DNA from: Tomocerus qinae
Lineage: Eukaryota > Arthropoda > Collembola > Entomobryomorpha > Tomoceridae
Reading direction: 5' to 3'
DNA: 64,000 nt
NCBI GenBank assembly: GCA_020055645.1
Contig: CM034546.1
Location: forward strand, 127,865,875 to 127,929,874
Shown here: piece by piece, positions 1 to 64,000 of the stretch
Numbering within the stretch: the stretch's first letter is position 1
How the letters are laid out: every line of letters starts with the position of its first letter
Notes under the pieces: model-generated
Seen by the model: only the letters and a program-made list of their open reading frames with translations
What the model was told of the DNA's origin: nothing
Database searches by the model: none
Program-made: the position numbers and the translations under genes

Positions 1-735
1 CAATACAGCAGCTGTAACGGAAAGCTAGTTTAAGAGATATGAATTATAAAATAAATTTGGGTATGAAAACTGGTGTTAAGGTTTTATGACTTTTGTAGTG
101 AACGCTCTCTAGTGCGGACACGGTATTAAATATTTAAATAGAGGTCACACATGTCCTCGACATTTGTGGATACAATACAGCTGTTAGGGAAAGCTAGTTT
201 AGGAGATATGAATTATGAAATAAATTTGGGTATGAAAACTGGTGTTAAGGTTTTGTGACTTTTGTAGTGAACGCTCTCTAGTGCGACAAGGTATTACATT
301 TTTAGATAGAGGTCACACATGTCCTCGACATTTGTGGATACAATACAGCTGTTAGGGAAACTAGTTTAGGAGATGTGAATTATAAAATAAAATTTGGGTA
401 TGAAAACTAGTGTTAAGGTTTTATGACTTTTGTAGAGAACGCTCTCTAGTGCGACAAGGTATTAAATTTTTAAATAAAGGTCAGACATGTCCTCGACATT
501 AGTGGATACAATACAGCTGTTAGGGAAAGCTAGTTTAAGAGATATCAATTATGTAATAAATTTGGGTATGAAAACTGGTGTTAAGGTTTTATTACTTTTG
601 TAGTGAACGCTCTCTAGTGCGGACAAGGTATTAAATTTTTAAATAGAGGTCACACATGTCCTCGACATTTGTGGATATGATACAGCTGTTAGGCAAAGCT
701 GGTTTGAGAGGTATGAATTATGAAATCATTTTGGG
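1..735 (+). repeat. Tandem array A, left part (about 168-bp units)
   Basis: About four and a half units in direct orientation, cut by the window edge. Each unit carries the landmark ATACAGCTGTTAGGGAAAGC, then an AT-rich stretch, then TAGTGAACGCTCTCTAGTGCG and CATGTCCTCGACATTTGTGG. Units differ by a few substitutions and rare one-base indels. The same family is present inverted at 33240-38625 in about 32 copies. Each unit contains a possible 69-nt exon (see findings). Confidence 0.95.
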
Positions 736-925
736 TATGACCATTCGTGTTTAGGGTTTAGGACTGTGAAGAACGATCTTGAGTGGTTATTTAATGGCTA
801 GTGTTGTCCACAAATTTGTTAATAGAATTTTGTTGCAAGTTTTAATGTAATTTTTAACTTAATATTAATAATTACAGCTGGAGGATCAGTTGATGAAATG
901 GGAAAAGACAAAGAAAAGGTAATAA
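1..925 (+). repeat. Inverted copy of the 5-prime flank of the JmjC gene
   Basis: The unique stretch from about 660 to 925 matches the reverse complement of about 33036-33310 with no difference that I can find by eye. It includes the 41-nt putative exon at 878-918, whose counterpart is 33093-33053. Identity stops inside the intron right after that exon, where the left copy continues into unrelated DNA and the right copy continues into the JmjC gene. The left arm is therefore most simply a truncated, recent, inverted copy of the right one. Confidence 0.9.
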
Positions 926-1268
926 TCGTAAACAAATAGTGGCTGTTTTTTGGCTACCGTAATAATCGATATAATTCCGCGTACTGAAATAATTCCATGT
1001 ACGCTGAATTATTTGGATTTTACTTGGCCATTTTGGCTGTTAATGGTAATAGTTCCGCATATCGAAATAATTCCGCGTACCTGTACCTAAAAAGATGATG
1101 AAAGATATCGAAATGTAGACAAGAGATATGTAAAGATTGGTAAAAGGTTTTTAAATTTAGATATTAATAAGTGCATGTGTACTGAAGAAGTATAATAATT
1201 GACTTTGAAGATATGTTTTGGTATCTAGCGTGACGGTAGTTTAGTTGGATTCTGTTTTCACTCTGAAA
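926..1268. other. Gene-free stretch with a short dispersed motif
   Basis: No coding sequence is seen. The motif AATAATTCCGCGTA or close variants recurs near 975, 990, 1045 and 1065, and again near 1655. The function is unknown; it may be the remains of a small repeat. Confidence 0.5.
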
Positions 1269-1607
1269 ATGGCAGAAGCAGAGGAAGGACGAATATTTTT
1301 GACTCCTAAAAGACCCAGTAGCTACGATTCGAGAAATTTGTATTTTAAAATAAAGGCTAATAAAGTATGTGAAGAATCTTTAATGACCAAGGCCAGTAGG
1401 CAGTTAAATGTTCATCGGAAAACTCAAGTGAATGGAAACGGAAAAGACTTCAAGCCAGGCAAAAAGGGCAAGAAGCAGCAGTACGTGCAAACGGAACAGC
1501 TCTTAATCCACTAGGACGACATTTTATTGCCTTCGGACGAAGAAGCCATGGACCTCGAATTAATGTATCCCTGTCTTCAGATGATGACCTCTAAATGCAT
1601 TTTGTAA
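1269..1607 (+). pseudogene. Small basic protein with acidic tail, one in-frame stop
   Basis: An ATG at 1269 opens a frame that starts MAEAEEGRIFLTPKRP and runs through a Lys-rich segment (GKDFKPGKKGKKQQ) to an in-frame TAG at 1512-1514. The same frame then continues for about 30 codons with a strongly coding-looking acidic tail (DDILLPSDEEAMDLEL) to TAA at 1605-1607. AATAAA-type polyadenylation signals follow near 1630. The whole would be about 112 residues. I do not recognise the family. The basic middle and acidic, leucine-containing tail recall small regulatory proteins such as securins, but that is only an impression. There is no intron, so a retrocopy is possible. The stop could be a true lesion, a polymorphism or a sequence error. 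Confidence 0.5.
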
Positions 1608-1639
1608 ATTTTTATCCCATGCATTGAAAATAAAATAAA

Positions 1640-3076
1640 TATTGACTTAATGAAAAATAATTCCGCGTATCGATTCGACGTTTTTGGCTTTTTCAGGAAT
1701 TTTTTTATGTGCTTGCAACAATAATTCCTCGCGGTATGTTGTTTCCCGATTTGTTAATTGATGTTTGAAGTTAAAATGTATTTTTGATTTTATTTTATTA
1801 ATTACGGATGGAGGATCAGGAAATAGAACACAACAAGGCTCATGTACTGTGGTATTGACTGTAATTATAAAGTAAAGAAAAATGATCAAGCGATCATAAT
1901 ATGAAGTTCTTATTGTTGTATATTTTTACAAAATGTTTTAACCGTATCAATTAGATTAGTATTAGAAATTGTTAAACGTGAGTGAAATGTATCGTGTGTA
2001 CATTGTTGCTGCAACAATATTATAATTGTTTATTTTTGGAAAACTGGTTACAACTCCATGAATACTGTTCGCAGAAAGACAACTATGGTCTTAAAAATCT
2101 GGTGTAGGATTGCGGTGGATGAGTATTTACCTTCTATTGTCTATCTAAGGATGATGAAATAAATAAATAGGCGAAAGGTCTTAAAAGTTTTTAGTGAGAC
2201 GAAATCTATTTTATTAAGCTTCTAAAGATAATAAAGGAGCACGAAGGACTCCAGTGAGAGATTTCCATATTTTTCCGTAGGCATTCGTTTAAGAGAAAGT
2301 TTCTACACACAGAACAGTGTGAGTTGTTGAAGAAGAGTTGAGTGTGAGCAGAGAAGATAAGGTGGGAATTGGAGGCTGAGGTTTGATGTGGTCGTCGTCG
2401 GGACGGGAGTGTTCCGGAGAAACAATAGAATAAATTATTGAGATACACAATACATACAATGTACATAATACATATATATATTTGAATGGTCCTTATGATT
2501 ATACTGTATGACAATACTTATGTATATCCAGCTTCAGGTGCTCCCTCTACCGATTTTGTCCATACCTTCGATATTATAATTAATACATACGCATAGATAT
2601 AGAATAATGCTTACATAAAATTAAAACTTTTAAAGAAATCAGACTACTATTTGGATTTAGACTATATAGCATTACGGGTGGTATAGTTCAGGCTTTAATC
2701 TATAGACTTTGAGTGAAGGGGCTACAAAGTGCTTAGATAATTCAAAAGGAAGAAATTTTTTAACGAAAATATTAAAATAAAACTTTTAATTATTTTTGCA
2801 ATGCCACCAAAAGAATTTTTAACTTTTAGAAATGTTTAAACTATGACTAAAATAGAGTCCAAGGACAAAGGAATAGAGATAAGGACTATAATAGCGAAAT
2901 GATAATTATAATGAATGTAATATTAAGTTTCAGAAATATGTTTCCGCACAATTTCAATACCTAAACACAACAACATCTTTAAAATTTTTGCTTGTATTTT
3001 GTTTAGTTCTCACTCAAAGGTTTAGGTATAAGTCTTCCTATAAGTTGTCGTGAAACGTTGTGTAGGTAGGTTGTGA
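1640..3076. other. Gene-free stretch; decayed array-C-like fragment
   Basis: No convincing gene. At about 1665-1830 lies a diverged plus-strand relative of the unit at 33053-33190: it has the same order of a TTGCAACA segment, a TTAATTAC segment and GGATGGAGGATCAGG. The rest (1830-3076) is AT-rich with no recognised structure; open frames there look like chance. Confidence 0.5.
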
Positions 3077-4200
3077 TTACACATCATACTCCCATTTTAA
3101 AATTTTCGCGTCGATTTCTTCTTCCTTTATGTGAACTGGGGATCCTGATTTTCTCTCTTCCTTCAGGTGGAACGAGTCTACGGTGAGTTGAGACCGACGG
3201 AAGAACAAGTCAATTACGTTAATTGGGGTAACTTGCTGTAGTTGAATGCTGGGTGGAAGACAAGAAGGATCGTCTTCACATTTAAGAGAGTTCTCCAGAG
3301 TTACTGTTGATAGAGTACCTAGTTGGTGTGTTTTCATGCAAACTTTGACCATTGATACCACATTTTTGGTAGTTGGATCTAAATTCAGAGTGTATTCAGT
3401 CAGTGTATGGATGTATTTTGTAATCTCAAGTCTTTTTGACTTAATGATATTTCACTCGTGCACAACTTATTTTGAATGTTGCAGCACTCACTTTCTGAAA
3501 GTAATGTGTTTTCCTTATTAGAAGCAAGTACATCTACAAGGATAATGTTTAAAAGTCTGTTGTATATGTTGTTGGGTGTCTTCTTCTTAAGGAATAACAA
3601 ATATAAACTCACTGTTAGTTTAGAGTCTGGATTGGGATTAGCCCCAATGATCTCCAACTGAATGCACTTATTAATAAATGTGCGTATTGAAGTTAAATTA
3701 AAGTCAGAATTTTCAATTCCAGTAGCAGTAATTGTGTATAGATCATACATCAGATCTGATGTTTCAAAATTGAGTCCTTTCCATGATCCTCTTAACAGTT
3801 CTATGCACTTTATAAGTACTTCCGGAGGCACAATACGTTTGGCTGGTAAATTTTCCTTTGTTACTCCTGTAAGTAAGTAATGTTGTGGTTCGAAATAATC
3901 GAACGTTTCGAGTTTGATGACCATGTTTTGAATAACGAACTGTAGAAAAGGGAAGGTAGATTTGGAGTTTACTAAGATGACCAAATTTTGCAGTAATGGA
4001 AGATTTTTGGTCAAGTGTACGTGTAAAACTTCCTTTAATATAGGCCAGTTAACTTCACAAGAAAGTAAAGGATGGGACACTTCATTAATTCTTAATGGGT
4101 GGAATTGAGTTTTCACAGTATATTGTCCCAGGTTGTCATTATATACAGTATATATTTTACATAGCTCTGCTGTACTGCAGATGTAGACTGGATCTGCCAT
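3077..4200 (-). CDS. Unrecognised helical protein, family X copy 2 (two exons)
   Basis: Exon 1 runs from ATG at 4200 to 3492 and ends before a strong donor (GTGAGTGC). Exon 2 runs from 3378 to TAA at 3077 after an acceptor ending TTTAG. The 113-bp intron joins phase 1 to phase 1 and keeps the frame open. The product is about 337 residues, leucine-rich and probably helical, with no signal peptide or membrane segment. The C-terminal exon encodes a hydrophilic tail with VHIKEEEID, which fits a sumoylation consensus (hydrophobic-K-x-E). A neighbour just upstream on the same strand (4345-5190) shares the N-terminal pattern W-P-x-L-x(8)-H-x(5-6)-LLQ, so the two are diverged tandem paralogues. I do not recognise the family. 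The frame looks intact. Confidence 0.6.
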
Positions 4201-4344
4201 GATGACTTGATGTGTGGTTTTAACTCACTTATGTAAAAAAAGGTTTTCCCTACTTTTCTTCTTTAATGCTTTAACTTCCTTTTCAGTTAAATATTTAAGC
4301 AAAAACTTTCTTTTTGCAGCTTGATAAATTAGAGTCAACACACG

Positions 4345-5190
4345 TTATTTATAGTCTACTGGAAAACAGTCTTCAACTTCCTCTTGATACTGATTTGTAT
4401 ATAACAAATCGAGCATAACAGGAAACAAGTCGAAAAGCGAAACACTGGTTAATTTACGGTATGGGGTGCACTTTTGTAGTTGAAAAATTAAGTCGAAAGC
4501 TTCGTGCTGAAATATTGGTCGTGCGTCTCTGTTGTGTTGGCACAATTTTACTAAACTCAGGAACAGGACTTCTTGTTTATATTCACACAAATTTAATTTA
4601 ATCAATTTGTAAATAAAGTCAGCGACTATGAGTCCATATGAACCAAAATGTAGTGGTTGTGATATTCCTTGTGAGGAATAGTAAAAAAGTTTCCTAATAA
4701 GAAATCGTTGGGGGCTACCACCAGTAATATACGCAAGATATATTTTGTAGTGTAAACTAATGTTCACTTTTGAAACAAAATTATTGGTTAACTTTGATAT
4801 CCAAGGATTAACGAACTGTAAGAAAATTGGATGTGGCACATAAAAGTTTAAAGGTAGACTTCCTTGGAATACGTTCGAAAAATAGAAAGGAATTATCTCT
4901 TGAAAGTGTTCCTTTTCACAAATTAAAGATTCAAAAATCGTTTTTGTAAAGATTAACGATCCGTTGATTAATGACTATATGAGATCCTGGAGAAGTTGAT
5001 GATGATTTGCAACGTGATTATTGAGCCAGGATTCAAGAGCAGGCCAATTAATTTGTGAAAAAAAAACTTGTGTTCCGTTCTGAAACGGAAGCAGTACAAA
5101 GTTTTCACTGCCACAATAAACTTTTTTAAGGTCTCTGATTGAGCACCGAAAAGTTAAAGGTTTGGTAGGAAGCGGATTATTTTCCATTAA
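4345..5190 (-). pseudogene. Family X copy 1, one in-frame stop
   Basis: The frame starts with MENNPLPTKPLTF near 5190 and runs to TAA at 4345, about 281 codons, with one in-frame TAG at 4977-4975. Codons on both sides look coding (LLQDLI before the stop, SLINGSLIFTKTIFESL after it), so it is one gene with one lesion, or a read-through or error case. The first 70 residues resemble those of the gene at 3077-4200 (N-W-P or N-W-P-like core, then LLQ). An alternative start lies seven codons upstream. It is helical and leucine-rich, with no known domain. The C-terminal tail of the paralogue is not present here. Confidence 0.55.
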
Positions 5191-5208
5191 GAACAACAGT
5201 TTTAACAC

Positions 5209-6439
5209 AAAATTGAATAAGGCAGTCTGTAAATTGCAACTGAATTGTCATTATCGAAATCTAGACTTAGAATCACTCGAGTCCGGTGTTCTACTGAGGT
5301 TGAAAAAATAGATTTCAATAGAAGAGCCGAAGGAAGGTTGTTAATATTAATATATTATTACAATTGTTGAAGGAGGTCAAAAGGGATCGGAGTCTTTGGC
5401 GAAGAACTTCTCTGGTGACCATATTGTTCCATATATGATATAGTATAACTTTATTACATTCTATTAATCTATGTATTTATAAGTAAAGCTTATATTGTAA
5501 GGGAGGAATAAATATTGCTTACTACTACCATTACCCTCAATACTTAAGCGTTGTCCATATTATTTAGCCCCAACAGCCGGATATACATAAGATAAGAAAA
5601 TGCTTAATCTACATTTATTTACAAATCTGAAGACGTGACTGTTATATGTATGTTGTTTGATGCCTACCGACGGAACATGTAGACCACATCTACATGAAAG
5701 ACATAACGTGTAATATCACGTCAAAAGTTCTTGTTTACACAAAAAATGTTTCACACTGATCTGTTCCCTAGCGTATTGTTTGCATAGTCTGCAGACAGCA
5801 AAATGGACTGTCTTTGGATTTGTAAACAATCGTTCATTATTCAGCATTTGCTTATCTTGTATGTTTAATAATAAATAATTTGCTAATATCACAGTATACA
5901 GGAACTATTCAGTAGAAATTCATTTTAAAATTGCATTAATTTGCACAGAACATTTGTAAATTTCCCATCCGTACACACAAGTATCAGTTTGTAAATGTAT
6001 CTACTTTTTCTGTGCTGATTATAATAGTGGCACTAGTGAACAAAAAGCATCAGTAAGTAAAAATAGCTTGATGGACAACTCCAAAATGCTTATTTAAATT
6101 TTATGCGTGTGTATTCACCAACTGTTCATTTTGAAGATTTTGAACTTTCATTAGAATAAAATAAGTTTACTAAAACATTCAATAAATATTATGCTATGAT
6201 TTCTAATTTCCTGGTGTAGTAATAACTTTTCATGTATTTAGGATTAGATTTGAAATACTGGATAATCCGCATTATGCTCCGCTATCCTTATCTTTTCCAA
6301 TCATTTTCATGTTCTACATGTACACATTAGTATTACCTACTAAGATGTACATATTATACATTTGCATTTTACATGAATACATAACGAATGTATGTATTAG
6401 ACTTCTCAAAACATTCATTTGATATATATCTATACACGT
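5209..6439. repeat. Gene-free stretch with a dispersed repeat at 5570-5880
   Basis: No gene seen. The part at 5570-5880 carries CATAAGATAAGAAAATGC, a TTTACAAAT segment, a TACCGACGGAAC segment and ATTCAGCATTTGCTTATC. Relatives occur in both orientations at 20195-20760, 25190-25735 and 25890-26060, so this is a dispersed repeat family of the left half of the window. I see no coding capacity or clear ends. Confidence 0.6.
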
Positions 6440-9400
6440 ATCTAAATTGTAATTGTGGTGCTATTTAAAAGGGACAACGCATAAATAGCATCTGTAAGAA
6501 GGAAACATTTATTGTATATGAAAGCTAGGACAACATCGAAATTGTTGTTTTTCATTATTAAGGCCTACTTCATTTTAGTGTCCCTAAGAAATTGACCTAC
6601 TATTTATCAATTACTATATGCCTAAGTAAATTTCTGGTACTATTTCAGAGGGACAAAAGCTCAAAATGCATATGAAAGCCTGGACAACATCTTAATTGTT
6701 GTATTTCATTATAAAGGCCTACTTCATTTTAGTGTCCCTAAGAAATTGATCTACTACTTATCAATTACAATATGCCTAAGTGTAATTCTGGTAATATTTC
6801 ATAGGGACAAAGCATAAAATGCAATGAAAGCTAGTACAACATCCTAATTGTTGTTTTTCATTATAAAGGCCTACTTCATTTTAGTGTACCTAAGAAATTG
6901 ATCTACTACTTATCAATTACTATATGCCTTAGTGTAATTCTGGTACTGTTTCATAGGGACAAAGCTCAAAATGCATATGAATGCCTGGACAACATCTTAA
7001 TTGTTGTTTTTCATTATAAAGGCCTACTTCATATTAGTATCCCTAAGAAATTGATCTACAATTTATCAATTACAATATGCCTAAGTGTAATTCTGGTACC
7101 ATTTCATAGGGACAAAGCATAATATGCAAATGAAATTTGGGACAACATCCTAATTGTTGTTTTTCATTGTAAAGGCCTACTTCATATTAGTGTCCCTAAG
7201 AAATTGATCTACAACATATCAATTACTTAATGCCTAAGTGTAATTCTGGTACTATTTCATAGGGACAAAGCCTTCAAAATGCATATGAATGCCTGGACAA
7301 CATCTTTAATTGTTGTTTTTCATTATAAAGGCCTACTTCATTTTAGTGTCCCTAAGAAATTGATTTACTATTTATCAATTACTATATGCCTAAGTGTAAT
7401 TCTGGTACTATTTCATAGGGACAAAGCATAAAATGCATATGAAAGCCTGGGACAACATCTTAATTGTTGTTTTTCATTATAAAGGCCTACTTCATTTTAG
7501 TGTCCCTAAGAAATTGATCTACAATTTATCAATTACTATATGCCTAAGTGTAATTCTGGTACTATTTCATAGGGACAAAGCATAAAATGCAAATGAAAGC
7601 TGGGACAACATCTTAATTGTTGTTTTTCATTATAAAGGCCTACTTCATTTTAGTGTCCCTAAGAAATTGATCTACTACTTATCAATTACTATATGCCTTA
7701 GTGTAATTCTGGTACTATTTCATAGGGGACAAAGCATAAAATGCAAATGAAAGCTGGGACAACATCCTAATTGTTGTTTTTCATTATAAAGGCCTACTTC
7801 ATTTTAGTGTCCCTAAGAAATTGATTTACTATTTATCAATTACTATATGCCTAAGTGTAATTATGGTACTATTTCATAGGGACAAAGCATAAAAATGCAA
7901 ATGAAAGCTGGGACAACATCTTAATTGTTGTTTTTCATTATAAAGGCCTACTTGAGATTAGTGTCCCTAAGAAATTGATCTACTACATATCAATTACTAT
8001 ATGCCTAAGTGTAATTCTGGTACTATTTCATAGGGACAAAGCATAAAATGCAAATGAAAGATGGGACAACATCTAAATTGTTGTTTTTCATTATAAAGGC
8101 CTACTTCATTTTTTAGTGTCCCTAAGAAATTGATCTACTACTTATCAATTACTATATGCCTTAGTGTAATTCTGGTACTATTTCATAGGGACAAAGCTCA
8201 AAATGCATATGAATGCCTGGACAACATCTTAATTGTTGTTTTTCATTATAAAGGCCTACTTCATATTAGGATCCCTAAGAAATTGATTTACTATTTATCA
8301 ATTACTATATGCCTAAGTGTAATTCTGGTACTATTTCATAGGGACAAAGCATAAAATGCAAATGAAAGCTGGGACAACATCTTAATTGTTGTTTTTCATT
8401 ATAAAGGCCTACTTCATTTTAGTGTCCCTAAGAAATTGATCTGCTATTTATCAATTACTATATGCCTAAGTGTAATTCTGGTACTATTTCATAGGGACAA
8501 AGCATAAAATGCAAATGAAAGCTGGGACAACATCCTAATTGTTGTTTTTCATTATAAAGGCCTACTTCATTTTAGTGTCCCTAAGAAATTGATCTACTAT
8601 TTATCAATTACTATATGCCTAAGTGTAATTCTGGTACTATTTCATAGGGACAAAGCATAAAATGCAAATGAAAGCTGGGACAACATCCTAATTGTTGTTT
8701 TTCATTATAAAGGCCTACTTTATTTTAGTGTCCCTAAGAAATTGATCTACTACTTATCAATTACTATATGCCTTAGTGTAATTCTGGTACTATTTCATAG
8801 GGACAAAGCTCAAAATGCAAATGAAAGCTGGGACAACATTCTAATTGTTGTTTTTCATTATAAAGGCCTACTTCATTTTAGTGTCCCTAAGAAATTGATT
8901 TACTATTTATCAATAAATATATGCCTAAGTGTAATTCTGGTACTATTTCATAGGGACAAAGCATAAAATGCAAATGAAAGCTGGGACAACATCTTAATTG
9001 TTGTTTTTCATTATAAAGGCCTACTTCATTTTAGTGTCCCTAAGAAATTGATCAACAATTTATCAATTACTAAATGCCTAAGTGTAATTCTGGTACTATT
9101 TCATAGGGACAAAGCATAAAATGCAAATGAAAGCTGGGACAACATCTAAATTGTTGTTTTTCATTATAAAGGCCTACTTCATTTTAGTGTCCCTAAGAAA
9201 TTGATCTACTACTTATCAATTACTATATGCCTTAGTGTAATTCTGGTACTATTTCATAGGGACAAAGCTCAAAATGCATATGAATGCCTGGACAACATCT
9301 TAATTGTAGTTTTTCATTATAAAGGCCTACTTCATTTTAGTGTCCCTAAGAAATTGATTTACTATTTATCAATAAATATATGCCTAAGTGTAATTCTGGT

Positions 9401-12400
9401 ACTATTTCATAGGGACAAAGCATAAAATGCAAATGAAAGCTGGGACAACATCCTAATTGTTGTTTTTCATTATAAAGGCCTACTTCATTTTAGTGTCCCT
9501 AAGAAATTGATTTACTATTTATCAATTACTATATGCCTTAAGTGTAATTCTGGTACTATTTCATAGGGACAAAGCATAAAATGCAAATGAAAGCTGGGAC
9601 AACATCCTAATTGTTGTTTTTCATTATAAAGGCCTACTTCATTTTAGTGTCCCTAAGAAATTGATCTACAATTTATCAATTACTATATGCCTAAGTGTAA
9701 TTCTGGTACTATTTCATAGGGACAAAGCATAAAATGCAAATGAAAGCTGGGACAACATCTAAATTGTTGTTTATCATCGTTAAGGCCTACTTGAGATTAG
9801 TGTCCCTAAGAAATTGATCTACTACTTATCAATTACTATATGCCTAAGTGTAATTCTGGTACTATTTCATAGGGACAAAGCATAAAATGCAAATGAAAGC
9901 TGGGACAACATCCTAATTGTTGTTTTTCATTATAAAGGCCTACTTCATTTTAGTGTCCCTAAGAAATTGATCTACTAATTATCAATTACTATATGCCTTA
10001 GTGTAATTCTGGTACTATTTCATAGGGACAAAGCTCAAAATGCATATGAATGTCTGGACAACATCTTAATTGTTGTTTTTCATTATAAAGGCCTACTTCA
10101 TATTAGTATCCCTAAGAAATTGATTTACTATTTATCAATTACTATATGCCTTAGTGTAATTCTGGTACTATTTCATAGGACAAAGCATAAAATGCAAATG
10201 AAAGCTGGGACAACATCCTAATTGTTGTTTTTCATTATAAAGGCCTACTTCATTTTAGTGTCCCTAAGAAATTGATTTACTATTTATCAATAAATATATG
10301 CCTAAGTGTAATTCTGGTACCATTTCATAGGGACAAAGCATAAAATGCAAATGAAAGCTGGGACAACATCTTAATTGTTGGTTTTCATTATAAAGGCCTA
10401 CTTCATATTTGTGTCCCTAAGAAATTGATCCACAATTTAGCAACTACAAAATGCCTAAGTGTAATTCTGGTACTATTTCATAGGGACAAAGCATAAAAAT
10501 GCAAATGAAAGCTGGGACAACATCCTAATTGTTGTTTTTCATTATAAAGGCCTACTTCATTTTAGTGTCCCTAAGAAATTGATTTACTATTTATCAATAA
10601 ATGTATGCCTAAGTGTAATTCTGGTACTATTTCATAGGGACAAAGCATAAAATGCAAATGAAAGCTGGGACAACATCTTAATTGTTGGTTTTCATTATAA
10701 AGGCCTACTTCATATTAGTGTCCCTAAGAAATTGATCTACAACATATCAATTACTTAATGCCTAAGTGTAATTCTGGTACTATTTCATAGGGACAAAGCA
10801 TAAAATGCAAATGAAAGCTGGGACAACATCCTAATTGTTGTTTTTCATTATAAAGGCCTACTTCATTTTAGTGTCCCTAAGAAATTGATCTACTACTTAT
10901 CAATTACAATATGCCTAAGTGTAATTCTGGTAATATTTCATAGGACAAAGCATAAAATGCAATGAAAGCTGGGACAACATCCTAATTGTTGTTTTTCATT
11001 ATAAAGGCCTACTTCATATTAGTGTCCCTAAGAAATTGATCTACAACATATCAATTACTTAATGCCTAAGTGTAATTCTGGTACTATTTCATAGGGACAA
11101 AGCTCAAAATGCATATGAATGCCTGGACAACATCTTAATTGTTGTTTTTCATTATAAAGGCCTACTTCATATTAGTATCCCTAAGAAATTGATTTACTAT
11201 TTATCAATTACTATATGCCTAAGTGTAATTCTGGTACTCTTTCATAGGGACAAAGCATAAAATGCAAATGAAAGCTGGGACAACATCCTAATTGTTGTTT
11301 TTCATTATAAAGGCCTACTTCATTTTAGTGTCCCTAAGAAATTGATTTACTATTTATCAATAAATATATGCCTAAGTGTAATTCTGGTACTATTTCATAG
11401 GGACAAAGCATAAAATGCAAATGAAAGCTGGGACAACATCCTAATTGTTGTTTTTCATTATAAAGGCCTACTTCATTTTAGTGTCCCTAAGAAATTGATC
11501 TACTACTTATCAATTACAATATGCCTAAGTGTAATTCTGGTAATATTTCATAGGGACAAAGCATAAAATGCAAATGAAAGCTGGGACAACATCCTAATTG
11601 TTGTTTTTCATTATAAAGGCCTACTTCATTTTAGTGTCCCTAAGAAATGGATCTACTATTTATCAATTACAATATGCCTAAGTGTAATTCTGGTACTATT
11701 TCATAGGGACAAACTCAAAATGCATATGAATGCCTGGACAACATCTTAATTGTTGTTTTTCATTATAAAGGCCTACTTCATTTTAGTGTCCCTAAGAAAT
11801 TGATCTACTACTTATCAATTACTATATGCCTTAGTGTAATTCTGGTACTATTTCATAGGGACAAAGCTCAAAATGCATATGAATGTCTGGACAACATCTT
11901 AATTGTTGTTTTTCATTATAAAGGCCTACTTCATATTAGTATCCCTAAGAAATTGATTTACTATTTATCAATTACTATATGCCTTAGTGTAATTCTGGTA
12001 CTATTTCATAGGACAAAGCATAAAATGCAAATGAAAGCTGGGACAACATCCTAATTGTTATTTTTCATTATAAAGGCCTACTTCATTTTAATGTCCCTAA
12101 GAAATTGATTTACTATTTATCAATAAATATATGCCTAAGTGTAATTCTGGTACCATTTCATAGGGACAAAGCATAAAATGCAAATGAAAGCTGGGACAAC
12201 ATCTTAATTGTTGGTTTTCATTATAAAGGCCTACTTCATATTAGTGTCCCTAAGAAATTGATCTACAACATATCAATTACTTAATGCCTAAGTGTAATTC
12301 TGGTACTATTTCATAGGGACAAAGCTCAAAATGCATATGAATGCCTGGACAACATCTTAATTGTTGTTTTTCATTATAAAGGCCTACTTCATATTAGTAT

Positions 12401-13730
12401 CCCTAAGAAATTGATTTACTATTTATCAATTACTATATGCCTAAGTGTAATTCTGGTACTCTTTCATAGGGACAAAGCATAAAATGCAAATGAAAGCTGG
12501 GACAACATCCTAATTGTTGTTTTTCATTATAAAGGCCTACTTCATTTTAGTGTCCCTAAGAAATTGATTTACTATTTATCAATAAATATATGCCTAAGTG
12601 TAATTCTGGTACTATTTCATAGGGACAAAGCATAAAATGCAAATGAAAGCTGGGACAACATCCTAATTGTTGTTTTTCATTATAAAGGCCTACTTCATTT
12701 TAGTGTCCCTAAGAAATTGATCTACTACTTATCAATTACAATATGCCTAAGTGTAATTCTGGTAATATTTCATAGGGACAAAGCATAAAATGCAAATGAA
12801 AGCTGGGACAACATCCTAATTGTTGTTTTTCATTATAAAGGCCTACTTCATTTTAGTGTCCCTAAGAAATGGATCTACTATTTATCAATTACAATATGCC
12901 TAAGTGTAATTCTGGTACTATTTCATAGGGACAAAGCTCAAAATGCATATGAATGCTTGGACAACATCTTAAGGCCTACTTCAGATTAGTGTCCCTAAGA
13001 AATTTATTTCCTATTTGTCTATAAATATACGTTTATGTTGATTCTGGTACTATTTCATAGGGAGAAAGCACAAAATGCATATGAAAGCTGAGACAACATC
13101 AAATTTGTTGTTTTTCATTATTAAGGCCTACTTCACATCAGTGTCCCTAAGAAATTCATTTCCTATTTGTCTATAAATATATGCTTAAGTTGATTCTGGT
13201 ACTATGTCATAGGGACAAAGCGTAAGTTACATATAAAAGCTGGGACAACACCAAAACTGTTGTTTTTCATTATTAACGCTTACTGGAGATTAGTGTCCCT
13301 AAGAATTTGGTCTACTAATTGTCTATAAATGTATGCTTAAGTGTAATTCTGGTACTATTCTATAGGGACAAAACATAAGTTACATATAAAAGCTGAGACA
13401 ACATCTAAATTGTAGTTTTTCATTATTAAAGCCTACTTCATATAAGTGTCCCTAAGAAATGTATGTAATATTTGTCAATTAACATATTCCTAAGTGTAAT
13501 TGTGGTGCTATTCTATAAGGAACAAGCATAAGTGACATAAAAGCTGGGACAACATCTAAATTGTTGTTTATTATCGTTAAGGCCTACTTGAGATTAGTGT
13601 CCCTAAGAAAATGATTTCCTAATTGTCTATAAACGTATGCTTAATTTTAACTGTGGAGCAATTATATAGGGATAAAGCATAAATAGCATCTGAAAGCTGA
13701 GACAACGATAATATTATAGTTCTTTAACAT
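6440..13730 (+). repeat. Tandem array B (about 153-bp units, about 47 copies)
   Basis: A satellite of about 153-bp units marked by CATAGGGACAAAGCATAAAA, TGGGACAACATC, ATTGTTGTTTTTCATTATAA, AGGCCTACTTCA and TAGTGTCCCTAAGAAATTGA. The central units are nearly identical, and blocks recur with a 1,224-bp shift (eight units; the rare variant TACTCTTTCAT at about 11236 and 12460). Edge units (6440-6650 and 12965-13730) are diverged. The right-edge units share the variant GTCTATAAATATATGCTTA with the inverted array at 20895-25130. Short open frames of about 74 codons spanning neighbouring units are by-products of the repeat, with no splice or start context. Confidence 0.95.
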
Positions 13731-13762
13731 TTAAACCTATTTCAGACTAAAATTAAAAAGAT

Positions 13763-15260
13763 TCAGATTTTAAAAATAGTCGATAATTCTGTCATTAGAG
13801 GTAGTTTTCGATATAATATGTTATTATTGTACACAGTTTTTATTTCTTTTAAGATGTACACCACGTATTCCTTAAGCACCGAATCGTCTATATTTTCAGC
13901 CTGTGATTTTCTTTCTTTACTTGGTGTTGGCAAATTTGGGGGCTCCTTATTTGTAATCGCCCTTATTAGTCCGTCCTTAAAAACTTGGCGAAAGTTTTTG
14001 TCGAAGCTGTCTCCAATCTGTCAAATAATCATAGAGTATCAAATAATTTTTCTGTTCTACGTAAACGCTTTTAGAGCGTTCTTACTTCAATTAGTATATT
14101 TGTCTTAAATTTCTTACAACTTGACAATGCTAGGTGAATCGGAAAAAAATAATGCACAAATTACGTGTTAAAGAAATCAAGGTACCCGGATGCTATTGGT
14201 TGCAAATAGTCAAAAGTCACGAAATATATTTACACAAGTTATTGGCTCTAGGGAGAAAGCCTTTGCAGCAGCAGGTTACTGTATTGGTATTGGAGCTAAT
14301 ATTAAGCTATTGGAAATTTAATCCTAAGGGAATAGCTATAGTATTGGGTGAAACTTTGAAAAAGAGCCATGAAATTGGAATCAATGAATATTAATTTTGG
14401 TATGATTCATGCGATGGATTAAAACTGATGCGAGACACTATAAATCATTTATGGCTGTGTGGATTGGGGAATTTTAAGAAACGACAAACATAATAGGATT
14501 CAGAAGAGGAATAGATAAATGTTGCAGATGAACCACTAGTTCTTTACGAATAGGAAAATGGACCGGAAGAAAATAATACATAAATTATGTTGCTATAATT
14601 TCTTTAATTGTTGTTTGAATTTTTATAATAGTAGTTCAGCCAAAATGACTAAAATTGTCTATTGTCATATTCCACAAACACGATCGACATGCATCTTTTC
14701 TCTCTGAATCGGAAAGCAGAAGAATATTTGTTAAAAACCCAAAGTTAATGAAAATAATGTGCTAATAAATTAATTTCAAATGTTAAAATTGATAATTTTT
14801 TACATACATTTGGTAATTGGAAACTGCTACCGTGATAAGATTACACCTTAATTAGCATCAGGCAAACAACTTGGTATTAGGAAAAACTTACCTTAAATAG
14901 AGAAAATGATTGTTCCAACCCTCTGTTCCCAGAAATAAGGAATTTTGCTAATGGTAGATTTTCAGATTTTCCGTTTCGTTCAAGATGATCTTCAAAACTT
15001 TTGTCAGTTTTATGTTTAATATATTCTTGTATAAGTGCTGCATATTGCTCTTTTATATGAGCAAGTAGCGTAAAATTGTGTTGCCAGGTAGTTGCTACTG
15101 CCTTAAACACTGATGACACTATCATTGTTGATTTAAAACTCCAATCAAAAAGTATACAAAATCCAGTAAGTTCAACTTGAATGATTGGCGATTTGGATTT
15201 TAAATTACAGATTGGCAGCAAACTCGATGTATCTAAGCATGTGCTAATCTACCAGGGTTA
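13763..15260 (-). CDS. Unrecognised gene, last two exons
   Basis: Exon a runs from an acceptor near 15260 (CCTGGTAG) to a strong donor (AAG before GTAAGTTTTT) at 14892, encoding about 122 residues, including IQVELTGFCILFDWSF, TWQHNFTLLAHIKEQYAAL and LISGNRGLEQSFSLFK. Exon b runs from an acceptor (TTATTTGACAG) at 14017 to TGA at 13763 and encodes about 84 residues beginning IGDSFDKNFRQVFKDGLIRA, then KEPPNLPTPSKERK. Both junctions are phase 0, so they join in frame. Upstream exons would lie beyond 15260 but I could not find them. I do not recognise the family. Residue composition and matching phases argue for real coding sequence. It may be the remnant of a larger gene cut off by array B. Confidence 0.4.
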
Positions 15261-15767
15261 CCAGTAATCTGTTTTAGCACTTTTGCAAATTATTCCACAC
15301 ATAATTATGTATAATACTTATTCTTACATAATATCATAAGATTAGGAAAACATTAACACAATATACTACTATCAAGTTAGAGAACAATAAATGTTAACAA
15401 AATTGTGTGATTACAGTATACAAGATCTCTTATTTTCACATTTACCAATACTTCCATTTAAAGCTTTTTGCCAAAACGACGTACATATAAACATCATATA
15501 TTGACAATCAGTGTAGTTCACAATTGTCGGAAAATATATCATTTTAAGACCGACCAGGGAAATTAGTTTTTAAATTAGGAAAAGATTTATAACAAATCAA
15601 AAGTGGCAACCCATCCGTTCGTTAGAATGTAGTGTCTAGTCTGGACTGTAAACCTTCAGTTGCAGTTGGTCGGGCGTTCATTCTGCATCGGTGTATTTGT
15701 GTCTCATATATATCTATATAATTTATTTTCCAACATCTATTATCTGTACTTTACCTATAGATTGAAA
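15261..15767. other. Gene-free stretch upstream of the innexin
   Basis: AT-rich sequence without a visible gene. It probably holds the innexin promoter, but I see no firm TATA box or other element. Confidence 0.4.
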
Positions 15768-17467
15768 ATGTCTGCAAACGCTGTTTTCGCTCTGAAAGAG
15801 TATTTTGGCCCACATAGGGACAGGCAAAAAGCGAAAAAGCCTAAAACATCTAATATTCGTTTTGTGCTAAATACAAGATTAGGATTCTTATGTTTCGTTG
15901 GTGCTAGTGTTTTCCTTTTGGGTAACCGTTTCGTCCAGTTCCCGTATTCGTGCTCGAAAGTATCTCCGGGACAAGACGAAATAAGTACTGCTGTTTCTCA
16001 CCACTGTCTGAATTTGGAAACATATAGATCACCTACAAAACCTCTTCCTAATTTCGGTGAGATTTAAATTTGAATCAGTTTTTATAGTCAATATTAGTGC
16101 ACTTTTAATTTCTGTTAATTTTAATAGTCGATATTAATCCCCTCGTAATTCCTGTTAATTTTTAAGGTCAATATTAATCTGGTTTTTAGTTTCTGTAAAC
16201 AATCAAAAACAATCAAACAAAGTTTCTGCCAATCTGCTGTTGGTTTTATTTAAACTCGTTTATGGTCATTTCCTCAACATTTTATTTCTGTTTAAATTAA
16301 TAGCCGAATAGGTTTACAATAGTTTATTTATTTGGTTTTCATGCATACATAGTTGCATACAGTAGTATTCATATTTTGTAGCAATATTAAATTTCTTATA
16401 ATATTTGTTCATTTTTAAATATAGAACCATCTATGAATCTTCTACTTAAAACATGTTCATTCTCGTAATCAACGTAATAATATTTCTACTACCAAACTAT
16501 TTTAAAAAAATTAGTCGTAGGTTATGCCTCAGGATTTTTAAATAACAGCGTGTATATGTCATGTATTTATGGTTACACTGGTTTTGCTTTTTATATATTT
16601 AGATGGCGGCAGAGAGGGGAGTTACGAATACCATAACTGGTTTGGAATTGCTGGAATTGTAATTGCTGTCCAGTCACTTTTATTTTTGCTGCCACAATTT
16701 CTTTGGAAGCATTTTGAATCGGATAAATTAATCAATATCACGTTCAACCATGAAAAAATAGAAGGTAAAACGGACAAAGAAGAGGAAGAACAGGAGACTC
16801 TGGCTTTCAAGGCCATCGAATTTATTCTACAATCTGATTATAGATCATATTTCTTGAAATTTTTTTGCTGCGAAAGTTTGTTTTTATTGATAACCGTATT
16901 ACAAACAATAGCCATTAGCTACTTCCTCCAAACAGACTTTTCTACATATGGATTCAGATGTCTTTCCGGAGAAATATTCAACGAGGATGATTTAACAGCC
17001 GTGTTTCCCAAAAAAGTTTACTGTTTTCCTGATAAACAGAGATTCGATACATTATTCCGCACCTTTGCCATCTGTGACGTCAATGCTAGCAGATACAACG
17101 AGTTAGCTTACTACTTTCTTTGGTAATTTACAATTTATTTTTAAGCATTCTGTTTTTAACCATTGTTGGCCTTATCCTAAAGCTACATTTTTGTCTTAGG
17201 TTTGTTATCGCAGCAGTAGGTATTTTATCTACTATTTCAATTACAATACAGGTAATATTTTTAATACCACATTGGCGAATCAAGTATTTTTATTGGTATT
17301 TGTCTGCGCCTGGATGCATAAAACGTGAACACATCGCTTACTTGGCAAGACATCAAAATTTTGGTTTTGTTTATATAATGATACTACTTGGTAAAAATCT
17401 CAGAGCGGATTTATACCGAGACTTCGTTGAAAGTCTAAGTAAGAGGAAGGCTGAAGCCACAGCTTGA
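15768..17467 (+). pseudogene. Innexin (gap-junction protein) with one frame slip
   Basis: Innexins form gap junctions and hemichannels in the plasma membrane of protostomes. Exon 1 is 15768-16056 (start MSANAVFALKEYFG) and covers the first membrane segment and the first extracellular loop with two cysteines (FPYSCSK and SHHCLN). The acceptor at 16601-16602 opens exon 2 (16603 on), which begins DGGREGSYEYHNWFG and continues QSLLFLLPQFLWK, the family's second membrane segment, with YEYHNW in place of the usual YYQW. The second loop follows, with cysteines in FRCLSG, KVYCFP and AICDV, then ELAYYFLW. There the frame stops at TAA 17124-17126; the fourth membrane segment (IYNLFLSILFLTIVG) and the C-terminal LLGKNLRADLYRDFV continue in another frame to TGA at 17465. 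A single missing base near 17123 explains this. The total of about 385 residues is normal for the family. An AATAAA lies about 20 bp after the end. It is either a young pseudogene or a base error. Confidence 0.8.
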
Positions 17468-18283
17468 TAGTTTGATTTCAATAAAAATTGTTTTATTTTG
17501 ACAAACTGTTAAGTGCTATTTCTACATATCTTGCTTATACTACCAAGATGAAGAAAAGAAGTTTCGATAGTTATTATTATATTTATACTGTAAAAATAAC
17601 AAGTTTAAATTCTGGATATAATATGTACTTGGTCATTATATTTAGGTAAAATGTGTAATTTAATTTCTATAATTAGTGGGATTTATATATTGTATTAATT
17701 GTCAGATTTCTACTAATTTAAGATTTATCAGATCGATTACTGGGTTACAACCTTTTTTATCTTTGTTAATTGTTAACTAGGTAAATAATATAAATAAACA
17801 TTATAAACTTTTTAATTCTTACTCCTAAGCTTGTGAGAGCTAATATTAGGGAAAATATAATAAACTATTATAACTATAATATGGGCTAACATATTACAAT
17901 TATGACACATTTATTGTTGAATAAGTTAATGATTGAGTTTTTGAGGTTTATTCCGTACTGGGTATATCGGGCGTACATAGGTGGTATACCTTATTAGGTT
18001 ATATGCATCGAAAGGCTCTAGACTTTTACTTTACTAAACTCTTTTACTGCTCATTGAATCTTAACCTAAGGAATTCTTCTGCTACTGCAGTACATTATAC
18101 ATATTGAGATGCAAATATGCAACTAAATTGTCTTCAATCAGGCATCATCTTTTTATTACACATAGAAACACAACTCAAGTATAGTACGCCTGCAAATATC
18201 ATATTAAATCATAGCATGGTATTATATTAATTTGAGTCATTTTGGAAACCATTAAAGAATGACAAATACTTCTGGAGACGATT
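17468..18283. other. Gene-free stretch between convergent genes
   Basis: AT-rich sequence between the 3-prime ends of the innexin (plus strand) and the VPS4-like gene (minus strand). No gene or repeat seen. Confidence 0.5.
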
Positions 18284-19964
18284 CTACATGCCGCCAAATT
18301 GCTTTTGAAGTCTCATGTATTTTACAATATGTGAAGGCTTTACAGAAGGGCGTATATCTTCCATGGCTTTATCTATGTGATCCTATGTAAAAGGATTTAT
18401 AAACAGAAGCAATAAGAATATAAGTCACCAGATTACCAAAAAATAAATAATATAATTGTCACCTTTCTTAAAACAATCTCATATTTCTCCAGTTCTCCGT
18501 CAGTTTTGGTTGTCAACAACTGTCTGAAGCCAATGTTGCGAGCTGATTTCGATATCAAAAATAAATCGTGCCCAGTGTACCTAACAATTAAAATGAAAAA
18601 ACATCATGACCACGAAAATTAATTTAATTTTAAATTGTTTACCCTGCAGTTCGTTCTGCTATTTTTTCAAACTCCCGATGCGAGATATTGTGTTGTTGGT
18701 TTCCAATCTGCGATTGTAAAAGTAGTCGCCTTTCCGTTTTGTTAGGCAGTCCACAGTATACCTTTTTGTCAAAGCGTTTTAAAAATGCAGTGTCACAAAT
18801 TTCGGGTATGTTTGAAATTCCTGAAATAAGTAGCAATTAAAAATTTACTTTCATACAAATTATTGTTATAAATTATTGTTATTTTTAAATTGTCTTTAGA
18901 AATAACATTTATTTAAATAAATTATAAATTGAGTCAACGTGTTCTTGACCTATGACGAATACACGGGTTCCTTTAATGTTATTGAAAAGATTGAGTAGTT
19001 CAGCTTTCATTCTCAAATCCCCTCTGATGTCGTTCCTTCTCTCTTTTTCATAAATGAATCCATTTCATCTAATAAATAGTTTTGCATTAAGTGCACTTGT
19101 ATTCTGTTTGTATTACAACGATGTATCAGTGGCTCCAGTTACCTATTAGAATGCAAACTGGCTGATTAGCCAAAGCCATTTCAAAGTGTTTACGGAGCAG
19201 TTTTTCAGTTCCACCGTAATATTTGTCTACGGTGGTTGACGGAGATAAGCAGATGTAATTAATTTTGCATCTCTGTATTATGGAAGCCGCTAAAGTAGAT
19301 TTTGCAACCCCCGTAGGTCCATACAAAAGGACAGATTGCCAACTCTTATGTTCCCTAAAAAGATCTGGAAACTGAATTGGCCAAATTAGTTGCTCCTCCA
19401 AGACCTTCTTAGCGTTAACCATTCCAATGATCTTTTCGATAGGAAGAGTAAAGGGAAGACCAGTGTTGATAGAATTGTTGTCGTTTATCTCCACAAGATA
19501 TTTGCTTTCCACGTCAGCTTTTGATGTGGACTCTTTTCCAATCAGTCCAATTGACTTTGTCAAAAAGGACACTCCACATCTTAAAATCTTCTCACACTCT
19601 TGCTTACCACAATTGGAGTCTGTCAATAATCAATGTTACATTACATGTTGATTAGATCACCCTCTAATTAGTATTCGCATTTAGGCGTTATAATGCTGCC
19701 ATTCTATTCTAATAACTGTACAATGTTGGAGATCGTTTTCTAATGAACTAAATGAATTAATCGACATTAGTAAGGTTAATTCAAAGGTTTTCACAGTCCA
19801 TGCATAATGATTCTGTAATTTCAGGAATTATTAGATTTACTTTGCATGTAGGATAATAGCCCAGAAGTCGCAGAAATAAAATGGGTAACAGCCTGGCGAG
19901 AGTTCTCACATCCTTCGGCTTTTTTAGCTAATTCGATAGCTTCTTGTAATCCAGATTTATCCAT
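18284..19964 (-). pseudogene. VPS4-like AAA ATPase with MIT domain, one frame slip
   Basis: VPS4 disassembles ESCRT-III on endosomal and other membranes. Six exons on the minus strand: 19964-19841, 19619-19143, 19068-18950, 18820-18643, 18580-18463 and 18382-18284. Exon 1 encodes an MIT-like start (GLQEAIELAKKAEG, then HFISATSGLLSYMQ). Exon 2 has the AAA start (IIGMVNAKKVLEEQLIWPI), a Walker A of GPTGVAKST instead of GPPGTGKS, and pore-loop region KYYGGTEKLL. Splicing of exons 2 and 3 creates a correct Walker B, CILIDEMDS. Exon 4 carries NIPEICDTAFLKRFDKK with the arginine-finger region, exon 5 GYTGHDLFLISKSARN, and exon 6 the C-terminal helix ending QFGGM. Exon 3 is 119 nt and needs 120 (or 117) to keep frame: reading changes after FMKKRE, so one base seems missing. 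All other phases fit. About 371 residues against about 435 in true VPS4, and quite diverged, so it is a paralogue, perhaps decaying. Confidence 0.8.
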
Positions 19965-20760
19965 TCACCAGAAATTACCCGTATGTGTAATTATTGTAAT
20001 AGTATTTAGAATTGCTCTCACGTTAAATCTAAACCCTGTAAATTTTAATTTTAAAGGTAATAAACTGTTTAAATGCATATTTCTGTGCAATGTGCATCTT
20101 TGAATATGAATATATTAAATTATTAAAGTAAATTAAAGGATGTGTATTCTCGTGCAGTGGCAATAACCCCGCTTAATTATATTTTTAATTCATCATCATT
20201 CAATTTAATTTTAATAAATTGATACTCACTTATGTGGTGTAGCGATTTCAAACTATTGAATATATTGATGAAATTATGATGACTAAGGGGCTATTTTGTG
20301 CGAAGGAAAGCTGGTTTATAAATAGCAACTTTTTTATCGCTTAATTTATCACTGGACAAGCAACGTTAGTAAATGTCCTTGGTTATTGCAGCAATACCAA
20401 ATATAATGCATTGGTTAGCTCAATTATAGACCAAAGTAATGGTCACGTTCAAAGCCAATGTTGTTCGCAAACATGAAATGACTCATACCATGAGTAGTTT
20501 CAACACGTCTGAAGCAAATCTTGTTTACACAAGCATTCCTTCCCTTAGTTTTTTTTGGTTCCCACGTCTTTTGTTTAGACTATCGGCAAACATAAAATGA
20601 GTTCTCTTTTATGCTTTGTAAAAAAATGCAGATTATTCAACAACTGCTTCCTGTGTCTGGTGCTGACAATTTACAGAAGCCTATTCGATGTCCAAACGAG
20701 ATTAGCGTTTATTTAGGAAAGAGTTTCACAAATTCCTTGAATATTATTCGCGGTCCACAG
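19965..20760 (+). repeat. Dispersed repeat E, inner copy
   Basis: From about 20195 to 20760 the sequence matches 25190-25735 in the same orientation, with shared landmarks TTTAATTTTAATAAATT, TTTATAAATAGCAAC, AATGCATTGGTTAGCTC and CCAAAGTAATGGTCACGTTC, and a shared end ATTTACAGAAGCCTA. The two copies flank inverted array B like a pair of direct repeats of about 500 bp. No coding frame. Nothing is seen at 19965-20195. Confidence 0.75.
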
Positions 20761-20894
20761 AAAGCTTCTTTGTAATAAAAGCGAAATATATCATATGGTA
20801 GGCTCCGGAAAATTATATCATGGATTCTATTATTTGTAAGTCGTTTTTATCTTAATAACACTTCAGCCAAATTTAAAAATGATGCCTTAATAAT

Positions 20895-23800
20895 GATAAC
20901 CAATAAATTAGATGTTGACCCAGCTTTTATATGTAACTTATGCTTTGTCCATACAGAATAGCACCACAATTACACTTGGACATATTTTATAGACAAACAG
21001 TAGATCAATTTCTTGGGAACACTTATCTCAAGTAGGCCTTAACGATGATAAACAACAATTTAGATGTTGTCCCAGCTTTCCTACGCTTTTTGTGCTTTGT
21101 CCCTATGAAATAGTACCAGAATTTTACGTAAGCATATATTTATAGGCAAATAGTAGATCAATTTCTTGGGGACACTAATCTCAAATAGGCCTTAATAATG
21201 ATAAACAACAATTTAGATGTTGTCCCAGCTTTTCAACGCTTTTTATGCTTTGTCCCTATGAAATAGTTCCAGAAATACACTTAAGCATACATTTATAGAC
21301 AAATAGTAGATCAATTTCCTAGGGACACTAATCTCAAATAGGCCTTAATAATGATAAACAACAATTTAGATGTTGTCCCAGCTTTTCAACGCTTTTTATG
21401 CTTTGTCCCTATGAAATAGTTCCAGAAATACACTTAAGCATACATTTATAGACAAATAGTAGATAAATTTCTTGGGGACACTAATCTCAAGTAGGCCTTA
21501 ACGATGATAAACAACAATTTAGATGTTGTCCCCGCTTTCTTACGCTTTTTATGCTTTGTCCCTATGAAATAGTACCAGAATTACACTTAAGTATACATTT
21601 ATAGACAAATAGTAGATCAATTTCTTGGGGACACTAATCTCAAATAGGCCTTAATAATCATAAACACCAATTTACATGTTGTCCCAGCTTTTCTACGCTT
21701 TTTATGCTTTGTCCCTATGAAATAGTTCCAGAAATACACTTAAGCATACATTTATAGACAAATAGTAGATCAATTTCTTGGGGACACTAATCTCAAGTAG
21801 GCCTTAACGATGATAAACAACAATTTGGATGTTGTCCCAGCTTTTCTACGCTTTTTATGCTTTGTCCCTATGAAATAGTTCCAGAATTTCACGTAAGCAT
21901 ATATTTATAGGCAAATAGTAGATCAATTTCCTAGGGACACTAATCTCAAGTAGGCCTTAACGATGATAAACAACAATTTAGATGTTGTCCCAGCTTTTCT
22001 ACGCTTTTTATGCTTTGTCCCTATGAAATAGTTCCAGAAATACACTTAAGCATACATTTATAGACAAATAGTAGATCAATTTCTTGGGGACACTAATCTC
22101 AAATAGGCCTTAATAATCATAAACACCAATTTAGATGTTGTCCCAGCTTTTCTACGCTTTTTATGCTTTGTCCCTATGAAATAGTTCCAGAAATACACTT
22201 AAGCATACATTTATAGACAAATAGTAGATCAATTTCTTGGGGACACTAATCTCAAGTAGGCCTTAACGATGATAAACAACAATTTAGATGTTGTCCCAGC
22301 TTTCCTACGCTTTTTATGCTTTGTCCCTATGAAATAGTACCAGAATTACACTTAAGCATATATTTATAGACAAATAGTAGATAAATTTCTTGGGGACACT
22401 AATCTTAAGTAGGCCTTAACGATGATAAACAACAATTTAAAAGTTGTCCCAGCTTTCCTACGCTTTTTATGCTTTGTCCCTATGAAATAGTACCAGCATT
22501 ACAGTTAAGCATACATTTATAGGCAAATAGTAGATGAATTTCCTAGGACACTAATCTCAAGTAGGCCTTAACGATGATAAACAACAATTTAGATGTTGTC
22601 CCAGCTTTTCTACGCTTTTTATGCTTTGTCCCTATGAAATAGTTCCAGAAATACACTTAAGCATACATTTATAGACAAATAGTAGATCAATTTCCTAGGG
22701 ACACTAATCTCAAATAGGCCTTAATAATGATAAACAACAATTTAGATGTTGTCCCAGCTTTTCTACGCTTTTTATGCTTTGTCCCTATGAAATAGTTCCA
22801 GAAATACACTTAAGCATACATTTATAGACAAATAGTAAATCAATTTCTTGGGGACACTAGTCTCAAGTAGGCCTAAACGATGATAAACAACAATTTAGAT
22901 GTTGTCCCAGCTTTCCTACGCTTTTTATGCTTTGTCCCTATGAAATAGTACCAGAATTACACTTAAGCATATATTTATAGACAAATAGTAGATCAATTTC
23001 TTGGGGACACTTATCTCAAGTAGGCCTTAACGATGATAAACAACAATTTAGATGTTGTCCCAGCTTTCCTACGCTTTTTATGCTTTGTCCCTATGAAATA
23101 GTTCCAGAAATACACTTAAGCATACATTTATAGACAAATAGTAGATCAATTTCTTGGGGACACTAATCTCAAATAGGCCTTAATAATGATAAACAACGAT
23201 ATAGATGTTGTCCCAGCTTTTCTACGCTTTTTATGCTTTGTCCCTATGAAATAGTTCCAGAAATACACTTAAGCATACATTTATAGACAAATAGTAGATC
23301 AATTTCTTGGGGACACTAATCTCAAGTAGGCCTTAACGATGATAAACAACAATTTGGATGTTGTCCCCGCTTTCTTACGCTTTTTATGCTTTATCCCTAT
23401 GAAATAGTACCAGAATTACACTTAAGTATACATTTATAGACAAATAGTAGATCAATTTCTTGGGGACACTAATCTCAAGTAGGCCTAAACGATGATAAAC
23501 AACAATTTAGATGTTGTCCCAGCTTTCCTACGCTTTTTATGCTTTGTCCCTATGAAATAGTTCCAGAAATACACTTAAGCATACATTTATAGACAAATAG
23601 TAGATCAATTTCTTGGGGACACTAATCTCAAATAGGCCTTAATAATCATAAACACCAATTTAGATGTTGTCCCAGCTTTTCTACGCTTTTTATGCTTTGT
23701 CCCTATGAAATAGTTCCAGAAATACACTTAAGCATACATTTATAGACAAATAGTAGATCAATTTCTTGGGGACACTAATCTCAAGTAGGCCTAAACGATG

Positions 23801-25130
23801 ATAAACAACAATTTAGATGTTGTCCCAGCTTTCCTACGCTTTTTATGCTTTGTCCCTATGAAATAGTACCAGAATTACACTTAAGCATATATTTATAGAC
23901 AAATAGTAGATCAATTTCTTGGGGACACTTATCTCAAGTAGGCCTTAACGATGATAAACAACAATTTAGATGTTGTCCCAGCTTTCCCACGCTTTTTATG
24001 CTTTGTCCCTATGAAATAGTTCCAGAAATACACTTAAGCATACATTTATAGACAAATAGTAGATCAATTTCTTGGGGACACTAATCTCAGATAGGCCTTT
24101 AATAATGATAAACAACGATATAGATGTTGTCCCAGCTTTTCTACGCTTTTTATGCTTTGTCCCTATGAAATAGTTCCAGAAATACACTTAAGCATATATT
24201 TATAGACAAATAGTAGATAAATTTCTTGGGGACACTAATCTCAAGTAGGCCTTAACGATGATAAACAACAATTTGGATGTTGTCCCCGCTTTCTTACGCT
24301 TTTTATGCTTTGTCCCTATGAAATAGTACCAGAATTACACTTAAGTATACATTTATAGACAAATAGTAGATCAATTTCTTGGGGACACTAATCTCAAATA
24401 GGCCTTAATAATGATAAACAACGATATAGATGTTGTCCCAGCTTTTCTACGCTTTTTATGCTTTGTCCCTATGAAATAGTTCCAGAAATACACTTAAGCA
24501 TATATTTATAGACAAATAGTAGATAAATTTCTTGGGGACACTAATCTCAAGTAGGCCTTAACGATGATAAACAACAATTTAGATGTTGTCCCAGCTTTCC
24601 TACGCTTTTTATGCTTTGTCCCTATGAAATAGTTCCAGAAATACACTTAAGCATATATTTATAGACAAATAGTAAATCAATTTCTTGGGGACACTAATCT
24701 CAAGTAGGCCTTAATAATGATAAACAACGATATAGATGTTGTCCCAGCTTTTCTACGCTTTTTATGCTTTGTCCCTATGAAATAGTACCAGCATTACAGT
24801 TAAGCATACATTTATAGACAAATAGTAGATCAATTTCCTAGGGACACTAATCTCAAGTAGGCCTTAACGATGATAAACAACAATTTAGATGTTTTCCAGC
24901 TTCTTTATGCCATATATGTTTTGTCCCCATGCAATAGCACCACAATTACGTATGGTAACAATTTGATACATTGCCATTTAAGTTAATGTTCTAGTTAAGT
25001 AGTGAATCAATTTATCCCTACTTTGTCCCTACGAAATATCTCTACAGTAATACTTAGGCATACGTTTATAGATTAATACGAAATGAATTTCTTGGGGACA
25101 GTAATTTTAAATGGGCTACATTAGCCCATA
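20895..25130 (-). repeat. Tandem array B, inverted part (about 153-bp units, about 27 copies)
   Basis: Same family as 6440-13730 but in opposite orientation. Landmarks on the plus strand are TGCTTTGTCCCTATGAAATAG, read as part of a unit with TTCTTGGGGACACTAATCTC and GTTGTCCCAGCTTT. Units are typically 152-154 bp and alternate between a few subtypes (CAAGTAGGCCTTAACGATG and CAAATAGGCCTTAATAATG). Edge units (20895-21100 and 25015-25130) are diverged. Similarity to the consensus of the other array is moderate, roughly four of five positions by eye. Confidence 0.95.
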
Positions 25131-25189
25131 AAATCATGAATGTTTGATTAGCCCCGATTAAAAGCCTTCTCTTTGTATTATTATTAATG

Positions 25190-26060
25190 CCATGTTATTT
25201 GATTTAATTTTAATAAATTAGTACTAACCTATCTGGTGGATATGGAAATTTCATACCGTTGAAAAATATTAATGAAAGTATGAAGATTATGTGGGTATTT
25301 TGTCTGAAGAAGAAAACTCGTTTATAAATAGCAACTATATTATCGCTTGACAAGGAATGTTATTAAATATCCTTGGTTGGGAAGCAATATTCCATATTAT
25401 GCATTGGTTAGCTCATCCATGGACCAAAGTAATGGTCACGTTCGAAGCAAATGTTGTTTACAAACATAAAATAACCCCATACAATAAGTAGTTCCCACGC
25501 GAAATTGACTGAAACAGTACTTGTAGCAACAAGTATTGCTTTAGTTAGTTTTTTTAGTTCCCTCGTCTCTTGTTTACAGTATCGGCAGTTATCAAATGAA
25601 TTCCGTTTTATGATTTGTAAACAAATGTAGATTGTTCTTGAAGATAGATATAGATATTTATTCAGCAATTGCTTATCCTGTGAGCAAATGAGTCTGGCGT
25701 TGAGTATATCAGTTGGATAATTTACAGAAGCCTAACAATGGCCAACCGAAAATTGCATGCATGTGCGCATGGCGTTCTAAAGTCATTCATATTCCTTGTA
25801 TTATGTGTAATGTTTGTTTTTTATCTTCCCGTACAAAACAAAGATTCGTTGTTGTAAAAGAGTAAATTATGTGATGTTTGGAACTCATTTGTTATTAGGC
25901 ACAACATAAGATAAGCAAATGCTGAGTAATTACCATTTGTTTACAGAACTGATCAAAGGATTGTTCCTTCGGTAGATATCAAAAAACATACATACAACTG
26001 TCACGTTTTCACATTTGTAAACAAATGTATATTGGGCATTTTCTTATCTTAAGTCTGTCT
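25190..26060 (+). repeat. Dispersed repeat E, outer copy, plus a related inverted fragment
   Basis: 25190-25735 is a direct copy of 20195-20760. 25890-26060 contains ACATAAGATAAGCAAATGC and, reversed, TTCTTATCTTAAG with TTTGTAAACAAATG in between; it resembles 5570-5880 in reverse. The whole stretch has no gene. Confidence 0.65.
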
Positions 26061-26271
26061 TTCTGGTCTGGCAAAATAATAAAGACGACGCTTAAGTATT
26101 CACAGAACTGGAAATATTGAGATATTTTTATTCTTAGTCTTATAATATAAGGTTTATTTATAAATGCTATAGATTAATAGAATGTAAGCAAGTCCTACTA
26201 TACATATACATGACATTAGAATTTTAAATCTTAATTACTGATTTATTTTTCGTGGCTGGCTGTGAGCTGCA

Positions 26272-26330
26272 GATTTTCAATAACGATTTATTCACAGCAA
26301 TAAGCTGTGAATAAATCGTTATTGAAAATC
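26272..26330. repeat. Perfect 27-bp inverted repeat with 5-base loop
   Basis: Arms start GATTTTCAATAACGATTT and end TTCACAGC, followed by the loop AATAA and an exact reverse complement. A transcript of either strand would fold into a 27-bp perfect stem. It sits about 280 bp beyond the end of the minus-strand zinc-finger exon, so it could lie in the 3-prime UTR of that gene. Confidence 0.9.
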
Positions 26331-26612
26331 AATTCACCACCCACCAAGCTAATTGGGTGGCCTATTCATTCCTATCCAGTTACAATTTCTTTGCAGCTTA
26401 CAGCTTCGCCAGCAACGAACAATAAATCAATTAATAGGATTAAAAGTTAGTTGGAAAACTAAAGGAATAGGATAATGACATGGTAACATGGACTTCATCT
26501 AACATATTCCATTAGGCCACAAATTAAGCTTGCAGCTGTTCAAATTCTTAAAAAATATTCAAAAAATTATATTTGATATTTATATTTATGATTGGTTAAT
26601 GATCTTGATTTT

Positions 26613-26849
26613 TTATGGTAACTGGTTTAACTTTTGCACTAGATTTTGCAAGACAATAGTTTTTCGATCAATTTTATGCATTCTTTCCAAATGGTTTATA
26701 ATTCTCTGTGGGACGTTGGCCGTATATTTGCAAATCTTGGACTTGTATTTATGTATGGGACAAAAAGGTATGAGATTTTGATTTGCATGATCGCACTCAC
26801 CACAGTACGTGCGTGAGCTTGTGCAATCCAAATTTTTATTCTGGGTTGC
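26613..26849 (-). CDS. C5HC2-like zinc-finger exon, probably the last exon of the JmjC gene
   Basis: After an acceptor (ATTATTATTCCAG) the frame encodes 78 residues to TAA at 26613: NKNLDCTSSRTYCGEC, then NLIPFCPIHKYKSKIC, then a helical tail (VPQRIINHLERMHKID). The spacing C-x(6)-C-x2-C ... C-x2-H-x(5)-C resembles the C5HC2 zinc finger that follows the JmjC domain in KDM5 and JARID2 proteins. It lies on the same strand and downstream of the JmjC exons and array C. It reads in phase 0, whereas array C exons end in phase 1, so an intervening exon is needed. A candidate near 27229 (after TTATTTTTCAG, reading GQETDRIDMKLYQTS) does not join cleanly. A reading with an upstream hydrophobic start resembling a signal peptide is also open but less likely. 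Confidence 0.5.
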   Translation of the reverse strand, partial: ATQNKNLDCTSSRTYCGECDHANQNLIPFCPIHKYKSKICKYTANVPQRIINHLERMHKIDRKTIVLQNLVQKLNQLP

Positions 26850-27449
26850 CTGGAATAATAATAATAAACAAATTAAAATTTTAATAGAATTGCCTATACT
26901 ATTTAAAGTCACCCTTTACACTAACTTTTCGGGAAACATGGACAAATTAGATGTAGAAATACGTGATCTCTAAAATCGTAGAAAATCCTGGGATAATAAT
27001 GCAAATCTGCAAATTTCAGATTTTGAGATATTGTAATTTTTGTACCACTTGCGAAACTACATTTCGAGTTTAGAGATGAATAAAATGAACCACAGAGCTG
27101 CAGTTAAAAAATTATCTATAGTTTGATACATACATACAAGCATTGATACATATCAACATTTTCATGTAACAGAAGCAACCCTACTGGTTTGATATAATTT
27201 CATGTCAATTCGGTCGGTTTCTTGTCCCTGAAAAATAATTAAAAGGTTAATGGCTGACTCTGTACTATCGTTATTAATTAGTCATTATGGAATTATTTAA
27301 AAAGTCCATGCAAATACTGAAATGGTACATGGACAATTAAAAATTTAATCTCAGACTTAGATAAAGCAATAAATTTACAGACCTATCTATGTCTCTATGT
27401 ATGTCCGGTAGATGAGCCTAGTAAACAACTGTAAACAACACTAGCCACT

Positions 27450-30400
27450 AAATAACCATTATTTATCTGAGATTCTTACCAACTGCATTGGAATTCAAAG
27501 TAACTGCATTCTCTTCCAATTTATCCTCCGATACTCCAGCTGTAATTATTATAAAATCATAAATTTCATTCCAACTGCAACAAAATTCTATTTTCAAATC
27601 TGCAAACAACACTAGTCTTTAAATAACAATTATTTATCTAAGATTCTTACCAACTCCATTGGAATTTAAATTAACTGCATGCTCTTCCAATTTATCCTCC
27701 GATACTCCAGCTGTAATTATTATAAAAACATAAATTACATTCCAACTGCAACAAAATTCTATTTCCGAATCTGCAAACAACACTAGTCATTAAATAACAA
27801 TTATTTATCTGAGATTCTTACCAACTCCATTGGAATTTAAAGTAACTGCATGCTCTTCCAATTTATCCTCCGATACTCCAGCTGTAATTATTATAAAAAC
27901 ATAAATTACATTCCAACTGCAACAAAATTCTATATCCGAATCTGCAAACAACACTAGTCATTAAATAACCGTTATTTATCTGAGATTCTTACCAACTGCA
28001 TTGGAATTCAAACTAACTGCATTCTCTTCCAATTTATCTTCCGATACTCCAGCTGTAATTATTATAAAAATCATAAATTACATTCCAACTGCAACAAAAT
28101 TCTATTTTCAAATCTGCAAACAACACTAGTCTTTAAATAACGATTATTTATCTGAGATTCTTACCAACTGCATTGGAATTCAAACTAACTGCATTCTCTT
28201 CCAATTTATCTTCCGATACTCCAGCTGTAATTATTATAAAATCATAAATTACATTCCAACTGCAACAAAATTCTATTTTCAAATCAGGAAACAACACTAG
28301 TCTTTAAATAACGATTATTTATCTGAGATTCTTACCAACTGCATTGGAATTTAAAGTAACTGCATGCTCTTCCAATTTATCCTCCGATACTCCAGCTGTA
28401 ATTATTATAAAAACATAAATTACATTTCAACTGCAAAAAAAATTTTTTTTCAAATCTGCAAGCAACACTAGTCTTTAAATGACAATTATTTATCTGAGAT
28501 TCTTACCAACTGCATTGGAATTCAAAGTAACTGCATTCTCTGCCAATTTATCTTCCGATACTCCAGCTGTAATTATTATAAAATCATAAATTACATTTCA
28601 ACTGCAAAAAAATTCTATTTTCAAATCGGCAAACAACACTAGTCTTTAAATAACAATTATTTATCTGAGATTCTTACCAACTCCATTGGAATTTAAAGTA
28701 ACTGCATTCTCTGCCAATTTATCTTCCGATACTCCAGCTGTAATTATTATAAAATCATAAATTACATTTCAACTGCAAAAAAATTCTATTTTCAAATCTG
28801 CAAACAACACTAGTCTTTAAATAACAATTATTTATCTAAGATTCTTACCAACTCCATTGGAATTTAAATTAACTGCATGCTCTTCCAATTTATCCTCCGA
28901 TACTCCAGCTGTAATTATTATAAAAACATAAATTACATTCCAACTGCAACAAAATTCTATTTCCGAATCTGCAAACAACACTAGTCATTAAATAACAATT
29001 ATTTATCTGAGATTCTTACCAACTCCATTGGAATTTAAAGTAACTGCATGCTCTTCCAATTTATCCTCCGATACTCCAGCTGTAATTATTATAAAAACAT
29101 AAATTACATTCCAACTGCAACAAAATTCTATATCCGAATCTGCAAACAACACTAGTCATTAAATAACCGTTATTTATCTGAGATTCTTACCAACTGCATT
29201 GGAATTCAAACTAACTGCATTCTCTTCCAATTTATCTTCCGATACTCCAGCTGTAATTATTATAAAATCATAAATTACATTCCAACTGCAACAAAATTCT
29301 ATTTTCAAATCTGCAAACAACACTAGTCTTTAAATAACGATTATTTATCTGAGATTCTTACCAACTGCATTGGAATTCAAACTAACTGCATTCTCTTCCA
29401 ATTTATCTTCCGATACTCCAGCTGTAATTATTATAAAATCATAAATTACATTCCAACTGCAACAAAATTCTATTTTCAAATCAGGAAACAACACTAGTCT
29501 TTAAATAACGATTATTTATCTGAGATTCTTACCAACTGCATTGGAATTTAAAGTAACTGCATGCTCTTCCAATTTATCCTCCGATACTCCAGCTGTAATT
29601 ATTATAAAAACATAAATTACATTTCAACTGCAAAAAAAATTTTTTTTCAAATCTGCAAGCAACACTAGTCTTTAAATGACAATTATTTATCTGAGATTCT
29701 TACCAACTGCATTGGAATTCAAAGTAACTGCATTCTCTGCCAATTTATCTTCCGATACTCCAGCTGTAATTATTATAAAATCATAAATTACATTTCAACT
29801 GCAAAAAAATTCTATTTTCAAATCGGCAAACAACACTAGTCTTTAAATAACAATTATTTATCTGAGATTCTTACCAACTCCATTGGAATTTAAAGTAACT
29901 GCATTCTCTGCCAATTTATCTTCCGATACTCCAGCTGTAATTATTATAAAATCATAAATTACATTTCAAGTGCAAAAAAATTCTATTTTCAAATCTGCAA
30001 ACAAAACTAGTCTTTAAATAACAATTATTTATCTGAGATTCTTACCAACTCCATTGGAATTTAAAGTAACTGCATGCTCTTCCAATTTATCCTCCGATAC
30101 TCCAGCTGTAATTATTATAAAAACATAAATTACATTTCAACTGCAAAAAATTCTATTTTCAAATCTGCAAACAAAACTAGTCTTTAAATAACAATTATTT
30201 ATCTGAGATTCTTACCAACTCCATTGGAATTTAAAGTAACTGCATGCTCTTCCAATTTATCCTCCGATACTCCAGCTGTAATTATTATAAAAACATAAAT
30301 TACATTTCAACTGCAAAAAAATTCTATTTTCAAATCTGCAAACCACACTAGTCTTTAAATAACAATTATTTATCTGAGATTCTTACCAACTCCATTGGAA

Positions 30401-31400
30401 TTTAAAGTAACTGCATGCTCTTCCAATTTATCCTCCGATACTCCAGCTGTAATTATTATAAAAACATAAATTACATTTCAACTGCAAAAAAATTCTATTT
30501 TCAAATCTGCAAACCACACTAGTCTTTAAATAACAATTATTTATCTGAGATTCTTACCAACTCCATTGGAATTTAAAGTAACTGCATGCTCTTCCAATTT
30601 ATCCTCCGATACTCCAGCTGTAATTATTATAAAAACATAAATTACATTTCAACTGCAAAAAAATTCTATTTTCAAATCTGCAAGCAACACTAGTCTTTAA
30701 ATAACAATTATTTATCTGAGATTCTTACCAACTGCATTGGAATTCAAAGTAACTGAATTCTCTCCCAATTTATCCTCCGATACTCCAGCTGTAATTATTA
30801 TAAAAACATAAATTTCATTCCAACTGCAACAAAATTCTATTTTCAAATCTGCAAACAACACTAGTCTTTAAATAACAATTATTTATCTGAGATTCTTACC
30901 AACTCCATTGGAATTTAAAGTAACTGCATTCTCTGCCAATTTATCTTCCGATACTCCAGCTGTAATTATTATAAAAACATAATTTGCATTTCAACTGCAA
31001 AAAAATTCTACCTTCAAATCTGCAAACAACACTAGACTTTAAAGAACAATTATTTATCTGAGATTCCTACCAACTCCATTGGAATTTAAAGTAACTGCAT
31101 GCTCTCCCAATTTATCTTTCGATACTCCAGCTGTAATTATTATAAAAATATAAATTACATTTCAACTGCAAAAAAATTCTATTTTCAAATCTGCAAACAA
31201 CACTAGTCTTTAAATAACAATTATTTATCTGAGATTCTTACCAACTCCATTGAAATTTAAAGTAACTGCATTCTCTCCCAATTTATCCTCCAATACTCCA
31301 GCTGTAATTATTATAAAATCATAAATTACATTCCAACTTCAACAAAATTCTATTTCCAAATCTGCAAACAACACTAGTCATTAAATAATAACATAAAATC
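27450..31400 (-). repeat. Tandem array C (171-bp units, 23 copies)
   Basis: Units of about 171 bp carrying the 60-nt exon described separately and an intron of about 111 bp with ACTAGTCTTTAAATAACAA and TGCAACAAAATTCTATTT landmarks. The introns vary in A and T run lengths. Seven-unit blocks at about 27600-28795 and 28797-29990 are almost identical, including a rare A8T8 run (about 28434 and 29631) and a CAGGAAACAAC variant, so a recent 1,197-bp duplication occurred. Confidence 0.95.
27480..31301 (-). CDS. Array of 23 tandem 60-nt symmetric exons
   Basis: On the minus strand every unit has the acceptor AATAATTACAG, a 60-nt exon and the donor GTAAGAATC (one unit GTAGGAATC). The first exon in transcript order is 31301-31242, the last 27539-27480. 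Read in phase 1, with the G left by the previous exon, each gives a 20-residue repeat of the type AGVSEDKLEEHAVTLNSNGV; variants have E for G at the third-last position region, N for H, A for E and similar. I found no stop and no indel in any of the 23 exon portions. The exon 31662-31544 just upstream ends in phase 1, so all exons can join in frame in any number, for up to 460 residues. The repeat is acidic, hydrophilic and likely flexible. Whether all copies are spliced in cannot be seen from DNA. Confidence 0.65.
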
Positions 31401-31543
31401 ACTATGGTCGTATAAAATCTGACCGAAGTCAACATTATAACAATTACCTAGTAACAGTTAACATATTTATCCAAAATGGCAAAAAAATGCACACCGAAAA
31501 TAATGTATTATCAAAATCAATCGAAAAACCAAAGGACGAATAC

Positions 31544-33014
31544 CTTGGGCAATTAAGCGTCGCAATTGTTCATTTTCTTCAACGCGTTTTGTATACAATC
31601 TTAAAATTTCGTCATCAACATCATGTTTTAGGTTTTGTACAAACGAGTCGAAGTCCAGTGTTCTAAATTAAGTTCGGCATAAATTATTATTTAAAAGAAT
31701 TGAAAACTAAATGCAACGTTTGAAATTGTAAAAATTACCCCAGTTCACAACATATTTCATATTTTTTGAATTTAGTCAAATTGTCGACATTTGAAAGTAG
31801 AATGTTCTTAGCAACACAAATGGTTTTGTCTAAATTGACAACACTGTGAAAAGCCCCTAGAAATTATTTAATGTATGAATTAATAAATCAATGAAAAATA
31901 ATATTTACAGATCATCGTCATGTTCAAACCTGGTTCAGTGTAGACTATTGTTCCAGGTTTTTGTAAAATCATATGATAATAAGAATAATTCCAATCCAAT
32001 ACGGCCGGAGTTAAGACTGTATTTTTATGATTCAATTCGTGGCGGCATTTGTCATTTAATTGATCGGCTTGAAAAGCAGCATCCAGAATGGGCCTATATT
32101 TTGGATGATGAATTAGCCACAATTTAGTTCCCTGTATACCCAAGTTCACACTCCCGAATTCAGCTTGCTCTAAAGAAATTGAGAAAACAGAAATGGTTCA
32201 TGGTTGTCACAGCAAAAAATTTTTCATGTTAAATGATAACGATCTCTAACTGAGAGCAGGTATAATAAGGATCAGATATCATAGGGAGTAGGCTAAACAA
32301 CTTAGGCTCTAGCTTTCACATCCTCTAGTTTTTATTGAATACAAAACAACATACCAAGATGAAAAGGTGAAAATGTTAATGGCCCTCCCAGTAGATAATA
32401 AGGGTGTACAATTCCTTCCAAGTCGAAAAGTACCCCAGGCTTTGAGGCCGCCATACCAAGAACATCGCTTTTTCCAAAAAAATACTTAAACGGACAGTTC
32501 TCCAGAGCGTGTAAATGTGTCTCTCCAGTCCACTTTTGAACATAGGTAGGTGCCGTGTTAGTGACTGCATTTTCATAGGCTTTTTTAAAGCTGTTTTTCA
32601 AATTTACGTTTTCGATAAACTTTTCACGATTTTCAGACTCTTTTCTAAACCAAACAGGGTCTCATAAAAAATCATTGCAATTCTTAATAAAAGTAAATTT
32701 AGTGTTACTCAACTGTATCATCTCAGACAATAGTACTGAAGATTTCTCTTTACCAACGTAGCGATATATTTCTGCAGGTCGATCATGTCCGACTTTAGGT
32801 GTTACAACTTCCAATTTCTCATTGTACCCTTTCAGATTAACGATGGGGTTAAAGAAAGAAGTTAGACATCGGTTTTCCAATCCAATATCATGTAAAACCA
32901 TGGATCCTGGAAATGGATCGTTCGTCAACTTTTGCTTCTCCAATAAATATTTGTTCAACTCGACTGCCATGTCAGTTGAACTGTCAAAATGTACGGAAAT
33001 CGCTGGTTGAAATC
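31544..33014 (-). pseudogene. JmjC-domain protein (KDM5/JARID2-like), one in-frame stop
   Basis: JmjC proteins are Fe(II)/2-oxoglutarate oxygenases, many of them histone demethylases. Exons: 33014-32355, 32169-31930, 31856-31739, 31662-31544; all phases fit. Exon junction 1-2 builds FSPFHLEQAEFGSVNLGIQGTKLW in two parts: the iron-binding H-x-E (HLE), the SVN and the K of TKLW that usually contact 2-oxoglutarate. Junction 2-3 builds TEPGAFHSVVN with the third iron ligand His. The catalytic set is therefore complete. Exon 4 is charged and coiled-coil-like (LRLYTKRVEENEQLRRL) and ends in phase 1, leading into the 23-exon array. Exon 1 has a single in-frame TGA at 32664-32662 between KNCNDFL and DPVWFRKESENREKF. 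Upstream, a 41-nt exon (33093-33053) does not match in phase. So the gene is damaged, polymorphic or misread at one base, and its true start is not found. Confidence 0.75.
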
Positions 33015-33052
33015 CTTGAAAACAATCCTATTATCATGTTTACGATTATTAC

Positions 33053-33093
33053 CTTTTCTTTGTCTTTTCCCATTTCATCAACTGATCCTCCAG
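33053..33093 (-). CDS. Putative short upstream exon of the JmjC gene
   Basis: 41 nt between an acceptor (AATAATTACAG) and a donor (GTAATAATCG), encoding GGSVDEMGKDKEK after one borrowed base. Acceptor, flanking intron and the first codons (CTGGAG) resemble an array C unit, so it is a relative of those exons. Its phases (1 in, 0 out) do not fit the next exon at 33014 (needs 1), so use is unproven. An identical copy lies at 878-918 on the plus strand. Confidence 0.35.
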
Positions 33094-33239
33094 CTGTAAT
33101 TATTAATATTAAGTTAAAAATTACATTAAAACTTGCAACAAAATTCTATTAACAAATTTGTGGACAACACTAGCCATTAAATAACCACTCAAGATCGTTC
33201 TTCACAGTCCTAAACCCTAAACACGAATGGTCATACCCA

Positions 33240-36200
33240 AAATGATTTCATAATTCATACCTCTCAAACCAGCTTTGCCTAACAGCTGTATCATATCCAC
33301 AAATGTCGAGGACATGTGTGACCTCTATTTAAAAATTTAATACCTTGTCCGCACTAGAGAGCGTTCACTACAAAAGTCATAAAACCTTAACACCACTTTT
33401 CATGCCCAAATTTATTTCATAATTCATACCTCTTAAACTAGCTTTCCCTAACAGCTGTATTGTATCCACAAATGTCGAGGACATGTGTGACCTCTATCTA
33501 AAAATGTAATATCTTGTCGCACTAGAGAGCGTTCTCTACAAAAGTCATAAAACCTTAACACTAGTTTTCATACCCAAATTTTATTTTATAATTCACATCT
33601 CCTAAACTAGTTTCCCTAACAGCTGTAATGTATCCACAAATTTCGAGGACATGTATGACCTTTATTTAAAAATTTAATACCTTGTCGCACTAGAGAGCGT
33701 TCACTACAAAAGTCATAAAACCTTAACACCACTTTTCATGCCCAAATTTATTTCATAATTCATACCTCTTAAACTAGCTTTCCCTAACAGCTGTATTGTA
33801 TCCACAAATGTCGAGGACATGTGTGACCTCTATCTAAAAATGTAATATCTTGTCGCACTAGAGAGCGTTCTCTACAAAAGTCATAAAACCTTAACACTAG
33901 TTTTCATACCCAAATTTATTTCATAATTCACATCTCCTAAAATAGCTTTCCCTAACAGCTGTATTGTATCCACAAATGTCGAGGACATGTCTGACCTTTA
34001 TTTAAAAATTTAATACCTTGTCGCACTAGAGAGCGTTCTTTACAAAAGGCATAAAACCTTAACACTGGTTTTCATACCCAAATTTATTTCATAATTCATA
34101 TCTCATAAACTAGCTTTCCCTAACAGCTGTATTGTATCCACATATGTCGAGGACATGTGTGACCTCTATTTAAAAATTTAATACCTTGTCGCACTAGAGA
34201 GCGTTCACTACAAAATACATAAAACCTTAACACCAGTTTTCATGCCCAAATTTATTTTATAATTCATATGTCCTAAATTAGCTTTCCCTAACAGCTGTAT
34301 TGTATCCACATATGTCGAGGACATGTGTGACCTCTATTTAAAAATGTAATACCTTGTCGCACTAGAGAGCGTTCACTACAAAAGTCATAAAACCTTAACA
34401 CCAGTTTTCATACCCAAATTTATTTCATAATTCATACCTCTTAAACTAGCTTTCCCTAACAGCTGTATTGTATCCACATATGTCGAGAACATGTGTGACC
34501 TCTATTTAAAAATTTAATACCTTGTCGCACTAGAGAGCGTTCACTACAAAAGTCATAAAACCTTAACACCAGTTTTCATGCCCAAATTTATTTCATAATC
34601 CATATGTCCTATACTAGCTTTCCCTAACAGCTGTATTGTATCCACAAATGTCGAGGACATGTGTGACCTCTATCTAAAAATGTAATATCTTGTCGCACTA
34701 GAGAGCGTTCTCTACAAAAGTCATAAAACCTTAACACTAGTTTTCATACCCAAATTTATTTCATAATTCATATCTCCTAAACTAGCTTTCCCTAACAGCT
34801 GTATTGTATCCACTAATGTCGAGGACATGTGTGACCTTTATTTAAAAATTTAATACGTTGTCGCACTAGAGAGCGTTCACTACAAAAGTCATAAAACCTT
34901 AACACCAGTTTTCATACCCAAATTTATTACATTATTCATATCTCCTAAACTAGCTTTCCCTAACAGCTGTTTCATATCCACAAATGTCGAGGACATGTGT
35001 GACCTCTATTTAAAAATGTAATACCTTGTCGCACTAGAGAGCGTTCACTACAAAAGTCATAAAACCTTAACACCAGTTTTCATGCCCAAATTTAATTCAT
35101 AATCCATATGTCCTATACTAGCTTTCCCTAACAGCTGTATTGTATCCACAAATGTCGAGGACATGTGTGACCTCTATTTAAAAATTTAATACCTTGTCGC
35201 ACTATAGAGCGTTCACTACAAAAGTCATAAAACCTTAACACCAGTTTTCATGCCCAAATTTATTTCATAATTCATATGTCCTAAACTAGCTTTCCCTAAC
35301 AGCTGTATCATATCCACAAATGTCGAGGGACATGTGTGACCTCTATTTAAAAATGTAATACCTTGTCGCACTAGAGAGGGTTCCCTACAAAAGTCTGAAA
35401 ACCTAAACACTAGTTTTCATACCCAAATTTATTTCATAATTCATACCTCTTAAACTAGCTTTCCCTAACAGCTGTATTGTATCTACAAATGTCGACGACA
35501 TGTGTGACCTTTATTTAAAAATTTAATACCTTGTCGCACTAGAGAGCGTTCACTACAAAAGTCATAAAACCTTAACACCAGTTTTCATACCCAAATTTGT
35601 TTCATAATTCATATCTCCTAAACTAGCTTTCCCTAACAGCTGTATTGTATCCACTAATGTCGAGGACATGTCTGACCTTTATTTAAAAATTTAATACCTT
35701 GTCGCACTAGAGAGCGTTCACTACAAAAGTCATAAAACCTTAACACCAGTTTTCATACCCAAATTTATTACATTATTCATATCTCCTATACTAGCTTTCC
35801 CTAACAGCTGTTTCATATCCACAAATGTCGAGGACATGTGTGACCTCTATTTAAAAATTTAATACCTTGTCGCACTAGAGAGCGTTCACTACAAAATACA
35901 TAAAACCTTAACATTAGTTTTCAAACCCAAATTTATTTCATAATTCATACCTCTTAAACTAGCTTTCCCTAACAGCTGTATTGTATCCACATATGTCGTG
36001 GACATGTGTGACCTCTATTAAAATATTTAATACTAGTCGCACTAGAGAGCGTTCACTACAAAATACATAAAACCTTAACACCAGTTTTCATGCCCAAATT
36101 TAATTCATAATCCATATGTCCTATACTAGCTTTCCCTAACAGCTGTATTGTATCCACAAATGTCGAGGACATGTGTGACCTCTATTTAAAAATTTAATAC

Positions 36201-38625
36201 CTTGTCGCACTATAGAGCGTTCACTACAAAAGTCATAAAACCTAAACACTAGTTTTCATACCCAAATTTATTTCATAATTCATACCTCTTAAACTAGCTT
36301 TCCCTAACAGCTGTATTGTATCCACATATGTCGAGGACATGTGTGACCTCTATTTAAAAATTTAATACCTTGTCGCACTAGAGAGCGTTCACTACAAAAG
36401 TCATAAAACCTTAACACCAGTTTTCATGCCCAAATTTATTTCATAATCCATATGTCCTATACTAGCTTTCCCTAACAGCTGTATTGTATCCACAAATGTC
36501 AAGGACATGTCTGACCTTAATTTAAAAATAATTTAATACCTTGTCGCACTAGAGAGCGTTCTCTACAAAAGTCATAAAACCTTAACACTAGTTTTCATAC
36601 CCAAATTTATTTCATAATTCATATCTCCTAAACTAGCTTTCCCTAACAGCTGTATTGTATCTACAAATTTCGAGGACATGTGTGAACTCCATTTAAAAAT
36701 TTAATACCTTGTCGCACTAGAGAGCGTTCAATACAAAATACATAAAACCTTAACACCAGTTTTCATGCCCAAATTTATTTCATAATTCATATGTCCTAAA
36801 CTAGCTTTCCCTAACAGCTGTATTGTATCCACTAATGTCGAGGACATGTGTGACCTTTATTTAAAAATTTAATACGTTGTCGCACTAGAGAGCGTTCACT
36901 ACAAAAGTCATAAAACCTTAACACCAGTTTTCATACCCAAATTTATTACATTATTCATATCTCCTAAACTAGCTTTCCCTAACAGCTGTATTGTATCTAC
37001 AAATGTCGACGACATGTGTGACCTTTATTTAAAAATTTAATACCTTGTCGCACTAGAGAGCGTTCACTACAAAAGTCATAAAACCTTTACACCAGTTTTC
37101 ATACCCAAATTTATTACATTATTCATATCTCCTAAACTAGCTTTTCCTAACAGCTGTTTCATATCCACAAAATGTCGAGGACATGTGTGACCTCTATTTA
37201 AAAATTTAATACCTTGACGCACTAGAGAGCGTTCACTACAAAAGTCATAAAACCTTAACACCAGTTTTCATGCCCAAATTTATTTCATAATTCATATGTC
37301 CTAAACTAGCTTTCCCTAACAGCTGTATCATATCCACAAATGTCGAGGACATGTGTGACCTCTATATAAAAATGTAGTGCCTTGTCGCACTAGAGAGCGT
37401 TCCCTACAAAAGTCTGAAAACCTTAACACTGGTTTTCATACCCAAATTTATTTTATAATTCATATCTCTTAAACTAGCTTTCCGTTACAGCTGCTGTGTT
37501 GTATCCACTAATGTCGAGGACATGTCTGACCTTTATTTAAAAATTTAATACCTTGTCGCACTAGAGAGCGTTCTCTACAAAAGTCATAAAACCTTAACAC
37601 TAGTTTTCATACCCAAATTTTATTTTATAATTCACATCTCCTAAACTAGTTTCCCTAACAGCTGTATTGTATCCACAAATGTCGAGGACATGTGTGACCT
37701 CTATCTAAAAATGTAATACCTTGTCGCACTAGAGAGCGTTCACTACAAAAGTCATAAAACCTTAACACCAGTTTTCATACCCAAATTTATTACATAATTC
37801 ATATCTCTTAAACTAGCTTTCCCTAACAGCTGTATTGTATCCACTAATGTCGAGGACATGTGTGACCTTTATTTAAAATTTAATACCTTGTCGCACTAGA
37901 GAGCGTTCTCTACAAAAGTCATAAAACCTTAACACTAGTTTTCATACCCAAATTTATTTCATAATTCACATCTCCTAAAATAGCTTTCCCTAACAGCTGT
38001 ATTGTATCCACAAATGTCGAGGACATGTATGACCTTTATTTAAAAATTTAATACCTTGTCGCACTAGAGAGCGTTCTTTACAAAAGTCATAAAACCTTAA
38101 CACTGCTTTTCATAACCAAATTTATTTCATAATTCATATCTCATAAACTAGCTTTCCCTAACAGCTGTATTGTATCCACAAATGTCGAGGACATGAATGA
38201 CCTTTATTTAAAAATTTAATACCTTGTCGCACTAGAGAGCGTCCTCTACAAAAGTCATAAAACCTTAACACTGGTTTTCATATCATAATTTATTTTATAA
38301 TTCATATCTCTTAATTTAGCTTTCCCTAACAGCTGTATTGTATCCACAAATGTCGAGGACATGTTTGACCTTTATTTAAAAATTTAATACCTTGTCGCAC
38401 TAGAGAGCGTTCTCTACAAAAGTCGTAAAACCTTAACACTGCTTTTCATACCCAAATTTATTTCATAATTCACATCTCCTAAACTAGCTTTCCCTAACAG
38501 CTGTAATGTATCTACAAATGTCGAGGACATGTATGACCTTTATTTAAAAATTTAATACCTTGTCGCACTAGAGAGCGTTCACTACAAAAGTCATAAAACC
38601 TTAACACCAGTTTTCATACCCAAAT
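33240..38625 (-). repeat. Tandem array A, inverted part (about 168-bp units, about 32 copies)
   Basis: Same family as 1-735 in opposite orientation. Plus-strand landmarks are ATGTCGAGGACATGTGTGACC, CTTGTCGCACTAGAGAGCG and CTTTCCCTAACAGCTGTAT. Several near-identical unit subtypes recur in no strict order. The array lies 5-prime of the JmjC exons on the same strand sense and ends abruptly at about 38625 in an AT-rich minisatellite. Open frames of about 61 codons on the minus strand (35410-35225, 37261-37076) run across the 69-nt exon-like core. Confidence 0.95.
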
Positions 38626-39095
38626 TTATTTACTTTTACTTTATTTATTTAGGGTTACTTTATTTAAATTATTTTTATTTTATTTATTTAGCGTTACTTT
38701 GTTTAAATTATTTTTATTTTATTTATTTAGGGTTACTTTATTTAAATTTGGCTTATTTGATTTATTTTGGTTTACTTTATTTAGATTTGTTTTATTTTGT
38801 TTAGATTTGTATACTTTATTCAAGTTTGTGTTTTTGTATTAAGTTTTGAGTTACTTTATTTATTTTTTGGTTACTTAATTTAGTTTAAGGTTAATTTATT
38901 TAAATTTATATTGCTTTATTTATTTTTAGATTATTATATTTAAATTTGGGTTACTTTATTAATTTTTGGGTTAGTTTATTTAATTTAGTGTTACTTTATT
39001 TAATTAAGTGTTACTTTATTTATTTTAGTGTTACTTTATTTAATTTAGTGTTACTTTATTTAATTTAGTGTTACTTTATTTAATTTAGTGCATAA
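38626..39095 (+). repeat. AT-rich minisatellite (about 19-bp units)
   Basis: Repeats of TTACTTTATTTAATTTAGTG and variants with TTTAGGGTTACTTTATTTAA, about 22 copies, most regular near 38985-39085. It directly abuts array A and lies just upstream of the first visible ADA2 exon. Confidence 0.9.
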
Positions 39096-39181
39096 AATGC
39101 ATTAAAAATTGGGAATGGACCAAAAATGGGTATAGACCAAAAAGTGGGTAAAACTTAACTAGAGTTCATATTGCTACGAGA

Positions 39182-40920
39182 TTTTTCCTCCCACCGCCTG
39201 TCACTGGCTGTCTTAGAGACGTTCCCGCCGCTAGGTGGATTCTTGTAAAAGATTTTAGAGATAATGCCTCCAGTACCGGATTTGTAGATCAGCTGTTTCT
39301 TAAATCTATGACTTTGTTCACTCAAACTCCAGAATGTAATCTATTTAAATATTATCATGTAATTTATTTTATGTACCTATAGAATTATTATTTTATTTTT
39401 ATTTTTCTACTCCTAGTGGACTACCGCGACAATAATCAGGCTTGGTACTATTTTGGCGGAACGATTGATACTACTGCCGGTATTGTCACGTACGAGGAGG
39501 CTTTGAAGGCTTACTATTACCAAACTCTGCAAGAGTTTTATGATGATAATGTCATGTATATTGAGAATAGAGGATTATTGGAATATGTAAGTAGGTCAGA
39601 GCAATTTAATCCAATTAGAAATAGAAACGAATAAATTAATTTTTTGAAATAGAATTATAGGCTGGACCAATCTGAATTGACACCTGAAGAGAGCTTAGCA
39701 CTTTACAAAGAAGTAACTGATCAATTTATTGCTGATCATCCCGACTTTTGGGTACAAAATTTTTTTTTATTAATTTAATAATTAATTTGAATTGTAGCTA
39801 CAAAACGTCTGTCATTTTACAGGGTGCTAAATTTATCATTACTCCCATTCGATACTACTCCAACCCAAAAATGGAAGAAATGTAAGACCATAGTTATCAG
39901 ATGATTCATTTAAAATATACATTTAAAAAAATAGTAAATACAGAAAATATTTATTAATTATCTGTATAGGATCGATACTGCAATAAGACTCAAAAATTTA
40001 TTCCCCACATTTTTTGCTGGATTTGATATTGTCGCTCATGAAGATGTGGGGCGACCTAATTTTGAATATATCCAGCAACTTCTAAAAGGAGCAGAAAATG
40101 GTCTGAAATTCTTTTTCCATGCTGGAGAATCGGGTAAAACTTTATTTTAACAAAAATCTACATCAAATCGTGACTTTATTAAATTACATAATAATTTATG
40201 TTAAGATTGGCACGGAACAAGAATAGACGACAACATCCTAGATGCCATTCTTCTGAATACAACTCGCATTGGCCATGGAACTGCCCTTACTGGTCGTCCA
40301 TATCTCATGCAGAAGGCCGTGGAGCGTGGCATTGGAATAGAAGTATCACCCATTTCGGGACAGGTATAGAAAATAGTTATATAATTCACCTTCAATTATG
40401 GAAACTAGGTCAAATATCAAATGTTTTCATCCTTTAGGTTCTTAAACTTGCCAGTGAAGACTCAAGAACCAATCCTATGGTACCATTCCTTAGAAATGGA
40501 TATCCGATTGTAGTCCACAGCGATAACCCTGGAGTATGTAAAATTATAACCATTCTTAAAAAGTCAATCTTGGGTTTAACATGCGTAAGAATCTATTTGG
40601 CATTAAAATGAATTTCAGATGTGGGGAGCGACAGGGTTATCCTATGACTTCTACTATGCATTCATGGGCATGGGGGGTGAAAGAGCCGACCTTCGCTTCT
40701 TGAAACAATTGGCTCTCAATTCCATTTTGTGAGTCTGCATTAATTATCTCTCGATATTATTCATACCATCACCTAGAAAAACTCTCAATAATATTTGTCT
40801 TGTCATAACAGATATAGTGCGATGAGTCCTGCTGAAAAAAGAATCGCTAACCGACGATGGCAGAATCAATACAATATCTTTCTGGAAAAAGTCATTGCTA
40901 CATATTCAAGGAGACCTTAA
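39182..40920 (+). CDS. ADGF/ADA2-type adenosine deaminase, 5-prime part not in window
   Basis: These secreted enzymes deaminate adenosine to inosine. Exons: about 39182-39335 (phase-1 end), 39417-39586, 39653-39751, 39823-39881, 39970-40133, 40206-40363, 40439-40533, 40619-40728, 40812-40920 (TAA). All phases fit. The acceptor of exon 3 is GAAATAG before AATTATAGG, which keeps the frame. Visible motifs: [22 protein letters not shown], the zinc-site His and proton-shuttle Glu in [32 protein letters not shown] for the family's SNQVLKL, and [23 protein letters not shown] with the catalytic Asp. The N-terminal signal peptide, the PRB-like segment and the first metal motif (HxH) of this family are absent between 38626 and 39182, and upstream lies only array A. 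They are either far upstream behind a very long intron or lost. The start of the first exon is approximate. Confidence 0.85.
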
Positions 40921-43475
40921 AAGAAATATTCCTAAAGTAAAATTAACAATAATGGTGAAATTTTACTTTTAAAGGGAGAACAATGAAAATTATTTATTAT
41001 TTTGTAAATATTTTGATTTTTAATTATCGAAATTAATAAATTGTCAATAAACTATTAAAGCAGCATTATATTCGATGTTTTTAATAGTAAAGGTATGCAC
41101 TACTTATATGTCCCATGTGTAGATCTGCCTACATAAAATCTAAAATGTCATTGCATATCATTAAGCAATAAAATGTCTTAGTCTCGATTATTCCTTAAGT
41201 TATGCTGATTACTTGTGCAGTAGAAAATGTCACTTTTGAGAATAATGCTAAGTATTGCTAGGTTTAAGGTACAAGTGTGATATAACTGCACTTGCTGGAG
41301 TTATTATAAGAATGTCCTTCGTGTTCATGGCCGTGTATGTGGTTTATTACTACATGCTGTGAATTCGCTGGACAAAATTTCTCATATCCCGTGACACGCT
41401 TAAGCACATGTTTTGCTTCGTTAAACTTCCAGAATATCCAAAAATCTGGATGAAATATTCAATTTGTATCGTATATATTGTATTAATAAACAGTCTCATC
41501 CTGCATACTATACAGTTGTCACATAAAGGCTGATGAGACAGCAGCTGCACAACATACCGAGCACTTAATAGTTTTTGTTAATTTCGTTGTGATATCCTGT
41601 GCCATTTAGACCTGAGTTATTTCGCTCACTGGTAATTATTGTTTTTAACTGTACTATTCATTAAACTAGTTAGTTATTCGAGTTACTTACCAGTGTCATT
41701 AAAAAGAAATTATAATTACTACTAGATAATATAAGTTATATTTTAATGTCTACATAATATAAATCGTAGTAATAAGTAGCAGCCAACATTTTTCTACTAG
41801 CAACATTGAACATCTCCCACATACCGGTAAGAACTTTGATTATCATCTTTCGTGTAAATAAAAAATGTGGGATTTAAAATAAAAAATCATATGTATGTAG
41901 ACGAATCGATAATTAGGTCAGCTATCAGTCAAATAATATATTCTGTACATGTGGTAATTGGTACCTTTTGTATTAAAAATCAGTTTATATTAAAACATCC
42001 TGGGACAGAGCCTTGGAAACTTTCAAATATATATCAATAGCAGATCATTATTTATTTTTCAGAAGACAATGCGCAGAATATTTGAATTATTACGCAAAAT
42101 AATGCTTTAAAATACATAATACCCTAAAGTCGAAAGATTGCAAAATTGGTCACAAAACGTTCTGCACATATTGTATTGATTTCTAAGTGAAATTAGTTTA
42201 CCGAATTGAACCACACTAACAAGTAATGTTTACGAGGCAATGTGAGAAGTCAGAAGTAGAAAAAATGCAGATTAAGCCAAATTCTCCTACACAAGTCACA
42301 TTTTTCATTGATGCCTAACATGTTTGACAATATTGATAAAAGTTAAAGAAAAATTGATCCAATTTACTAGTAGAATTCATTTTTTGCATTGGTTTTCTGG
42401 TTTTTGGGAGTAGTCTCACAATGCCCATGTAAATGTGCAAATTGACATGGATAAGGATAATGGATAATATTATTTATGCAATGTATAAACTCACAAGTAT
42501 GTATTTCGTACCAGTTTGTTTTAATGCAAACGGCCGTACTAGAAAATACGCATAATTTTATGCTTGTGGGATTAAAGCTGAAGATATTCATCTGCAAGTT
42601 AAATCCCACTCTTACATCATTTCCATACGATGTTTACAGATTTTCGCTTCCAGTTTTTTTGCCTGTCCAGTTTATTCTTGTCTCACGTTGTTATATAATA
42701 CTTTTATTTTCCCATCGCTCGCACCAACCAAATTGAATCCAAGTCTCGCCTTAGCTAAGCAACTATGCTTAGAGTTGCCTCATTAGATATTCACATCGGC
42801 AACTGTAAAATCTGTCTGATGGAAATATCTGTTTGCAAATAGCATATCAAGTATTATGCTGTAGTTGCCTAATGTACCATGTAATGTGATGTACCTATGT
42901 GGGTCCAGGAAGAAGGCGGAAAACAAGTTTCTTTGCCTTGTGATAATATTGCCTTTTTTACTCGTCTAGGGACTAGTCTGACAATCTTTTATGTAACTCG
43001 TTAATACTCTCATCATAAATGCAGAGTCTGGATGAAGTATCTCTACTCTAGTGCGTGAGATTACTAACGAGCTACATAAAAGATTATCGAAGCTTCATTT
43101 ATACACGTGTCAGTACAGAAAAGTGTCCAGTCTCACTTACTATTACCTAAACTATTGTTTGTAATAATATTCCCGATTTTGTGAAGGTAAAATCGAATTT
43201 TTATTTATCCTCTTTATTTTATGGCATTTACTATTATTTGACTGTTTATTTTCTCTATTATTAATGCTTTGTGGTTCTGACATAGGAAACAAATATTTAT
43301 TATTAAGCGGAAATATAGGTTTTTGTATTGAACATAATTATCTATATGTCAGATATATATTTTATTATAGTTATGCGTTTGCCATGCAATGAAGTGTGTG
43401 AATTATTCTATCATTATTTATTTTTAAAACTATTGATTTTCATTATTTGTGCAGGTATATCAGAAATATAAGAAA
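40921..43475. other. Intergenic stretch with duplicated block and fold-back element
   Basis: No gene seen. The part near 41290-41420 (CTACATGCTGTGAATTCGC) resembles 51560-51660, each about 2 kb before a PNPO copy. 42983-43087 is an imperfect inverted repeat with arms of about 30 bp (AATCTTTTATGTAACTCGTTA), resembling a small MITE. A 5-prime UTR exon of PNPO may start after an acceptor (TTTGTGCAG) at 43454. Confidence 0.5.
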
Positions 43476-44497
43476 ATGGCTACAGTAACTGAAATAAATT
43501 TTGAGACAATCGACTTGGTCACAAAGGACCCAATGAAGTTGTTCGACATTTGGCGAAAAGAGGCTCATGACCTTCCTCTAAACTACACACCGGATGCAAT
43601 GTCTGTAGCAACTGTCAAAAAGTACTGAAATAATAATTGCAAATAGCTTTAATGGATTTTGTAAAATGTTTTGTAATAATGATAATTGGTTGAAATGAAA
43701 AGGGACGGAAGTCCATCCGTTAGGGCTCTGCTGCTCCGAGGGGTTGACGAAAAAGGCTATCGCATGTTTTGTGACTACAGATCACCCAAAGGATTAGAAA
43801 TTGTGAGTTTATACAATACAATACAGTAAATATTTTAATTAAATTGGCACGGCATTAATAATACAAATTCGTTCATTGCCAGGCTGGTGATAATCGAGCA
43901 GCAGTTGTTTTCGTTTGGGCTTTTCAAAATCCGAAAGGAGATTTAGGGTGGAGACAGGTAATTGATATTAAAACAGAAAATAAGGCGAAAATTTAAAAAG
44001 TAGGTACTAAAAGTGATTGTGATAGGTGAGAATCGAAGGAGTCGTTGAAAAGTTGACAGTTCAGGAAAATCAAGAGTATTTTGATTCCGAGCCAATTACA
44101 GCTAAACTCCGAGCTAATCTACATCAATCAAGAGTCATTACAGACAATCGTCAATCCATGCGAGATGAAACTAAACGCATTCTCGACTGTTATAACGCAG
44201 ACCCTGACAATTTCAAGATTCCTATGCCGGAAACGTGGGGAGGATATCGAATTGTGCCAAACATGGTTCGTTTTTAAGTAGTAAAATACTTTTTCTTAAC
44301 TAGTGACTCAAATTTTAATGTACAGAACTGATATGTTGTCTATTCAGATGGAATTTTATCAAGGAACAAGAAATGATTTTAATGATCGTATCCGGTTCAA
44401 GAAAATTAATGCTGACGAGCCCAACAATTTTACCGATCCTGAACCTGGAGTGCACATTGCTGAAAATGAATGGGTTTACATGCAATTAGAACCTTAA
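43476..44497 (+). CDS. PNPO: Pyridoxine-5'-phosphate oxidase, copy 1 (intact)
   Basis: PNPO uses FMN to oxidise pyridoxine and pyridoxamine phosphate to pyridoxal phosphate, the last step of vitamin B6 salvage, in the cytosol. Five exons: 43476-43621, 43703-43802, 43883-43957, 44026-44265, 44348-44497, giving 236 residues with TAA. Motifs: DPMKLFDIWRKEAHD near the N terminus, DAMSVATVKKDGSPSVRALLLRG (the FMN-binding segment, in two parts), YRSPKGLE, NRAAVVFVW, VRIEGVVEKL, WGGYRIVP and the C-terminal EFYQGTRNDFNDRIRF with RIRF and the final WVYMQLEP. The length is near the family's usual 230-260. A second copy at 53619-55054 shares every intron position. Confidence 0.93.
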
Positions 44498-44974
44498 AAT
44501 ACGAAAACAATATCGGAATAAACCTTAGGGAGTTGAAAAGTCTGTATACTCAATACTCGATTGTTCATAATATTAATACTATGTTTAAAATCAATTTCAA
44601 AATAAGTTCTTTTAAGTTTAGGAGAGAATGTCCGTGAAGAGGGTCCAGAAAATTTACCACTTTACGAAACATTCATATTTTTGGAATATTTCATGTACAA
44701 TTTGAATTTGTCAATAATAAAAACACTACTTCAAGTTTAGTTTCCAAAATTTACTGATCAATTCTCATAATCCATTGGTGGACAAATTGAAGTTGACAAG
44801 CCCTATTTCCCCGTTTATGCAAATTCAAATGATCATCAAAATACAGACTGCCATTTTCTGCAACTGGCTCAAAATCTGGAGTCTAATGTAGTTCATTTTA
44901 GTAATGGGAAACGTATAATTTTAAATCCGGCTGTTAAATCAATTTGATAATTTGAACCATTCAGGCAACGGATA
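44498..44974. other. Gene-free stretch after PNPO
   Basis: 3-prime flank of PNPO, AT-rich, with AATAAA-like signals at about 44518 and 44716. Nothing else is visible. Confidence 0.4.
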
Positions 44975-46190
44975 TTTAGTTTAGAGTCCGCTAGGGTAGA
45001 CTATCTAAGATCGGGGACAGGGAAATAGTTTAGAGTCCAATGGGTAGACTGGAGGCAATCTGGAACTAGTTTAGAGTCCAATGGATAGACTGGAGACAAT
45101 CTGGTAATAGTTTTAGAGTCCACTGAGTAGACTTAAGAAAACCGGGGAATAGTTTAGAGTCCACTGGATAGACTTAAGAAAACCGGGGAATAGTTTAAGA
45201 GTCCACTGGGTAGACTGAAAATAATCGGGGAATAGTTAAGAGTCCACTGGGTAGACTTAAGAAAATCGGGGAATATTTAGAGTCCACTAAGTAGACTTAA
45301 ATTCGGGAAAATAGTTTAGAGTCCAATGGATAGACTGGAGACAATCGGGGAATAGTTTAGTGTCCACTGGGTAGACTTAGGAAAACCGGGGAATAGTTTA
45401 GAGTCCACTGGATAGACTTAAGAAAACCGGGGAATAGTTTAGAGTCCACTGGGTAGACTGAAAATAATCGGGGAATAGTTTAGAGTCCACTGGATAGACT
45501 TAAGAAAACCGGGAAATAGTTTAGAGTCCACTAAGTAGACTTAAATTCGGGAAAATAGTTTAGAGTCCAATGGATAGACTGGAGACAATCGGGGAATAGT
45601 TTAGTGTCCACTGGGTAGACTTAGGAAAACCTGGGAATAGTTTAGAGTCCACTGGATAGACTTAAGAAAACCCGGGGAATAGTTTAGAGTCCACTGGGTA
45701 GACTGAAAATAATCGGGGAATAGTTTAGAGTCCACTGGGTAGACTTAAGAAAACCGGGGAATAGTTTAGAGTCCACTAAGTAGACTTAAGAAATTCGGGA
45801 AAATAGTTTAGAGTCCAATGGATAGACTGGAGACAATCGGGGAATAGTTTAGCGTCCACTGGGTAGACTTAGGAAAACCTGGGAATAGTTTAGAGTCCAC
45901 TGGATAGACTTAAGAAAACCCGGGGAATAGTTTAGAGTCCACTGGGTAGACTGAAAATAATCGGGGAATAGTTAAGAGTCCACTGGGTAGACTTAAGAAA
46001 ATCGTTAGAGTCCAATGGATAGACTGGAGACAATCGGGGAATAGTTTAGCGTCCACTGGGTAGACTTAGGAAAACCTGGGAATAGTTTAGAGTCCACTGG
46101 ATAGACTTAAGAAAATCGGGGAATAGTTTAGAGTCCACTGGGTAGACTGAAAATAATCGGGGAATAGTTTAGAGTCCAATGTGTAGACTT
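44975..46190 (+). repeat. Minisatellite of about 40-bp units (about 30 copies)
   Basis: Units read GGGAATAGTTTAGAGTCCACT, then GGGTAGACTTAAGAAAACC or a variant with GTAGACTGAAAATAATCG or GATAGACTGGAGACAATCG. Three to five subtypes alternate in a repeating order, so it also has a higher-order structure. It begins within 500 bp of the end of PNPO and ends about 880 bp before the PIWI start codon. Confidence 0.95.
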
Positions 46191-46384
46191 TATTTTAGTC
46201 TTGGCTCCATCCTCCAGAGAGTTCAGCTTAAGACTGATTTCAATGCTTTCAAGTTGGTCCCTTAAATACTCTCCACATTCCTTTGTCTTTGTTATCCCCC
46301 CCAACTCCTCCTGACACTGCCATTTGATGTTCATTCTCAATTTTGAATATATTTGCATAATTTACATTTTAATCCTAAATTTGA

Positions 46385-46645
46385 AAATTATCATTATCCA
46401 TCCTCATTTGAATATTATTCTTATTCATCCTCATTTGAATATTATTCTTATTCATCCTCATTTGAATATTATTCTTGTTCATCCTCATTTGAATATTATT
46501 CTTGTTCATCCTCATTTGAATATTATTCTTGTTCATCCTCATTTGAATATTATTCTTATTCATCCTCATTTGAATAATATCATTCTTATTCATCCCAATT
46601 TGAATATTATTCTTGTTCATCCTCATTTGAATATTTTCATCCTTA
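46385..46645 (+). repeat. Minisatellite of 27-bp units (about 9-10 copies)
   Basis: Units of TCATCCTCATTTGAATATTA plus TTCTTAT or TTCTTGT. Because 27 is a multiple of three, all frames stay open across the block; I regard those frames as by-products. Located about 420 bp upstream of the PIWI start codon. Confidence 0.95.
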
Positions 46646-46895
46646 TTTAAGGCAATTATCCATTTTAATTTGAATATCGTTTATCCTAATTTACATATTT
46701 TTTCTCCTTTGTTCATACTCTTCATTCTTCTTTGTCTCCTATTTGAGTAACATGGAGAGACTGCATGGTACAGGACTATCGTATAATATATCACCTGATT
46801 GTCAACAAGAAAATTCCAGTATTCGGTGCCCGACTCTATTTGTTCTCCATGTCTTATAATGGAAAAGATGTGAGATTCTTTGTTCTGGAAAATCG

Positions 46896-46904
46896 TATAA
46901 AAAG
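46896..46904 (+). promoter_or_regulatory. TATA box of the PIWI gene
   Basis: TATAAAAAG lies 167 bp upstream of the PIWI ATG at 47071, with GC-richer sequence after it. A transcription start about 30 bp further would give a 5-prime leader of about 140 nt without a visible intron. Prediction from sequence only. Confidence 0.55.
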
Positions 46905-47070
46905 GGAGGTTGGTGAGCCTGGAGAGTCACAATTCTGCCGATCTTCAGAGAAAACGGACCTCAAGGAAACTGTCCTGAACCTGCTGCCACTCTCCTTCAC
47001 TCAACTCTGATCTGACCGAAATTCTCTCTTATATTTTGGATTCTGTACCGAAGTTCTCCTCCACTCCAAG

Positions 47071-50000
47071 ATGAGCTACCCTCCTCCGACGCCTGAACCG
47101 ATGGGAAGAGGACGAGCCCGAGGTCGAATACGAGCTGACTACCCCAGAACTGGATCTCCTCCTAGACGCCCGGGTGACTATTATGAAACTCCCGAGACAG
47201 GCATCGGCCGCTTGAACATCTCCGTCCAATCGTAAGTCATTTTTAATCACATCAATTAATTTTTGACATTACTTTTTCGAAAATTAACTATTAGATTCAA
47301 TAAAAAGGTTCTATTACTTGCTAATTAAAAATTGATCACTAATTATTCCGATTGTATTTTGCAGAAAAAAATCGGAGGATATTTCTTCGTCGTCGTCATC
47401 TTCGAGTTCTCCTCAGTCATTGTTGTTGCAAGAGAAGGTGAGCGACCCGGAGGCGGTGGGAGATCGCGGTGCTCATCGTGGGAACCGACTTTTGGGACCG
47501 AATGTCTTTTTGGAGTCGACGGTGACACGACCGGAGGATTTGGCCACAAAGCAGGGGACTTCTGGGACGAAGATCGGGCTTGTGTCAAACTACTTTCGGT
47601 TGAGATGCCCTGCGGATTGGGCTCTTTATCAATACCGCGTGGACTTCAGGCCGCAAGAAGACCTGCTGGAAGTTCGGAAGGCGATTGTCCGTGGACAGCG
47701 AGCTGTGATTGGAGCGCACATCTTCGATGGAACTCTGCTCTACAAATCATCGCCCCTGAGTGAAGAGGAGGTCGTCACCCTGCCATGCATCAACAAGAAG
47801 GACGAGACCGAAGTTGTCATCAGGCTGAAGCTGGTCGGAAAAGTCCTTCCCTCGGACCCTGTCTACACGCAGTTCTACAACATCGTCGTCAGAAAATGTC
47901 TGTACGGAATGGAGCTGGAAGAGATGGGGCGGAATTTCTACGACAGACACGCCGCCATCACCGTCAACCAACACCGTCTCCAACTCTGGCCAGGTAATTT
48001 AATTATAATATATTAATCTCAATTAAATTCAATAAATAATTATATTAATATTAAATAAATTAAATAATTATAAATTATATTAAATCAGGTTACGTTACGT
48101 CAATGCGTATGCACGAGAGGGATGTTCTTCTGTGCGTGGAGTTGACCCACAAAGTACTTCGGCTGGACAACGTGCTGACGGTGGTGAAGAGTCTGAAAGG
48201 GTCGGCGAGGAATTTCGAAGAGGCGGTGGAGACGGAGCTGAAAGGGGCGATCGTGATGACTTACTACAACAGGAAGACGTACCGGGTGGACGACATCGAC
48301 TTCAAGGCCAATCCACTGACGACTTTCGAGCAAGGAGGAAAAGCAATCACCTATGCTGCCTACTACAAAAATCGTTACAATATCGACATCTCGGACATGC
48401 AACAACCGCTGCTCCTCTCCCGCCCCTCCAAAAAAGAAATGCATCGTGGCCACACCAACAACATTCTTCTCATCCCCGAACTCTGCCAACTCACCGGACT
48501 CACCGACCAAATGAGAGCCAACTTCTCCCTCATGAAGGACCTCGCACAACATCTCCACATGCCACCCAACAAAAAGACACACGCCATTACCGCCTTCATC
48601 CAAAGACTCACCTCCACGCCTAAAGTAATTATCATTAATTAATTAATTATATTTAATTATTACATTTGTATTTAATTATTACATTTAATTATTATATTAA
48701 TTAATATTATAATTATCAGGTCATGGAGGACATTATGCAGTGGGAAATCGGTTTCGACCAAAACTTGATTGATTGTCCAGGTCGCACTCTCCCTCGAGAG
48801 TCTATCCTTTTCGCCGACGGAACCAATGAACAAGCCAACGACAAAGCAGACTGGACCATGGCTTTTCGATGTAACTTTTTTTAGATTTAATTTAATTAAA
48901 AATAATTAAATTATAATAATTAATATTATAAATAATATTTTATTTCATTCACCAGCCAAGAAACTTCTGAACGCTGTCAACTTGGACCAATGGATAATCA
49001 TCGTCCCTCAAAGAGATGCATCGGCAGTCGACAACTTGGTCCGCACTATGATGAAAGTCTCTGGACCTCTCAATTTCCAAATTCGCCAGCCTTTAGACAT
49101 GTAAATCTTTCTATTTATTTGCATACACTTTAATTTATTTTTTTAATTATATTTTAATTAATTATATGCAGAGTGAAGCTGAATGACACTCGAATCCCGA
49201 CTTACCTGAAAGCTATCGACAACGCTGAACAAAGTGGGAAGGACTTCCAAATGCTGTTTGTGATTCTGCCGAACAACAAACTGGACCTGTACTCGTCGGT
49301 CAAGAAACGCCTCAGCGTCGACATGGGCAGTAAGTGATTAGTTAATTAAAATAATAATGATTTAATAGAAGGGATCTAATGATGTTTGTTAATTTAGTTC
49401 CGTCGCAGTGCATGTTGGCGAAGAACGCGGTGTCGAAGGGTCTGATGTCGATCGCGACGAAGATGACAATTCAGATGTGTACGAAGTTGGGCGGGGAGCC
49501 GTGGTCCATCAAGTTGCCTCTCAAGAACTTAATGGTCGTTGGATTTGATGTCTACAGCGGCGCGAAAGGCTCTGGCTTCAGCATTGGGGCTACGGTCTGC
49601 ACGACTTCCGCCTCCCTCGCATCCTACTTCTCCGTCACCTCCAACCACACCTCCAACGAAGAACTCTCCAAGAACCTCAACCTCGACATCAAAAGTTAAT
49701 CTCTCTCCTTTTCATTTAATCTCTATTTAAATTTAATTCTTATTTTAATTAATTATATTAACTTTCTTGTATAGAATGCTGCAATGCCTACAAGATGAAG
49801 AACGGATTAATGCCCGACAGAATCATCCTATTCCGCGATGGAGTAGGTGAAGGTCAACTGGGCTACGTCAGAGAGTTGGAAGTGCAGCAAGTTCAGGTTG
49901 GTCTTATTTTTTCATAATTCGTTTACTATAATCATAAAAGAGATAATTAATTGAATTGTATTTAAATAGGCAGCGTTGCGTGAGTTGTACGCGGTTGAAG

Positions 50001-50560
50001 GAAAAGAGATTCCTAAGCTGACGTTTATCGTGGTGACCAAGAAGATCAACACTCGTCTGTTCACCAAAGGATTTGGGACTAAAGGAGCAGAGAATCCTCC
50101 ACCAGGCACCGTCGTTGACGACGTCGTCACTTTGCCAGAAAGGTATTTAATTTAATATTACTTTCTACGTAAATGTATCCAGCAATCTCTATCTAAAATA
50201 TTTCTTTCCATGTAAATACATCCAGCGTCCTTTTATCTTTTTTTGTACTAGACGTGAATTGACTCTAATTTCTTGTTTGTCTGTTGTTGATGCAGGTACG
50301 ACTTTTTCCTGGTGTCGCAGACAGCTCGGCAAGGGACGGTGAGTCCGACGTCATTCAACGTTCTGTACGACAACCAAGGCCTCTCTCCGGATCGGATCCA
50401 GATTATCTCGTACAAAATGTGCCATCTCTACTTCAACTGGTCCGGCACTGTCGCCGTCCCTGCTCCTTGTCAATACGCACACAAGCTCGCTTTCTTGACT
50501 GGACTCTCCCTCGGAAAACACGCACACCGCGCTCTCGCCCACCATCTACACTTCTTGTAA
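47071..50560 (+). CDS. PIWI-clade Argonaute (Siwi/Aubergine type)
   Basis: Binds piRNAs and cleaves transposon transcripts in the germline. Ten exons: 47071-47231, 47365-47993, 48089-48624, 48720-48870, 48956-49100, 49172-49329, 49398-49694, 49775-49896, 49970-50142, 50296-50560; all junction phases fit and give 878 residues. The N terminus has arginine-glycine pairs (GRGRARGRIR), typical targets of arginine methylation for Tudor proteins, then a serine run. The PAZ region lies around residues 270-400 (RVDDIDFKANP). The PIWI domain carries the D-E-D-H catalytic set: VVGFDVYSG, the Glu in SNEELSKNL, LFRDGVGEGQLG and PAPCQYAHKLAF. The C terminus is HHLHFL, close to the usual LYYL. Exons are clearly richer in GC than the neighbouring genes. 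The slicer set looks complete. Confidence 0.96.
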
Positions 50561-53500
50561 ACCCGCCCTTCCCCCCGCAGAAATATTATTATACCTTTTA
50601 TTTTATTGACTTATTGACATGTAGTATTTAGTTGTTAGTTTAAAAATGTTACTGCATAGAATCTTTTGACAATTTTAAATTTTTACATTGTTACTTATCT
50701 TGTTTTTTGTTTTTGTATTTATAATCTCGTTTCAATACATACTTACTTATATACATACTTATATTATAATAATTGTTAATTAATGTCTCTTTGTTAATAT
50801 GTCTACGTCCAATATGTAACGTAACCTGAATAATATGTTTCTTCTGTTTAATATTTGATAGATTTTAAAATATTCTTGTAGTGTTTACGCATATGACTGT
50901 GAGTATGTATGTTTGAGTTCTGTTTGTAATTAAGAATTATAGAATAAGATTATGAAAGTGGTTTACATTGTTACATTATCCTGTGAATGAATGTGTGTGA
51001 ATGTTTGATGAGATGAAATTTTGCGTTTTAATTTTAATAAATGGGACAAATTTTCAGTTCCTTCACTTTGCATTCACTGATTACTGGTCTTTAATTCTTT
51101 GTTTTCATTACTGCATAAAACGTTTTAATCTCTTCAGCTGACATACTTAATAGAGGTCCTTTTATATCTATTGCATACAATTTTAAACTTAGTACATGTA
51201 AGTTCGATTTAATTTCATAAATTATGTGCATTTTATTGTTGTTAATTGCAAATGGTTGAAGACTACGTAAATATGGTTTTTACTTGCATTTTTCATTGAT
51301 CTGGGGATCATAAAAATGGGCACTGCAAGGCAGCAGAAAACTTAACTATATATATTTCGGTTTTGCGATGTAAATTTTTTTTGGCTTCCTAAACTTAGTA
51401 TTGGGGTTGATATTTTCTCAACTTGTTTTTCTTCCACCGTACTAGTTAGATAACTTTGATACCGTTATCCTATCCTCCTAACACCAGTTTTAAACAATGT
51501 ATTGTTTTATCGCTTTGACCATTGATTACAAACACATTCATCCAAGGATGAGGATGAATAGAGTTATTGAAAGAGGGTCAGGTTTTACTGTGCTTAGCTA
51601 CATGCTGTGAAATCTCACCTGGACATAATCTGTGATCTGACATCCCGCGATTGTCTACGCCCTCAATTTTTCTATATGATATTCCTTCTCATTATTAATT
51701 TTAATTCCCCATTTTTGCTTTAAGGGTAAGTCGGTAAGTTATATTTTATTAATCAAAATTAATTATAATTTATCTCAAACTTTGACTCAAATTAGGCATA
51801 GACTTATTGGCATGTAGCACATTTTATTAAAGTTGCCGAGATCAACAGGTGGTTACTTTTTTGTTTAGATGTATTGTATTCATCTTTATTTTAGTTAGAT
51901 AACTTACATTTTATTACTATTTTCCATATAGATAGATAGTTGTGCGTTGTACCTACTTAAAATAACTGTTTTAGTAACAATTCTGAAAGAACTATTCATG
52001 CATTTTTCTACATCATCACTTGAGATCTGATCATTTCTATTTCTATATTTGAATTGCAGCATTTTAAATAATTAATATGGAATTTTATATACTCATCCCC
52101 GTTGTACTGCCAGTACTAGTTAGTACCACGATTCGCATAGGAAGATAGGTTAAAAGTTTTGATTTTAACAAGAAAGCTTTGTAAGATGTAATGAATTTCG
52201 AAATATTATTTAACCTAAAATGCAATGAGAAGGGTTCTTAACCCTCTTCTTCATCTTTCGTATTTAATTTAATGAGATCACCACAAAAATCTTAAACAGG
52301 ACAGAATAATGAAATTAAGTAATTCATAGCATGGTGTTTGACTTATACAAAATCTGATTGATATGAATTCTCACACCTGTTCAAGGTATTTTCAATTGCA
52401 ACAATTTGTTATAAAACATAAGTTAACAAATTGTAAGGTTGTGTTATCATGCGTTTATCATTTAACTGCTAAGTAAATAGAAAATAGTAAGTATCACATG
52501 CTTACCTAAACTGTTATCTCATTATCTCATCATTCATCATATTCTAAAGCGTTGGCAATGTAATGCATTATAATTCTAGCTCGGTAATATACAATACAAT
52601 ATGTGTATAGTATTCTAGTTTCCATATAAAGATCGCATTTTAGTTGACCTTCATTATAACGAACAGAGAGGGTATTTAATTGTTTCCTTATATCTCTTAA
52701 GTAAATCTATACTAAGTGTGAATATTATGAATGACAATAGTATTTATTTGGTGCTAGAGTCTACTTGTTTGGCTTGGTGAAAACCCAATGTATAACAGTT
52801 TATTTAAAAATAATTATTCAGTGCTAATAGCCTAATATACCTTATAGGATAACAAGTACATGTGCGTTTCATGAAAATATAATTTCTCGATTTGCATGAT
52901 AATAGACAACAATAGGAAAATAAATTAGCTTAATTATGTCACATTTCTGTCGAGCTAACATCTCTCTGTGGTTTGGGAAAGTCTATTTAGGCAAGCTAAG
53001 CCACAAAAGTGCCATTGCCATCAGTTATACTTCTGTTTTTGTAGTGACGGACTTTTTTGACATAGTGCTGTGACGAGCAGACATGTTTACCGTACAAGCA
53101 CGACATGCCATTGTGTTTGTTCTGCCTATTATACTATAGGAAATCATTTCAGTTGGTTCGTGTACATGAATAAATATGGATTATTCCTGTCGGCATGTTT
53201 AAAATCTTCTCACAAACATTTCGTCCTCCCTTTCATTTGGAGTCATCTACCTGTAGTTTTACATTGAAAATAAATTAGCTAAGTTTAAAAAGTGATTGAC
53301 ATAACAATGTACTCCAAAATGCACTTCATGACCTTTCTAACCATATTTTTCCTAACTCAGGACCAAGTTTTTTCAAATGTTAAAAACGTACTTATTTTTT
53401 ATAATTACTAAAGTGGTTTAAGACTTAATTTACTGACTTATTACTAATTTAATTGAGAATTTAGGAACTTTAATATTTGTATTTAGTAGTTTTAGTATTT

Positions 53501-53618
53501 AAATGTATTTTTTAATTAATTGATTTGAATGAAGAATATTAATCATCATTAAATATTTATTTTGGACTAGTATAACTACAACAACATCCGAAGAAAATCT
53601 TCTCAGAGAGCAAAAGTC
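50561..53618. other. Intergenic stretch between PIWI and PNPO copy 2
   Basis: PIWI 3-prime flank (long AT-rich, AATAAA near 51035) followed by about 2.5 kb without a gene. 51560-51660 resembles 41290-41420 upstream of PNPO copy 1. The short frames here have no coding character. Confidence 0.5.
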
Positions 53619-55054
53619 ATGGAAATCCCATTTGAAACAATTGACCTGGTGACTAAAGATCCAATGAGACTGTTTGACCTTTGGAGGAATGAAGCTCATG
53701 GTCTTTCAACTAATACCCACCCTGACGCAATGTCTTTGGCAACTGTCAAAAGGTAATTTACATTTAAATTATTTTTTTGGAGACTTATTTTTTTAAAGTT
53801 GTAATTTCTTTCAACGAATAGAGATGGGAGTGCTTCTGTAAGAACGGTTTTGCTTAGAGGAATTGACGAGAGGGGCTACAAACTGTACACAGATTACAGG
53901 TCGCCCAAAGGAATGGAACTTGTAAGCTTTATTTTGAGAAATATTAATCTCGTCCAGAATATTCTTTATAGATAATAAAATTGAGTGTTGCGTGATATAG
54001 GACAGAGATAACAGAGCTGCTGTTGTTTTCGTGTGGTCGTTTCAAAAGGCGACAGGTGAAACGGGAACGAGACAAGTAATGACATAATTATTTAAATTAT
54101 GAATGTAGTGCATAATATTGTAAGCATTAATTAACTTTTACAGGTACGAATAGAAGGAGTCGTTGAAAAATTATCATTCAAAGAAAGTCAAGATTATTTT
54201 AACTCTGAGCCAATTGTCGCTCAAATAAGAACAGCCGTACAAAATCAATCTAAAATAGTTACAGACGATCGGAGATTTTTAAGGGAGGAGAGATACCCAG
54301 CCACGTTGGCTTGGTGGAGTACTCAGTCGTCTGACTAATCAATGTGTGCTTCCACTGCCAGTTCGGTTCTTTGGCTGGGTGAAATGGCCGAGGGCTGTTT
54401 AAAGGCGAGTGTTTGAGTTGTAAATGTGGAATTAAGACAAAGGTTAAGCACGAACCTGCAATTACAAGGGCCGTCCTATTGATACCTCGTATGTGTCCAC
54501 CGTACGTAGAGTAGCTTTGGATAACCTGTCTTTGTTGGGCTAGTAGACTTCCGTTAACAGTCCCACAACAGTGACTCGTAAAATGACAGCCTTTGGCTTC
54601 TCGGGTATTAATTAACAACAATACCAGTGTTGAGGGAGTTGGCAATGGGCCCGTATTTGAGGCCTGCGCCCAGTACTATCACTTTGTAGTGAGGCAGTAC
54701 ACCCCATATAACATACATACATACATACAAGGGAGGAGAGCCAACGGCTTTTGGATCGTTACAATGCAGATAATAGTTTCAGGATCCCAATGCCTAATAC
54801 GTGGGGTGGATACCGAATTGTGCCAACTATGGTTTGTTTACAACATATTATCACAATTTTTCCTGTTGATGTGTATATTGCTAATATTATGATTATTGCG
54901 TCATTTCCAGATGGAATTTTATCAAGGAACAAGAGACGATTTTAATGACCGCATCCGATTCAAGAAAATTAATTTAGATGAACCACGATGTTTCCTCGAG
55001 CAAGGAGTGTACTACGGAGAAAACAATTGGGTTTACATGCAATTGGAACCATAA
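53619..55054 (+). pseudogene. PNPO: Pyridoxine-5'-phosphate oxidase, copy 2, interrupted by a retroposon
   Basis: Same five-exon structure as copy 1: 53619-53752, 53822-53921, 54001-54075, 54144-54831 (interrupted), 54911-55054 (TAA). The protein would start MEIPFETIDLVTKDPMRLF and end WVYMQLEP. Exon 4 is split after the codons for DDRRFLREE by a 436-bp insertion flanked by a 12-bp target-site duplication; beyond it the frame resumes with LLDRYNADNSFRIPMPNTWGG. Apart from the insertion every codon looks intact, so inactivation is recent, or the insertion is polymorphic in the population. The insert offers stops in frame, and no obvious splice pair would remove it. Confidence 0.9.
54281..54740 (+). 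mobile_element. Non-LTR retroposon (SINE or 5-prime-truncated LINE) with target-site duplication
   Basis: The body 54293-54728 is flanked on both sides by AAGGGAGGAGAG (54281-54292 and 54729-54740). It ends in an ACAT repeat (CATACATACATACATAC), the kind of microsatellite tail used by several LINE families and their SINEs. Base composition is richer in GC than its surroundings. No protein is encoded. I could not identify clear RNA polymerase III boxes in the expected order, so SINE or truncated LINE is left open. Confidence 0.85.
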
Positions 55055-56397
55055 TTGTTCTTCTGAAGGTAAATAATTCTTACATCTACGAAATTATGAA
55101 TGAGTTAGTATACTAAGCGTATTACGTACCTATACATAATATATTTAACGCAGGTACAGATTTTATGGTTTAATTTATTGGACATAAGTATTTTTTAGTA
55201 TCTAAATTCTGTACATAGAATTTTACCGGAAATTTTTCAACGAAATCAATTTACATGTGATTCTGTTGCACTTAGACTTTTATTCAATTTTGACATTATT
55301 AATTAATGGCATTGAAATTTTAATACAATCATAATTCATTCATTTAATGCAAACCAAGTTTCAATGCAAGTAATATTATCAATAAAAAATAATGCACATG
55401 CTATGGGTATTTAAATGCTATAATTAATGGTCATCAGCGCCTACTCTCAAGCGAGACCCTTTTACAATCAGTGTTTAAATCAGGGGATTGTAATTTTGCA
55501 GCCACAAGAGATAAACAACATTGATGAATTGGCAAACTTCCATGAATGGCCAAATTCTGCACGAAGATGGTTTCTTACATTTACATGAACAAGCTATTTC
55601 TTTCAATATTTAATTTACGGTTAAGCTTTACTTGTAAGGATATGACAAATATACTTAATGAACTTACCTAAGTAAAATGAAGATATTGTTGTACTTTTTG
55701 TAAGTAGTAAATATTTTATTGTTTTTCCTCATTGTTATTAAACATGTGAAATTCATGCTTCTATTCATTCAAAATGCACTTCTGTGCTTCTAGCTTGGTA
55801 ATTAACTCGATCACAGTGTTTCTACTGACTTTGTTTTTGAGATTGCGTGAGGAGAGTAAACGTCGAAGGTCAATACTGAAGTTTACGCTCGTGTGGACCG
55901 GTAATAGTGGAAATAAAATGTGTTCGTTAGACTTAATGAGTTAAAACAAAAATATTTCAACACCACATCATAATAATATAATTATTTTTATTGATGCATT
56001 AAAGTATTCGTAATGTGATATGCATCAATATGCATGTTCGTAGGTAATGCATTTCACCCGGCAATTAATATTTTCAATAATGTACCCCAACGCATACCTT
56101 CATGTGCTAAATTTAGTACATGGAGGTAAAGGAGTTATGCGTTGGGGTACATTATTGAAAACATTAATATTATTGAATGGAATGTGAATCTTAGCTAGTA
56201 ATTTGAAATTAATAAGTAATAGATGCATTTTTTCAGTTTTTATTGATAACATTAATTTAGAACAATTTTCCTGGAGTCTGGAAACCAGGTAAAATAACAA
56301 TAGCTTTACAAACAATTTGGAGCGGGATCCTGAATTTATTTGATGGTGGCTTGATACTGCTAATTATTAATTAGATTAAAGATAAGTCTAAATGCGT
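55055..56397. other. Intergenic stretch with fold-back element
   Basis: No gene. At 56071-56161 two 26-bp arms (TTTTCAATAATGTACCCCAA and on) are exact reverse complements around a 39-bp spacer, and similarity extends about ten bases outward with mismatches. Confidence 0.6.
56071..56161. repeat. Inverted repeat, 26-bp arms
   Basis: Left arm 56071-56096, right arm 56136-56161, exact reverse complements; the spacer has its own small dyad (CTTCATGT and ACATGGAG). Likely a small fold-back element. Confidence 0.85.
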
Positions 56398-59300
56398 TCA
56401 ATTTAAAGCTTCCTCCTGCCTTTTCCATCTTCTCCAGAAACAGATGCTTTGAGGGAAAAGAGCTAAGTAATTTTCTGGAATAAAAGTTGGAGAAATGGGA
56501 AGCCACTCAGAGAACTTGGATCTAAAAGAAATTAAATGTGATATATAATTTCTACTTTAAACTTCAAGCGTTAACACTAAATATTATTCTTACTTTTGTA
56601 AAAATGGCATAATAAAAGGTAAATCGTAAGGGTCTTCAACTTTAACGTCTAAATCGTTATCATTTTTTGGTGGGGAAAACATTTTTTCCCATTCTTCTAA
56701 TCCTCGCTCCTTTCGGGTTCCTGTTAAGAATTAATTTTCAATGAAATAGTTTCCCATATTGTTATTTTAAAAGATAAATTTTAATATAGGTAAATCACCC
56801 ACCAGGGATAGTATTGTCTAAAACGAAACCGAAGAAACCTCCAAGAAACATTCCAGCGCTGAGTAAAGTTTCAACCATTTGAGTCAAGTTCTTGTTTCCG
56901 AGATCAATTACACCAGGATGATTTCGCACCCATTGAGAAACTGTCTGAATTGTCAAACGCCAAAATAATTATTTTGTTCACATTCCATAATTGTATATTT
57001 AAATACCATTGAAAAGAAAATGGAGAATCCGATGATGAATATATTTCTGGCGGAATTGAGGTCGACTCCTTTTAAATTGGAAAGGCCTACTGCAGTTACA
57101 ATTGAGAACACAACGACGAGAAAGGCTCCAGCGATGGGTTCAGGGATGCTTACAAAAATAGCGTTCAATTTCCCAAACAGGGAAAAGAAAATCATAAGAA
57201 GTCCTCCTATTTGAGTGACTCTGCGTGATCCGACTTGAGTTACTCCGATGGCCCCGATATTTTCGCTGTAGGATGTCGTTCCATTTCCAGTGCCCCAGAT
57301 TCCAGCTATAATGCATCCTAAACCTTCGACAAATATACCTCGGTTGACCGCATGTACAGGAGGCGCCCTAGATCCTATTTAAAACAACAATGCATTAACC
57401 TTCACACACTTATTGGGGAAATAGTTCAATATTTTTATCCAAATCTCTAGAATCGTAAATAATATTCAGTTCGTCATCAGAGTAACCTTGCAGATTTAAG
57501 ATATATAATATGTTTCTGACGACAATAATAGTTTTTTTTACCAAAACCACGCTGACCACATTCCGTCTGGGATGACTAAGTTTAAGTTCCATACTTGTCA
57601 TTGAAAATCAAGGGAAATTCTTCTAAGTTTAACATTATTGTACTTACCAATGATTCTAGCACAAGCATAGTAGTCTCCAATAGATTCAATAATCCCTGCA
57701 ATGACCCCAGCAAGGATCCCCATGACTGCCCCAATTGATACAGTTGGAATTCCCCATTGAACTGTAATGTAAAAATGTTTTAACAAATGTATCTTCAATT
57801 AAAATTTACTAATAGAAGTTACTTACAGGGATAGGGAACGGCGAAATACGGAGCTTGTTGGATAACCTCTTGATTTAGATCAGTACGAGCTTTACTGCCT
57901 TCCGGAAAAACCCCGGCAGTTGTTAATATCAAACAAAAAATCCACATTACAGTCATCCCGAAGAGAATCTACGAAAAAGAACTCGAATTATTTTTGGACA
58001 ATGGAAAATAAATAAAAAGCATTAATACCGGCAAATTTTGAAATATTTTGTAACTCTTCCATCCTGCTCTTTTTGGAGAACGAACAAACGGAATAGGAAC
58101 TTTGACTTTTCGAAGATATTGAGAGAATAGGACGATAATGAAAATTGTTCTAAATGGAAATTAAATGCATTATTATTAATTGGCATCAAAATAATCCCTA
58201 GTTAATAATAATTAGGGGGTACCCTATTGCAACAGGCCAATGTGTCGAGGATGGATCTCCAGCAATTCCAAACAAAGACAACCCAATCATAGTAATCGAG
58301 GGAGCTATGGTCATTGGTGTTATGTATCGAAGGACCAGGCCAATAATTCCTAATGTAAATTTACCAGGTTAGTTTTAACTGACATTTAGAGGAATTAATT
58401 AACAATTTTTAGAATTTAAATACCAAAAAATCCAAAGAAGACTTGAAACAAAGATGCCACGATAATGGCTCCGGAGATTTCTCGCATCCGTTCCTGCCAA
58501 AGTTCGGTTTTCTCCTCTGGGGACAAAGCATCAATACTTTCTTGAGAAGGACATTTCCATGGGTCCGCCCTTAAGATGGCGAGAGTGGGGATCATAAATG
58601 CTGTACTTCCTCCTTGAACAATTGGAAGTCGTGTCCCGAAACTGCTTTGAAGAATTGTTATAATTCCAGAGACGAAAATAAAAGTAGACACAACATTGGC
58701 CCTGTTAACATCGTTATCTTGCATACACATTGCTCGAGACCATACGAAAGGTAGCGATAGTGTTGTTCCCGCCATCATCAAATATACCTTTGAATACAAA
58801 ACAATACGTACAATTGTAAACCAATTAGAATTTTGGACTCATTGTTTTCTATTCCCTGGAGTTAAATGGCAATTAATAATTTATAATACTCAACGTTTTT
58901 TTATTCGGGAATTTTTATTTCTGTCACTAAATTGAAAATTCGAGATAAAAAGATGTCTGATTGGTCCTATTGAATTCCTCATTTAATTACCAAATAAAAT
59001 TCTACTAGGAATCTTTCGAAAAAAGAACGCAATGATTTTTAAAGGTTAACGTTGATGTTTTTCTTAGCTTCTCATAAATATTTTGATTACCTGAAATCCC
59101 AAGATGAGTGTATCTAACCATGATGGCACATCTTCTAATTTATAGGTCATTTCCCACGCTCCGCTGGCATTAGGGTCGTTGTCGATATCGTCAAGACTAG
59201 ACTTTGTTTCCACAGTTTTCTTAGACAATTCATCTTCGAAATTTTTGCCTCCTTTCAAAATTTCAATTTTCCCCTTGGAGTTTAGGTCGATATCTTCAAC

Positions 59301-59521
59301 ATCTATATCGTAATGAGGATTGTTAAAACCTCCGTGACCTTCCCCTATCGTTGAGGTCGAAGCCTGAGAAGATGGATGATTTTCGTAAATCGGAGACATC
59401 TGATTCTTAAAATGGAACGGGGTATTCTATACATACAAAAAATCATTCATTCTAAAGTCCAAATTTTAAAAACGGTAATTTACTGAAAACGTTGGTTTAC
59501 CTGATATTTGTTTTCGTCCAT
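56398..59521 (-). CDS. SLC23-family nucleobase/ascorbate transporter
   Basis: A polytopic plasma-membrane transporter of the NCS2/SVCT family that imports ascorbate or nucleobases with sodium. Eleven exons on the minus strand: 59521-59501, 59426-59091, 58787-58424, 58349-58223, 58149-58029, 57968-57827, 57761-57648, 57374-57007, 56944-56803, 56720-56594, 56521-56398. All phases fit, for 661 residues. The first exon codes only MDENKYQ. A cytosolic N terminus of about 110 residues precedes the membrane core. Family motifs: [51 protein letters not shown] (the signature segment, with E-N-x-G-x(4)-T) and [13 protein letters not shown]. Substrate cannot be told from sequence alone. Head-to-head with the kinase gene, 923 bp apart. 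Confidence 0.93.
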
Positions 59522-60444
59522 ATTTCGTGGACAAGTAAAATAAAGAACAACTATCCTACTCTAAAGTGGAAATAACAATGATATTTAGTGATTCATTTAA
59601 ACTAGTTCACTCTACATTCACTGGCAAGAGGTAGAAGCATGTGTTTACCGTGGGGTTATTCCTTAAAAGGTTAGTAATCGTTACAAAGGTGGTTTTTTAG
59701 TAAAATCTCCTTGGGTGACTCAATTCTGAATATTTCTTATTTAATTGTAAACAGTTTATTTTCGTCCACTCTCCCATTTCCGTATATTCCTTTCCATTAT
59801 GACCTTTTGTGGTTTTGCTCAATTCTTTAGAACTGGATACAGTTCTGATCCAGTTTCATTAACATTTTCTGGAACAAGCAGGAAATTATTCTTAAAACTT
59901 ATATCTGTAAAAGAAGCTGTAATTAGTAATGAAAATATAGACTAGTAAAATTCTGAGGACATTTAATTATACAAGCAACAAAGTCTTTGGTTTTTAGGGA
60001 AATGTCAATGAAATCGTAATCGAGGTTCATCTACGTGAAGAAAAGCAAGGAAAAATCATGAATAAAGTGAACATTAATAGTGTCTTTGTACATCGAGTTA
60101 TTTGTGTTTCACTATTGTACTATTTATTCATAGTTGTAATAAATATCCTTGGTTTAATATTTCTCCTTTATTGCACAGCACATTTTTTATATATTCCCCT
60201 AAAATTCAATGTAAGTATATGATACCTACGTAAACATGTTTTTTAAGTAATGAAGTGATTCAAAGAAGTCGAGGAAAACCAATAATTATTAGTAATCATG
60301 AATAGCTTTCCAGTTTTAACTAGATTTAAAAATAACGCAATCATTCTGGACTTTTCCTCGAGTGATGATGTAGTGACATTAACACCCATTTTCAATAAGA
60401 CTCATTTTAATTGCAATGTTGGCATAGGTTTTTTACGGGTGACA
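59522..60444. promoter_or_regulatory. Divergent intergenic region between transporter and kinase genes
   Basis: Presumably holds both promoters; no clear TATA box found. Two short open stretches with splice-like borders (minus 59905-59815, plus 59998-60210) look coding-like in part but cannot be joined to anything. Confidence 0.35.
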
Positions 60445-63400
60445 ATGCATTATTTCACGGTGCATTGCATATTTCTGTTAGCGTGTACATTTCAAACGCG
60501 TATTGGGCAAGTCTCTAGCCAAGATAATCAACATAACAGTAACGATAGTAAGAATCCCAGAAATTGGTTCGATTAAGTTTGAAATGCAAATAATATGATT
60601 TTCAGTATAAATATTTAAACTACATTTTTGTTTATTAGATTCTCCACCGCCCGAAGGACCTCCATTTTTTGTAACAGATAGTCCATCCAAATTTCAACTC
60701 CAAGAAGGTGTAAATGTAACCGAAGGAATTTTTTGCAGTGCTCGAGGAAATCCATTCCCAGCAAATATCAACTGGCAGAAAAATGGAAATTTAAGTTTGG
60801 TTAGTAAATATTATGTTTGGCCACTTTTTAGGTTAAGACTTTATTCACAGAAGTTTCTCTGTATGTGTACTAATTTCTGTCCGTCTGTCACTCCAGAAAT
60901 CTCTGTGCACGATTACTTTCGAGCTAGAGTGTTTACATTCTCAGGGTACAATTTACAGGAAAGCAGAAAGGTCTAGTTTGTCAACGGGAAAAATCGGTTA
61001 CACTCTTGACAGGGGGAGGGGTTCAAAATTAAAAGTAACTAAAAATCAATGTAACGTTGGTATACTTATTTATTGTACAAAGTGGTACAATAGCTCGATT
61101 GACAGCTGACAGGTCCACGGTCCACGGACACTATTAAATAGATTAATACCTTCTCCTGATAAGGGAAATAGATGAAAAACTTAAAAATAACTGAAAATCG
61201 ATGTACCTCCTATTCTATTCATCATTCAAAGCCGTGAAATAGCTTATTCGATAACAAAAATGTTCTGGAACACTACTTAAATTATACAGTTACCCCCGAC
61301 AGGGGAATTTGATTAAAAACAGAAAATATAAACATCTCTGCCATTATTTTCCGTTTTCCAATGATTTATTTGGTTATCAATAGTTTTTATTTTCTCCTAC
61401 ATGACAGGCCTCTTTGGGTGTTAAAGTGGATAAGAAAAAAGGCTTCGAAGATGAATACCATGTTGTTGCTACCCTTAAAATATTTAATCCGAATTTTACT
61501 CACGCTGGAAACTATACATGCACTGTGTCCAATTCAAAAGGAACGATTCGTAGAACCATCAGTATCACCGTCCGTGGTGGAAGTAAGTGGCAAAACTATT
61601 TAAAAACATTTCTATCCATGAATTTTTTAGTCTCAAAAACATATAATCGAAACCTATTCCTTCTTCGCAAAATAGTTGACCCCATGGGCCATGGGAGCTT
61701 TCAACGGGGTTCCGAAATTAAAATGTACATTTAAATTACAGTCTTAATTAACTTACACCCCTGTGGTCAACTAATAATTTTTGCACATAAAGTACACATG
61801 CATGGTTGAAAACAATCAACCCTTCATGGTAGCAATTGAATTGCGTTACTTATACGGTATTATTATAATTTTCGGAAACAGAAGCTTCTGCTGGGAATGG
61901 GGCGTTCATTGGAGGAATCTCTTTCACAATTGTCGTCGTCACTTTGCTTGTCGTATGGATATTTTTCGAGTTTTTCCACAAACCAAAGGTTGATCAATTT
62001 TATTTATGAATTTTTAATGTCATTCAACTATGATTACGGAACTTGATGTCTGATTTTTATTTAGAACGGATTGTCTAAAGCAGAAGTCAAAGAATTTTTA
62101 TTGGGAAATGCGGAACTGGTTTCGGATGGACAGTATGCACATGAGAATGTCGTTCACATGCCATACAATAAGAATTATGAAATCCCTACAAGCAAACTCT
62201 ACGTCAGTAAGTCCATTGCGATAATTAAATCAAAAGATTTGAAATATTTTAGATTTGAGTAATTTTTGATTTTGTTTGTGCAGACAAAAGAGATATTCTT
62301 GGGTCAGGTGCATTTGGACAAGTATTCAAAGGTCGTGTCAACAATAATATGGTCGCAGTGAAAACTTGCAAGCCTGGAGCTGACAAAATGTACCTCAAGT
62401 CATTATTAATGGAATTAAAAGTCATGATTTATCTGGGGCCACATCCAAATGTCATTAAACTCATTGGAGCGTCTACAGGGAAAGTTTCAAGCGGTAATTG
62501 CTAGAATAAATATTCTGTATTATACTGTATTCCCCAACTGTCTCATTTTGATTTGATTATCTAGGAATTGTGTACATCATTGTCGAGTGTTGTGAACTTG
62601 GGAATCTGGAAAAATATTTAAGGGACCATGAACAACATTATGTAGATTTATTTGACCACAATGGAAAATTATTTCCTATGCCTCAGTACGACTTAATAAT
62701 TATTAATTAACTATTAATAAAAATTAATTTTGGTTAACATAAATGATGAAATTGTTGCAGGACCGAAACTAATGATCCTTTGAACACATACGACTTGCTA
62801 AATTGGTCATACCAAATTGCTAATGGTATGGAATTCTTGGGAAGTAAGAAGGTATTTAGAATTAAATTTTAATATGAAAAGGAATTCAGGAATTTTAATT
62901 ATGTTACATAAAAAATTCAAAATTACCTTAATATGTGTAATGTTTAGGTCATTCATGGAGATTTGGCTTGCAGAAATATTCTTTTGACAAGTCGGAGCTC
63001 AGTTAAAATTACAGACTTTGGTTTAGCTAGGCAGTTGTACGATTATGCTAATTATGTCAAACGCAATATGGTAAATTCTTACATTATTCTAGAGTTGGCA
63101 TAAAGCAGAGAACAAAAAATGCACTCCTTTTTTATAAAAAAGTAAAAAAAGTACTCAATTTTTTAAAAGAATCCTTTTTACCTTTTTTACCTTATTTACA
63201 TGTAAAGTGGAAGTAAATGGGGCACGCTGATACATCAAAAAAGGTAAAAAGGCAAAAAAGGTAAAAAAAAGGTCCTTTTTTGTTCCCTGGCTTAAAACTT
63301 GTTTTTATTTGTATTAATATATTTAAATATATATAGGAACCTTTGCCTTGGCGTTGGATGGCCTATGAATCTCTTCGCGAATTGACATTTTCTACAATTA

Positions 63401-63854
63401 CAGATGTTTGGTCGTTTGGAGTTACAATTTGGGAAGTATTTACGCTAGGTGAAGTTCCATATCCAGGCCTGGCGTGGAATAACGAATTTATGACCAGTTT
63501 GGAGAATAATTTTCGACTCGGGAAACCTAAGCATGCGTCTTTTGATTTGTAATAACCTATTCCGATTATACTTTAGTACATTGATATAGTTTAAATTTTC
63601 TAATATGTGTAAAATTATCTTCCAGATATGGCGAATTACTTCGTTGTTGGGAATTAAATGGAACAAAACGTCCTAATTTTGACTACTGGAAATTATATTT
63701 TCATAACAAATTTGGTACGATTCAATAAAATTTCACAATAAAATGAAGCACATACATGTTTTTAAGTTATAATTAAAGCTACTGTCTATTTTGATTTTCA
63801 GAACGCAAAGACTTTGACTACACAGTTTTAAACGATTACAAATTTGGGTTGTAA
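60445..63854 (+). CDS. Receptor tyrosine kinase with one Ig domain (PDGFR/VEGFR-like)
   Basis: Twelve exons: 60445-60547, 60639-60799, 61408-61582, 61882-61988, 62065-62206, 62284-62493, 62565-62685, 62761-62851, 62948-63070, 63337-63548, 63626-63714, 63802-63854; all phases fit, 528 residues. Exon 1 is a signal peptide ([15 protein letters not shown]). Exons 2-3 form one Ig domain: Cys in GIFCSARG, Trp in INWQKN, Cys in NYTCTVS. Exon 4 is the membrane segment ([18 protein letters not shown]). The kinase has [17 protein letters not shown], a helix-C Glu, [16 protein letters not shown], a PDGFR-like activation loop (ANYVKRN) and WRWMAYESL. The HRD motif is HGD, so the Arg that contacts phospho-tyrosine is missing while the catalytic Asp remains. 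There is no long kinase insert and almost no C-terminal tail. AATAAA signals near 63890 fit the 3-prime end. Confidence 0.93.
60840..61370. other. Long intron of the kinase gene
   Basis: Part of the 608-bp intron between the two Ig exons, much longer than its neighbours. It contains TCTGTCCGTCTGTCACTCC and two pairs of similar stretches (TGACAGGGGGAGGG and CCGACAGGGGAATTTG; AAAAGTAACTAAAAATCAATG and AAAATAACTGAAAATCGATG), suggesting a decayed insertion with tandem internal similarity. Confidence 0.4.
63105..63295. mobile_element. MITE-like element in a kinase-gene intron
   Basis: Lies in the intron 63071-63336. Terminal parts AGAGAACAAAAAATGCACTCC and CCTTTTTTGTTCCCTGG are inverted relatives, and the inside is made of AAAAAGG and CCTTTTT runs that pair with each other. 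About 190 bp, no coding capacity. Confidence 0.55.
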
Positions 63855-64000
63855 TTGAAAAATAATTTTTATAACTTAAATTATATCAATAAAAATATTT
63901 GATAATAAATGCTTAGTTTAAAGTTTGGTGATATTTTTAGTACAAGAATTTTATTTGAACTATTCGGTAGCAAATTAATAATTTTGATTAAACATTAATT

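Follow-up and report, generated by a model that had tools for sequence, protein, structure and literature searches.

A tandem array of 23 symmetric 60-nt exons beside a JmjC gene in Tomocerus qinae as a candidate coding exon VNTR

On the minus strand of a 64-kb window of the Tomocerus qinae genome (the window being the whole stretch of DNA analysed), a gene with a JmjC domain is followed by 23 tandem exon-intron units of 171 bp. With a probability of about 0.5, we read this arrangement as a genuine symmetric exon and its intron that were amplified, satellite-like, into a coding exon VNTR of the JmjC gene. From the sequence we infer that the array may be transcribed and its exons included, that its copy number may vary, and that the encoded repeats could act as a linker.

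Architecture of the array

27429 to 31388, minus strand: 171-bp tandem array of 23 exon-intron units (TRF)
31242 to 31301, minus strand: first 60-nt exon (u1), phase 1-1, AGVLEDKLGENAVTLNFNGV
27480 to 27539, minus strand: last 60-nt exon (u23), phase 1-1, AGVSEDKLEENAVTLNSNAV

TRF describes the array with a period of 171, 23.2 copies and 95% matches, and unit spacing is 171 save for one interval of 170 and one of 172. As an earlier sequence-only reading had claimed, all 23 units carry an AG acceptor, a 60-nt open exon and a GT donor on the minus strand (GTAAG in 22 units and GTAGG in one, at 31070); the acceptor context ACAG|CTGGAG is common to all 23, and the exon phase is 1 at both ends in every unit. 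The array intron is 111 nt long, while 29 neighbouring introns span 60-303 nt, and GC is 0.40 in the array exon versus 0.225 in the array intron. The exons encode an acidic 20-residue repeat of the AGVSEDKLEEHAVTLNSNGV type, and the predicted peptide bridging adjacent repeats reads, for example, ..LNSNGVAGVSEDK. As in a coding exon VNTR, each of the 23 tandem units holds a whole exon and intron, and the frame is kept when a unit is gained or lost, given exons of 60 nt, phases of 1-1 and a stop-free join to exon 4 of the JmjC gene. The DNA pattern of repeated symmetric exons is thereby confirmed as real.

Under the VNTR reading, an ancestral minus-strand JmjC gene would have carried a 60-nt phase 1-1 exon on the 3' side of its catalytic exons, and this exon with its 111-nt intron would have become a tandem unit that grew to 23 copies via unequal exchange and block duplication. 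Because all copies keep their splice sites, and inclusion or skipping keeps the frame, transcripts would encode the JmjC domain plus 0 to 23 linker repeats.

The JmjC gene upstream of the array

32754 to 32970, minus strand: exon 1a, modelled from an ATG that may not be the true start (exon joining)
32661 to 32753, minus strand: candidate 93-nt intron holding an in-frame TGA at 32664-32662 (GC and splice scores)
32355 to 32660, minus strand: exon 1b, ending ..FHL|E (exon joining)
31930 to 32169, minus strand: exon 2, JmjC domain core, acceptor low at 0.9 (Pfam and exon joining)
31739 to 31856, minus strand: exon 3, carrying the metal site's second His in GAFHSVV (exon joining and phmmer)
31544 to 31662, minus strand: exon 4, charged tail ..EENEQLRRLIAQ, phase-1 end, acceptor low at 0.8 (exon joining)

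The spliced model has 333 residues. Pfam matches it to PF02373 (JmjC) at 1.7e-16 and 61.1 bits over profile positions 3-113 of 114, and phmmer finds JMJD6 (5e-5) and KDM4D (5.7e-5), aligning FHLE with the H-x-E and GAFH with the later H of KDM4D (chain 3dxt). In JmjC oxygenases the H-x-E/D ... H pattern supplies the Fe(II) ligands. On these matches the gene has a genuine JmjC domain with its H-x-E...H positions intact, which upholds the earlier identification; the claim that the exon at 31662-31544 is in frame with the JmjC exons and ends in phase 1 likewise held on joining. Pfam found JmjC only in the 333-residue model, with neither PHD nor Tudor nor the JmjN that precedes JmjC in KDM4. As the N-terminus of the model is uncertain, an exon may be missing.

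It is unlikely that the gene is dead or a fragment, with the array part of a decaying duplicated locus. Such decay would be signalled by the in-frame TGA if no intron lies there, and it is consistent with an uncertain gene start, the upstream 41-nt exon lacking a stop-free join in its coding-like phase, with the low acceptor scores at exons 2 and 4, and with a 5' part that is duplicated and inverted 32 kb away. However, the 93-nt candidate intron removes the TGA in frame; its GC is 0.269, against 0.387 and 0.395 for the exon parts on either side, and its donor (4.3) and acceptor (4.5) both fall inside the leave-one-out range of real sites, so that the TGA is probably intronic and does not prove a dead gene. 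A 48-nt intron over the TGA was rejected, having a donor of 2.3 and being shorter than all 29 reference introns. No other stop interrupts the 333 codons and the metal-site positions are kept, both of which argue against decay. Exon 4 provides the phase link to the array, and its acceptor scores below all 29 leave-one-out values, which counts against the VNTR reading; that of exon 2 is also low, yet its junction is borne out by the JmjC match.

Coding character and chance expectation

The 60-nt exon is coding-like, as had been proposed. A typical copy (u6) has a codon score of 0.22 bits/codon, close to the median of 0.26 for GC-matched coding 60-mers. Among 2395 GC-matched noncoding open 60-mers 3.2% reach this score, as do 5.2% among 715 that are wrong-frame or antisense. 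The codon log-odds of the 23 copies lie between 0.09 and 0.27, at the coding level (the leave-piece-out median for coding sequence is 0.19), and the phase-1 frame scores best among the six frames. The splice sites are ordinary relative to neighbouring genes, with an acceptor score of 5.6 and a donor score of 6.7 (4.8 in u2) against leave-one-out medians over 29 introns of 5.3 and 5.2, respectively. The repeat peptide matched nothing above cut-off in Pfam; two matches fell below it (E 0.049 and 0.068).

Chance could in principle yield such a unit: an AT-rich 171-bp sequence that never held an exon, in which an open frame happens to be flanked by symmetric splice sites. A symmetric open exon was sought, on one strand and in any phase, in sets of 2000 order-1 random 171-nt units. 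With splice thresholds demanding sites as good, 58 of 2000 qualified when the composition was that of the unit itself, and 51 of 2000 when it was taken from stretches, mostly array, of the 3 kb upstream of 26849; looser thresholds admitted 691 and 579 of 2000, respectively, and real units of neighbouring satellites also qualify when thresholds are loosened (see below). At strict thresholds, a single array unit is thus more than chance. A chance origin further requires the matching phase, codons as coding-like as those of only 3.2% of the GC-matched noncoding set, and the GC step at the exon borders, while a second copy, about 20% diverged, is coding-like in the same frame. We consider it very improbable.

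Copy relationships and sequence variation

28849 to 29874, minus strand: six-unit higher-order block, first copy, u10-u15 (unit comparison)
27651 to 28677, minus strand: six-unit block, second copy, u17-u22, with one inserted base (unit comparison)

The copies look recently multiplied, in the manner of a satellite repeat. The 23 exons comprise 10 distinct sequences, units u2-u23 fall into 16 distinct types, and the two six-unit blocks differ at one column over six units, suggesting that the block duplication was a recent change in copy number. Given 10 distinct exons in 23 and a near-exact block copy, the 23 open exons amount to nearly one observation and not to 23 independent confirmations.

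Exon changes comprise 10 nonsynonymous, 2 synonymous and no stops, which fits neutrality, the absence of stops having a probability of 0.3-0.5 in that case. The exon is not significantly less variable than the intron: variable sites make up 10/60 of the exon versus 28/111 of the intron in a first count (p=0.25) and 8/60 versus 27/111 in a second (p=0.11). Were exons to change as fast as introns, a count this low would have P=0.026 and favour constraint, but the expectation of 20.8 is inflated by pseudocounts, and the site counts are therefore used instead. By site counts, nonsynonymous and synonymous changes and stops, no selection on repeat sequence or repeat number was detectable; the 23 open frames, for which neutral expectation accounts, were rejected as proof of selection. 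Without visible selection, a near-neutral amplification is the best reading, one that would have been tolerated because the exon is symmetric.

This neutral pattern also fits a satellite lying within a JmjC-gene intron or past the end of the gene, which caught one exon, or an old exon copy, and is skipped or untranscribed, its exons still being open because the copies are young. We regard such an origin as quite possible, if short of probable. Speaking against it are codons that are coding-like exactly in the frame required by the upstream phase, and ordinary splice sites in every copy.

Relatives of the unit and other arrays in the window

33037 to 33205, minus strand: diverged single relative of the 171-bp unit, 5' of the JmjC exons, also delimited as 33185-33063 (sequence comparison)
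766 to 934, plus strand: inverted copy of 33037-33205, 169/169 identical, also delimited as 786-908
1749 to 1819, plus strand: third relative, the unit's intron end, acceptor AG lost (sequence comparison)

The third relative shares 77.6% identity with the 33-kb copy across 76 aligned positions. In the diverged copy, a 41-nt exon at 33093-33053 scores as coding-like (0.72 bits/codon across 13 codons) when read in phase 1, in which no stop-free join to the JmjC frame was found; from phase 0 the join is open, with a weak acceptor (1.8). Neither this diverged copy, nor the in-frame TGA, nor the phase clash at the zinc-finger-like exon figured in the sequence-only reading.

Besides the 171-bp array, TRF finds four more in the window with units of 153-168 bp, which shows that arrays arise in this region whether or not they code, and neighbouring 153-bp and 168-bp arrays are inverted relative to each other. 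Both features suit a satellite origin of the 171-bp array, as do the satellite-like arrays on mobile elements in oyster described in PMC7492417. At the looser thresholds, a symmetric open exon occurs in 1 (plus strand) and 2 (minus strand) of 44 units of the left 153-bp array, in 13 and 1 of 24 units of the right 153-bp array and in 20 and 12 of 30 units of the 168-bp array. Against a satellite origin, open 60-mers sampled from these satellites seldom score as high as the array exon: none of 47 from the 153-bp unit on both strands, and 0 of 21 and 1 of 35 from the 168-bp unit on its two strands.

Other searches were negative within their scope. Rfam at gathering scores and ARAGORN returned nothing in the window, and PADLOC nothing for one orphan frame; NCBIfam gave only matches far below cut-off for two frames, and phage records did not match the open frame around exon 2. 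Scans of IMG/VR gave no match to the exon pattern and five stretches fitting the JmjC peptide pattern, none of them confirmed.

Downstream exons and the phase clash

26963 to 27006, minus strand: candidate 44-nt exon that would bridge the array (phase 1) and the terminal exon (phase 0) (exon joining)
26613 to 26849, minus strand: terminal exon with a Cys/His motif, strong phase-0 acceptor and a stop at its end (by eye)

The sequence-only reading had drawn an oxygenase with a repeat linker in front of a zinc finger. Its JmjC domain and coding-like symmetric exon stand, but the zinc-finger junction as drawn is not supported: the acceptor at 26849 needs phase 0, and the array joined there directly meets a stop after 4 codons, for which reason that join was rejected. 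The zinc-finger label is by eye, since neither Pfam nor NCBIfam places the exon in a family above cut-off. The array can be connected in frame to the terminal exon in at least two ways, through the bridge exon at 27006-26963 or the acceptor at 26893; codon scores of the bridge and terminal exons are noncoding-like (-0.22 and -0.24), which counts against the VNTR reading. The two strongest downstream acceptors, 27227 and 26849, are both out of phase with the array, a clash that also counts against that reading and favours a satellite origin.

Comparison with known systems

Human LPA kringle IV type 2 (KIV-2) resembles the array in its tandem, near-identical units with whole exons and introns and its frame-neutral length change. 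In contrast, the array unit is a satellite-sized 171 bp with one 60-nt exon, more than 30 times shorter, the host gene is a JmjC oxygenase, and the array is known here from one genomic sequence. The gene resembles KDM4 and JMJD6-type oxygenases in its JmjC domain, with H-x-E and later H aligned to KDM4D, and differs in that Pfam finds only JmjC in the 333-residue model, which is followed by a charged tail and the exon array.

Repeat units of some Helentron-type elements measure about 150-170 bp, and Helentron central-repeat arrays are not known to code. Non-autonomous Helentron central repeats form satellite-like tandem arrays dispersed through the genome, according to PMC7492417; the likeness to our tandem array lies in the arrays themselves. 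Schistosome micro-exon genes, as portrayed in PMC8293314, contain runs of short symmetric exons, mainly ≤36 bp, that are removable without loss of frame, and encode host-exposed proteins. The JmjC-gene array likewise consists of serial symmetric exons skippable in frame, but these are 60 nt long and are 23 copies of one exon after an enzyme domain.

Significance

Among the open-access literature matches listed, none describes a linker of variable length in a JmjC enzyme, although this is weak evidence that no such enzyme has been described. If transcribed, the array would give this JmjC enzyme such a linker, and would be a natural test of the splicing machinery on 23 near-identical, consecutive 60-nt exons. 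It is also possible, though rather doubtful, that the exon array sets linker length, with unequal exchange between individuals and exon skipping producing a ladder of protein lengths; a satellite-like process would then directly tune a chromatin enzyme. Transcription would further make the locus a test of how a satellite-like array becomes protein sequence harmlessly, which it could do because its unit is a symmetric exon.

Array geometry and the upstream JmjC gene

Within the 171-bp tandem repeat at 27429–31388 (23.2 copies and 95% matches in TRF), the 23 units claimed by the sequence-only reading were all recovered on the minus strand, running from u1 (31301–31242) to u23 (27539–27480). In each of the 23, ACAG precedes a 60-nt exon, open in phase 1 and followed by a GT donor (GTAAG in 22 units, GTAGG in one), with an intron part of ~111 nt. 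Unit spacing is 171 nt except for one interval of 170 and one of 172, and the intron GT and AG columns are invariant across the 16 distinct units of u2–u23. The gene structure is real and unusual, its coding use putative.

The claimed in-frame connection to JmjC exons also stands, as four minus-strand exons upstream of the array join without a frame shift and reach phase 1 at 31544:

32970–32355, minus strand: JmjC exon 1 (provisional start), in-frame join, contains a candidate intron
32169–31930, minus strand: JmjC exon 2, in-frame join
31856–31739, minus strand: JmjC exon 3, in-frame join
31662–31544, minus strand: JmjC exon 4, in-frame join, ends in phase 1

Exon 1 contains an in-frame TGA at 32664–32662 that was absent from the sequence-only reading and has 79 in-frame bypasses in all. 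We take 32753–32661 as an intron, as an unproven candidate only: this 93-nt segment keeps the frame, its donor (TTG|GTAAAG, 4.3) and acceptor (4.5) both score within the range that leave-one-out gives for 29 introns of nearby genes, and its GC is 0.269 versus 0.387 and 0.395 in the adjoining exon parts. A rival 237-nt bypass has a summed site score of 8.9 versus 8.8 for the 93-nt one, and a GC of 0.325. The 333-residue spliced protein matches Pfam JmjC at 1.7e-16 (61.1 bits, profile positions 3–113 of 114); by itself, the open frame that surrounds exon 2 gave 35.7 bits. Among solved structures, JMJD6 and KDM4D come closest to the spliced protein (both about 5e-5), its H-x-E and H positions align with KDM4D, and JmjN was not found in this model with Pfam. 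The acceptors of exon 2 (0.9) and exon 4 (0.8) score under all 29 leave-one-out values, which counts against the gene model. However, the exon 2 junction is backed by the JmjC match, suggesting that the small matrix scores some true sites too low. For exon 4, support comes from a codon score of 0.22 and none from the JmjC match.

Coding-like character of the repeat

Splice-site matrices built from the 29 introns of nearby genes score the array acceptor at 5.6 and the donor at 6.7 (4.8 in u2), versus leave-one-out medians of 5.3 and 5.2, and GC is 0.40 in the array exon versus 0.225 in the intron. Codon log-odds, trained on 1002 codons of neighbouring genes, range from 0.09 to 0.27 across 23/23 copies, with a median of 0.19 that is shared by coding 60-mers (n = 702, own piece left out) and reached by 0.9% of 2913 noncoding open 60-mers, the latter drawn from presumed intergenic stretches without annotation that are in part also training material. 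After matching for GC, u6, a typical copy, scores 0.22 in its phase-1 frame, the highest of its six frames, versus a median of 0.26 for 410 coding 60-mers that were not left out of training. Scores at least as high as that of u6 occur in 3.2% of 2395 noncoding open 60-mers, likewise from presumed intergenic DNA, and in 5.2% of 715 60-mers read antisense or in a wrong frame. In samples of open 60-mers from the other satellites, 0/47 (153 bp) and 1/56 (168 bp) reach that score. Splice sites, GC step and codon usage thus suggest that the 171-bp unit most likely originated as a genuine coding exon.

Random units yield such geometry at times. With the unit's own composition, 58/2000 held an open symmetric exon whose splice sites were as good, as did 51/2000 drawn from stretches of the 3 kb upstream of 26849, which is mostly array; lowering the thresholds to 4 raised these counts to 691/2000 and 579/2000, respectively. 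At loose thresholds, real satellite units also qualified (1 on the plus and 2 on the minus strand of 44; 13 and 1 of 24; 20 and 12 of 30). With five arrays and two strands to choose from in the window, and with satellites yielding such loose matches, geometry by itself is not overwhelming; codon usage, the GC step and the matching phase strengthen it.

Variation among copies

There are 10 distinct exon sequences among the 23 and 16 distinct units among u2–u23, whose pairwise identity is 0.90 to 1.0 (median 0.942); u10–u15 and u17–u22 differ in one column across six units. Masking the diverged edge of u1 leaves 10/60 exon sites and 28/111 intron sites variable (p = 0.25); dropping u1 and collapsing duplicates leaves 8/60 versus 27/111 (p = 0.11). 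The contrast in all 23 unmasked units (p = 0.002) reflects an intron excess to which the non-repeat edge of u1 contributes most. Of the 12 exon changes inferred, 10 are nonsynonymous, 2 are synonymous and none is a stop, versus neutral fractions of 0.69, 0.24 and 0.06, and the probability of zero stops under neutrality is 0.3–0.5. Indels number 0 in the exon and 2 in the intron, and the four splice dinucleotide columns would all stay unchanged by chance with a probability of about 0.4. Across these 23 units of one sequence, site variation, substitution classes and splice columns gave no sign of selection.

The JmjC exons are preceded on their 5′ side by a single diverged relative of the unit (33037–33205, minus strand; 79.7% identity over 123 nt), with an identical inverted copy of 169 nt at 766–934. 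Compared with u4, it retains 63/79 bases at the intron end, 21/30 of the first 30 exon bases and 8/30 of the last 30; its exon is not better kept than the intron end, again giving no indication of constraint. In the frame of the array exons, the 41-nt exon of this relative scores as coding-like (0.72 over 13 codons).

Downstream of the array

The array had been placed in front of a zinc finger, a claim that was not supported in the form given. The strongest downstream acceptors, 27227 (9.7) and 26849 (8.8, opening the zinc-finger-like terminal exon 26849–26613, minus strand), are both out of phase with the array: a direct join to 26849 meets a stop after 4 codons, and a join to 27227 stays open for just 20 nt. 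The terminal exon matched no family above cut-off in Pfam or NCBIfam and has a noncoding-like codon score (−0.24), so the zinc finger label describes a Cys/His pattern alone. In-frame routes are as follows:

27006–26963, minus strand: candidate bridge exon, 44 nt (acceptor 6.9, donor 5.0, codon score −0.22)
26893, minus strand: acceptor (6.2)
27097, minus strand: acceptor (7.5) of a short terminal exon with the 13-residue end ALWFILFISKLEM

Acceptor 27227 also opens a 48-nt phase-0 stretch (27227–27180, minus strand; GQETDRIDMKLYQTSR; codon score 0.2) that could be spliced in phase 0 to the terminal exon; this requires a preceding exon ending in phase 0, and the array ends in phase 1.

Genomic surroundings

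Other arrays are packed into 1–38.6 kb, namely two of 153 bp (mutually inverted) and two of 168 bp (inverted), and part of the flanking DNA is also inverted (5432–5677 versus 26208–25962, 79%). These inverted pieces and crowded arrays mark the stretch as a rearranged, array-forming region, of which the exon array is one product.

The 168-bp arrays (1–934 and 33037–38631) lie inverted ~32 kb apart with a 100% identical inner 169-nt piece, and resemble long inverted repeats assembled from tandem units; on the left, the window cuts off the outer end. The 153-bp arrays (6518–13706, about 42–47 copies; 20884–24937, 26 copies), between which listed pairs are 83–84% alike, enclose a gene for an innexin (Pfam 1.4e-22) as well as an open frame with an AAA domain (1e-10). 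A second diverged duplicate pair flanks arrays in direct orientation (20180–20638 and 25179–25637, 75%). Orphan open frames occupy 3400–5247 (minus strand), two with like beginnings by eye; the two scanned (3400–4224 and 4345–4974) have no Pfam family. Further along are a pyridoxamine-phosphate oxidase-like gene, named by eye (43500–44497), with a diverged second copy at 53631–55054 (65–71% DNA identity), and a Piwi/Argonaute-type gene, also named by eye, whose PAZ domain lies at 48064–48642 (Pfam 1.6e-35) and which is preceded upstream by a 41-bp tandem array (45020–46190, about 29 copies).

Known systems and a proposed mechanism

As a putative coding exon VNTR, the array resembles LPA KIV-2 in principle, for which PMC11462820 gives 5.6 kb units in 1 to ~40 copies. 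Schistosome micro-exon genes also have short symmetric exons, but theirs are mainly ≤36 bp (PMC8293314) and the array exon is 60 nt. Oyster Helentrons carry satellite-like arrays, according to PMC7492417. No JmjC gene of this build appeared among the literature matches listed, a scope mostly outside subscription journals, nor is one described in the available part of PMC1949830; for tandem exon arrays in general, the matches listed held nothing closer.

The mechanism proposed here builds on the observed geometry, phases, array site quality, coding-like exon and block duplication; we infer in addition that the array may be transcribed, its exons included, its length variable and its repeat used as a linker. 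A symmetric exon could multiply harmlessly together with its intron, any number spliced in keeping the frame, and such frame-neutral exon gain would let satellite-style growth occur within a gene.
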